41,472 bases of DNA from an archaeon (GTDB lineage: Archaea > Nanobdellota > Nanobdellia > SCGC-AAA011-G17 > PNOQ01). The stretch is taken from positions 70,284 through 111,755 of the forward strand of contig JABHIB010000008.1 of NCBI GenBank assembly GCA_018671245.1, in the 5' to 3' direction. How positions within the stretch are numbered: position 1 is the stretch's first letter; every line of letters starts with the position of its first letter. The notes below the pieces were generated by a model. The model saw only the letters and a program-made list of their open reading frames with translations. It did no database searches and was not told the DNA's origin. The position numbers and the translations under genes were made by a program. Of the stretch, positions 1 to 41,472 are shown piece after piece.

Positions 1-800
1 TTCCTATTATGTGTTGCAACATGAGTAATAGGATCAATAGACATACCATCTCTCGCAGCAATAGTCTGTACTTTTGATTGGATTTGGATTTGTCTTGCTT
101 GATAAATAGGATCCTTCTCAATCATCTTTTGACCAAAATGAGTAATAATTACTAATTTAGGATTAATCTCTTTAATTATTTTTACAGAGTCTTCAGAAGA
201 AAGATTATTTTTATCTTTATATCCAAACGGACTGAGATTATTAAGTATCAAAATATTGCACCCTTTTAAGTCTTCAACTACTTCGGGAGAATATTCTGTA
301 TCGGAACTGTAACCTAAAGTAAACCTACCATTACTAAACTTAAAACCAATACCATGAGGATCTGTATGTTTGGTTTTTAATGCAGTAATATTAATATTAC
401 TATTAAATCTCACTTTATGTCCTGCATCCAATGCAAGATATTTTTCAATCTGATTTCTATGATCTTTAGTTAAGTACGGTCGCCTGTTATCATTACCATA
501 AACTACTGACCTACTAGCAAGCAATATACCAGACTTATCCAGACCTGAATGAGTCATTGCTTCAATCATAATATTAATATCATTACAATGATCCAACATA
601 GAATTACTAGCCAACAATACACTAGTCTCTCTAGGGTTTATATTATACTCTCTTGCCCTAACAAGTGCACCAGGACCAGGGTCCAAATGAAACTGAATAC
701 CACTAATTCTTAGAATGATTCCTCCAGAAGCTCTTAATTGTCTTCCGACAGAAAACCTACCACCTCCCGTTCCAAGAAACACTATTTCATTTAAAGGCAT
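1..800 (-). CDS. Metallo-beta-lactamase-fold protein, 3' end cut by window edge
   Basis: The reading frame starts with ATG at 800 and stays open to the left edge, giving at least 266 residues. The N terminus (FLGTGGGRF) and the order of later motifs (KHTDPHG, GYSSDTEY, VIITHFGQ) fit the RNase Z/beta-CASP-like branch of metallo-beta-lactamase hydrolases. The motif that normally reads HxHxDH is here S-N-S-M-L-D-H, so both first-metal histidines are serine while the following Asp-His pair, the later His and the bridging Asp remain. Either a changed metal site or loss of catalysis is possible. A TATA-like element near 827-838 gives a nearly leaderless start. The substrate is unknown. Confidence 0.85.
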   Translation of the reverse strand, partial: MPLNEIVFLGTGGGRFSVGRQLRASGGIILRISGIQFHLDPGPGALVRAREYNINPRETSVLLASNSMLDHCNDINIMIEAMTHSGLDKSGILLASRSVVYGNDNRRPYLTKDHRNQIEKYLALDAGHKVRFNSNINITALKTKHTDPHGIGFKFSNGRFTLGYSSDTEYSPEVVEDLKGCNILILNNLSPFGYKDKNNLSSEDSVKIIKEINPKLVIITHFGQKMIEKDPIYQARQIQIQSKVQTIAARDGMSIDPITHVATHNR

Positions 801-826
801 ACTCAAGATTAGATAACCTCAAATCA

Positions 827-838
827 CTTTTAAAGATA
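827..838 (-). promoter_or_regulatory. TATA-like promoter of the metallo-beta-lactamase gene
   Basis: On the minus strand an element reading tatctttaaaag lies about 30 bases before the ATG at 800, the archaeal TATA spacing for a transcript with almost no leader. Inferred from sequence only. Confidence 0.45.
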
Positions 839-886
839 TATGAGATATATGTAAATTAACTAAGGAATCTTGCATACTTAGAAAGA

Positions 887-894
887 TTTAAATA
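887..894 (+). promoter_or_regulatory. TATA box of tRNA-Phe
   Basis: tttaaata is centred about 30 bases upstream of the first tRNA base (921), as expected for archaeal TBP/TFB-dependent tRNA transcription. Confidence 0.6.
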
Positions 895-920
895 GCAAAT
901 TAGAAATACAAAAAGCATAC

Positions 921-994
921 GGGACGGTAGCTCAGTCTGGGAGAGCGCTAGACTGAAGATCTAGATGTCGGGGGTTCAAATCCCCCTCGTCCCA
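921..994 (+). tRNA. tRNA-Phe (anticodon GAA)
   Basis: A complete cloverleaf can be folded. The acceptor arm pairs 921-927 with 987-993 (one G-U pair) and the discriminator base is A994. The D-stem is 930-933 with 943-946. The anticodon stem is 948-952 with 960-964 and the loop CTGAAGA carries GAA at 955-957. The variable region has five bases (965-969). The T-stem is five G-C pairs, 970-974 with 982-986, around loop TTCAAAT. CCA is not encoded and there is no intron. A protein gene starts only 25 bases later, so they may share a transcript. Confidence 0.97.
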
Positions 995-1018
995 TAAAAT
1001 TAGGTGAATTCTTAAAAA

Positions 1019-2143
1019 ATGGAACTAGAAAAAATAGTAAAAAAAGGTAGAAACTTTATGATAGGTTCACTAATCGCAGCACAAGCTATCTCTTTTGGAG
1101 GATGTGGAAGCGGAGTTACAACACCAGAAGAAGAAAACATACCCTATATAGAACATCAAAACGAAGAAACAAATCAGGAAGGTCAAGTAACATTTGAGAC
1201 TGGAGAAACATTACAGATTATAGATCAAGAAACCCAAGAACCTCTAGAGGATATAATAATAGATTATTACACAGATGATTCAGAAGAATATAGGGTCCTA
1301 ACAATTACAGATGAAACTCAAACTTATCTACCAACAAGAAGATACTTATCCGATTTTGAAAACGAGACAATCCCTCTACAAAGATCGGAGAATCAAGAAT
1401 ATCCAATTAGGCAACTTTCAGAAAACGAAAGAGAACCATTTATGAAATTTATGAAGGAATATATGGATGGGCAAGATAATCAGCAAAGGACTACAGATTG
1501 TTCAAATTATATTGGATCAGTTAGAGGAGAAGAATTATATCATGGAGATATAGTGATGGATGCCTTAATAACTTATTTTGTACCTGCTGGAGGAGTGATA
1601 TCAGAACTAGTAAATTTCTTTCAGAATCTCGGAGCAATAGAGGAAGGATATGAAAATTTTGGAGAGATGGTACTCTCAAGCAATTGGGATAGTTACTCTA
1701 AATTTGGAGACTCATACTCACTTATAACAAATATATTAGTTGAAAGTAATGCTCCAGAAGTAGAAATGACTCACCATTTTAATGAAGAGGGTAAGCTAAT
1801 TCTAGAAGCAATAGTTAGAGATAGTGGAACTTATGAATGTGGAAGTTTAGATAAAACTGTATCTTGTAGGGGTGAAACAGAACTTCATGATTATGGATTA
1901 AGATGGATATATGACAGACTTGATGAATTCAACTATATCCACTACCAGGAATGGCCAACTAATCAAGAAGATTTATCGATTCATCAACAAACCATACCAG
2001 AGGGAGGAGGATGGCATGGACCAGGACCTGGTGAATGGAGAATGAGAATGAGAGTATATGATGATACAATAAGAGTTTATCCAAACGGTTTTGATCTTGT
2101 GAACGTTACATTTTCAGATTGGATATATGTCAATATTGAATAG
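1019..2143 (+). CDS. Putative secreted lipoprotein of unknown function
   Basis: 374 residues. The basic N terminus, hydrophobic stretch (residues about 14-27) and FGGC at Cys29 resemble a lipobox, followed by an acidic Thr/Glu-rich linker; the protein is probably membrane-tethered outside the cell. The body has three further Cys (DCSN, ECGS, SCRG) and an aromatic, Pro/Gly-rich C terminus. No family is recognised. It begins 25 bases after tRNA-Phe with AGGTGA at 1002-1007 as a possible ribosome-binding site and no TATA box of its own, so read-through from the tRNA promoter is plausible. An ATG at 1058 just before the hydrophobic stretch is an alternative start. Confidence 0.75.
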   Translation: MELEKIVKKGRNFMIGSLIAAQAISFGGCGSGVTTPEEENIPYIEHQNEETNQEGQVTFETGETLQIIDQETQEPLEDIIIDYYTDDSEEYRVLTITDETQTYLPTRRYLSDFENETIPLQRSENQEYPIRQLSENEREPFMKFMKEYMDGQDNQQRTTDCSNYIGSVRGEELYHGDIVMDALITYFVPAGGVISELVNFFQNLGAIEEGYENFGEMVLSSNWDSYSKFGDSYSLITNILVESNAPEVEMTHHFNEEGKLILEAIVRDSGTYECGSLDKTVSCRGETELHDYGLRWIYDRLDEFNYIHYQEWPTNQEDLSIHQQTIPEGGGWHGPGPGEWRMRMRVYDDTIRVYPNGFDLVNVTFSDWIYVNIE

Positions 2144-2146
2144 CAA

Positions 2147-2157
2147 AATTTTATAAA
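2147..2157 (+). promoter_or_regulatory. TATA-like promoter of the pilin-like gene at 2192
   Basis: attttataaag is centred 26-27 bases before a short leader containing AGGTGAT, which lies six bases upstream of ATG 2192. Confidence 0.5.
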
Positions 2158-2191
2158 GATTGAAAAAAGAAAAGGTACAGGTGATTAATCA

Positions 2192-2713
2192 ATGAAAACT
2201 CATTCTAATAAAAGAGGAGCGATAGAACTATCAATGACAACAATAATAGTAGTAGTCATTGGAGTAACATTATTAACACTAGGATTAACTTTTGTAAAAA
2301 ACATCATGGGTGGAGCAGAAGGAATAAGCGATGAAGCTTTCACTGAAGCAGATAGAATGATTAGAGATATGATGGGAAGTGATGAAGAATTCTATATATC
2401 AGGGATTACATTTGATGCTAGACCTGGTGAAAGATTAACTGCAGGAGTAGGAGTAAGAGATTACAACAACTGGACAACACTCATATTGACACCAGAAGTA
2501 ACTGGAGGAGAATGTAGTACAGATTGGATTTTACTTCCAGATAGCACACTAAATACAAACCCTGGAGATTTAACATCAGTTCCATTTCAGATACTTGTTC
2601 CAAGAGGTACACCAGTTGGACCAACTTGTTTTTATACAATAACGGCAACTTCGGCAAACCCTTCACAAGTTTATGGATATAAAACAATAATTGTTAATCT
2701 AGTGAGCGAATAA
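2192..2713 (+). CDS. Type IV pilin-like secreted protein
   Basis: 173 residues with a class III (prepilin-type) N terminus: a short basic segment ending K7-R8-G9, then AIELSM and a hydrophobic segment of about 20 residues. Archaeal prepilin peptidases (FlaK/PibD) cut after the Gly and leave the hydrophobic helix as the polymerisation or anchoring domain; such an enzyme is encoded at 29453-30337. The rest looks like a beta-rich ectodomain with two Cys (GGECSTDW and PTCFYTIT) that could pair. An AGGTGAT ribosome-binding site precedes the ATG. Whether it is a pilus subunit or a stand-alone surface protein is unknown. Confidence 0.8.
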   Translation: MKTHSNKRGAIELSMTTIIVVVIGVTLLTLGLTFVKNIMGGAEGISDEAFTEADRMIRDMMGSDEEFYISGITFDARPGERLTAGVGVRDYNNWTTLILTPEVTGGECSTDWILLPDSTLNTNPGDLTSVPFQILVPRGTPVGPTCFYTITATSANPSQVYGYKTIIVNLVSE

Positions 2714-2719
2714 ACAAAC

Positions 2720-2728
2720 TTTATATAC
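2720..2728 (+). promoter_or_regulatory. TATA box of cysS, next to a T-rich terminator for the upstream gene
   Basis: tttatatac is centred 26 bases before ATG 2750, so the cysS transcript should be leaderless. The T-rich run 2728-2748 that follows could also end transcription from the pilin-like gene, so promoter and terminator share about 30 bases. Confidence 0.55.
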
Positions 2729-2749
2729 TTCTTTTTTCTTTTATTTTTC

Positions 2750-4099
2750 ATGCAACTCTATAACACACTATCAAAAAAGAAAGAGAAATTCAAACCTTTG
2801 AAAAAGAAAGAGGTAGGGATGTATGTTTGTGGTCCAACGATTTATGATTATGGACATTTAGGGCACGGACGATCTGCAGTAAATTTTGATGTGATAAGAA
2901 GATATCTAAAATTTAAGGGATATAAAGTAAATTTTATTTTTAATTATACAGACATAGATGATAAAATAATAGAAAGGGCAAACAAGGACAATATTTCAAT
3001 TTCAGATTTAACAAAAAAATTCACAAAAATATACAATGAAGATTATAACGAATTGAATGTTTTGAAACCTACAAAAAACCCAAAACCTACAAAGCACATT
3101 AAAGAGATAATAGAAATAATAAAAGATCTTGAAAAAAATGGATTTACATATCAACTAGAAGGCGGATTATATTTTGACACATCAAAATTCAAAGGTTATG
3201 GAAAATTATCTCATCAAGATATTGAACAACTCCAAGCAGGAAAAAGAATAAAAAAAGATGAAAATAAAAAAAACTATAGAGATTTTGTAATCTGGAAATT
3301 AGCAAAAAAGGGAGAACCCGCTTGGAAAAGCCCATGGGGAGAAGGAAGACCTGGATGGCACATAGAATGTTCTGCAATGTCAAAAACATATTTAGGAAAA
3401 ACTTTTGATATACATGGAGGAGGGCAAGACTTAATATTTCCACACCATGAAAACGAAATAGCTCAATCAGAGGCAGCAAACAAAAAACCTTTTGCAAATT
3501 ATTGGTTACATAATGGGTTTATACAAGTAAATAAAGAAAAAATGTCAAAATCCTTGGGAAATTTCTTTACACTAAAAGATGCATTCAAAGAATATGATCC
3601 AATGGTTGTTAGATATATGATAATCTCTGCACACTATAGGGCACCAATAGATTTTTCGAAACAAAATCTAGAACAAGCAAAAAACTCATTAAATAGAATA
3701 CAAGAATTCGTGAGTAGTGCAAAAAAATCAAAAAATAAACTAGATGAAAAACTAATACAGAAAACGAAAAAAGAATTTATAGATGCAATGGACAATGACT
3801 TCGATACTCCGAAGGCATTAGCAACAATTTTTCAATTTGTTAGAGAAGCTAATAAATTAGAAAATGGAAAAAATGCATATGATCTAATAATCGAATTTGA
3901 TAAAACTCTCGGACTAAATCTTAACAAAATAAAAAAAGAAGTGACTCCAGAAGAAATAAAAAAACTATTACTAAAAAGAGAAACTGCAAGAACTGAAAAA
4001 GATTGGAAAGAAGCAGATAGATTAAGAGATGAAATTAAAAAAATAGGATACCTCATTGAAGACTCAAAAGAAGGTTTGCAAATAAAAAGAATCAAATAG
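2750..4099 (+). CDS. cysS: Cysteinyl-tRNA synthetase
   Basis: 449 residues, normal length for class I CysRS, which joins cysteine to tRNA-Cys in the cytoplasm. The zinc site is visible: C27 in MYVCGPT, C207 in WHIEC, and the HHENE motif near residue 232. The HIGH-like signature is H36-L-G-H39 and KMSKS is at 264-268. The C-terminal part carries the usual anticodon-binding helical region. The gene is monocistronic with its own leaderless promoter. Canonical CysRS is a full alternative to the indirect SepRS/SepCysS route of methanogens. Confidence 0.97.
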
Positions 4100-4140
4100 A
4101 AACATTTTTAAACAAAAGCTAAGCCTTTCAAGGATATAAT

Positions 4141-4569
4141 ATGGCAATTGACGATATAAAAGCAAATGACCTGATAAAAAAATCAGCTCAAGAATTGAAA
4201 AAAATAGATGTAATCAAAGCTCCAGAGTGGGCTAAATTTGCAAAAACTGGAGCACATAAAGAAAGACCACCTGTAGAGAGAGATTGGTGGTTTACTAGAG
4301 CTGCAGCAATATTAAGAAAAGTATATACACTTGGACCAATAGGAACAGCAAAATTAAGAGTTAAATATGGTGGAAAACAATCTAGAGGAAGTAGACCTGA
4401 AAAGTTTAAAAAAGGTTCTGGAAACATAATTAGAACAATATTACAACAATTAGAAAAAGCAGAACTAATCACACAAACTAAAAAAGGAGTACATCACGGA
4501 AGAGTGTTAACTCCAAAAGGTCAATCCTTTTTGAATAAAGTAGCAAAAGATGCAAAAAAATCAGAATAA
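4141..4569 (+). CDS. rps19e: Ribosomal protein eS19
   Basis: 142 residues, small-subunit protein found only in archaea and eukaryotes. The signature region DWWFTRAAAILRKVY followed by GPIGTAKLRVKYGG and a winged-helix-like C terminus (ILQQLEKAELI) is clear. First gene of the cluster eS19-PDCD5-eL39-eL31, a classic archaeal arrangement; its stop lies inside the next gene (20-base overlap). A TATA-like element at 4105-4113 gives a leader of only a few bases. Confidence 0.97.
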   Translation: MAIDDIKANDLIKKSAQELKKIDVIKAPEWAKFAKTGAHKERPPVERDWWFTRAAAILRKVYTLGPIGTAKLRVKYGGKQSRGSRPEKFKKGSGNIIRTILQQLEKAELITQTKKGVHHGRVLTPKGQSFLNKVAKDAKKSE

Positions 4570-4828
4570 TCAAGAAGAATTAAAAAAATTACAACAACAG
4601 CTAGATCATCTAGAAAGACTAGCTAAACAACATATGACAAGAGAAGCAATTGAAAGGTATGGGAATATAAAAATAGCCCATCAAGAACTTTCGATTCAGC
4701 TGATCCTCTTGATAACACAATCAATTGAAAAAAATCAATTGAGAGAAAAAATTACAGACGAACAATTAAAAACTCTGTTAAGAGAAATTCAAAATCAAAA
4801 AAGACAAACAAAAATAAAATTTAAATAA
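4550..4828 (+). CDS. PDCD5/TFAR19-family DNA-binding protein
   Basis: 92 residues. The charged N-terminal coiled-coil region (EELKKLQQQLDHLERLA) and the helical core (EAIERYGNIKIAHQEL, then LREKITDEQLKTLL) match the archaeal PDCD5 family, small three-helix proteins reported to bind DNA. It sits in its canonical place between eS19 and eL39 and overlaps eS19 by 20 bases. The motif near residues 76-86 (DEQLKTLLREI) replaces the usual I-D-D-E-x-L-K-x-L-L pattern. Its cellular role is not established. Confidence 0.92.
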   Translation: MQKNQNNQEELKKLQQQLDHLERLAKQHMTREAIERYGNIKIAHQELSIQLILLITQSIEKNQLREKITDEQLKTLLREIQNQKRQTKIKFK

Positions 4829-4829
4829 A

Positions 4830-5003
4830 ATGGCAAGACACATAACTCCAGCAAAAAAAGCAAGATTAGCTAAGAAAGGTAGACAAACAAGATGGGCACC
4901 ATTTTGGGTTGTACCAAAAATAGCTGGAACAGGGAAAAAAATTCATCCTTCTGTATTTACAAAAATTAAAAGAAGTTGGAGAAGAACTAAAACTAAAGCA
5001 TAA
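4830..5003 (+). CDS. rpl39e: Ribosomal protein eL39
   Basis: 57 residues, very basic. It reads MARHITPAKKARLAKKGRQT and then WAPFWVVPKI and a Lys/Arg-rich end (RSWRRTK), the diagnostic pattern of eL39, which lines the ribosomal exit tunnel. The ATG begins two bases after the PDCD5 stop and eL31 follows two bases later, so it is translated from the same message. The N-terminal ARHITPAKK is a little different from the common archaeal forms. Confidence 0.95.
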   Translation: MARHITPAKKARLAKKGRQTRWAPFWVVPKIAGTGKKIHPSVFTKIKRSWRRTKTKA

Positions 5004-5004
5004 A

Positions 5005-5475
5005 ATGGCAGATAAAAAGGAAAGAATTTACATAATACCATTAAGAAGAGAATTTCTAAAGGCTCCTAAATATAAGAGATCTGCAAAATCAATTAGAGCA
5101 ATAAAAGAATTCATAAAAAAACATATGAAGGTAGATAATGTTCTAATCGGTAAATACCTAAATGAAAATGTTTGGAAAAATGGACCAAAAAATCCTCCAT
5201 CCAAAGTAAATGTTAAAGTAGTAAAAGAAGATAAATTAGCAAACGTAGAATTAATAGGTGCTCCTGAAGAAAAAATAGTAGAAAAGAAACCTGCTAAGAA
5301 AAAAACAGAAGAAAAAACTACTGAAAAGAAAGACGATAAAGAAACGAAAAAGCCTGGTAAAATTGAAACTAAAAAAGTACCAAAAGCTTCCGAACTAAAA
5401 GAGAAAAAAACAGAAGCTAAAAAGAAAGAAACAAAAAAAGTTCCAACGGCTTCAGAGTTAAAAGAAAAGAAATAA
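5005..5475 (+). CDS. rpl31e: Ribosomal protein eL31 with a repetitive Lys/Glu C-terminal extension
   Basis: Residues 1-90 are a standard eL31 (IYIIPLRREF, KRSAKSIRAIKEFIKKHMK, NENVWKNGPKNPP), a large-subunit protein near the exit tunnel. The remaining ~65 residues are a low-complexity Lys/Glu/Thr tail absent from ordinary eL31. It ends in two copies of K-K-V-P-x-A-S-E-L-K-E-K-K, at residues 123-135 and 144-156. The stop codon overlaps the ATG of cbf5 by one base (TAATG), so translation is probably coupled. The tail is probably unstructured and could be a docking site on the ribosome; that is inference. Confidence 0.95.
   Translation: MADKKERIYIIPLRREFLKAPKYKRSAKSIRAIKEFIKKHMKVDNVLIGKYLNENVWKNGPKNPPSKVNVKVVKEDKLANVELIGAPEEKIVEKKPAKKKTEEKTTEKKDDKETKKPGKIETKKVPKASELKEKKTEAKKKETKKVPTASELKEKK
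5371..5472 (+). repeat. Two 13-codon direct repeats in the eL31 tail
   Basis: Unit 1 is 5371-5409 and unit 2 is 5434-5472, separated by eight codons. The peptides differ only at position 5 (Lys or Thr), while the DNA differs at several third positions, so the peptide rather than the DNA sequence appears conserved. Confidence 0.85.
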
Positions 5476-6485
5476 TGTGCCTTCTACCATTTGAGAAAAC
5501 AAAAAGAGAAATCATAGTAAAAAAAGAATCTATTTCTAACAAAGATTACGGTAAATCTCCGAAAGAACGAACTACTGAAGAACTAATCAAATATGGAGTA
5601 GTAAATATAAACAAACCAGAAGGACCAACATCACATCAAGTTACATCATACGTTAAAGACATTCTGAAAATTGAAAAGGCTGGACATTCAGGAACACTAG
5701 ATCCGAAAGTAACTGGAGTCTTACTAATTGCAGTAGAAGATGCAACAAGGATAGTTCAAACAATTCTAACAACTGGAAAAGAATATATCTGTTTGATGAA
5801 AATTCATAAAGATAAACCAGAAGAAGAAATAAGAGAAGCAGTAAATTCATTTATTGGAAAAATAAAACAAATTCCACCAATAAGATCTGCAGTAAAAAGA
5901 AGAGAAAGAGAAAGAACAATATACTATATAGACATATTAGAGATAAAAGGAAAAGAAGTATTATTGAAAGTTGGATGCCAGGCAGGAACATACATGAGAA
6001 AACTCTGCCACGATATTGGAGAAAAACTAGAAACTGGTGCACATATGGATCAATTAGTCAGAACCAAAGCTGGACCTTTCAATGACACAGAGTGGTATTC
6101 TCTTCAAGAATTAATAGATGCATATGAATTCTATAAAGAAGGCAATGATTCAGAATTAAAAAAAATAATCAAGCCAATAGAAGATGCAACATCACATTTA
6201 CCAAAAGTCTGGATAATGGATACAACAGTTGACTCAATAAGCCATGGTGCAGAATTAAACATTCCAGGGATTTCTAAATTCCATTCTGGAATAAAAAGAA
6301 AAGATCCTGTTGCAATACTAACATTGAAAGGAGAACTTGTAGCACTTGGTGAAGCATACTTAAGTTCAGAAGAGATGACAGAAAAAGATATGGGAACAGC
6401 AATAAAAACTAAAAAAGTTTTTATGAAAAGAGGAATATATCCAAAAATGGAATTTGAATATGATGGAAACAATAAAAATAACTAG
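5475..6485 (+). CDS. cbf5: tRNA/rRNA pseudouridine synthase Cbf5 (H/ACA RNP)
   Basis: 336 residues. TruB/Cbf5 family: VVNINKPEGPTSHQV, then AGHSGTLDPKVTGVL with catalytic Asp76, and R-T-K-A-G-P at the end of the catalytic domain. The C-terminal part (about 240-325) fits a PUA domain that holds the ACA box of guide RNAs. Archaeal Cbf5 works with Nop10 (encoded here at 24149), Gar1 and L7Ae, and can also modify U55 of tRNA. Following eL31 without aIF6 differs from the common archaeal order. It overlaps the radical SAM gene by 26 bases. Confidence 0.95.
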   Translation: MCLLPFEKTKREIIVKKESISNKDYGKSPKERTTEELIKYGVVNINKPEGPTSHQVTSYVKDILKIEKAGHSGTLDPKVTGVLLIAVEDATRIVQTILTTGKEYICLMKIHKDKPEEEIREAVNSFIGKIKQIPPIRSAVKRRERERTIYYIDILEIKGKEVLLKVGCQAGTYMRKLCHDIGEKLETGAHMDQLVRTKAGPFNDTEWYSLQELIDAYEFYKEGNDSELKKIIKPIEDATSHLPKVWIMDTTVDSISHGAELNIPGISKFHSGIKRKDPVAILTLKGELVALGEAYLSSEEMTEKDMGTAIKTKKVFMKRGIYPKMEFEYDGNNKNN

Positions 6486-7452
6486 AGAATCAGGAATTCC
6501 ATTAATGGGAGCAATTCAATTTGGAATAATAGATAGAGGAACAAACTTATTACAAATCAGAGCAACAACAATATGTAATCTAAATTGCCCATTCTGCTCA
6601 ACAGATGCAGGGCCAAATTCAAAAACTCATAAAACAACTTATTCTGTAGATATAGACTACCTAATAGATTGGGTAAAAGAAGTTGTAAAATATAAGGGTG
6701 GGAAAAATATTGAAGCAAATCTAGATTCAGTTGGAGAACCATTCGTACATAAAGATTTCATAGAGCTAGCAAAAAAAGTGGCAGATATAGAAGGGATCTA
6801 TAAGATATCTATGCAATCAAACGGAACACTTGTAAAAAAAGAACAGATAGATGAACTAGATTCAATAGGAATACCTATACGAATTAATCTATCAATACAT
6901 TCAACAGATAAAGAGGAAGCAAAAGAACTAGCAGGGAATGAAAATTATGAAATAACACAAATAGTTGAATTAGCAAAATACATTAATTCTAAAAAAAATA
7001 TTGAACTACTTTTAGCACCTGTATGGTTACCAGGACTAAATGATAAAGGAATAGGGAACATAGTTGAATTAGCAAAAGAACTCAAATGTTTAATTGGAAT
7101 CCAAAAATACGAGATCTACAAGTATTCAAGAAAGATGAAAAAAGCGAAAAATATCACATTCTGGAAATTCTATAAAAAACTTGAAGAATGGGAAAAAGAA
7201 CATAATACTCAACTAAAACTAGATCCTAAAATCTTTAAATTTGAAAAAATGACAAGATTTCCAAAAACAATGGATGTGAACCAAAAAGTTTATGCAGAAA
7301 TAAAGGCACCGGGTTGGATAAAAGGTCAAATGATCGGCGTTGCAAACCAACGATGTGTGACAATCAATAAATGTAACAAACCAATCGGATCAACAGCAAA
7401 GGTTAAAATAGTACAAAACAAAAATAACATATATCTAGCAAATCAACTCTAA
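6460..7452 (+). CDS. Radical SAM enzyme with C-terminal TRAM domain
   Basis: About 330 residues. The 4Fe-4S motif CNLNCPFC (C39/C43/C46 from this start) binds S-adenosylmethionine, followed by a TIM-barrel core with a D-S-V-G-E-P segment. The last ~45 residues (KGQMIGVANQRCV to KVKIVQ) look like a TRAM domain, an RNA-binding OB fold also found in TrmA- and MiaB-type enzymes. It resembles the archaeal group COG2100, whose substrate is not known; RNA is a reasonable guess because of TRAM and the overlap with cbf5. A TTG at 6454 extends the frame slightly; ATG 6460 or 6463 is more likely. Confidence 0.85.
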   Translation: MMETIKITRESGIPLMGAIQFGIIDRGTNLLQIRATTICNLNCPFCSTDAGPNSKTHKTTYSVDIDYLIDWVKEVVKYKGGKNIEANLDSVGEPFVHKDFIELAKKVADIEGIYKISMQSNGTLVKKEQIDELDSIGIPIRINLSIHSTDKEEAKELAGNENYEITQIVELAKYINSKKNIELLLAPVWLPGLNDKGIGNIVELAKELKCLIGIQKYEIYKYSRKMKKAKNITFWKFYKKLEEWEKEHNTQLKLDPKIFKFEKMTRFPKTMDVNQKVYAEIKAPGWIKGQMIGVANQRCVTINKCNKPIGSTAKVKIVQNKNNIYLANQL

Positions 7453-7490
7453 TTATAGCGAAATCACTACTATATTATAGTCTCAAAACG

Positions 7491-7498
7491 TTTAAATA
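7491..7498 (+). promoter_or_regulatory. TATA box for the gene at 7558 (long-leader type)
   Basis: tttaaata lies about 64 bases before ATG 7558, predicting a leader near 40 bases that contains AGGGAGGTTGAT at 7543-7554, a near-complete anti-16S match. Nearby genes are mostly leaderless. Confidence 0.55.
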
Positions 7499-7557
7499 AC
7501 AAAAAATCAAAATTAGAGTGTATTTAAGTTCAAAAAATTGAAAGGGAGGTTGATTAC

Positions 7558-7908
7558 ATGGCTAAGAAAAAATCGATGTGGGATAAATGGGCATTTACAG
7601 CAGCATGGGTAGTTTCATTAATTTTGGCAATAGCAGCAACATTTAAGTTAAATTTGACTGGAAATTACTGGTTATTTATCTTAGTATTACTCGGTATAGT
7701 TGTCGGATGGATGTATAAAGCAAAAGATGTAATGCCATTGCTATGGTTAGCATTGATATTTATACTATTATCTCAATTTACACCAATATTAAGTAGTGGA
7801 TATTATGTTGGAGTACTTGTAGGTACTTTCTTCGATGCATTTAAAGTGTTCTTGAGCACAGCTGCATTTGTTGTAGTATACAAGAAAATATATAGTATAC
7901 TTAGTTAA
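7558..7908 (+). CDS. Small polytopic membrane protein
   Basis: 116 residues with a basic N terminus (MAKKKSMWDKW) and four hydrophobic segments near residues 12-26, 37-50, 58-73 and 79-108. No catalytic motif or known family is recognised. The very strong ribosome-binding site three bases before the ATG and a separate promoter predict high translation. A T-rich run at 7917-7935 follows, so it is probably monocistronic. Confidence 0.75.
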   Translation: MAKKKSMWDKWAFTAAWVVSLILAIAATFKLNLTGNYWLFILVLLGIVVGWMYKAKDVMPLLWLALIFILLSQFTPILSSGYYVGVLVGTFFDAFKVFLSTAAFVVVYKKIYSILS

Positions 7909-7916
7909 AACCTTTA

Positions 7917-7935
7917 ATTTTATTTTCTTTTTTTT
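7917..7935 (+). terminator. T-rich terminator
   Basis: Run of mostly T immediately after the 7558-7908 gene; archaeal RNA polymerase terminates at such tracts without a hairpin. Confidence 0.5.
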
Positions 7936-7976
7936 AAACAACTTAGTAAATTTTACGCCATCAAGAAATAGAAAAG

Positions 7977-7987
7977 TTTTAAATATA
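7977..7987 (+). promoter_or_regulatory. TATA box of lysS
   Basis: ttttaaatata centred 26 bases before ATG 8008 predicts a leaderless message. Confidence 0.55.
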
Positions 7988-8007
7988 CATGAATAAATTG
8001 ATTCAAT

Positions 8008-9471
8008 ATGTCAGAAGATAGGATAATGAATGAAAGGAAAAAGAAATTAGAAGACCTTAGAGAGAATGGGATAAATCCTTACCCTTATACTTTTGATAAA
8101 AAAAATAATGCAAAAGATTTACAGAAAGAATTCTCAAAATTAAAAAAAGAAGAAAAAACAAAAAAGAAAGTTAGCATTGCCGGAAGAGTAATGGTATCAA
8201 GGGTTATGGGAAAGATTGCTTTCTTCGAAATACAGGATCAGAGCGGCCGAATACAGCTATTCGCATCAAAAAAATCATTAGAGAATTATAATGCCATTAA
8301 AAAAATAGATAATGGAGATTTTATAGGAGTTAATGGTACAGTTTTCAAAACAAAGACTGGAGAAATAACAATAGATGTGAAGGGATTTGAATTGCTAGCA
8401 AAAAGTATACGTCCATTACCTTCAGAGTGGCACGGTCTAAAAGATGATGAAATAAGATACAGACAAAGATATTTAGACCTAATAGCAAACCCTGATGTCA
8501 AAGAGGTTTTTATCAAAAGAGCAGAAATAATAAAAGCGATCAGACAATTTATGGAAGATAGAGATTTTATTGAAGTAGATATCCCTGCACTACAAACTAT
8601 TTATGGTGGTGCTAATGCTAGACCATTCAAAACTCATGTTAATGCATGGGATATACCTTTGTATCTTAGTATATCTCCGGAATTACATTTGAAAAGATTA
8701 TTAGTTGGAGGATTTGAAAAAGTATATTCATTAAATAAATCATTTAGAAATGAAGGGGTAGATAAAACTCACAATCCTGAATTTACAATGTTAGAATGCT
8801 ATCAAGCATATGCAGACTATACTGATATGGAAGAGCTAACTGAAGAGCTATACAAATATGTTGCAAAAAAAGTACTAAAAACAACAAAGATAGAATACCA
8901 AGGAAAACAAATTGATTTGGGTAAACCTTGGGAAAAAATAACTATGGTTGATGCACTTAAAAAATATGCAAAAATTGATACAAAAAAACTCTCAGATAAA
9001 GAATTGCAGGAATTATTAAAGAAACATAAAATCACCTTACAACCATATAATAGAGGTTTGGCAATAAATGAATTGTTTGAAGAACTTGTTGAAGATAAAT
9101 TGATTCAACCAACTTTCATAAAAGATCATCCTAAAGAAACAACTCCACTATGTAAACAAAAAAGAGATGATGAAAACCACATAGAAAGGTTTGAACCATT
9201 CATTAATGGATGGGAAATAGGTAATGCATATTCAGAATTAAATGATCCTATACTTCAAGAAAAACTTCTAGAAGAACAAGAGGAAGCAGGAAGAGGTGGA
9301 GATGAAGAGTATCACCCTATGGACAAAGATTACATAAGGGCTATGGAAACAGGAATGCCTCCTGCAGGTGGACTTGGATTAGGAATAGATAGAATGGCAA
9401 TGTTACTAACTAATTCTAGCTCAATAAGAGATGTAATATTATTCCCTACAATGCGTCCAGAAGAAGAATAA
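8008..9471 (+). CDS. lysS: Lysyl-tRNA synthetase, class II
   Basis: 487 residues, full length. The N-terminal OB fold binds the anticodon (VSIAGRVMVSRVMGKIAFFE). The catalytic domain shows motif 2 (FRNEGVDKTHNPEFTMLE) and motif 3 (GGLGLGIDRMAMLL). The family attaches lysine to tRNA-Lys. Many Euryarchaeota use the unrelated class I LysRS, so the class II enzyme is a lineage feature. It has its own leaderless promoter and ends five bases before the promoter region of the histone-like gene. Confidence 0.97.
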   Translation: MSEDRIMNERKKKLEDLRENGINPYPYTFDKKNNAKDLQKEFSKLKKEEKTKKKVSIAGRVMVSRVMGKIAFFEIQDQSGRIQLFASKKSLENYNAIKKIDNGDFIGVNGTVFKTKTGEITIDVKGFELLAKSIRPLPSEWHGLKDDEIRYRQRYLDLIANPDVKEVFIKRAEIIKAIRQFMEDRDFIEVDIPALQTIYGGANARPFKTHVNAWDIPLYLSISPELHLKRLLVGGFEKVYSLNKSFRNEGVDKTHNPEFTMLECYQAYADYTDMEELTEELYKYVAKKVLKTTKIEYQGKQIDLGKPWEKITMVDALKKYAKIDTKKLSDKELQELLKKHKITLQPYNRGLAINELFEELVEDKLIQPTFIKDHPKETTPLCKQKRDDENHIERFEPFINGWEIGNAYSELNDPILQEKLLEEQEEAGRGGDEEYHPMDKDYIRAMETGMPPAGGLGLGIDRMAMLLTNSSSIRDVILFPTMRPEEE

Positions 9472-9475
9472 AAAA

Positions 9476-9486
9476 GTTTATAAATC
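9476..9486 (+). promoter_or_regulatory. TATA box of the histone-fold gene
   Basis: gtttataaatc predicts a transcript start near 9508, so the leader is about 40 bases. That leader opens with a small inverted repeat (GTTGA-AACAC-TCAAC) and ends in AAGGGAGGAAA before ATG 9549. Confidence 0.55.
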
Positions 9487-9548
9487 TCTTATATTAAATC
9501 AGATAAGTTGAAACACTCAACGATATTCAAAGGGAGGAAAATAAAAAA

Positions 9549-9710
9549 ATGTTAGTTGTAAAATCTAAAGTAAAAGAATTTACTGGCGACCTAAACGTGG
9601 CTGGAGATTTCGCAGAAGCTCTTGATAAAGAATTAGAAACTATAATTACTAGAGCATGTGAAAGATGCAAAGCTAATGGTAGGAAAACAGTACAATCAAG
9701 AGATTTATAA
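9549..9710 (+). CDS. Minimal histone-fold protein (DUF1931-like)
   Basis: Only 53 residues, but the C-terminal ACERCKANGRKTVQSRDL and the upstream NVAGDFAEALDKELETII are the helix-loop pattern of the archaeal DUF1931/histone-fold family, normally 60-70 residues or fused in tandem. It probably dimerises and may bind DNA. Two Cys (ACERC) sit in the C-terminal helix. A separate promoter, ~40-base leader, GGGAGGA ribosome-binding site and T-rich terminator after the stop suggest abundant independent expression. Confidence 0.8.
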   Translation: MLVVKSKVKEFTGDLNVAGDFAEALDKELETIITRACERCKANGRKTVQSRDL

Positions 9711-9712
9711 TC

Positions 9713-9731
9713 TCTTATTTTCTTTTTTTTA
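9713..9731 (+). terminator. T-rich terminator after the histone-fold gene
   Basis: T-rich stretch just after the stop at 9710, ending in eight consecutive T. Confidence 0.5.
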
Positions 9732-9775
9732 TTAACCACAAATTATTTTAATCATATAACAAATACTATATTTCT

Positions 9776-10180
9776 ATGAAACAAAAGGGGACTAGAGCAG
9801 AAAGAGAACTTTTACATTTATTCTGGGAGAATGAATGGGCAGCTATGAGATCTGCAGGTTCGGGATCAACCTCAAGACCATCTCCAGATTTACTTGCAAG
9901 TAAGAATAATGAAACTTTTGCAATAGAATGTAAATCAATAAAAAGTAAAAGTCAGCATTTTAACAAAAAAGAGATTGATGAATTGAAATTATTTTCAGAA
10001 CTTTTTGGAGCAACAGCAATAATTGGAATGAGATTTGATGGACTCGGGTGGCATTTCTTGGATGTTGACAACCTAATGCCTAATAAAAATGGTAATTATA
10101 CAATTTCGCTAAAATTGGCAGAGAAATCCGGAATGAAATTCCAGGAGTTGATTGGAAAATACAAACAAGAAAAACTATAA
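9776..10180 (+). CDS. hjc: Holliday junction resolvase Hjc
   Basis: 134 residues, the usual size. PD-(D/E)xK nuclease: KGTRAERELL with E9, AAMRSAGSGSTSRPSPDLLA with D38, then IECKS with E51 and K53. Hjc is a homodimer that cuts four-way junctions during recombination and fork restart; RadA is encoded at 30869. A TATA-like element at 9743-9752 gives a leaderless start. The 3' end overlaps the proposed start of the lamin-tail gene by 22 bases in another frame. Confidence 0.95.
   Translation: MKQKGTRAERELLHLFWENEWAAMRSAGSGSTSRPSPDLLASKNNETFAIECKSIKSKSQHFNKKEIDELKLFSELFGATAIIGMRFDGLGWHFLDVDNLMPNKNGNYTISLKLAEKSGMKFQELIGKYKQEKL
10143..10152 (+). promoter_or_regulatory. Shine-Dalgarno pointing to an AUA start for the lamin-tail gene
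   Basis: AGGAGTTGAT matches the ideal AGGAGGTGAT at nine of ten positions and ends six bases before ATA 10159. Other good sites in this window sit three to six bases from their starts. Confidence 0.5.
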
Positions 10181-11691
10181 TCCTCCTACTAATAATTTTT
10201 ATTTTACCTAACTTAGCAAATGCTATAGAAATCACAGAAGTTATGTATGCTCCAACTCAATCGGAAAATTATAACGAATGGATAGAAATTTACAATAATG
10301 AAGATTATGAGATAAGCATATCAAACTTAACAATCTGTAATAACAATATTCTGGAGGGGTTCATCAATCATTCGGACGGATTAAGTTATCTTCAGAACAT
10401 TGACACAATACCTCCAAATAGTTTTGCTATAATCACAGATGGAGATTCTGGAACAGAAGCATATGATAATTTCGATATAACCGAAGACTCAATCTCATTA
10501 CATACTGACAGAGCAACAATCTGTGGAGGATTAGCAAACGAAGACAAAATAGTAATTCTGAGCTATAATGAAGAACCTGTAGATGCATTACATTATTATT
10601 CAAATTGGGGAGCAAAAGATAATGGGAAATCCCTCTGCAAATTAAATAATTTGTGGGAAGAATGTGTGCCAACTCCAGGATACCAAAACTCTCAAGAAAA
10701 CATAATTTGGAACTATACTATCGAAATAAATGAATTCCTTCCAAATCCAGAAGGATATGATAATGCCCCAATGCCAGAAGGAGAGTGGATAGAATTATTC
10801 AATTATGGAACCACTGAATTAGATCTAACAAACTGTACAATTAAAGATAGCACACAAACTAGAAAATTAGTAATTTCAAATACAAATACCTATACAAGAT
10901 TAATAAAACCAAAGGAATATCTTGTAGTTTACTTGAACGGTGCATATACTGGATTCCTAAATAATGAGGGAGATCTAGAAAAAATAATTCTCATAACTCC
11001 GGGGAATGTGGAATTAGACAGAGTAACATATACAGATACTAAAGAGGGAGAATCCTGGTCAAAAATAGATAATGTATGGAAACTAACAAAACCTACACCT
11101 GGAGAAAAAAACCCTGACGATTCAGAGAAGGCAAAGGAAGCGACAATATCAATTGAAAAAATATATTTAGGATCAGATAATAAGGCAAAATTTGGAGACA
11201 ATATAAGGGTGAAACTGAATATCTATAAAGGAAATGCAACAAAAGAGATGATTGAAATGTATATCATATCTGAAGACGGAGATAAACTAACAAAAACAAC
11301 TAAAACAAATCTCGGATCAAAATATACTACATATGATATAACCTTACCATTACAAATCCTACCAAACTGTAATTTAAACTATCCTAGTGATGATTATACT
11401 ATAATAGTAAAAGGATTAGATACAGAAAACCAAACAAAAATACCAATAAATGGAACAACAGACAATTTATGCGAAATAATCCGAGATGAATGTACAGAGG
11501 AAGAAGTTGTCGCACTCATGGAGAAAACAAAAGTAGAAACAGTTATAAATCTCTCCACAGCCATAACAGGTGAAGTAATTTATGAATCAACAAGCAAAAA
11601 AGCTCAGAGATCTGCAATTTACTTTTTTTGTTTAATACTAATATTAGTAATAATACAAATGGTCATAGAAAATGGAAAAAATAAAGATTAA
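10159..11691 (+). CDS. Secreted lamin-tail-domain surface protein, apparent AUA start
   Basis: Two lamin-tail (LTD) domains are visible by NEWIEIYN and GEWIELFN, each followed by a beta-rich stretch and a W-x(n)-T-P-G end; a third region (residues ~300-440) is beta-rich, and a C-terminal transmembrane helix (IYFFCLILILVIIQMVI) anchors the protein. The first in-frame ATG (10243) lies after a clear signal peptide: upstream the frame reads QTRKTIILLLIIFILPNLANA and contains no ATG, GTG or TTG back to the stop at 10093. ATA 10159 with a strong ribosome-binding site is the best start. Predicted 510 residues. LTD domains bind DNA or surfaces in other proteins; the role here is unknown. Confidence 0.8.
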   Translation: MQTRKTIILLLIIFILPNLANAIEITEVMYAPTQSENYNEWIEIYNNEDYEISISNLTICNNNILEGFINHSDGLSYLQNIDTIPPNSFAIITDGDSGTEAYDNFDITEDSISLHTDRATICGGLANEDKIVILSYNEEPVDALHYYSNWGAKDNGKSLCKLNNLWEECVPTPGYQNSQENIIWNYTIEINEFLPNPEGYDNAPMPEGEWIELFNYGTTELDLTNCTIKDSTQTRKLVISNTNTYTRLIKPKEYLVVYLNGAYTGFLNNEGDLEKIILITPGNVELDRVTYTDTKEGESWSKIDNVWKLTKPTPGEKNPDDSEKAKEATISIEKIYLGSDNKAKFGDNIRVKLNIYKGNATKEMIEMYIISEDGDKLTKTTKTNLGSKYTTYDITLPLQILPNCNLNYPSDDYTIIVKGLDTENQTKIPINGTTDNLCEIIRDECTEEEVVALMEKTKVETVINLSTAITGEVIYESTSKKAQRSAIYFFCLILILVIIQMVIENGKNKD

Positions 11692-12076
11692 CACAATAAT
11701 AGAGATAGTAGGAATGCCAAAAGAACACGTAGTGGATACAATGCAAAAAGTAATTGACCTTATAGAAAAAGATGAGGAAATAAAATTAGAAAGTAAAGAT
11801 ACTGCTGAGCCAGAACTAATTAAAGATCTTTGGTCTACATTCACAGAATTCGAACTAGAGTTTGAAACATTCAAAAAATTAACAGGATTTTGCTTTGACT
11901 TTATGCCATCTTCAGTAGAAATAATATCTCCAGAAAAACCTGAATTAAATTCAAAAGATATTGAAGATTTATTGAATGATGTACTTGCTAAGACTCATCA
12001 ATACGATATGGCATTAAAAAGAATGATACTTGAAAAACGAGCAAAAGATAGACAAGAAAATTCTAAGACGGCTTAA
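11672..12076 (+). CDS. Conserved-looking cytoplasmic protein of unknown function
   Basis: 134 residues, acidic, no signal peptide. The N-terminal alternating beta-helix pattern (INTIIEIVGMPKEHVVDTMQ) resembles a ferredoxin/ACT-like fold, followed by a hydrophobic segment FCFDFMPSSVEII and a basic helical C terminus. No family name is recognised. It overlaps the lamin-tail gene by 20 bases at its start and the opposite-strand gene by 14 bases at its end. Confidence 0.75.
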   Translation: MEKIKINTIIEIVGMPKEHVVDTMQKVIDLIEKDEEIKLESKDTAEPELIKDLWSTFTEFELEFETFKKLTGFCFDFMPSSVEIISPEKPELNSKDIEDLLNDVLAKTHQYDMALKRMILEKRAKDRQENSKTA

Positions 12077-13388
12077 GAAAGGGATATCCTTGATTAGGTC
12101 TATTTTTTACTTTTTTATAAAGAAAATAACCAAGTATAATAAGAATAATCACTATCACTACTATAGACACTATACCCTTAATTGATTTTACCTCTGGTTC
12201 AACATAACAAGAACCACTATCAACATTACACACAAAACCAGAAGGGCAATCTGAGTCACTTGAACATAATTCTACCACAGATTCTGCAATACAATCTCCA
12301 TCAGTCAAATTACAATAATATCCTATATTGCAGTCATCATCACTACTACATCCACTGAGATTATTAGAGATTAATCCTTCAATCTCAATATATACAGGAA
12401 AATAATCAAAATCAGAACCACTATCTAAAGTTATATTCCCATAATAATAGCCAGGTAATGAATCTAAATTTTTATTAATATTAATATATACTTTACTAGT
12501 CTCACCAGCACTAACCTGATCTAAAATATTACTTTCTAAATTAAGAACTTCTTCTAAATTACCAGTTAAACCGAGATTAATTTCTGCGACCGAATAATCA
12601 TAAAAATTACCAACTTCTAAAAACCCTTCCTTACTCTCATTAGATGAAATACTTATATTAAAGTTATTTACAGCAGAAACAAATGAAATCAGATTACTTT
12701 CTAGACTAACATTAGAAGTTTGTAACTCTCCTGCCCACACAAGAATAGAATAAGATTTATCACCATAAGATATATCTAAAAATTGAGTTCCAGTTCTATC
12801 AAATATTAAATTATCAACATATACATCGAATATTTCTGAGTTTCCTGAATTGATATATAAATTACTGCTAGTAAAATCTATAGAATTTGGATCACTACTC
12901 TCTAAAAAAACATCTACAGCCTCAGAACCACTATTTACAACAAAAAAGTTAAACACTTCGCTAGTTGAAAATGAATCTAGAATGACAACCCCTGGAGAGA
13001 TAGAAAGAGTTTGATTGGATGGAACAATTGAAAAATCACTAGTTTGATTTGTTTGTACTATGATATTATTTTCTAAATAAGATATATCATCTACAAGCAA
13101 AGAATAATTTCCCACAACTAAATCATTATTAAGATTAAAATAAATATAATAGTGTCCGATATCAAGTTCAAAAACAAATGGAGATATATCTACAATTTCC
13201 CCCACAGGATTAATTAATTCAAAATTACGATAAGTTAGATATTCTAACAATTCTTCAGAATATTCAATCTCTGCTTGAAAAGTTTCACCAGAACTATATT
13301 CGGACCTTTCAATATTGATAGATAGAGGATCTGCACTGACTACTGAACAAACCACTAAAAACATAAAAACATAAAATGTAATTTTCAT
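12063..13388 (-). CDS. Membrane-anchored surface protein with Cys-rich repeats
   Basis: 441 residues: signal peptide (ITFYVFMFLVVCSVVSA), about 300 residues of beta-rich, Ig-like ectodomain with many N-x-S/T sites, then two copies of a Cys module (CSSDDDCNIGYYCNLTDGDC and CSSDSDCPSGFVCNVDSGSC), one transmembrane helix (IVVIVIILIILGYFLY) and a short basic cytoplasmic tail. It starts one base after the stop of the 13390 gene, which has the same Cys module, so the two form an operon and probably one surface assembly. Function not known. Confidence 0.82.
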   Translation of the reverse strand: MKITFYVFMFLVVCSVVSADPLSINIERSEYSSGETFQAEIEYSEELLEYLTYRNFELINPVGEIVDISPFVFELDIGHYYIYFNLNNDLVVGNYSLLVDDISYLENNIIVQTNQTSDFSIVPSNQTLSISPGVVILDSFSTSEVFNFFVVNSGSEAVDVFLESSDPNSIDFTSSNLYINSGNSEIFDVYVDNLIFDRTGTQFLDISYGDKSYSILVWAGELQTSNVSLESNLISFVSAVNNFNISISSNESKEGFLEVGNFYDYSVAEINLGLTGNLEEVLNLESNILDQVSAGETSKVYININKNLDSLPGYYYGNITLDSGSDFDYFPVYIEIEGLISNNLSGCSSDDDCNIGYYCNLTDGDCIAESVVELCSSDSDCPSGFVCNVDSGSCYVEPEVKSIKGIVSIVVIVIILIILGYFLYKKVKNRPNQGYPFLKPS

Positions 13389-13389
13389 T

Positions 13390-15129
13390 TTATTTCTTTT
13401 TTTCCCTTAGGAGATCTTTTGCCCTTTTAATAGATTCATCAAGCTCTTTCTCCAACCTACTATCTTTTCTATTCGGAATATATTTCCTCACATTCGGCCG
13501 AGTAATAGCCTGTCTAGCTACAGGATATGAAGATTTTGGCAATTCTCTTTTCGGAAGAGGAAAGCTGCTAGAAGGTTGCTGTGGACTTTTAGGTTTAAAT
13601 AAATTAAACTTCTTATTTTTATATGCCCAATAGCCTGCGAACATACCTCCTGCAATAACAATTATAGCTACAATCCAAACTAACCATCCAAGTCCTCCTT
13701 CGGAAGGAGTACAATGTCCACTGGTTACATTACAAAATTCACTATCATCGCAATCACTATCAAGATTACAACCAGACGAGGTGATAGGAGTTATTTGACA
13801 AGTATGTGTAGCTAAATCACAATACTCTCCAATATCGCACTGATTATCAGAAGTACATTCAAAAGAAATTATCTCACAAGAACAACTATTAGGATTACAA
13901 GTATATCCAGTTTGTGTACAATCTACATCGGACATACACTCATCAGTTTCATTACAAGCTTGTATAGACTCACATTGACAATTTATACAAGTTAAATCTC
14001 CAGTACAAGAAACTCCAATTTCACAAGTTTCATTACCTTCAAGAATACCATTATTACAAGATCCCTCAACAGGTACAGGAGTAGGCACATCTTCACTAAA
14101 TGCTCCCCATAAAACCATAGCAGTAGTCTTTATACTATCATCCCAAGAACCTTCAGAAAGTTGGTGTAATCCTAACCAAGCCTTGGAATCAGAAACTAAC
14201 TGACTACTCCCTAAATTTGAACTTCTTAGAGCATGAATAGATAATGCAGTAGTATACTCACTATTATCCCAATTACTTCCTAACTGATTTTCACTCAACC
14301 AATCAGAATACTTGCTACCTCTAGTCATTAATAATAAAAATGAATTTCCAAGAGCATCATCAGAACAACTAGAATCTAAAAATGGAAGAGTTGCAGCATT
14401 TTCTCCAAGTTCATTCAAAACAAAACTAGCATATCCAGTATATGCACAACTACAGGCACCACCTGCAGAAAAACATCCATTTTCTAATTCTAGAAGATTA
14501 CTTCCAGAATCTGTAAGATAATAATCTCCAATATATTTTTTAAATAATAATGAAGGAGAAAATGATGCACCTACACAATCAATAGAAAAACTTTCATAAA
14601 CATCTGCAACAGAACCCTTAACACAACTCTCAAAATTAATCCAATTCTCGCCAACACAACCAGGACCGCTTATAATCTCTGTATCATTAAATTCGAAAAT
14701 TGTAGACGTATCTTCATAATCAACAGAACAAGTTGCTTGTTGAGTTCCGCCAGTAAATCTAACTTGAATTAACCAATCCCCATCTTGCATCGCAGGATAT
14801 CTGTTAACTAATAACCACTCAATTTCATCACTAACATTTTCGCCAAATTTAGACAGTGCTAAACTAGCAAGAGATGTATAATACACATTACCTTCCCAAT
14901 TATCTACATCCCTAGTAGATTTTAATTTTTCTATACCTTCACTAACATCATAACCAAAGTTTCTCAATGCAAGAACAGATAAAGCAATCTCATCAATATC
15001 TTTATTCCATTCAACTTCATCCATTTCAGAAAAAAGCCAATCAGTTGCAGAAGTAACATTTAATTCGGCAGAAACAAGATTAGGCAAACCAAAAAATATT
15101 AAACAAAATAATAAAATAATCTTTTTCAT
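13390..15129 (-). CDS. Anchored surface protein with predicted alpha/alpha-toroid repeats and Cys modules
   Basis: 579 residues. After a signal peptide (IILLFCLIFFGLPNLVSA) come repeated helical units with WNKDIDEIALSVLALRNFG, YYTSLASLALSKFG and WDNSEYTTALSIHALRSS patterns, ending SWDDSIKTTAMVLWG, as in prenyltransferase/squalene-cyclase or complement-type alpha/alpha toroids. About ten Cys lie between repeats. Then a Cys-rich region with modules like CTSDNQCDIGEYCDLATHTC, a transmembrane helix (WLVWIVAIIVIAGGMFAGYW) and a basic ~80-residue cytoplasmic tail. No cyclase DxDD motif or GCxEQ thioester is visible, so a binding rather than catalytic role seems likelier. Confidence 0.8.
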   Translation of the reverse strand: MKKIILLFCLIFFGLPNLVSAELNVTSATDWLFSEMDEVEWNKDIDEIALSVLALRNFGYDVSEGIEKLKSTRDVDNWEGNVYYTSLASLALSKFGENVSDEIEWLLVNRYPAMQDGDWLIQVRFTGGTQQATCSVDYEDTSTIFEFNDTEIISGPGCVGENWINFESCVKGSVADVYESFSIDCVGASFSPSLLFKKYIGDYYLTDSGSNLLELENGCFSAGGACSCAYTGYASFVLNELGENAATLPFLDSSCSDDALGNSFLLLMTRGSKYSDWLSENQLGSNWDNSEYTTALSIHALRSSNLGSSQLVSDSKAWLGLHQLSEGSWDDSIKTTAMVLWGAFSEDVPTPVPVEGSCNNGILEGNETCEIGVSCTGDLTCINCQCESIQACNETDECMSDVDCTQTGYTCNPNSCSCEIISFECTSDNQCDIGEYCDLATHTCQITPITSSGCNLDSDCDDSEFCNVTSGHCTPSEGGLGWLVWIVAIIVIAGGMFAGYWAYKNKKFNLFKPKSPQQPSSSFPLPKRELPKSSYPVARQAITRPNVRKYIPNRKDSRLEKELDESIKRAKDLLREKKK

Positions 15130-15165
15130 GTAATCACCGTCTTTTATTAGATTTAGTTAGAAAAG

Positions 15166-15177
15166 ATTATTTAAAAA
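15166..15177. promoter_or_regulatory. Shared AT-rich core promoter between divergent genes
   Basis: In the 62-base gap between the genes starting at 15129 (-) and 15192 (+), attatttaaaaa can act as a TATA element in both directions. Leftward it lies about 42 bases from the ATG, leaving a leader with CGGTGAT before it; rightward it lies 21-25 bases from ATG 15192. Confidence 0.45.
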
Positions 15178-15191
15178 GGTTTTTGTTTTAA

Positions 15192-15815
15192 ATGGCAAAT
15201 TTAATTAAGAAAGGATACCAAGAAATGAATATGTTACCAAAATACTTAAAAAAATCAATTAAAGAAATGACTTACTTAGCAAAGGGAAGTAGAGGAATAA
15301 TCTATACCGGGATTTACAAAAATAAGAAAGTTGCAATAAAAACAAAAAGTCCTGAATCTGAAGCAATTGGTAGATTAAAAAACGAATCAGAATTTCTTAA
15401 ATTATTAAATAAACATAATATTGGTCCAACCCTATTAAACTCTGGAAAAGAATATATAATCTATGAATTTGTTGAAGGAGAGTTTTTGCCAGAGTTTTTA
15501 ATAAAAGAAAAAGATAAAAAGAAAAAGAAAAAAATATTAATAAATATTCTAAAACAAGCTAGAAAATTAGATAAATTAAGAATAAATAAATTAGAATTTA
15601 CAAGGCCACTAAAGCATGTATTAATTAAATATCCCAAAGTTAAAATCTTAGATTTTGAAAGATGTTATTATACAGAGAGTCCAAAAAATGTCACACAGTT
15701 CTGCCAATTTTTGATTAATAGAAAATTGATGAAAAAAGAAATCAAAATTCTTCAACAATACAAAGAAAATCAAACAGAAAAAAACTTTAAAGAAATAATA
15801 AAAAAAATAAACTAA
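15192..15815 (+). CDS. Atypical protein kinase-like protein (COG2112-like)
   Basis: 207 residues, half-size kinase fold: glycine-rich turn (LAKGSRGIIYTGIY), ATP-binding Lys50 in KKVAIK, helix C Glu65 and hinge (IIYEFVEGEFLP). The catalytic loop reads E-F-T-R-P-L-K-H-V instead of an HxD-containing loop, and the DFG motif is DFE (D154). This fits the archaeal predicted Ser/Thr kinase group COG2112, but the missing catalytic Asp leaves activity in doubt. It could bind nucleotide without phosphotransfer. ATG 15225 is an alternative start. Its stop overlaps the convergent Cas4-like gene (CTAA). Confidence 0.7.
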   Translation: MANLIKKGYQEMNMLPKYLKKSIKEMTYLAKGSRGIIYTGIYKNKKVAIKTKSPESEAIGRLKNESEFLKLLNKHNIGPTLLNSGKEYIIYEFVEGEFLPEFLIKEKDKKKKKKILINILKQARKLDKLRINKLEFTRPLKHVLIKYPKVKILDFERCYYTESPKNVTQFCQFLINRKLMKKEIKILQQYKENQTEKNFKEIIKKIN

Positions 15816-16627
15816 GAACCTGTCAAACTATAACATTTGTCTCTAAAACTGCAGGAAGAACATTTATTCTTATTAGAAACAATTGGAGGCAATTTTCCAT
15901 TCAATATTCTGTTGACATTCTGAACAGTTTTAATAACATTCTCTCTAACAAAAGGATTCATTGAAATCTTTCTCCTTTCATCATGATCAATATAATGGAC
16001 ATATCCTTCTTTAATATTTTTATGCATTTCTTCAACTAATAAAGACATATAGGATTCAAGTTGTATCCTATCTCCTGGCCAGACTCCTTCTTTTGGCATT
16101 CTACCAGATTTTAATTCAATAGGAGTATATTCACCATTATGTATCTCGATTCTATCTATAGCACCCTTAAGATCTAAAGCATAAGAACTCAAAGTAACTT
16201 CAGTTAAAATTTTCGGAGATAATCTACTCCACAAACTCTCACCATAAACTTTCTCTCTAACCATACACCCATAAACATTTGCAGCTCGATCTCTTGCCTC
16301 ACGTAAAAACATTGGCCACATTTTATGGAACATCCCTGTAGAATCAACTCCCAGTTCAATTAATTCATCCTTCATAGTTTCAAGGGTTTCAAAAAAAATC
16401 TTTGAATACTCTTTTCTAAAAACCATAATAATCTCTTCTAGTGGCATAAAATTAGAAATTCCACTAACAATCTCTTTATCTAGAGAATTAACTTTATCAA
16501 ATATATCATGTTTTAACCTTCCCCAGATAATTGCCTCTTTAGGAATTGGAGAAATTTTTAAAACATATTGCAAATACAATTTTCTTTTACAATACAAATA
16601 ACTAGAAAGCATATTTACTGATATCAT
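15812..16627 (-). CDS. Solitary Cas4/Dna2-like PD-(D/E)xK nuclease with iron-sulfur cysteines
   Basis: 271 residues. The Cas4/RecB-type core is visible: GRLKH with H40, GAIDRI with D158, PIELKSG with E171-x-K173, and a downstream QLESYM motif with Q189. Four cysteines likely hold a 4Fe-4S cluster: C13 (YLYCKRK) plus C256, C259 and C265. Such proteins are 5'-3' exonucleases in repair or CRISPR adaptation. No cas gene or repeat array is nearby, so a DNA-repair role is likelier. Leaderless start supported by ttataaaaat at 16651-16660. Confidence 0.85.
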   Translation of the reverse strand: MISVNMLSSYLYCKRKLYLQYVLKISPIPKEAIIWGRLKHDIFDKVNSLDKEIVSGISNFMPLEEIIMVFRKEYSKIFFETLETMKDELIELGVDSTGMFHKMWPMFLREARDRAANVYGCMVREKVYGESLWSRLSPKILTEVTLSSYALDLKGAIDRIEIHNGEYTPIELKSGRMPKEGVWPGDRIQLESYMSLLVEEMHKNIKEGYVHYIDHDERRKISMNPFVRENVIKTVQNVNRILNGKLPPIVSNKNKCSSCSFRDKCYSLTGS

Positions 16628-16678
16628 ACATATAGTTAGTTACTAAAAACTTATAAAAATACCTATAATCACAAAAAA

Positions 16679-17797
16679 CTACTCTAAAACGTATATCTCT
16701 CTTTCAATCTTACTTTTTTGATCTGCATAAACTAGAGGAAATTTGATTTCGCTTCCCAGGTCAGCAATCTTAAAATTTGCAGTTTCCAACATAGAATCAA
16801 AATCAAATTTTACTTTTTTCTTATTATTTACTCTAAAAACTGGAACAATTAAAACAAGCTTTCTACCAGATCTAAGAATTGGACGTAAACTCTTTAAAAA
16901 GTCCGAATACAGAACCTCAAGCTCCCTAGATATTTTAAGTGCTTCAATATTAGTAGGATTATTTTTAAGAAAAGGTCCCATATAAGGTTCACTAGCAACA
17001 GCATCAACCGAACCCCTACTAAAGTAACTAGCAAGATTTGTAGCGTTCCCCTTAAATAATCTAAAACCTTTCTTGATATTATAATGTTTATTTATCCAAT
17101 CACAATTTTTTTGACTAATCTTTGCACTCTTCTCATCTATATCAACTCCAACAACATTAGAACCTATTAGCATAGCTTCTTGCAAAATTACCCCAGTTCC
17201 ACAAAAAGGATCCAATAATAATTCATCTTTCTTAACTTGAGACAAATTAACTAAAATTTTAGATAATCTGATAGAAGTATTTTTCATGAAATCATTTACA
17301 GGCCTTTCCAAATCTCTTTTTTTGTACTCTGATGGATTTGAACGAGCAACAACTTTAGCAACATACCGACCATATAACAAAAACTCGAGCATATCTCCAC
17401 TAACATCTCTAGGATCCAAAGTTTTATTTGATCGTTTTTTATATTGTGCCCTTATTTTTTGTTCCTTAAACCACTTTTTAAGATAAACCTCAAAATCATT
17501 CCTTAAATAATCATCACCATAAGAACTCATACCATATTTTATATTTGATTTAAACCCATCATAAGGCATTAAGTCATTAAAATCTCCTTCAGAAATAACT
17601 ATTCCGATTTTAACACAACCTCCAAGATCAGATATAATTTTATTAACCTTAAACTCTTTTTCGTTTAATAAGAATACAGCAACCTCTTTATTATGCCCTT
17701 TAATTTCATAAACCATATTTCTAGAAATAAAATATGAAACTATCTCAGCAAATGACAATTCAGGATCCCTACCAAATACGAATATATACTCTCTCAT
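16679..17797 (-). CDS. THUMP/Trm11-TrmG10-type tRNA guanine-N2 methyltransferase
   Basis: 372 residues. The N-terminal ~150 residues fit a ferredoxin-like plus THUMP module for tRNA binding. The Rossmann methyltransferase core has motif I LLDPFCGTG (residues 194-202) for S-adenosylmethionine and GVDID. Motif IV reads S-E-P-Y-M-G-P (269-275), with Glu-Pro-Tyr in place of the common (D/N)PPY, as in the Trm11/Trm-G10 group. Likely makes m2G or m2,2G at tRNA position 10. It shares a 39-base promoter region with the gene at 17837. Confidence 0.87.
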   Translation of the reverse strand: MREYIFVFGRDPELSFAEIVSYFISRNMVYEIKGHNKEVAVFLLNEKEFKVNKIISDLGGCVKIGIVISEGDFNDLMPYDGFKSNIKYGMSSYGDDYLRNDFEVYLKKWFKEQKIRAQYKKRSNKTLDPRDVSGDMLEFLLYGRYVAKVVARSNPSEYKKRDLERPVNDFMKNTSIRLSKILVNLSQVKKDELLLDPFCGTGVILQEAMLIGSNVVGVDIDEKSAKISQKNCDWINKHYNIKKGFRLFKGNATNLASYFSRGSVDAVASEPYMGPFLKNNPTNIEALKISRELEVLYSDFLKSLRPILRSGRKLVLIVPVFRVNNKKKVKFDFDSMLETANFKIADLGSEIKFPLVYADQKSKIEREIYVLE

Positions 17798-17836
17798 TTT
17801 AAATAATTTTAAATATATTAGTCTTACTCCTATATT
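17798..17836. promoter_or_regulatory. 39-base divergent promoter region
   Basis: Only 39 bases separate two start codons. ttttaaatatat (17808-17819) is correctly placed for a leaderless transcript from 17837. The opposite strand has an overlapping TATA-like run ending near 17824 for the methyltransferase at 17797. TBP binding in one direction should hinder the other. Confidence 0.45.
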
Positions 17837-18544
17837 ATGAAAAAAATTCTGTGTTTAATAATCTTATGTTTTTTTATGATTTCATCAGTTAGTGCATGGA
17901 ACTGGCAAACACACAAATCAATAGTCCAAAAGATATATTATTCTGTTCCAAGAGAACTACAAGGAGATCTAGATTTAGAATTAATGGAAATAGGTTCAAT
18001 AGCTCCAGATAAAGATTTTCATGACCAAAGACTACACCATTATCCTCCCTCATACAATAAAACCTTATTTTGGTTAAATAAATTAGAACAATCTCTATTG
18101 ATAAAAGACTATGAAAATGCTAGTTATGCTTTTGGAGTCGCCACACATTACATCTCGGATTCATTTGTATCCCCACACAACATAAAGGGAGAAAATCCGA
18201 ATGACCATTCCAAATTTGAAAGGCAGGTTTCAACAATACAAACAAAATGTGAAAAAAATGATTATGAATTGAATAATTCACTTTACATTGCCTCGCAAAA
18301 TAGTAAAGATTGGGAACCTTGGTTAAACTCAAAAAAACCAGAAATACCTCAGGCAGAATTAGAACAAACAATGAAATTAATTTATTCGGTAGCTCTAACA
18401 GAATTTAATACGACTTGTAATGAAAGAAAAACAGAATTCATACAAGAAAAATATAATCTGGGAAATAAAACAAAAACCTATTTAATTATGATATTATTAA
18501 TAGGAATAATATATAATATAAAAAAAATAAAAAAGGAAGTTTAA
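17837..18544 (+). CDS. Secreted zinc-dependent phospholipase C/S1-P1-like protein
   Basis: 235 residues. Signal peptide (ILCLIILCFFMISSVSA) ends just before W21; in this fold the mature N-terminal Trp is itself a zinc ligand. Further candidate ligands are H26 (NWQTH), D58, H67/H68 and H104-x3-D108 with H114 in ATHYISDSFVSPHN, the hallmark of the family. The C terminus adds a transmembrane helix (YLIMILLIGIIYNI), so the enzyme would stay on the cell surface. Substrate could be phospholipid phosphodiester or nucleic acid. The stop overlaps that of the convergent gene. Confidence 0.8.
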   Translation: MKKILCLIILCFFMISSVSAWNWQTHKSIVQKIYYSVPRELQGDLDLELMEIGSIAPDKDFHDQRLHHYPPSYNKTLFWLNKLEQSLLIKDYENASYAFGVATHYISDSFVSPHNIKGENPNDHSKFERQVSTIQTKCEKNDYELNNSLYIASQNSKDWEPWLNSKKPEIPQAELEQTMKLIYSVALTEFNTTCNERKTEFIQEKYNLGNKTKTYLIMILLIGIIYNIKKIKKEV

Positions 18545-18861
18545 ACACACTCCCATTCATTGCTATCTTGTCTCCAAACTCCATCACATTCTATCTGAAT
18601 TGAAATCCATCCGATTTTACAATCTAATACATCAGGATAAAGATTTGACGGACGCGCCAGTCCTGCTCTCCTATTACAGTCCCCAACATACCATGCATTA
18701 GGATTCCAAGCATCAGTCTCCATAACAGCATCAGAAGAACTAGAACCTAAATCCTTAGCCCTATTATATTTACTATTTTGTACAGCATCTGTGCCAACTA
18801 AACCAAATATTCCAGAGATTATAACTGCAATAACAATACCAATAATTACATTCTTTTGCAT
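18541..18861 (-). CDS. Small surface-anchored protein, strong ribosome-binding site
   Basis: 106 residues: N-terminal anchor (VIIGIVIAVIISGIFGLVG) then a small ectodomain rich in Trp with four Cys (VGDCNRR, VLDCKIG, IECDG, WECV) that could form two disulfides. No family recognised. The upstream sequence has GGGGAGGTGA five bases before the ATG and a TATA element near 18914-18925, predicting a leader of about 35 bases and abundant product. Confidence 0.75.
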   Translation of the reverse strand: MQKNVIIGIVIAVIISGIFGLVGTDAVQNSKYNRAKDLGSSSSDAVMETDAWNPNAWYVGDCNRRAGLARPSNLYPDVLDCKIGWISIQIECDGVWRQDSNEWECV

Positions 18862-18913
18862 TTTTCACCTCCCCTTTAAATTTTAACTAAACTTAATAAC
18901 ATAATTTTATGTA

Positions 18914-18925
18914 CATATATAAAAC
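18914..18925 (-). promoter_or_regulatory. TATA box of the small surface protein gene
   Basis: On the minus strand gttttatatatg, about 58 bases before ATG 18861; the leader ends in the strong GGGGAGGTGA site. Confidence 0.5.
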
Positions 18926-18935
18926 TTCCCAAAAA

Positions 18936-19826
18936 TTAAATGTTCTTGAAAACTAATTGGCCAGAAACATTATCATTCAAATATTTTTCAGCTTTTTTAG
19001 CTAACTGCCCCTTACTCAAAAATAACACAGGTAATTTTTTTGATCTTGCTTCATCAACAGAGGCAATTAAATCTGCATCAGTCACAGTTTTTTTATCCTT
19101 AAATTTAACAAAATATCTAAGAGAACCTATCTTGGATGGAAGGTCTACAACAAAATTTAATTCCTTATTCTTCCTAACAACATCTTGAGATATAACATAC
19201 ATCTCATTTTCAGAAAAGAAGTTATTAATATCTCCAACACCTGTATCTACCTTACTAACTGGTAAACTTTCTTTAGGTTTAGATACTTCGGAAACTTCTT
19301 CGTTCTTATTAGAATCTTCTTCTTCTTTTTTAACCGGAATATTCATCTCTCTCTGATCTTCAGAACTATCACTCTTCTTTCCACTAATTATCTCTTTTAT
19401 TCTATCCTTAGCATCATCATTAGAAGATAAATACCATTTCCAAAAAAGCTCATATTCCTTACCTAATTTGACATTTAAAGGAATAGCAAAATCTTTCAGA
19501 CTTCTTCTTAAACTAATCCTATGTTCAGAGATTGCAGTTTTATCTCTTATAACAACACTATTTTTCAAAGATTCATACACTTCTTTGTCCTCGACACTTA
19601 AAAATTTGGAAAGATCTTGAAGTTTCTCCTCCTGTCCAGAAATATAATATAATGGAGATCCACCTTTCTTAATATTAGTCACTAAAACTTGTTTATTTTC
19701 AGCCAATTCAGATAAAATTGCACTCGAAAGAAGAATATTTGTATTTATTTCTTTAGCAAGTTGAGCTGGCAAAATCGGCCCTTCTCTCTTTACAAAACTT
19801 AAAGCAGAAAATCTATCGTCTCCCAT
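18936..19826 (-). CDS. Winged-helix protein with a possible degenerate restriction-endonuclease-like domain
   Basis: 296 residues. Residues 1-70 fit a winged helix (GPILPAQLAKEINTN, then SAILSELAENKQVLV and a wing). Residues 150-210 are an acidic/Lys disordered linker. The last ~85 residues (ELNFVVDLPSKIG, LRYFVKFKDK, LPVLFLSKGQLAKKA) look like the beta-sheet core of an endonuclease-like fold, but the expected ExK position reads V-K-F-K, so cleavage is doubtful. Probably a DNA-associated cytoplasmic protein. A TATA-like element 27 bases upstream gives a leaderless start. Domain assignment at the C terminus is tentative. Confidence 0.65.
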   Translation of the reverse strand: MGDDRFSALSFVKREGPILPAQLAKEINTNILLSSAILSELAENKQVLVTNIKKGGSPLYYISGQEEKLQDLSKFLSVEDKEVYESLKNSVVIRDKTAISEHRISLRRSLKDFAIPLNVKLGKEYELFWKWYLSSNDDAKDRIKEIISGKKSDSSEDQREMNIPVKKEEEDSNKNEEVSEVSKPKESLPVSKVDTGVGDINNFFSENEMYVISQDVVRKNKELNFVVDLPSKIGSLRYFVKFKDKKTVTDADLIASVDEARSKKLPVLFLSKGQLAKKAEKYLNDNVSGQLVFKNI

Positions 19827-19858
19827 GTAATGAGGAACTCAAACTAATTATAAAAACT

Positions 19859-20389
19859 TTATGGTTTGATCCAACCTATTTCATAGTAGGTCACATCTTC
19901 TTCATTATCAACTATTCCAAGAAGCAATTTTTTCCTAGTACTATGTGCAACCCTATTTTTAGCAGCAAAGTCATACCAAGTAAGAGCATCACTCTCATAA
20001 ACTGGGTACACAATCCAAGTAGCATGCCCCTCTCCAGGTTTAACACCCCTATCATAAACTCTGAAATCTGCACCAAATTTTAAAGCAGTTTTAACAATAT
20101 AACCCCTAGATCTTAGATCCTTAAATACGCAATATCTTGCCCAAAAATTAGGATCAGATTTTCTAGATTTCTTAACGAAACTATCAAAACTAATTTTTTT
20201 ACCATTACCATCCAAGATATCTAATTTATCAGTTTCAAGAAGATATAGTGCTTCAAGAGAACTATATTTAACCTTATCTTTTTTTACCTCGCCAAATCTA
20301 CCTTTGTCATATAACTTTTTAGCAAGATTGCCAAACTCGGCAGAAATATTCTCAATACTGAACAATCCAGATATTTTCTCTATCTTCAT
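19859..20389 (-). CDS. endA: tRNA-splicing endonuclease
   Basis: 176 residues, the size of the homotetrameric archaeal enzyme that cuts introns at bulge-helix-bulge structures. Catalytic triad Y112 (RVYDRG), H122 (GEGHATW) and K153 or K154 (HSTRKKLLLGIVD) is complete. The C-terminal beta strand (VTYYEIGWI) for dimer contact is present. Divergent from RNase Z across 51 bases, so two tRNA-maturation nucleases are transcribed back to back. Confidence 0.95.
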   Translation of the reverse strand: MKIEKISGLFSIENISAEFGNLAKKLYDKGRFGEVKKDKVKYSSLEALYLLETDKLDILDGNGKKISFDSFVKKSRKSDPNFWARYCVFKDLRSRGYIVKTALKFGADFRVYDRGVKPGEGHATWIVYPVYESDALTWYDFAAKNRVAHSTRKKLLLGIVDNEEDVTYYEIGWIKP

Positions 20390-20409
20390 AGATTAATTAA
20401 AAACAAAAA

Positions 20410-20420
20410 TTATTTAAAAA
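20410..20420 (+). promoter_or_regulatory. TATA box of the RNase Z gene
   Basis: ttatttaaaaa centred 26 bases before ATG 20441, so leaderless. The same AT-rich segment may help the divergent endA promoter. Confidence 0.5.
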
Positions 20421-20440
20421 CCTTTTGATAAATCCAATAC

Positions 20441-21343
20441 ATGAAATTAACATTTTTAGGAACTTCATCAATGATTCCAACAAAGGATAGAAATCCGAGT
20501 AGTATACTTTTAACAGATAGAAATGAAAATATCCTAATAGATTGTGGAGAAGGAACTCAAAGACAACTAAGAAAAATAGGAGTTAGTCCTACAAAAATAA
20601 CAAAGATATTAATTACTCATTGGCATGGAGACCATATTTTAGGACTTCCTGGAATGATACAAACAATTGCAGCTGCAGAATATGATAAAACTTTAGAAAT
20701 ATTTGGACCAAAGGGAACAAAAAAATTTATGAAACAGATAATTGAACTATTTTTAAGCAAAAGAATCTTAAAATTAAAATTAGAAATAAAAGAACTAAAA
20801 GGATCTGGAAATTTCTATGAAACAGAGGATTATTACTTAGCTTCAAAAAATCTAAAACATACAATGCCAGTAATTGGATATTCATTTATTCAAAAAGATA
20901 AAAGAAATATAAATCTAGATTATACAAAAAAATTTGGATTAGTTAAAGACCCTATATTAAAAAAACTAAAAGAGGGAAAAACAATATCTTACAAAGGAAA
21001 TAAAATTTCCCCAAAAGATGCAACTATTTTAAAGAAAGGTAAAAAAGTTTCAATAATAACAGATACAGAATACTTCAAAGATATATCAAAATTTGTTAAA
21101 AACTCAGACATACTTATTTGTGAATCAACATTTGAAAAAAGTTTGAAAGAAAAAGCAAAGGAATACAAACATATGACTTCAGAAGATGCTGCAACAGTAG
21201 CAAAAGAAGCGAATGTTAAAAAATTATTTTTAACTCATTTTGGACAAAGATATAAAACAACAACAAAACTAGAAAAAGAAGCAAAAAAAATATTCCCCAA
21301 CACTAAAGCTGCGGAAGATTTCTTAGAAATAAAAAAATTATAA
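20441..21343 (+). CDS. rnz: Ribonuclease Z (tRNA 3' processing)
   Basis: 300 residues, short-form RNase Z that removes the 3' trailer of pre-tRNAs. Metal site H60-W-H62-G-D64-H65, MIPTKDRNPSS at the N terminus, later His in LKHTMPVIGY, Asp in ITDTEYF, and the HFGQRY end motif are all present, in contrast to the related protein at the left edge. The tRNA here lacks an encoded CCA, so RNase Z plus CCA addition is needed. It ends by overlapping the convergent gene by six bases (TTATAA). Confidence 0.95.
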   Translation: MKLTFLGTSSMIPTKDRNPSSILLTDRNENILIDCGEGTQRQLRKIGVSPTKITKILITHWHGDHILGLPGMIQTIAAAEYDKTLEIFGPKGTKKFMKQIIELFLSKRILKLKLEIKELKGSGNFYETEDYYLASKNLKHTMPVIGYSFIQKDKRNINLDYTKKFGLVKDPILKKLKEGKTISYKGNKISPKDATILKKGKKVSIITDTEYFKDISKFVKNSDILICESTFEKSLKEKAKEYKHMTSEDAATVAKEANVKKLFLTHFGQRYKTTTKLEKEAKKIFPNTKAAEDFLEIKKL

Positions 21344-21571
21344 TTTCTCATATATCTTAAATATTACAATCAAAACTTCCAGATATAATCTAAATATCAA
21401 TAAAATCAAAGGTACAATCAATAATGCCGAAAAAATATATTTAGGATCATATGCAATCGCTGCAATCGCTCCAAAAAAACAAAGGAACATAAGAACTACC
21501 CAATATATTTGGATTACTTTGGGCGCTATAAGTTTTTCAAAATTCCAAAACGTTGCTTTCTTTTTTTTCAT
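21338..21571 (-). CDS. DUF4282-like small membrane protein
   Basis: 77 residues from the ATG at 21571, chosen because GGGAGGTGA ends four bases before it; a longer frame to 21634 would overlap the upstream gene and lacks such a site. The sequence FWNFEKLIAPKVIQIYW, two transmembrane segments and the end LILLIFRLYLEVLIVIFKIYE follow the DUF4282 pattern. Function unknown. It follows the histidine phosphatase gene and is probably co-transcribed. Confidence 0.8.
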   Translation of the reverse strand: MKKKKATFWNFEKLIAPKVIQIYWVVLMFLCFFGAIAAIAYDPKYIFSALLIVPLILLIFRLYLEVLIVIFKIYEKL

Positions 21572-21599
21572 TTTCACCTCCCTTATAACTTTTATCAAA

Positions 21600-22175
21600 T
21601 TAACACTTAATCTCATATTCAAAAAATTCATCATAAGGATTTTCTAAAGACATCATTTCTTTAACACTCAATTTTTCAAAATATTTACGAAAAGGCCTCA
21701 TAGAATTACCATGTGCAGACACCGCAACATTAACTTTATCTTTCTTAATCATCTTTATTATATCCTTAACAAAAGAATTGACCCTCTTTTCAACCATTTC
21801 TATACTCTCGCCCTTTGGATATTTAGAACGATAGTCCCTATGATAAAAATCAAATTTCTCAATACCATTCTCAGAAATATACTTTTTATGAGAAATGCCC
21901 TGGACCACTCCATAATTCCTCTCTATCATCCTATCATCTACTAATACTACATTGCACTCAGGATGAAATTTAAGAACCTCTTTCAGAGTATTCTTAGATC
22001 TACTTAGCCTTGTATGATATGCGACATCAATTTCTTTGCCCTTCAACTGTTTAGCAACCATTCTGGCCTGCTTACAACCAAGAGGAGTTAACTTAGAATC
22101 TTTCCATCCAGTAAAGATTTTATCACGATTATAAAAAGTCTGGCCATGCCTAAAAAGATATATACTTTTTTTCAT
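21600..22175 (-). CDS. Histidine phosphatase / cofactor-dependent phosphoglycerate mutase-like
   Basis: 191 residues. Phosphoacceptor H10 in LFRHGQT with R9, an E-R-N-Y-G motif around E85, and second catalytic H155 in SAHGNSMR. The Y-N motif after RHGQT and the FTGWKDSKLTPLG segment resemble bacterial-type dPGM (GpmA), but the protein is shorter than the usual ~230-250 residues. Glycolytic mutase or a general phosphatase are both possible. Leaderless promoter inferred from ttttaatattc near 22200 on the minus strand. Confidence 0.87.
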   Translation of the reverse strand: MKKSIYLFRHGQTFYNRDKIFTGWKDSKLTPLGCKQARMVAKQLKGKEIDVAYHTRLSRSKNTLKEVLKFHPECNVVLVDDRMIERNYGVVQGISHKKYISENGIEKFDFYHRDYRSKYPKGESIEMVEKRVNSFVKDIIKMIKKDKVNVAVSAHGNSMRPFRKYFEKLSVKEMMSLENPYDEFFEYEIKC

Positions 22176-22254
22176 AATTCAAATTTTGATTTAGAATATT
22201 AAAAATCTTTCCATTACAATAAATTTTATAAGTCCAATTAAATTTCTACAATGA

Positions 22255-22875
22255 ATGGCTGATAAAAATAATATCATAACTTATGAAAATCTCTACAATA
22301 TCTTAAGAAAAGAGAAACAAAATCAAGAATTACAAGAGCTTAAAGAGACATTCTATAATGAAGTTATGGCCTATATAGAAGAAAAGAAAGAAATCTTAGA
22401 ATCCCAACAAAAAAAAGAGAGCATATTTACAACAATAGAAGTACAAAAGACAAAAAAACAATTGGAAAATATTTTCAAAATATTAAAAGAACTTTATGAA
22501 AAAAGAGAAAATAAGATAATTTACTTAGCACTATTAAATTCAAAAACAAATGAAGAAACAAATGAAGAATCATTTATGTTGGAAAGAGAACTAGAACTCT
22601 ATGAATCTTTGAAAAAAGTATTGGATAATTCGAGAAATAGCATATTCGACAGTATAATTAATGGGAATAAGCAAGAAGATATAGAACCAAAAGATTTAAA
22701 AGTTGAGAAAATGCCTAAAAATTCGAAAAAGATCACTATATTAAAGCCAATTGAAAGCTTTGTTGATACAAATCTTAAAACAAGAGGCCCATTCAAAAAA
22801 GAAGATATGGCGATCTTACCTGAAGAGATTGCAGAATTATTAATATCAAAGAACATTGCAAAGGAAATAAGATGA
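22255..22875 (+). CDS. GINS complex subunit (Gins51-like)
   Basis: 206 residues. N-terminal helical A domain starting ITYENLYNILRKEKQNQELQ, long charged middle, then a small beta-rich B domain at the C terminus (SFVDTNLKTRGPFKKEDMAILPEEIAELLI), the order typical of archaeal Gins51. The GINS complex activates MCM helicase and binds GAN/RecJ in archaea. It heads the operon with eL42, eS27, aIF2alpha and Nop10 and overlaps eL42 by four bases (ATGA). An out-of-frame ATG at 22251, closed after three codons, precedes ATG 22255; TATA near 22223-22231 points to a transcript start close to both. Confidence 0.88.
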   Translation: MADKNNIITYENLYNILRKEKQNQELQELKETFYNEVMAYIEEKKEILESQQKKESIFTTIEVQKTKKQLENIFKILKELYEKRENKIIYLALLNSKTNEETNEESFMLERELELYESLKKVLDNSRNSIFDSIINGNKQEDIEPKDLKVEKMPKNSKKITILKPIESFVDTNLKTRGPFKKEDMAILPEEIAELLISKNIAKEIR

Positions 22876-23183
22876 AAGTACCGAAACTAAAAAAATCAAA
22901 TTGTGTGCATTGTAAAAAACATACAGATCATAAGGTATCAACTGCAAAAACAGGTGGTAAAAGGGGAGCACTTAAGCGTGGTTCAATTCAGAGAGCAAAA
23001 AAAAGAGGACTAGGAGTAGGTTGTGGAAATCTTGGTAAGTACGGTTCAAAGGGCGCACAAAGCTCATGGAAAAGATATGGTGTCAAAACTAGTAAAAAAG
23101 AAGATTTAAAATTAACTTGTAAAGAATGTAATAAATCAAAATTGGCAAGAATGCCAAGATCAAAGAAGGTGACTCTAGAATAA
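22872..23183 (+). CDS. rpl44e: Ribosomal protein eL42 (L44e)
   Basis: 103 residues. Zinc ribbon from C11/C14 and C83/C86, with the central basic GGKRGALKRGSIQRAKKRG typical of the family, which sits at the ribosomal E site. Translationally coupled to Gins51 through ATGA and followed by eS27 after one base. Confidence 0.97.
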   Translation: MKVPKLKKSNCVHCKKHTDHKVSTAKTGGKRGALKRGSIQRAKKRGLGVGCGNLGKYGSKGAQSSWKRYGVKTSKKEDLKLTCKECNKSKLARMPRSKKVTLE

Positions 23184-23184
23184 A

Positions 23185-23370
23185 ATGGTAGAACAAAAAG
23201 AACCTAAAAGTAAATTTATAAGAATACGTTGTACAAAATGCAAAAATGAACAAATAGTGTTCAGCAAAGCTACGAGCGAAATAAAATGTCTAGTTTGTGA
23301 AGAAACGCTAGCAACACCTACAGGGGGAAAAGTAAATATTACTGCTAACGTCCTGGAGGTCCTAGATTAG
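23185..23370 (+). CDS. rps27e: Ribosomal protein eS27
   Basis: 61 residues, zinc-binding small-subunit protein with C16/C19 and C35/C38 (RCTKCKN and CLVCEE), then TPTGGKV, the conserved family end. The aIF2alpha ATG follows the TAG stop directly. Confidence 0.97.
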   Translation: MVEQKEPKSKFIRIRCTKCKNEQIVFSKATSEIKCLVCEETLATPTGGKVNITANVLEVLD

Positions 23371-24147
23371 ATGTTTTATAAAAAGAAAGAAATCCCTAAA
23401 GAAGGAGAAATAGTTCTTTGTACAGTTAAGAAAATCACATATCATTCAGTATTTCTAAAATTAGATGAATACAATAACCTTGAAGGTATGATGCATATAT
23501 CGGAAATAGCTCCAGGTAGAATAAGGACAATTAGAGATTATGTAAAAGAAGGGAAAAAAGTAGTTTGTAAAGTATTAAGAATAAATAAAATAACAAGAAA
23601 TATCGAACTTTCGCTAAGAAGAGTGAATAAAATGCAGAGAATTAACAAATCTGCAGAATGCAAACAAGAACAAAAAGCAGAAAAACTATTAGAGTTTGTT
23701 GGAAAAGAATTAAAAAAAGATATAGAATATATGTATAAAGAAGCAGGTTATGAATTAATCTCAAAATACGGTTCACTAAACGAAGCATTTCAAGACTTTG
23801 TATTAGATAAAGATCAAATTAATGAACTAGAAATAAAAAAAGAAATATCAGATGTATTAATTAAAACAGTTATAGAAAGAATAAAACCAAAAGAAGTTCA
23901 AGTAAAGGGAGTATTAACTATAACTCTAAACACTGAAGACGGAGTAGATACAGTAAAAAAAGTTTTAACAGATTCACAAAAAGGCGCAATAAGAATAATA
24001 TATATGGGTGCACCGCAATATCAAATCACTGTAACAGCTTCAGATTATAAGATTGCTGAAGAAATTTTAGAAAATGCCACAGAAACTATACTAAAAAAAA
24101 TAAAGAATGCCGGAGGAACTGGCGAATTTATTCAAGAAAAAAATTAA
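23371..24147 (+). CDS. Translation initiation factor aIF2, alpha subunit
   Basis: 258 residues. N-terminal S1/OB domain (EIVLCTVKKITYHSVFLKLDE, EGMMHISEIAPGRI), helical middle and C-terminal alpha-beta domain (VKGVLTITLNTEDGVDTVKKVL) that binds the gamma subunit. aIF2 delivers initiator tRNA and the alpha subunit can protect mRNA 5' ends. The position eL42-eS27-aIF2alpha-Nop10 is canonical for archaea. Confidence 0.96.
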   Translation: MFYKKKEIPKEGEIVLCTVKKITYHSVFLKLDEYNNLEGMMHISEIAPGRIRTIRDYVKEGKKVVCKVLRINKITRNIELSLRRVNKMQRINKSAECKQEQKAEKLLEFVGKELKKDIEYMYKEAGYELISKYGSLNEAFQDFVLDKDQINELEIKKEISDVLIKTVIERIKPKEVQVKGVLTITLNTEDGVDTVKKVLTDSQKGAIRIIYMGAPQYQITVTASDYKIAEEILENATETILKKIKNAGGTGEFIQEKN

Positions 24148-24148
24148 G

Positions 24149-24307
24149 ATGGCATTAAAAATATTTAAATGTGGAACTTGTGAAAATTATACATTGAAGA
24201 AAACTTGTTCTAAATGCAATAAAAAAACAGATAATCCAAAACCTGCAAAATTTTCTCCAGAAGATAAATTTGGAAAGTATAGAAGATTAGCAAAAAAAGA
24301 AAAATAA
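24149..24307 (+). CDS. nop10: H/ACA RNP protein Nop10
   Basis: 52 residues. The zinc ribbon has C8, C11, C20 and C23; the C-terminal FSPEDKFGKYRRLAK is the family helix that binds Cbf5 (encoded at 5475). The ATG at 24149 directly follows the aIF2alpha stop; a longer frame from 24107 inside aIF2alpha is not needed. Confidence 0.95.
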   Translation: MALKIFKCGTCENYTLKKTCSKCNKKTDNPKPAKFSPEDKFGKYRRLAKKEK

Positions 24308-24351
24308 TTCTAAAACCATAATATTTTAAGGTTAAATTAATAACAAATACT

Positions 24352-24915
24352 ATGAATGAAGTAGAACTAGTAAAAAATACAGAAATCTGTAAAAATTGTA
24401 AGAATATAGTTGTAGGAAAAGGGAATATAAACTCTAAAATTTTATTTGTAGGTGAAGCTCCAGGGAAAAACGAGGATGAGCAAGGAATCCCATTTGTTGG
24501 AGCTGCAGGAAAAAACCTGGACCTTTTATTAAAAGGGGCAAACTTAGATCTAACAGATATTTATATAACAAACATTTTGAAATGTAGGCCACCAAAAAAC
24601 AGAGATCCTACAATTATTGAAATTGAGGCCCATACTCCTTGGCTATTAAAACAGATAAAAGAGATGAGGCCCGAAGTAATCTGCTCACTGGGAAATTATG
24701 CAACAAAATTCTTTTTAGCACTAGGTAAAGTAGACAAAATGAAATCCCAACCGGGAATATCAAAAGTTCATGGAAAACCTAAAAATATAGAAATTGATGG
24801 AATTAAAATTAAACTGATTCCCTTATTTCATCCAGCAGCAATAATCTATAATAGATCATTAATAAATGAATGGAAAAAGGATTTAGAAATAATTAAATCC
24901 GAAATAAAATATTAA
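24352..24915 (+). CDS. Family 4 uracil-DNA glycosylase with an altered iron-sulfur ligand
   Basis: 187 residues. Motif GEAPGKNEDEQGIPFVGAAG and the C-terminal HPAAIIYNRSL identify the thermophile-type (family 4) glycosylase that removes uracil from DNA. C13/C16 (EICKNC) and C78 (KCRPP) match three of the four cluster cysteines, but the usual fourth Cys in the helix before PWLLKQI is His94 (EIEAHTPW). C111 nearby might substitute. Separate leaderless promoter (attttaaggt near 24327). Its stop overlaps the convergent lipoprotein gene (TTAA). Confidence 0.9.
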   Translation: MNEVELVKNTEICKNCKNIVVGKGNINSKILFVGEAPGKNEDEQGIPFVGAAGKNLDLLLKGANLDLTDIYITNILKCRPPKNRDPTIIEIEAHTPWLLKQIKEMRPEVICSLGNYATKFFLALGKVDKMKSQPGISKVHGKPKNIEIDGIKIKLIPLFHPAAIIYNRSLINEWKKDLEIIKSEIKY

Positions 24916-25820
24916 TTACCAATAACTGTTACTTTGGTTTCTATACTATCTACATAATTATATGATAAAATTATATTCAGATTATCAATATAACTGCTTG
25001 TATCCTCAACAATTCTTTCACAAATTAATGTTTTAGAATCATCTCCCAAGGATATAATTCCAGAATTTGATTTTCCACCAGAGAAATAACAAATCACATC
25101 AGTAGGTTCTAATTCAACATAGATTTTACCTTCATCTAAAACTCCAAATTCATTACAAGAAACATCTTTTGAATAAACCTCTCCAGATCCAGAATTTTTT
25201 AAAACTATAGTAAATCTTATTGAATCACTTGAATGATAATCTTCACTAATAGAAGTTATTTGTATAGGTGCAGAAGAAACATCTCCCTTGCTAATTTTTT
25301 CACCATTTATATCGCAAGTTTGTACTCCTGTTTGTTCTATAGTAGTAGAATCCATACAAACTGTGGAAACAGTAGTAGTAGTATAAGGATAACACATTTT
25401 AGCATGTACTGAAAATTCTTGAGAACCATAAACTGTACCAATATAAGAACCTTCGCCGAGAGAAACTATTTCTTCTCCTCCAACATCAACATCTTTTGTA
25501 ATTCCAAATAATTCACTGCTAGTAGGAACATATTCTGTGATCAAACCTTCCCAAGAAGTAGGGCTAACTCCAAACAATTTCACATTAACTTCTCCAGCAA
25601 GAACCTCATGTTCACCATTATTTTTTACAAGAACTTGAAATGGAACACTCTCTCCAGCATTGAATTGTGAAAGAGGTGCGCCTTCAACAAAAGATAAGCT
25701 TAGACCGCTAATTCCTCCACTAAATGGTCCGGAACCATCGGAACCAGAATCACCATTATCACAACCTGATATAAATAAACCAAAAACCAAGAAAACCATT
25801 ATATAAATTATCTTTTTCAC
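24912..25820 (-). CDS. Lipoprotein of a three-gene paralogous cluster
   Basis: 302 residues from a GTG start preceded by AGGTGAT. Lipoprotein signal peptide ends at ISGC, followed by a Gly/Ser/Asp linker. Two beta-rich, Ig-like regions: residues ~45-155 and ~175-300, the second with Cys in VSCNEFG, VICYFSG and LICERI and ending NIILSYNYV. The end pattern (Cys strand, then hydrophobic strand with Y-x-Y) is shared with the two upstream genes. Probably a surface adhesin or complex subunit; unknown. Confidence 0.75.
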   Translation of the reverse strand: MKKIIYIMVFLVFGLFISGCDNGDSGSDGSGPFSGGISGLSLSFVEGAPLSQFNAGESVPFQVLVKNNGEHEVLAGEVNVKLFGVSPTSWEGLITEYVPTSSELFGITKDVDVGGEEIVSLGEGSYIGTVYGSQEFSVHAKMCYPYTTTTVSTVCMDSTTIEQTGVQTCDINGEKISKGDVSSAPIQITSISEDYHSSDSIRFTIVLKNSGSGEVYSKDVSCNEFGVLDEGKIYVELEPTDVICYFSGGKSNSGIISLGDDSKTLICERIVEDTSSYIDNLNIILSYNYVDSIETKVTVIGN

Positions 25821-25836
25821 AGTGTATCACCTATAT

Positions 25837-26724
25837 TTATCTATCACCTGTTTTTCTTTTTAAAGCTATCGCTCCAGTACTAGCACTTATAGAATAATCA
25901 TAATTTAGTTTTATAATTAAAGAATCCATATAAAACTCCTGAGCACCTAAACTAATAAATGAATCACACTTCACAGTTTTCCTATCTTCCACCATCCTAA
26001 TTCCTCCATTCCTTAAAGGATAACACTCAAAAACAGATGGAGTTCCTGCTAATTCAATATCCATCATCAAAATACTTTCCCCAGTTTCAGAAATAATCTC
26101 ACCATAAGGAATTTTTGTAATGTCTATCTCTAGATACAACCTATTCTGTCCACCCTCTGGAACAATACTAGTTTCAATTCTATCGATGGTCACAGGAGCA
26201 AAATCAGAAGTTATCTTATTCCCTTTAGTAAGAACATCATTAGACCTGCAATCTGCAATTTCTTGAGCAGGATCTCTCTTTAAACAAATCTCTCCACGAA
26301 TTACAGACTCAAGACTATACTCTAATTCGGCAGTTATAGTAGTAGTATCGATTCCCATCTCAAGATTATGATAATAATATGAACCTGTTTCTGGAAAATA
26401 AAATCTACTCTCTTCAACATATTTAGAATTTCCTGATACTTCAGCAGGAGCCATAAAGATAGCACGACATTCTGGTTCTTGTATTCCTCCAAAACTATTA
26501 GCAGGAGTATCAGAAAGACACAAAGTACCTTCTACAGCTTTTGGCAAATTGTTAATCAATTCAAGGCCGACCATAAAATTAGCATCTTCCCTTAATTCCC
26601 TAGGAGGTTGATTTAATAAGAATCCAATATCAACACCTCCAATATTAGTTTTTTCTACAGGCCCAGTACATCCCGAACTAAATAATAAAACTATACTAAT
26701 CAATAAAATCAATAGATACCTCAT
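25837..26724 (-). CDS. Lipoprotein, paralogue of its neighbours
   Basis: 295 residues. Signal peptide LLILLISIVLLFSSGC with a lipobox Cys at residue 19. Ig-like regions follow; the last reads FECYPLRNG, TVKCDSF and LIIKLNYDYSISAS, matching the end of the 24912 product. Start supported by a TATA-like element at 26746-26756, 27 bases upstream (leaderless). The downstream paralogue begins 16 bases after its stop. Confidence 0.75.
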   Translation of the reverse strand: MRYLLILLISIVLLFSSGCTGPVEKTNIGGVDIGFLLNQPPRELREDANFMVGLELINNLPKAVEGTLCLSDTPANSFGGIQEPECRAIFMAPAEVSGNSKYVEESRFYFPETGSYYYHNLEMGIDTTTITAELEYSLESVIRGEICLKRDPAQEIADCRSNDVLTKGNKITSDFAPVTIDRIETSIVPEGGQNRLYLEIDITKIPYGEIISETGESILMMDIELAGTPSVFECYPLRNGGIRMVEDRKTVKCDSFISLGAQEFYMDSLIIKLNYDYSISASTGAIALKRKTGDR

Positions 26725-26745
26725 TTTAGATTAAAAAAAACTTTG

Positions 26746-26756
26746 AGATATAAAAA
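26746..26756 (-). promoter_or_regulatory. TATA box of the lipoprotein pair
   Basis: On the minus strand tttttatatct, centred 27 bases before ATG 26724. Confidence 0.5.
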
Positions 26757-26765
26757 TGTTTCTAA

Positions 26766-28124
26766 TTATGAGGTTATGCAAAGTTCGTCATTAAAAACAC
26801 AATTACTAAAACCACACACATCATTATTGCAACTTACTTCACCTTCGTATCCTTCACAACTTATAATAGATGAAGGGCAAGTTTCGCAAGAACCAAAGTC
26901 AAGACCATCATAATTAACCATACATCCGACAGCAGAAATACAACCATCTTCATCAGATATATCTCCACAAATATCTCTAACTTCTGTTTGAACAATAGTA
27001 ATAACTTCATTTTTCTTGACTTCATAAGAATAATCTGACTCCGCCTTAATCAAACTTACAAAAAAATCATCCCCTTCTGGAAGAGGCAACACTCTAAAAT
27101 TACACCGTAAATTTATATCATTATAATCATCTATACAATCTTGTTCAAAAGAATAGAGTTGATTTACTGAACAATCCACATTTACTTTATCTTTTAGAGC
27201 ACTCTCCCCAATTTCATATATCTTAAACTGTCCATCAATCTCTCCACTATCAACAAAATCACAGAACCTAATATCTTGACCAAATTCAATAGCAAATGGA
27301 ATATAAAGTTTCAAACTATTAACTTTCTTTAAATTTCCATCTCCAGTATTTATCAAATCTACATTAAAATTAACAAAATTATTAGATGAAGAAAAAGGTT
27401 GACTAGTTTCACTACTTAATCTTATATCTATTGGGCCCTCGGTGATTCTAGATCTCATGATATTAGCTGGTTTAATCAATAAACTATCTGTAACATGATA
27501 TTTATTATTAACAAAAGGATCTATACCTTCAACTAAAAAAGACTCCAAGATCTCTGAATCCATAAAATACATCCTATATGTAGAAATTGTAACAAAATCA
27601 TACCAAGAATTTAAAGTTACTTTTTTTGCAACTTCTTCTTTATTTGCAATGATTCCACTCGGAAAAAGACAACTCACATCCTGTCTCCTAACAATCCCTT
27701 CCCCATAAACAACAAAACCCTCAGGATAAACTTCCTGTTCTGAATCATAATCTTCCAATTCACATGAAAATGAAACATTCATCCCATCTTTTTTAAGACT
27801 AGCAGCTTCAACAACTCCAGTCAAATAGATTGCCTCTCCAGACATAAACTTATTTTTAGTTTTCTCAAAGCTTATAATATCGACACCCAAATCCACATTG
27901 AGTTCATTTTCAACTACTTCAGATTCCCATTTAAATTGATCAGAAATATCTGCAGGATTCCAAAAAACATTCCAAAAATTAAACAAATCTTTTTTGATAG
28001 GAATTCCTGAATCATCTAAAGCCACAAGCCCCTCTTTAGTCATAGTTGATGCAGCGCCAGATCTCCAAACATTAAATAAGAAAAGAACTCCAACTATTAA
28101 CAAAACGACAATAAGAACTTTCAT
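26766..28124 (-). CDS. Anchored secreted protein, paralogue with Cys-rich C terminus; possible AUU start at 28187
   Basis: 452 residues from ATG 28124: transmembrane/signal segment VLIVVLLIVGVLFLFNVW, long beta-rich ectodomain and a Cys-rich end (about ten Cys in the last 65 residues, e.g. CGDISDEDGCISAVGC). The domain before the Cys-rich end resembles the ends of the two downstream lipoproteins. ATG 28124 lacks a well-placed ribosome-binding site; the frame is open to 28193 and AAGGTGAT at 28193-28200 lies five bases before ATT 28187, adding SKLIHIAGDGITFQEILGKV. The longer form would have a cytoplasmic amphipathic segment. Confidence 0.72.
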   Translation of the reverse strand: MKVLIVVLLIVGVLFLFNVWRSGAASTMTKEGLVALDDSGIPIKKDLFNFWNVFWNPADISDQFKWESEVVENELNVDLGVDIISFEKTKNKFMSGEAIYLTGVVEAASLKKDGMNVSFSCELEDYDSEQEVYPEGFVVYGEGIVRRQDVSCLFPSGIIANKEEVAKKVTLNSWYDFVTISTYRMYFMDSEILESFLVEGIDPFVNNKYHVTDSLLIKPANIMRSRITEGPIDIRLSSETSQPFSSSNNFVNFNVDLINTGDGNLKKVNSLKLYIPFAIEFGQDIRFCDFVDSGEIDGQFKIYEIGESALKDKVNVDCSVNQLYSFEQDCIDDYNDINLRCNFRVLPLPEGDDFFVSLIKAESDYSYEVKKNEVITIVQTEVRDICGDISDEDGCISAVGCMVNYDGLDFGSCETCPSSIISCEGYEGEVSCNNDVCGFSNCVFNDELCITS

Positions 28125-28192
28125 AACCTTGCCTAGAATTTCTTGAAAAGTTATTCCATCACCCGCTATATGAATTAGTTTACTAATCTTTA

Positions 28193-28200
28193 ATCACCTT
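28193..28200 (-). promoter_or_regulatory. Shine-Dalgarno pointing to an AUU start
   Basis: AAGGTGAT on the minus strand, followed after five bases by ATT 28187. The first five bases would equally serve a start nearby, but no ATG, GTG or TTG occurs in any useful position before 28124. Confidence 0.45.
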
Positions 28201-28216
28201 TTTTAATAGACTAAAT

Positions 28217-29338
28217 CTATACTATTCTTATTTTAAGTGTTTCTATTGTGAATGAATTGTCCGGAACAATTTTAATCAAATTGCTTCCAACAAACACCAT
28301 TGAAGTTATATCCTTAGTAAATGATTTAGAACTCCTTTCGAGATTAAACTCCTCACCATTAATAATCATATTTGCACTCGAACCAGATTCATCAAAAACC
28401 ATATCAAGATAAACAAGATTATTCTCTAAAGCATTTATATTAAATGAATATTCAGGGTAACTAATTTCATTAAATTCACTATTTACCCTTATATCACTGA
28501 AAACATAATCACCATTATCAATAATAAATTTTATTTCATTAACTCCACTTTTTATGATATTAACATCTAAATCAATAATTCTATTAAGATTTTCGCAAGA
28601 TAAAGTTTCAGAAAGAATAGAATCACCATTCAAATAAATTTTAAGTAAATTATTTCCAGAATAAGTATTACAATACATAGAATAAGATAGACTAGCTTTT
28701 TTGATATTGTTTATTTCAAACGATGGGATAATGAAACTATCAATTCCAATGGCATAAATATCTTCATATCCAGTTTTTATCGAAATATCAATCAGACCAT
28801 AATAACTAGTTGACCAAAAATCAGGAGAGGTAACATAAAATTTTAACTCATTATTATCTTCCACATAATCTACTGGTAATTTTAACACCACTATGTTCTC
28901 TTCCACAAACTCAGAAAATACTTCATGACCATTTAATTCTATATTTAATTCCCCAGTTTTCTCATAAATCCCAAAAGACAGAACTAAACTTTCCAAATTT
29001 TCTAAACTATCTACATTAAAAGAGAAAGATTGATCTTTACTATTGAATAAATTCCTTTTAATCTGAGAATTCTCAATTATTGTTCTAATTTCCGGATCAT
29101 ATCTAAAAAATAAATTCATCGGTTCTAAACCATATACTACATTAGTTTCAGAAGAAGGATAGACTAATCCTGGAGATTCAGACAATATGACCTTTCCAAG
29201 ATCAGAAAAACAATCGTCAGAACATTCGAGGTCTAGAAGTCTACATTTATCACAAGGAGGTAAAATTAAAGCATAAATTATTACAAGAAATGATATTATC
29301 AAAATTAATCCAGAAATTGATGCTTTTTTATTATACAT
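28217..29338 (-). CDS. Pilin-like surface protein (KKA prepilin motif)
   Basis: 373 residues from ATG 29338. The N terminus MYNKKASISGLILIISFLVI is a class III prepilin-type signal with cleavage expected after K-K-A6; a Cys cluster (PPCDKCRLLDLECSDDC) follows the hydrophobic helix. The remainder is beta-rich with no recognised domain, perhaps two jelly-roll-like halves (GELNIELNGHEV and NNLLKIYLNGDSI repeat, then NMIINGEEF). The frame continues to 29461, but the TATA element at 29363-29375 fits only the 29338 start. It is transcribed away from the prepilin peptidase gene. Confidence 0.78.
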   Translation of the reverse strand: MYNKKASISGLILIISFLVIIYALILPPCDKCRLLDLECSDDCFSDLGKVILSESPGLVYPSSETNVVYGLEPMNLFFRYDPEIRTIIENSQIKRNLFNSKDQSFSFNVDSLENLESLVLSFGIYEKTGELNIELNGHEVFSEFVEENIVVLKLPVDYVEDNNELKFYVTSPDFWSTSYYGLIDISIKTGYEDIYAIGIDSFIIPSFEINNIKKASLSYSMYCNTYSGNNLLKIYLNGDSILSETLSCENLNRIIDLDVNIIKSGVNEIKFIIDNGDYVFSDIRVNSEFNEISYPEYSFNINALENNLVYLDMVFDESGSSANMIINGEEFNLERSSKSFTKDITSMVFVGSNLIKIVPDNSFTIETLKIRIV

Positions 29339-29362
29339 TTTATTTAAGACTATAGATTGAAA

Positions 29363-29375
29363 ATAATATAAAAGG
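29363..29375 (-). promoter_or_regulatory. TATA box fixing the 29338 start
   Basis: On the minus strand ccttttatattat, centred about 29 bases before ATG 29338, predicting a leaderless message. Confidence 0.5.
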
Positions 29376-29419
29376 TTTTCTGTTAAACAAATAATCAGAT
29401 AAATGCCAGTTCCAAAAAG

Positions 29420-29430
29420 ATTTATAAAAT
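29420..29430 (+). promoter_or_regulatory. TATA box of the prepilin peptidase gene
   Basis: atttataaaat centred 28 bases before ATG 29453; leaderless. Confidence 0.55.
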
Positions 29431-29452
29431 AATAAAACAAATTAAAAGGCAG

Positions 29453-30337
29453 ATGATACAATTAATAATAATAATAATCTTACTGATTTGGCTAATTAGT
29501 GCTACATATACAGATATAAAAACAAAAGAAGTTCCAGATTGGTTAAGTTTTAGTTTGATAATAATTGCACTAGGTAGCTATACTATCTTATCATTAATAG
29601 AAAATGATTTTGGAATACTACTAACAAGCTTGAAAGGATTTGGAATATTTTTTATTTTAGGAAACTTTCTATATTACACAAAACAGTGGGGTGGAGGAGA
29701 TGCAAAAATATTAATGGGAATAGGAGCAACCTTACCTGAATACCCTTCACAATTACTAAATTACTTTAATCCAAATCTAGATGCACCTTTTCTAGTAACA
29801 ATATTTATTAATATCATAATAGTGGGTGCAGTTTATAGTATAATAATGGGAACTAGATTAATCTTAAAAAATAGAAAGGAATTCTCAAAGAAATTTTCAA
29901 AGAAAATAAAAAATAAGAAGATTAGAGGAATAAGAGATTCGATAGGATTATTATCTATAGTCTTTTTGATAGTCTACTTAACAAGCGAATCATATTCAAT
30001 AAAGGCAATATCCATTTTATTAGCCATAATGCCTTTAGTTTTTTTCTATATGTGGTTATCAATTTCAATAGTAGAAAAAATAACTATGTATAAAAAAATT
30101 AAAGTTAGTCAATTGAGAGAGGGTGACTGGATAACTAAAAAAATAAAAATTAACAATAAATTAATCTATACTCCTAACATAAATGGAGTTACAAACAAAG
30201 AAATTAAAAAATTAAGAAAATACGAGAATGAAATTAAAAAATTAACAATAAAAGATGGAATACCTTTCCTACCAGCAATACTCATAGCAGTAGTATCCAG
30301 TATAATTTTCGGAAATCTATTGGCTTATTTAATTTAA
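29453..30337 (+). CDS. Type IV prepilin / preflagellin peptidase (A24 family, FlaK/PibD-like)
   Basis: 294 residues, integral membrane aspartic peptidase. Catalytic D21 in TYTDIKTKEVPDW and D83 in the GGGD motif of WGGGDAKILMGIGA. At least seven hydrophobic segments, two of them forming a C-terminal pair around a cytoplasmic loop (VSQLREGDWITKK). It removes class III signal peptides from pilin-like proteins; seven candidates are encoded in this window. It is not inside the pilus operon at 33678-41472 but 3 kb away. Confidence 0.93.
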   Translation: MIQLIIIIILLIWLISATYTDIKTKEVPDWLSFSLIIIALGSYTILSLIENDFGILLTSLKGFGIFFILGNFLYYTKQWGGGDAKILMGIGATLPEYPSQLLNYFNPNLDAPFLVTIFINIIIVGAVYSIIMGTRLILKNRKEFSKKFSKKIKNKKIRGIRDSIGLLSIVFLIVYLTSESYSIKAISILLAIMPLVFFYMWLSISIVEKITMYKKIKVSQLREGDWITKKIKINNKLIYTPNINGVTNKEIKKLRKYENEIKKLTIKDGIPFLPAILIAVVSSIIFGNLLAYLI

Positions 30338-30618
30338 CCGATTGCTCTTCTAACATCAGTTATTTCAGCAGAAGCAACTTCTTCAAACTCTGAAACTGAT
30401 TCAGACAATACATCAGGTGATCCGATGGATTCATCCATCACAAAAATTATATTTAATGCAACCAAACCAAAAGCAACAGGTTCAGTACTAGCTTTGACCT
30501 CTGCTCCAATATCTTTAGTAAACTCTTCAATTTTTTGTTTTACTTTGATTTCTAAACTATCCAAATCTATTTCTGGATTTTCTGGCATAATCTTAATAGT
30601 GGCGATCACAGCAGCCAT
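30334..30618 (-). CDS. Translation elongation factor aEF1-beta
   Basis: 94 residues from ATG 30618. IKIMPENPEIDLDSLEIKVKQKI and the end GLVALNIIFVMDE, EFEEVASAEITDVRRAIG are the archaeal EF-1 beta pattern, a ferredoxin-like nucleotide exchange factor for aEF1A. A longer frame from 30642 would overlap the zinc-ribbon gene and is not needed. The gene follows the zinc-ribbon gene by one base, a common archaeal pairing. Its stop overlaps that of the prepilin peptidase. Confidence 0.94.
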   Translation of the reverse strand: MAAVIATIKIMPENPEIDLDSLEIKVKQKIEEFTKDIGAEVKASTEPVAFGLVALNIIFVMDESIGSPDVLSESVSEFEEVASAEITDVRRAIG

Positions 30619-30619
30619 T

Positions 30620-30796
30620 TTAATTTGGACCCTCAAATTCACAAGAAGGGCAAGTGTATTTTATTACATTCATCCTACAATCACTACATCTAATTATTTC
30701 AGATTTCCCACAATTAGGACAAACAAATCTGACTGAACCTATAAAATTCATTATTTTCCTTTTGCATGAAATGCAAGTTAAATCTTTCTTTACCAT
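30620..30796 (-). CDS. Small zinc-ribbon protein (HVO_2753-like)
   Basis: 58 residues from ATG 30796 with four CxxC pairs: C8/C11, C26/C29, C37/C40 and C49/C52, ending CEFEGPN. This matches archaeal HVO_2753-type double zinc-finger proteins found upstream of EF1-beta. The TATA element at 30823-30832 places the transcript start near 30801, so the upstream ATG at 30814 would not be in the message. Function unknown; HVO_2753 affects swarming and biofilm in Haloferax. Confidence 0.9.
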   Translation of the reverse strand: MVKKDLTCISCKRKIMNFIGSVRFVCPNCGKSEIIRCSDCRMNVIKYTCPSCEFEGPN

Positions 30797-30822
30797 TTTA
30801 CAAAACTTGAGCATCGAAAGCC

Positions 30823-30832
30823 TTTATAAACT
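30823..30832 (-). promoter_or_regulatory. TATA box of the zinc-ribbon / aEF1-beta operon
   Basis: Minus-strand gtttataaag, about 31 bases before ATG 30796. Confidence 0.5.
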
Positions 30833-30868
30833 TTTTCAATTTAAAAATTATAAAGTAGAACTAAGAGA

Positions 30869-31888
30869 TTATTCATCTCTCAGCCCTTTATCTGTAACAA
30901 AAAACATACTTTCACCATCAGGCAAACAAGGACTATCTACTAACTTTGCAACTCTTGATCCCTTTTTACCCCTTCTAAGATAAACTCTTGTTGTTGAAGC
31001 ATGTGCAACAATATTTCCTCCAATCGCAACAGTAGGATCCCCAAAAAAAGTATCAGGTTTTGACATAACTTGATTAGTTATATATACTGCAATATTATTA
31101 TTCTTTGCCAATTTGAGCAAAACATGCATATGTTTATTCAACTTTTGTTGACGATCAGCTAATGTTCCCCTTCCAATAAATTCACTTCTAAAATGGCTCA
31201 TTAATGAATCAACAATAACAAGTCTGACATTAAGACCATCTTTTTTTATCAAATCCTCTACTTTTTCAGCCAATAGCATCTGATGATCACTATTAAATGC
31301 CCTTACAGCTCTAAGACTATTTAATGAAGTATCCACATCTAAATCATTTAATTCTGCAATCTGTTTAACTCTTTCTGGCCTCAGAGTACCTTCTGTATCA
31401 ATCCAAACAACTACTGGATCTTTTTCATTCTCTATACCTTGTACAGAACAAACTAATTGATGTGCCAAAGCAGTTTTTCCAGAACCATAAGCACCATAAC
31501 ACTCAGTAATTGAACCAGTTTCAATTCCCCCACCGAGTAGTTCATTGAAATTTTCACTTCCCGTACTTATTCTCTGAACAGTGTCTCTTTTTTTTAATAA
31601 TTCAATACCAGATTCAAATCCTATATCTAAATTTTTACGTGCAACTTGGATTATTCTTTTTGCAACATTATCCCCGATAGCTGCACCTTCCATCAATTCA
31701 GAAGGACTTGCAACAGCAATACTCATAAGATCATCATATCCTACCTCTTTCAATTTTTCTGCAGTTGCACTTCCAACACCTGGTAGGTCCTCTATAGTCA
31801 TCTCAACAGATTTATCTGTTTTAACTGGTTCTTTTACTTTAACTTTTTCAACAACTTCCGAACTATCCTCATGTATAACTTCTCTCAT
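30869..31888 (-). CDS. radA: DNA repair and recombination protein RadA
   Basis: 339 residues, archaeal RecA/Rad51 recombinase. N-terminal helix-hairpin-helix (LPGVGSATAEKLKEVG), then Walker A GAYGSGKT at 132-139, Walker B LVIVDSLMSHFR, the ITNQVMSKPD loop and GGNIVAHASTTRVYLRRG. It forms filaments on single-stranded DNA. The ATG overlaps the TGA of the preceding small gene (ATGA), and GGGTGGTGATGAG inside that gene can serve as its ribosome-binding site. Confidence 0.98.
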   Translation of the reverse strand: MREVIHEDSSEVVEKVKVKEPVKTDKSVEMTIEDLPGVGSATAEKLKEVGYDDLMSIAVASPSELMEGAAIGDNVAKRIIQVARKNLDIGFESGIELLKKRDTVQRISTGSENFNELLGGGIETGSITECYGAYGSGKTALAHQLVCSVQGIENEKDPVVVWIDTEGTLRPERVKQIAELNDLDVDTSLNSLRAVRAFNSDHQMLLAEKVEDLIKKDGLNVRLVIVDSLMSHFRSEFIGRGTLADRQQKLNKHMHVLLKLAKNNNIAVYITNQVMSKPDTFFGDPTVAIGGNIVAHASTTRVYLRRGKKGSRVAKLVDSPCLPDGESMFFVTDKGLRDE

Positions 31889-32133
31889 AACTCATCACCA
31901 CCCTTATTATCTAATAAAAGATCTTCCTGAGCTTTTTCTAAAACTAAAATTGCTCTAATAATATCATTACGTCTAAAACTTATCTGTTGATCTCTCCACA
32001 CATCACCATCTTTCCAACTACGTTTCAAACTGAGTGTCTTAAATTCCACTTTTTTTCCATCTAATTCTTTTTCATTATTCCAAATAGAACATTCTATAGA
32101 ACCAGATTTATATTTTTTTATCGGTTTATTCAT
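31885..32133 (-). CDS. Small conserved protein coupled to radA
   Basis: 82 residues. The pattern GSIECSIWNNE, then FKTLSLKRSWKDG and ISFRRNDIIRAILVLEKAQEDLL occurs in a widespread family of small uncharacterised proteins in microbes and phages; the beta-sheet plus helix outline resembles single-strand-binding PC4-like proteins, but that is inference. It has AAGGAGGCGAT four bases before its ATG and is translationally coupled to RadA by ATGA. Confidence 0.82.
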   Translation of the reverse strand: MNKPIKKYKSGSIECSIWNNEKELDGKKVEFKTLSLKRSWKDGDVWRDQQISFRRNDIIRAILVLEKAQEDLLLDNKGGDEL

Positions 32134-32198
32134 TAAAATCGCCTCCTTGCTATTCGCTTCTTATTTCATAAGGAACTAATCAAATGAATCAATTAATA

Positions 32199-32209
32199 TT
32201 TATAAATAA
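32199..32209 (-). promoter_or_regulatory. TATA box of the small gene-radA operon
   Basis: Minus-strand attatttataaa, about 70 bases before ATG 32133, predicting a leader of about 45 bases ending in the strong AAGGAGGCGAT site. Confidence 0.5.
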
Positions 32210-32240
32210 TTCCATGGCCTATGACAATATGACAAAAAGA

Positions 32241-32696
32241 TCAGATCAATAAAATAGTTATCAAAAAAAGCAAAACAAATATTATGATTCTTTCCATAAA
32301 TCCTCCAACCCGGATAATTCCACGAATTCTAGTACTTAACAAAGGATGAAATAATTTAACTCCTTCACTTGTTAAACAATCCGCAAATAAATGGGTCAGG
32401 TAACCTAACAAAATAGCAATACCTATAACTTTCTGTCCAAACCAGGAAAATAAAAAAAATAAAAAAAATGCAGGATAAATTGTATGTAGGAATCCTCTGT
32501 GTCCAAAAAACAATTTAATAATCCACGAAAATGGTCTCGTCCTCTTACCTAACCATCCTCTAGGAATATCTAAATCTGGAAAAAGAGTTGCTATACATAA
32601 GACACATACAAATAATAATTTATTTTCAATATTAAAAACCTGAAAAACTGATAAAGAAACAAGAACTCCAAAGAGAACATGCGTTTTATACAGCAT
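32241..32696 (-). CDS. YdjM/DUF457-family membrane-bound metal-dependent hydrolase
   Basis: 151 residues with four hydrophobic segments. Conserved polar motifs lie in the membrane: TH6 near the N terminus, LFPDLD, GHRGFLHT, and GYLTHLFADCLTSEGVKLFHPL, the set that defines YdjM-like hydrolases. Substrate unknown. Last gene of the unit; it overlaps the RPA-like gene by 11 bases. Confidence 0.9.
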   Translation of the reverse strand: MLYKTHVLFGVLVSLSVFQVFNIENKLLFVCVLCIATLFPDLDIPRGWLGKRTRPFSWIIKLFFGHRGFLHTIYPAFFLFFLFSWFGQKVIGIAILLGYLTHLFADCLTSEGVKLFHPLLSTRIRGIIRVGGFMERIIIFVLLFLITILLI

Positions 32697-33684
32697 CTTC
32701 CATACTCTTCATAATAGAAGAAGGGTCAGCTTCTTCTATTGAGTTAATCATAAGCTCCAACCTATCAAAATTTGAATTCTTGGAGGCTTTTCCTTTTATT
32801 ACAAATTGTTTGCCAAGATTACCTTTCAAAAGTACATCGAGTTCTTCTGGCTTATATCCACCTAATTCTTCACCACTTCTTCCTATGAACTTTTCTGCAA
32901 CATCTGCAAAACAAACTGCACGAATATTTGAAGTACCATCATCAAAAAAGAAATTAACTACTGGAAATTTCTTAGATGAGACATTTCCATGAGTATTACA
33001 AACAAAATCTGTTCCTTGAACCATAACTTTTCTACCACATTTTTCACAGGCATTATAAAATCTAGGTTCGAACATCTGAACAACAGTACCTTGAACTTCA
33101 GCACGATCACCCTCTTTCAATTCAACTATATTCATTTTTGAAAAACCTAATCTACTAACTTCTGCCTTTACTTCTCCAATAGATTCCCCTTCAGGATTAA
33201 TTGCAACTTGACCCCGTGAACCTAGATGGATCTCAATAAAACCATTATTGTCTTTAGAATATGCATCGTGAATTTTAAGAATATCTCCAGCCTTAACTTT
33301 TTCATTAAGCTCAGAAATAGTTTTATCATCCCACACAACAAATCTTAATGTGCCAGTTTCATCACCAACAGTACAAACTCCAAGCCTACCTTGCCTTTTT
33401 GCAGTTTTAAACTCTCGCACTTCAAAATCAGAAACCATTTTTCCCAAAATATTTAATCCATTAACACCTTTCGGAACATCTGAGATCTTGAAATCTTTTG
33501 GCGCATTATTTTCAAATAATTTAATACCATACTGATTAGCAATAATATGTGCCGCACCTTCTTTACTTATTAAATCTGAAAGTTCGTCTATTTTAACCTT
33601 TATCTTTGACTCAACTTCTTCTTTTGTAACGCCTTTGTCTGAAACTATTTTTTCTACTATTTCATCATAATTTAATCTTAACAT
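32686..33684 (-). CDS. RPA-like single-stranded DNA-binding protein
   Basis: 332 residues. N-terminal helical segment (EIVEKIVSDKGVTKEEVESKI, GAAHIIANQYGI), two OB folds (LGVCTVGDETGTLRFVVWDD and EVQGTVVQMFEPRFYNACEKCG), and a zinc finger C-x2-C ... C-x2-H (NACEKCGRK, VCNTHG) before the second OB region (SNIRAVCFADVAEKF). Archaeal RPA coats single-stranded DNA in replication and repair with RadA. The ATG lies within the last codons of the pilin-like gene upstream (7-base overlap), so RPA is tied to the pilus unit. Confidence 0.92.
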   Translation of the reverse strand: MLRLNYDEIVEKIVSDKGVTKEEVESKIKVKIDELSDLISKEGAAHIIANQYGIKLFENNAPKDFKISDVPKGVNGLNILGKMVSDFEVREFKTAKRQGRLGVCTVGDETGTLRFVVWDDKTISELNEKVKAGDILKIHDAYSKDNNGFIEIHLGSRGQVAINPEGESIGEVKAEVSRLGFSKMNIVELKEGDRAEVQGTVVQMFEPRFYNACEKCGRKVMVQGTDFVCNTHGNVSSKKFPVVNFFFDDGTSNIRAVCFADVAEKFIGRSGEELGGYKPEELDVLLKGNLGKQFVIKGKASKNSNFDRLELMINSIEEADPSSIMKSMEDAV

Positions 33685-34466
33685 GGGAATATATCTCCTT
33701 GTAAGGGGTTGAACTCATCGAAGTTAACAGCTGCTTTAATTTTAACTTCTTTTTTCCCCTTTTCAGTATTTATTATCTGGGGAATTGATTCGAACATAAA
33801 AAGGTTACCATTACTTTCCCACCAAAAATCAGCATTTGATCCCCAACAGACTTCATTATTTCTGCATTCATCAACAATAAACTTTACTTCCTCAACAAAT
33901 TCAAGGAAACTATCAATATCATACTGTACAGAAAACTTGACATTCGGCCTAATTGAATATGTGCCAATATTAACACTATCATTTTTTAAGATAATAGAGT
34001 CAATACTATTTCTAGAAATACCAATAACTTCGAAAGAACTATCAAGATCAGTTATTTCATAATCATAATATGAGCTATCAGAATTCTTATGAATCTCAGA
34101 CCATAGGAATATCCCGAATTCAGATTTAAATGTGGAATAAGTAGGATAACATTCAGAATAATCTGCCCCATAATTTAAACCTCTTGCCCAGAGAGTGTAT
34201 CCTTCCTCAACTTTCAGAGAGTTATAAGAAAATCCTCCAGATTCAAGAAAGTTAGATAGATGATTTTTTCCAACATATTGCCTATCTAAATAAAACAATT
34301 TATTCTCACCAGTTTCATAAGATTCGATTAATGCTAACTGTGACTCTCCAAGAGATTTAATTAATACATTATCTTGAACTTCGGAAAATAAGAACAGAGC
34401 AACCCCTATACTTAGAATAGTGTATATAAATACATATAATGTAAATAATCCTTTTTTTCCTACCAC
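33678..34466 (-). CDS. Pilin-like protein of the pilus locus (KKG)
   Basis: 262 residues from GTG 34466. N terminus VGKKGLFTLYVFIYTILSIGV: K4-K5-G6 is a prepilin-peptidase motif followed by a hydrophobic helix. The ectodomain has Cys in SECYPTYS, DECRN, EVCWG and the final PC. No family named. It starts inside the last codons of the 34460 gene (7-base overlap), and its stop overlaps RPA. Confidence 0.8.
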   Translation of the reverse strand: MVGKKGLFTLYVFIYTILSIGVALFLFSEVQDNVLIKSLGESQLALIESYETGENKLFYLDRQYVGKNHLSNFLESGGFSYNSLKVEEGYTLWARGLNYGADYSECYPTYSTFKSEFGIFLWSEIHKNSDSSYYDYEITDLDSSFEVIGISRNSIDSIILKNDSVNIGTYSIRPNVKFSVQYDIDSFLEFVEEVKFIVDECRNNEVCWGSNADFWWESNGNLFMFESIPQIINTEKGKKEVKIKAAVNFDEFNPLQGDIFPC

Positions 34467-35041
34467 TCAGAACACCCCTCTTCATCAAAATAAATAGAAT
34501 CACTAGCATAGAGGACAACATAAAAATCTCCATAAATCATTTGATAGTTGGATCTCCAATTTAAACATAAATTCAAATTATTTTCCTTACAATAATTATT
34601 TGATGAAAAAACTTTATTTGAATCGGTAGGACTCTTGTCTAAACTATCTGTTAAAAATATAGAATATCCTCTCCTATAATCGTTATCTCTAATAATTTTA
34701 CAATACTCCATATTATTTAGAATCTCATTAGTCGAACTACTAATAATTTCTTTTAATCTATCAGAATTATCGACAAGATACACTTCAATTAAACTTGATA
34801 TTGTAGTTTTGTCTTCAAATCCATCCCCATCTATATCTATAGAAATAGGAGTTCTCAGATAATTCAATAACTGTAAGTTATCTTCAGAATTTCCAAGCTC
34901 TCCTTCTAACCTTATCAATTCAGTTGTACTGCCGTCTTTAATGCTTGACATACCCATAATCATAGAAAAAGTAAGTAGAAGAACTCCTACAAAAAGTATA
35001 TTCACCAAACGAAGCATTAGAGTAGTTGCAGTCCTATTCAT
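34460..35041 (-). CDS. Pseudopilin-like protein with a DxDxDG loop
   Basis: 193 residues. N-terminal hydrophobic helix (LMLRLVNILFVGVLLLTFSM) without a KKG motif. Residues 69-77 read D-I-D-G-D-G-F-E-D, a calcium-loop-like pattern. Four Cys (EYCKI, NYCKE, NLCLN, EGCSE) could form two disulfides. Overlaps the preceding gene by 8 bases and the next by 7. Confidence 0.78.
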   Translation of the reverse strand: MNRTATTLMLRLVNILFVGVLLLTFSMIMGMSSIKDGSTTELIRLEGELGNSEDNLQLLNYLRTPISIDIDGDGFEDKTTISSLIEVYLVDNSDRLKEIISSSTNEILNNMEYCKIIRDNDYRRGYSIFLTDSLDKSPTDSNKVFSSNNYCKENNLNLCLNWRSNYQMIYGDFYVVLYASDSIYFDEEGCSEW

Positions 35042-35537
35042 TCCTTGCCACCGCCCTTATATTAAGATATCCTGAATAAAATTCAGAATTATTTTCATAT
35101 AACACATATAACTTTTTTGAAGAACAACTATATTTAGAAGTTTTAAGATCGCACAACAATCCTTGGACAAATATCTCAGAATTAATCTCAATATTATCTA
35201 AACTATTCATCTCAGAATCATATAACTCTACACCAAACCCTAATCCTCCAGAACCATAAGATAAACACTTAATAATTTTATTCTCATTAAAATTATCCAG
35301 ATCAACTATTCCAGGATAAGATCTAACTTCGTCAGAATAACTCAGACAATCTGGAGAATATAATAACCCATTAACTAAAAGGTGTGTGTCAAGCCCACTT
35401 AATTCTACACCCCTATCCATATAAAAAGTCGAAATAAATATTAGAACTCCAAATACAAAGAGAATAAGAAAAACATAGATTACAATATTAAGTTGTTCAT
35501 CTGTTAAGAATATAAACCCTTTTTTATTCCTCATCAT
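35034..35537 (-). CDS. Pilin-like protein of the pilus locus (KKGF)
   Basis: 167 residues. Two ATGs (35537, 35534) precede RNKKGFIFLTDEQLNIVIYVF; K5-K6-G7-F8 is a class III prepilin motif with a long hydrophobic helix after it. A GGAGGG site lies just upstream inside the preceding gene. Four Cys (PDCLSY, IKCLSY, LLCDL, YSCSS) are consistent with disulfides. Translation is coupled to both neighbours. Confidence 0.82.
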   Translation of the reverse strand: MMRNKKGFIFLTDEQLNIVIYVFLILFVFGVLIFISTFYMDRGVELSGLDTHLLVNGLLYSPDCLSYSDEVRSYPGIVDLDNFNENKIIKCLSYGSGGLGFGVELYDSEMNSLDNIEINSEIFVQGLLCDLKTSKYSCSSKKLYVLYENNSEFYSGYLNIRAVARNE

Positions 35538-35934
35538 ACCCTCCAGTTACTGATAAACTAGTAGAAGTTTTATTGAAAATTAAATAATCATAATCATTTT
35601 TACCAGAATAATCTACAAAAATATATTTATTATCTGCACACCGAGATTTTGAACCAGAAAGAATCGATGTATCTTTTAGATTTACTTCAATCAGACAACC
35701 ATCACCTATATCAATATTAAATCTATCTTCTCCTTGTTTAATATTATATTTAAAGGAAACTTCTCCCGGACTAACAAATAAAGTCTGTTCAACTAATGAA
35801 ATATCCTTTGCAAGATAAGATTGATCAAATGAAGTACCATCTGTAACCTTTGCCAAAACAAAAAAAAGCGTTAAAAATACAATAGTTGTAATTATAAGAT
35901 AACCTGGCCAAAGATATATTCTCTCCTCTTCCAT
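35524..35934 (-). CDS. Small anchored protein opening the second pilus transcription unit
   Basis: 136 residues: N-terminal hydrophobic helix (GYLIITTIVFLTLFFVLAK), acidic ectodomain with two Cys (DGCLIEV and SRCADN). No prepilin motif. A TATA element at 35955-35965 lies 27 bases upstream, so this is the first gene of a leaderless transcript that runs through RPA and the YdjM-like gene. Function unknown. Confidence 0.78.
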   Translation of the reverse strand: MEEERIYLWPGYLIITTIVFLTLFFVLAKVTDGTSFDQSYLAKDISLVEQTLFVSPGEVSFKYNIKQGEDRFNIDIGDGCLIEVNLKDTSILSGSKSRCADNKYIFVDYSGKNDYDYLIFNKTSTSLSVTGGYDEE

Positions 35935-35954
35935 ACAAAAAAATTAGATTTTCA

Positions 35955-35965
35955 AGTATATAAAG
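35955..35965 (-). promoter_or_regulatory. Internal promoter of the pilus locus
   Basis: Minus-strand ctttatatact centred 26 bases before ATG 35934; splits the locus into two transcription units. Confidence 0.5.
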
Positions 35966-35980
35966 ATTTTTGAAAAATTA

Positions 35981-36460
35981 TTAATTTGATCCTTTAATAA
36001 TCAAAGAAGTTCCTTGTTTCTCAAGATTAAGAAGTACACTTGTTTTTGTTTCTGCAAGAATTACCTCTGCACCATTTTCAATTTGAAAAGAGACAATATT
36101 ATCCAGAGAAGTATAAACAACTGGCGAAATACATGCACGAGGATCTAAACTTGATTTACAAACTACTAAACATGCAGCATTAAAACACTCCTCGGGCCTT
36201 TCATAAATAGTTCCAGATTGAGTACCTTTATCAAAACCAACAAGATAGTATCCATCAACTAAATAAAATATTGAGCTAGAATTTTGATTAATTTGATCCA
36301 TATCTTCAATTACTTCTTTAAGATTTTCTATAGATTGTTCAGTGAGATGCCAACTATCTGAGAAGAACATACTCCAAACCATAGAACCAACAGTAAATGC
36401 AAGAAACACTCCTCCAATTCCTATAACTAATCCGAAAATCAACTTAAAACTAACTTCCAT
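35981..36460 (-). CDS. Membrane-anchored protein, pilus locus
   Basis: 159 residues. N-terminal hydrophobic segment (LIFGLVIGIGGVFLAFTVGSMVW) then helical linker and beta-rich domain with Cys in EECFNAACLVVC and RACISP. No recognised family. Starts within the stop of the 36460 gene (TAATG). Last gene before the internal promoter. Confidence 0.78.
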   Translation of the reverse strand: MEVSFKLIFGLVIGIGGVFLAFTVGSMVWSMFFSDSWHLTEQSIENLKEVIEDMDQINQNSSSIFYLVDGYYLVGFDKGTQSGTIYERPEECFNAACLVVCKSSLDPRACISPVVYTSLDNIVSFQIENGAEVILAETKTSVLLNLEKQGTSLIIKGSN

Positions 36461-36630
36461 TATTTGATTACACCCGTAGCATTTATTTCTGTAAATTTCA
36501 AAATACTACCCATAAAATTTCCAAAAGCACTAGAAAACGATTTAAATTGATCTCCAAAAATAAAAAGAACTACTACTAGCACTATTATTGCAATTATAAA
36601 AATTACGATACTCTCTAATGCAAGTCTCAT
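36460..36630 (-). CDS. Tiny single-helix membrane protein, pilus locus
   Basis: 56 residues: MRLALESIVIFIIAIIVLVV, then FGDQFKSFSSAFGNF. The GGTGA site five bases before the ATG and the TAATG overlap with the next gene support translation. Shape resembles a minor pseudopilin. No family recognised. Confidence 0.75.
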   Translation of the reverse strand: MRLALESIVIFIIAIIVLVVVLFIFGDQFKSFSSAFGNFMGSILKFTEINATGVIK

Positions 36631-36661
36631 TTAGTTCACCATATAAAAATAAAAAAGGGCC

Positions 36662-37021
36662 TTAACAGCCTCCAGCATCACTAATCTTTTGACAGATTAT
36701 ACCAAGTTGGCTACACGTTTTTTCAATATCAGCACTTCCATCATTATCCGTATCTAATCCAAACTTCTTCTCACAATAATTAGTTTTATATTCCTCTACA
36801 GTTGGAAGACTTGTATAACTATTACAAAAACCTTCACACTCTAAAATTGCCTGAGTTTCATCAATAGGTTGAGAACCATATATCCCTTTAATTCTATCAA
36901 CTAACCCAGTCATACCACCTGTAAAGAATGCTGCAATAACCACCAAAACTAAAATTGCCAAAATCGCGATTATGATAGTATTCATAGAAAGCCCCTGACC
37001 TTTTTTATTACTTTTACTCAA
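36662..37021 (-). CDS. Pilin-like protein with calcium-like loop (KKG), TTG start
   Basis: 119 residues from TTG 37021, chosen because AAGGTGAT ends four bases before it; the alternative GTG 37030 would lie within that site. K6-K7-G8-QGLSMNTIIIAILAIL is a class III prepilin signal. The short ectodomain has six Cys (CEGFC, NYCEK, TCSQLGIICQ, GGC) and D-T-D-N-D-G-S-A-D (about residues 90-98), a calcium-loop-like motif. Candidate major pilin by size. Confidence 0.8.
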   Translation of the reverse strand: MSKSNKKGQGLSMNTIIIAILAILVLVVIAAFFTGGMTGLVDRIKGIYGSQPIDETQAILECEGFCNSYTSLPTVEEYKTNYCEKKFGLDTDNDGSADIEKTCSQLGIICQKISDAGGC

Positions 37022-37025
37022 ATTA

Positions 37026-37033
37026 ATCACCTT
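37026..37033 (-). promoter_or_regulatory. Ribosome-binding site deciding the TTG start
   Basis: AAGGTGAT, four bases before TTG 37021. Confidence 0.5.
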
Positions 37034-37053
37034 GATACAAATTATTCAATTTA

Positions 37054-37239
37054 CTATTTAAACTTTTTGGTTAATTCATCTTTTCCATTCTTTTCAAAAT
37101 ATTTTTTCAGAAGAGGAGAATAATGTAATAATTTAATTAAAATAGGAAATGCGAATGAATAATCATCAATTTTATCTTTGATTAATTCACTATTCAATTT
37201 AGTTTTTAATTTATCGTTATTTTTGAGTATTGAAACCAT
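37054..37239 (-). CDS. Small basic protein, pilus locus
   Basis: 61 residues, Lys-rich, no signal peptide; the predicted helices (YSFAFPILIKLLHYSPLLKKYFEK) are amphipathic. ATG 37239 follows the upstream stop by one base, which supports translation. Cytoplasmic; function unknown, and least secure of the locus. Confidence 0.55.
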   Translation of the reverse strand: MVSILKNNDKLKTKLNSELIKDKIDDYSFAFPILIKLLHYSPLLKKYFEKNGKDELTKKFK

Positions 37240-37240
37240 T

Positions 37241-38425
37241 TTAAATTATATGAGGATTATTACCCTCTTCCAAGATTTGTGAACTACTAACTCCTATTAA
37301 ATTTGCATTATTATTAAGAATATTCATTTTGTCAACATATTCAGAATACGAAATACTAAATTTATGATAATCATTTAACCAGATATTGAAAATTTCTTTA
37401 GTAGATTCGATATTGGAAAAACTATTTGTAGATCCAATTAAATAGAGATAACCAAAAGCTATAGATAATTCATTATTATTAACCAACACTGCTGCCAAAC
37501 TAGAATCATCAAAATCCACACCTCCATAACCATAGAGATTCATCAAACTTTTACCTTCGGAACTTTCTAATACAGAATATGCACTTTTAGATCCTTTTAT
37601 TTCCAACATACTTATCCCATTTCCCTTACCTTCTACATACACTTCAGAGTTGGAATTATATAGTATTTCCCTATTAATGAATTTGCCTCCAGTATAAGAC
37701 TCAATATAAATTATCCCTTCCATAACTTTTTCAGCATTGCTAACAAAATTAGAATTTAAAGATGCAAGAGAAATCAGAGAATTTAATGAACTAGAATCCA
37801 ATCCGCTATCATAACTATTTACTGCTTCAGAAAATGATCCGAATCTTTCATTTTTTTCAGAACACACCAAACTTAAATCACCTTTCTCTCTAGAAACTGC
37901 AATAGACATAACACAAATTTTATCATCACTTAATTTATAAAAAATTAAAGAAGGATCAAATCCACCTTCATAATTATTTAAAGTAAGACTATTAGAACCA
38001 TAAATTAAACTGATTTTATCACTTATCTCAACAAAAGAAGAATCTTTATCAATTAATGCACAAGGAACAAAATTTATTCTCTCTTCAGCTAAATCTATCC
38101 TAGAACTTTTAAGTGAAATTTTAGTAGATAATCCTTCTTGTTCTAATTCTATGAGATACTCTGAAGGAAATGAGAATTCTTCATCAATACAGACACATCC
38201 ACTATCTTCATCCATTAAACAATCGTGGACTTGAATAAGCATATCGCTAAAAATCTCTTTTGAATCTTTTTGATTTTTTATTTCTTCTTGACTTACAAAC
38301 ATATCCCAACCATATTGATGAGAAAGATCCAAAATAGCATTACTTCCCCACCAACCAACTACTCCAACTACAATAATCACAAAAAAAGCAGCCATAATGT
38401 TTTTAACAGATAAATCCATACCCAT
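37241..38425 (-). CDS. Large anchored protein, pilus locus
   Basis: 394 residues. N-terminal transmembrane helix (IMAAFFVIIVVGVVGWWG), then a long beta-rich region. Four early Cys (HDCLMD, SGCVCID, VPCALI) and two later ones (KICVMS, LVCSE). No recognised family; possibly a pilus-associated adhesin or tip protein. Its ATG overlaps the stop of the 38425-38580 gene (TAATG). Confidence 0.8.
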   Translation of the reverse strand: MGMDLSVKNIMAAFFVIIVVGVVGWWGSNAILDLSHQYGWDMFVSQEEIKNQKDSKEIFSDMLIQVHDCLMDEDSGCVCIDEEFSFPSEYLIELEQEGLSTKISLKSSRIDLAEERINFVPCALIDKDSSFVEISDKISLIYGSNSLTLNNYEGGFDPSLIFYKLSDDKICVMSIAVSREKGDLSLVCSEKNERFGSFSEAVNSYDSGLDSSSLNSLISLASLNSNFVSNAEKVMEGIIYIESYTGGKFINREILYNSNSEVYVEGKGNGISMLEIKGSKSAYSVLESSEGKSLMNLYGYGGVDFDDSSLAAVLVNNNELSIAFGYLYLIGSTNSFSNIESTKEIFNIWLNDYHKFSISYSEYVDKMNILNNNANLIGVSSSQILEEGNNPHII

Positions 38426-38580
38426 TAACTGCCACCATACCTAAAAATCATTTTAAAATCTTCAAAAATAGAAGATATATTTTCCTTATGTTCTAGAGTA
38501 ACTAAAACTAGTATAGTTAATAAAAGTATAGCTAACAGAAACTTTCCAATTTGCTCCCATGCCAATTCTCCCCGTTTCAT
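38425..38580 (-). CDS. Tiny pilin-like protein (KRGE)
   Basis: 51 residues: M-K-R-G-E-L-A-W-E-Q-I-G then a hydrophobic helix (KFLLAILLLTILVLV) and a short amphipathic tail. K2-R3-G4-E5 fits class III prepilin processing, with Glu at mature position 1. Overlaps the 38577 gene by four bases (ATGA) and the 38425 gene by one base. Confidence 0.78.
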   Translation of the reverse strand: MKRGELAWEQIGKFLLAILLLTILVLVTLEHKENISSIFEDFKMIFRYGGS

Positions 38581-39374
38581 TGATTACACGCACCTATAAC
38601 TTCTTCACCACTACCAAAATATAATCCACTAACAAATCCAGTTTTTGTACTGGTTTTAGTAAGTGCAGTTGAACCAACTCCTCCAATCACTGCGCCCCAT
38701 GCTCCTCCAACTTTTGCTCCAGTCCAGGCACCTCCCGCAAAAGTGGATACTAATCTACTAATATCGCTAAAACCTCCATCCCAAAATTCAAATCTTTTAT
38801 CTGCAAAAAACACAACATAAAAAGGTTCCGAAGTGGAATAATCTGTACTAAATTCTTGAGAATGTATTTTGTTAGAGTGATCATCATACATATACTCAAA
38901 AAAAGATTCGCCATTATGTAACTGTAAAGGTTCTGTGCCAAGGTAGTTAACCAAATCTTTAATTTCAGGAACATTTTCTTGAACTCTTTCACCAAAATCT
39001 ATTCTCGAACAAATAAAACAATAATTATCTCCATTGCCCCAATCATAATCGCTCAAAAAATCTTTTTCGCCTTCGGCAAACTGATACCAACAATCATATA
39101 ATTCTCCAGATATAACTTCCTTTATTTCAGATTCATCAGAAGAACTTAATTCAATCATATCTGTAGTACAAGATAGATCTTGAAGAGTAGTCTTACCCAT
39201 AATTTTAACTTGAGTTCTAAGAAGCACACTATCTCTACACGCTTCTCTTCCAACACCCTGTTCAGACCAAGGAGCAAGTTCAAAGAAAAACCAATAAAAG
39301 AAAATACCCATAACTAATAATAAAGCGAGTAGACCTACTACAGTCATAGCCATTTCGGCCCTTTTATCCACCAA
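38577..39374 (-). CDS. Pilin-like protein (KRAE), GTG/TTG start
   Basis: 265 residues. N terminus V-D-K-R-A-E-M-A-M followed by VVGLLALLLVMGIFFYWF; K4-R5-A6-E7 is a class III type motif with Ala. The ectodomain has seven Cys (EACRDS, LSCTTD, YDCWYQ, YCFICSR, GACNQ) and a late Gly/Ala-rich segment (AGGAWTGAKVGGAWGAVIGG). Starts at TTG 39374 or GTG 39371 behind AGGGGTGAG; it overlaps the end of the 37-residue gene by 11 bases. Confidence 0.8.
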   Translation of the reverse strand: MVDKRAEMAMTVVGLLALLLVMGIFFYWFFFELAPWSEQGVGREACRDSVLLRTQVKIMGKTTLQDLSCTTDMIELSSSDESEIKEVISGELYDCWYQFAEGEKDFLSDYDWGNGDNYCFICSRIDFGERVQENVPEIKDLVNYLGTEPLQLHNGESFFEYMYDDHSNKIHSQEFSTDYSTSEPFYVVFFADKRFEFWDGGFSDISRLVSTFAGGAWTGAKVGGAWGAVIGGVGSTALTKTSTKTGFVSGLYFGSGEEVIGACNQ

Positions 39375-39477
39375 AAACTCTCACCCCTTTAGTTATAGCC
39401 ATATATAATACGAACAGGGTAGCTAATACAAACAGCAATTTGAAAACATATTCCAAAAATTTACTTGAGTCACCCAT
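39364..39477 (-). CDS. Tiny single-helix membrane protein at the head of the pilus unit
   Basis: 37 residues: M-G-D-S-S-K-F-L-E-Y then hydrophobic helix (VFKLLFVLATLFVLYMAI) and basic end (TKGVRVFGG). A TATA element at 39500-39511 sits 28 bases before the ATG, making it the first gene of a leaderless unit. Its sequence overlaps the next gene by 11 bases. Small size lowers certainty, but promoter and coupling support it. Confidence 0.65.
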   Translation of the reverse strand: MGDSSKFLEYVFKLLFVLATLFVLYMAITKGVRVFGG

Positions 39478-39499
39478 TTTATTCTAAGATCATTTTCTA

Positions 39500-39511
39500 A
39501 ATTTATAAATC
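39500..39511 (-). promoter_or_regulatory. TATA box of the first pilin-like unit
   Basis: Minus-strand gatttataaat centred 28 bases before ATG 39477. Confidence 0.5.
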
Positions 39512-39514
39512 TTT

Positions 39515-41472
39515 TTAAAACTCTGGAAGGATAGAAGATGCCAAACCATTGAACAATAGTATTACAATCAGAGAGATTATCAAATAAAGTGCAGTACTTT
39601 TAATTAAATTCTGTCCAATCAAATATTGTTCATTTAGTTTATCCGATCCATTCTCTATTCCGCTAGATAATACAGTTAAAATATAAATTATTTGAATAAC
39701 ATAAATTCCCACAACTAATTGAAAAAAATAACCTGGAATTGTATCAGTTTTACTGAATAACTCAGATAAGGTAGCTGCTCCTGTTGGAAAACTTTCACTA
39801 CCTCCTGCTTGCATTTGTTCAGGATTCATATCTGAAAGTTTTGAAATAACACTAACCATCATACTAGAAATACCTACTACTATTCCTGCGATTATAGGTG
39901 TTAAAAATTTGATTTGACCCTTCATACTAGAAATTATATCTGCTAAAAGGTCCTTCAACCTTTCATTTATATGTTTAATTTTATTAACGTAATTTGATAT
40001 ACTGATCAGTGCCTGTGAGACTACTGCAGGGCCCTTTTTTGAACTTTCAACTAAAACTTCCATAGAACTCTCGATCAAAGGAGTCCTATAATTTAAAATT
40101 GCACCATTATTTTCATCAAAGATTGCTCCCTCTATTCCCTTGCCTCCACGTGTCAGATTTAAATGAATTCTTCCAAAAAAATCTCCAGTAGGAGTACCAA
40201 CCATATTCTCTGCAACATCTCTAAATGCAGATTCTGTAGGGATACCATCCCCTATTCTTGTACCTAATTGAAACAAACTTGTAGAGAATTCACTCTCCAA
40301 CTTTTTTATTTCCTTTCTAATCTCCATAGCACCTTTTGTTTTAGCACTATAATGCATACCCACTCCCAATGCAATACCTAGCGGGAAAAATAAACTCAAC
40401 AAAGTTGCACCTAAACCATAAGGTCCATAACACACGCCAGTACCATAACATTCAAAATCTAAAAACTTATCACCCAAAAATGCGACATCATAAGACGGAT
40501 TAATTAAATGTAATAAAAATGGAGATAAACTAATTAAAATAAATATTGCCATTAAGAAAAATCCAAATGAAGATACCTTTTTTTTGGCCTTCACATTAAT
40601 AATACTCTCTCCATAACCTGTAGGCCTTTTACTTAGAATATTTACCCCCATATTATAAACTAAAATTGGTAAGAATAAATTATATACAAATGCAAGATGC
40701 CACCACCTTACCATTCCACCCATAAAAGTTCCAACAAGTGGAAACATGACAAGGCCTAAAATCGGTAAAATTACTCCAAGCATATGCAACATAGTTATTG
40801 GATTCTTAAGTTCATGAGCATAATGTAACATTTTATCATAAGTTCCATCAAGAATAACTTTCAGACCCTTATCTAACAGTTCTACTCTCCTACCTTCATC
40901 AGGCTCATACAAACTACTCTCAACAAGATGAAAAGAATTTACAAACTCTAAATTTGTATCCCTCCACCTAATAAGATAATTTTCAAGAGAATCTTTCATA
41001 GTTGAAAACTTGCCAGTTTCAACATCCCAAAAAACCTTTCTCAGATCTAAAGAGAGAGGAGGAGAAATATGTTCGGCAGCAAAATTAAGTGCATTTTCAA
41101 GATTTGAAGTATGTCTCATATAGATAACAATATACAGAATACATAACACCATCTGATTGCTTGCCTGAAGTCTCCATTTATCTGCAAAACGATGAGGTAT
41201 ATTTGTCAAAAATTTCAAAGAGATTAATGCCAATAGAATAAATAAAAATGAAAGAAGTAATACTGAAGTATTATCAAAAACAAAAAATCCTATAACTCCT
41301 ATTAAAACTGCCACCAAAAGAAAAATACTCGCTATAAACATTGAAAAACTTGCCACACTTGTAGGAGTGACATTTAAATGTGCAAATTCTATACTTTTCT
41401 CTAATTTTTCTTGATCTTTTTTAGAAGGATTTACTTTTATAACACTCTCTGCAATAGCACACCATTTTTCAT
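39515..41472 (-). CDS. TadC/FlaJ-like pilus assembly platform protein, 5' end beyond window
   Basis: At least 651 residues in frame to the right edge; GTG 41356 is not the true start because the open frame continues upstream (ending N-V-T-P-T-S before it). Several hydrophobic segments (SIFLLVAVLIGVIGFFVF; GVILPILGLVMFPLVG; FLMAIFILISLSPFLL; ILTVLSSGIENG) and two duplicated cytoplasmic helical halves (LENALNFAAEH and RIGDGIPTESAFRDVAENM) fit the GspF/TadC/FlaJ platform. It works with a TadA/FlaI-type ATPase, likely the gene just upstream, to insert pilins. Confidence 0.9.
   Translation of the reverse strand, partial: EKWCAIAESVIKVNPSKKDQEKLEKSIEFAHLNVTPTSVASFSMFIASIFLLVAVLIGVIGFFVFDNTSVLLLSFLFILLALISLKFLTNIPHRFADKWRLQASNQMVLCILYIVIYMRHTSNLENALNFAAEHISPPLSLDLRKVFWDVETGKFSTMKDSLENYLIRWRDTNLEFVNSFHLVESSLYEPDEGRRVELLDKGLKVILDGTYDKMLHYAHELKNPITMLHMLGVILPILGLVMFPLVGTFMGGMVRWWHLAFVYNLFLPILVYNMGVNILSKRPTGYGESIINVKAKKKVSSFGFFLMAIFILISLSPFLLHLINPSYDVAFLGDKFLDFECYGTGVCYGPYGLGATLLSLFFPLGIALGVGMHYSAKTKGAMEIRKEIKKLESEFSTSLFQLGTRIGDGIPTESAFRDVAENMVGTPTGDFFGRIHLNLTRGGKGIEGAIFDENNGAILNYRTPLIESSMEVLVESSKKGPAVVSQALISISNYVNKIKHINERLKDLLADIISSMKGQIKFLTPIIAGIVVGISSMMVSVISKLSDMNPEQMQAGGSESFPTGAATLSELFSKTDTIPGYFFQLVVGIYVIQIIYILTVLSSGIENGSDKLNEQYLIGQNLIKSTALYLIISLIVILLFNGLASSILPEF

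Follow-up and report, generated by a model that had tools for sequence, protein, structure and literature searches.

A probable type IV pilus-type machine with eleven prepilin-like families in Woesearchaeota and their phylum

In Woesearchaeota and the rest of their phylum, the locus described here most probably encodes a type IV pilus-type machine, a reading to which we give a probability of about 0.9. It is carried by a secretion ATPase, the fold of a platform protein, cleavage motifs at eleven gene positions, the parity of cysteine numbers, a prepilin peptidase and a conserved gene order, all of which are read from sequence or from structural models. The window, meaning the whole 41,472-nucleotide stretch that was analysed (G000:C1:70284-111755), belongs to a 615-kb genome; among named records, Candidatus Woesearchaeota and related Nanoarchaeota MAGs come closest to it. 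By its platform protein the nearest relative is archaeon SI048_bin40 (71% identity), and the source archaeon is tiny and probably host-dependent. Because ORF calling simply took the longest ORF and helices were judged by hydropathy, individual starts among the window positions that follow may be off. A scan for bacterial-type promoters did no better than on shuffled sequence.

41643-43955 (extrapolated; L004:8027-10339), minus strand: secretion ATPase, 770 aa, beyond the window edge
39515..41472 in the window, running to an extrapolated 41638, minus strand: platform protein, 707 aa
39364..39477, minus strand: s37, 37 aa, single membrane helix, with KKG or KRA at the same position in other genomes
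38577..39374, minus strand: s265, predicted prepilin, KRA|EMAM, conserved cysteines
38425..38580, minus strand: s51, small predicted prepilin, KRG|EL, with a motif in all 8 seed genomes
37241..38425, minus strand: s394, prepilin-like, motif lost in the window copy
37054..37239, minus strand: 61-aa ORF, no membrane helix, found in its own genus only
36662..37030, minus strand: s122, predicted prepilin with six cysteines, KKG|QGLSMN, and a motif in all 8 seed genomes
36460..36630, minus strand: s56, small, prepilin-like, motif lost in the window copy
35981..36460, minus strand: s159, prepilin-like, motif lost in the window copy
35524..35934, minus strand: s136, prepilin-like, motif lost in the window copy
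35034..35537, minus strand: s167, predicted prepilin, KKG|FIFL
34460..35041, minus strand: s193, prepilin-like, motif degenerate in the window copy
33678..34466, minus strand: s262, predicted prepilin, KKG|LFTL, the final member of the cassette
32686..33684, minus strand: replication protein A (RPA)-like ssDNA-binding protein (PF08646 2e-8)
30869..31888, minus strand: RadA recombinase (Rad51 PF08423 1.5e-77), three genes downstream of RPA
29453..30337, plus strand: prepilin peptidase of the A24 family (PF01478 3.7e-15), ~3.3 kb beyond the cassette

The platform gene is followed by a cassette of twelve small minus-strand ORFs (window 33678-39477) encoding, in order, 37, 265, 51, 394, 61, 122, 56, 159, 136, 167, 193 and 262 aa. 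The earlier note had taken these for twelve small membrane proteins, which holds for the eleven that have a single N-terminal hydrophobic helix but not for the 61-aa ORF, which has none. The genes are packed as tightly as that note described, with junctions from -14 to +46 bp, 8 of the 12 at 1 bp or less. It had also picked out four KKG or KRG motifs and one KRA, and these are found in s122, s167 and s262 (KKG), s51 (KRG) and s265 (KRA); a clear cleavage motif is missing from the other six of the eleven membrane proteins in the window's genome. As anticipated, Pfam assigns none of the twelve ORFs to a named pilin family, and the 122-aa and 265-aa ORFs, when compared with NCBIfam, gave no match there either. 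A single operon with eleven prepilin-like families exceeds a simple adhesion pilus in both size and variety, as had been proposed.

The same gene order, suggested earlier as something to look for, recurs in relatives: s37-s265-s51-s394-s122-s56-s159-s136-s167-s193-s262 is kept across related Woesearchaeota genomes. Iterative HMMs built for the smallest pilins came to match the hydrophobic helix that the families have in common, so orthology was rebuilt from syntenic seeds, in which the columns of the tiny proteins still cross-match. Among the eight seed genomes, [KR][KR][GA] stands before the helix at all eleven positions, each in at least two genomes, and several relatives have s394 counterparts of ~200 aa that carry KKG. 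Because every position bears the motif in some genomes, the simplest reading is that all eleven families are prepilins and that the motif-less copies in the window are derived. In 17 cassette-bearing genomes, 111 of 150 proteins with a single N-terminal membrane helix downstream of the platform carry a class III motif, against 7 of 122 control ORFs of the same topology (Fisher p 5e-33). Cysteine numbers in the cassette ectodomains are even in 101 cases and odd in 2, compared with 185 even and 257 odd among soluble ORFs (185/442 even), and even numbers are what is expected of oxidised extracellular heads. For s122 the count is even in 37 of 37 homologues, and this protein is the best candidate for the major pilin. 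One ectodomain was modelled, that of s265 (AlphaFold, pLDDT 75), and in the model a 55-residue N-terminal helix leads into a four-stranded sheet, which is the usual pilin-like architecture. A Foldseek search of this model against the PDB gave no match, unrelated soluble folds included, the outcome on which the earlier note had made its pilin reading depend; a named pilin fold is thereby neither supported nor refuted.

The secretion ATPase that the same note proposed to look for just right of 41472, and whose absence it would have taken as a refutation, lies there, its gene 4 bp upstream of the platform gene. The 770-aa protein matches PF00437 above the cut-off (1.4e-14), and its best PDB match is 2OAP (E 3.4e-38), which is GspE2 of Archaeoglobus; CpaF and FlaI entries were matched too. 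Identity among 20 genomes is 49-75%, and Walker A residues G478, G483 and K484 and the G558-E559-R561 residues are invariant in all of them. A third ATPase match in the genome, L003, is presumably a PIN-domain ATPase and not a pilus motor.

For the platform protein, the TadC/FlaJ-like assignment made from the window stands, by structure and not by Pfam, but the gene runs past the window edge to a length of 707 aa. No Pfam family matches it, a sequence search against the PDB likewise returned nothing, and weak T2SSF matches appear in 4 of 20 homologues. In hhalign profile alignments, its N half aligns with TadC1 and its C half with TadC2, both from the canonical pilus in the same genome (E 2e-5 to 2e-4, 52-79%). 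In Foldseek searches, the AlphaFold model (pLDDT 80) matches the cytoplasmic domains of EpsF, OutF and PilC with a probability of 0.99-1.00 and a target TM-score of 0.71-0.78, with poor E-values because only the cytoplasmic domain aligns; superposition gives an rmsd of 2.6-2.8 A over ~110-120 columns. The platform, as modelled, is thus a TadC/FlaJ-related protein containing a GspF/PilC cytoplasmic domain, and it looks like a one-gene fusion of TadC1 and TadC2.

The A24 peptidase also matches the NCBIfam FlaK model (6e-18), below the cut-off of that model. Upstream of the ATPase, most of 41 loci have three paralogues that span the membrane four or five times, along with a pair of divergent coiled-coil-like genes, all of which are candidate base components; of the 30 loci with at least one of the paralogues, 24 have all three.

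A platform match was found in 59 of 61 relatives and in 146 of the 147 genomes sampled from the phylum, 145 of them strong. In one genome, G023, the match is weak and the orthologous ATPase is absent, so that the platform count is 145, not 146. In many distant genomes the cassette lies away from the platform, yet is still upstream of the RPA gene. When scored as three or more motif proteins within 8 kb, runs of class III single-membrane-helix proteins precede RPA in 10 of 16 distant loci, and three more were recognised by eye; among 186 control windows from the same class, 181 contain no motif protein and 5 contain one. In the window the stop of s262 and the start of the RPA-like gene overlap by 7 bp, and the protein also matches an NCBIfam replication factor A model (3e-49), below its cut-off.

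This persistent link between the cassette and the gene of an ssDNA-binding protein suggested DNA uptake, which goes beyond the earlier note, where no specific function was named. Transformation of Methanococcus maripaludis requires its pilus, an OB-fold protein with one membrane helix and a TctA-like transporter, and a TctA homologue is also required in Methanoculleus thermophilus (PMC10133366). Candidate counterparts of this pair lie outside the window, on the same contig, ~10-13 kb from the ATPase gene:

C1:124149-124496: protein with a membrane helix and an OB-fold (PF01336 6.5e-11)
C1:125024-126229: TctA (PF01970 9e-52)

TctA was matched in 19 of the 21 relatives and, across the phylum, in 50 of 60 genomes (absent in ~17%), as a single copy in nearly all of those that match, and the OB-fold gene is near it in most of 19 genomes, overlapping or abutting in ~11; the set resembles the Methanococcus transformation pair at family level only. 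In 13 genomes that have both on one contig, the distance from platform to TctA is shorter than random (Fisher p 9e-4, relatedness ignored), a test that is weak on its own because of that relatedness and because many replication genes lie in the interval. The region holds PolD, a Hef-like gene and other replication genes, as we presume from reading their sequences, and the proximity of the pair may therefore be housekeeping synteny. ComEC (PF03772) was found in 0 of 21 genomes in a search that was positive for bacterial controls, and ComEC-type competence is rejected; naturally competent archaea likewise do without it. A thermonuclease occurs in 11 of 21 genomes searched, the window's own genome having none, and in one genome a probably secreted thermonuclease is encoded 57 bp upstream of TctA. 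Every cassette ectodomain of the window that was scored for charge is acidic, and no obvious DNA-binding pilin emerges from this test. G023, which is 97% complete, has the OB/TctA pair and lacks the orthologous pilus. The acidic ectodomains, the gaps in TctA and G023 together keep a role of the pilus in DNA uptake at the level of a leading hypothesis for its specific use, short of even odds and about level with host adhesion, and the two uses are not exclusive.

Adhesion or host contact is a serious contender, if itself not quite an even bet. Here the many minor pilins would form a host-recognition tip, and the linkage to RPA, RadA and TctA would be inherited order in a region of replication genes. 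Known DPANN are mostly ectosymbionts, for which pili-like connections have been reported; a 2018 single-cell study connected a FlaJ/TadC homologue of Nanoarchaeota with host interaction, the gene being rich in amino-acid-changing polymorphisms and proposed to serve host attachment. The cassette proteins diverge fast (~20% mean column identity) while the ATPase and platform are conserved, and this, like the acidic ectodomains, speaks for the adhesion reading. What adhesion leaves unexplained is the OB/TctA pair, and a link between pilins and RPA that survives the separation of the cassette from the platform. A secretion machine, in which a short pseudopilus of many pseudopilins pushes folded proteins through the envelope in the manner of type II secretion, would account for the variety of pilins and for the GspF-like platform domain, but no dedicated substrate was recognised beside the cassette, and these archaea are expected to have neither a secretin nor an outer membrane; we consider it improbable. 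Annotations of FlaI, FlaJ and FlaK in Woesearchaeota have been read in the literature as an archaellum or flagellum, and the ATPase and peptidase families are indeed related. However, the FlaD/E family PF04659 is absent from all 21 genomes in a search whose controls detect it in Methanocaldococcus and Haloferax, an absence that leaves those readings unsupported, and the ATPase scores 121 bits against a FlaI cut-off of 550. An archaellum is rejected on these grounds, with almost no probability left to it.

Pilus islands in some DPANN genomes were already noted in a 2019 survey of archaeal dark matter, which, in its passage on these islands, gives them no function (PMC6393860). Like the locus described here, they combine an ATPase, TadC and small signal-bearing proteins that have no detectable similarity to other archaeal pilins and were predicted to be diverse pilins; what the present analysis adds to that passage is a near-universal platform, eleven families in fixed order, a prepilin motif at every one of their positions, the link to RPA and the OB/TctA pair nearby (PMC6393860). 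The type IV-like (Epd) pilus of M. maripaludis is likewise complex, with several minor pilins and, at the family level, the one-helix OB-fold and TctA-like proteins, but its locus is laid out differently, and its DUF2341 tip adhesin is not seen in the Woesearchaeal system. CPR bacteria, also tiny cells, retain a pilus in a probable DNA-scavenging set with ComEC (PMC6744442); in the archaeal set ComEC is absent, and TctA and the OB-fold protein would replace it.

We infer that the prepilins are processed and assembled into a filament. A single cytoplasmic ATPase would drive the single fused-TadC-like platform, the A24 peptidase would cut prepilins after K/R-K/R-G/A, and the cut prepilins would polymerise into a filament or short pseudofilament with disulfide-bonded heads outside, s122 being the major pilin and the remaining cassette proteins minor, tip or base subunits. 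If the pilus serves DNA uptake, it would capture DNA and retract, the DNA would cross the membrane via the OB-fold/TctA-like pair, and RPA and RadA would bind the imported DNA, which would serve as a source of nucleotides or for recombination. Taken whole, a phylum-wide DNA-uptake machine made of an eleven-pilin pilus, a fused platform, an OB-fold/TctA-like channel in place of ComEC and an RPA co-transcribed with the pilins is a tentative and, on balance, doubtful proposal. A brief literature search found no earlier proposal of competence in DPANN archaea.

The near-universal platform, with candidate OB/TctA channel genes nearby, provides a defined, testable gene set for two questions: how DPANN with genomes of 0.6-1 Mb obtain nucleotides and exchange DNA, and what forms the archaeal DNA-import channel. 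Because Pfam is blind to the platform and the pilins, an automatic annotation would pass over the system or label it an archaellum. The canonical archaeal type IV pilus of the same genome (contig C10, L001/L154) likewise has a pilus ATPase, TadC proteins and prepilins. Its ATPase is 28% identical to the one described here over 314 aligned columns, and its two TadC genes are recognised by Pfam, whereas the eleven-pilin locus encodes the single fused 707-aa protein that Pfam misses.

The pilus ATPase gene, which lies just beyond the window edge, has further genes beside it in L004, and on the same contig L194, which holds the OB/TctA pair (a TM+OB-fold protein and a TctA-like transporter), has another gene of note:

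L004:10403-11477, plus strand: two coiled-coil-like genes, mutually overlapping and divergent from the ATPase gene
L004:11481-13169, minus strand: three paralogous proteins, side by side
L194:1214-2425, minus strand: 403-aa protein with a metalloprotease-like motif, HEAGHAFGD

The three paralogues, with about five hydrophobic segments apiece, keep their position upstream of the ATPase gene across the class and have no trusted family match, and the coiled-coil-like pair is kept in about 31 of 41 loci. The HEAGHAFGD protein is probably secreted, and several relatives have proteins similar to it in size and position, in the interval that separates the OB/TctA pair from the pilus core.

G023, a 97%-complete genome of the phylum, has neither the ATPase nor the platform orthologue, and the following genes in it are perhaps a replacement or degenerated system:

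G023:C27:56548-60244: divergent ATPase (1008-aa open frame), then a weak platform-like match

The source genome itself holds another type IV pilus locus, of the canonical kind (L001 and L154), and the window other genes of note:

G000:C10, about 6705-12900: two prepilins, an ATPase related to FlaI, TadC as two separate genes, and a further KKG protein
Window 2192-2713, plus strand: 173-aa stand-alone protein whose class III prepilin motif is KRG
Window 15812-16627, minus strand: Cas4-like PD-(D/E)XK nuclease, putatively stand-alone
Window 28217-29461, minus strand: 414-aa protein, NKKA then a hydrophobic helix

The NKKA protein, possibly a further prepilin or an anchored surface protein, adjoins the A24 (prepilin) peptidase gene; the KRG protein is encoded far away from the prepilin-like cassette.
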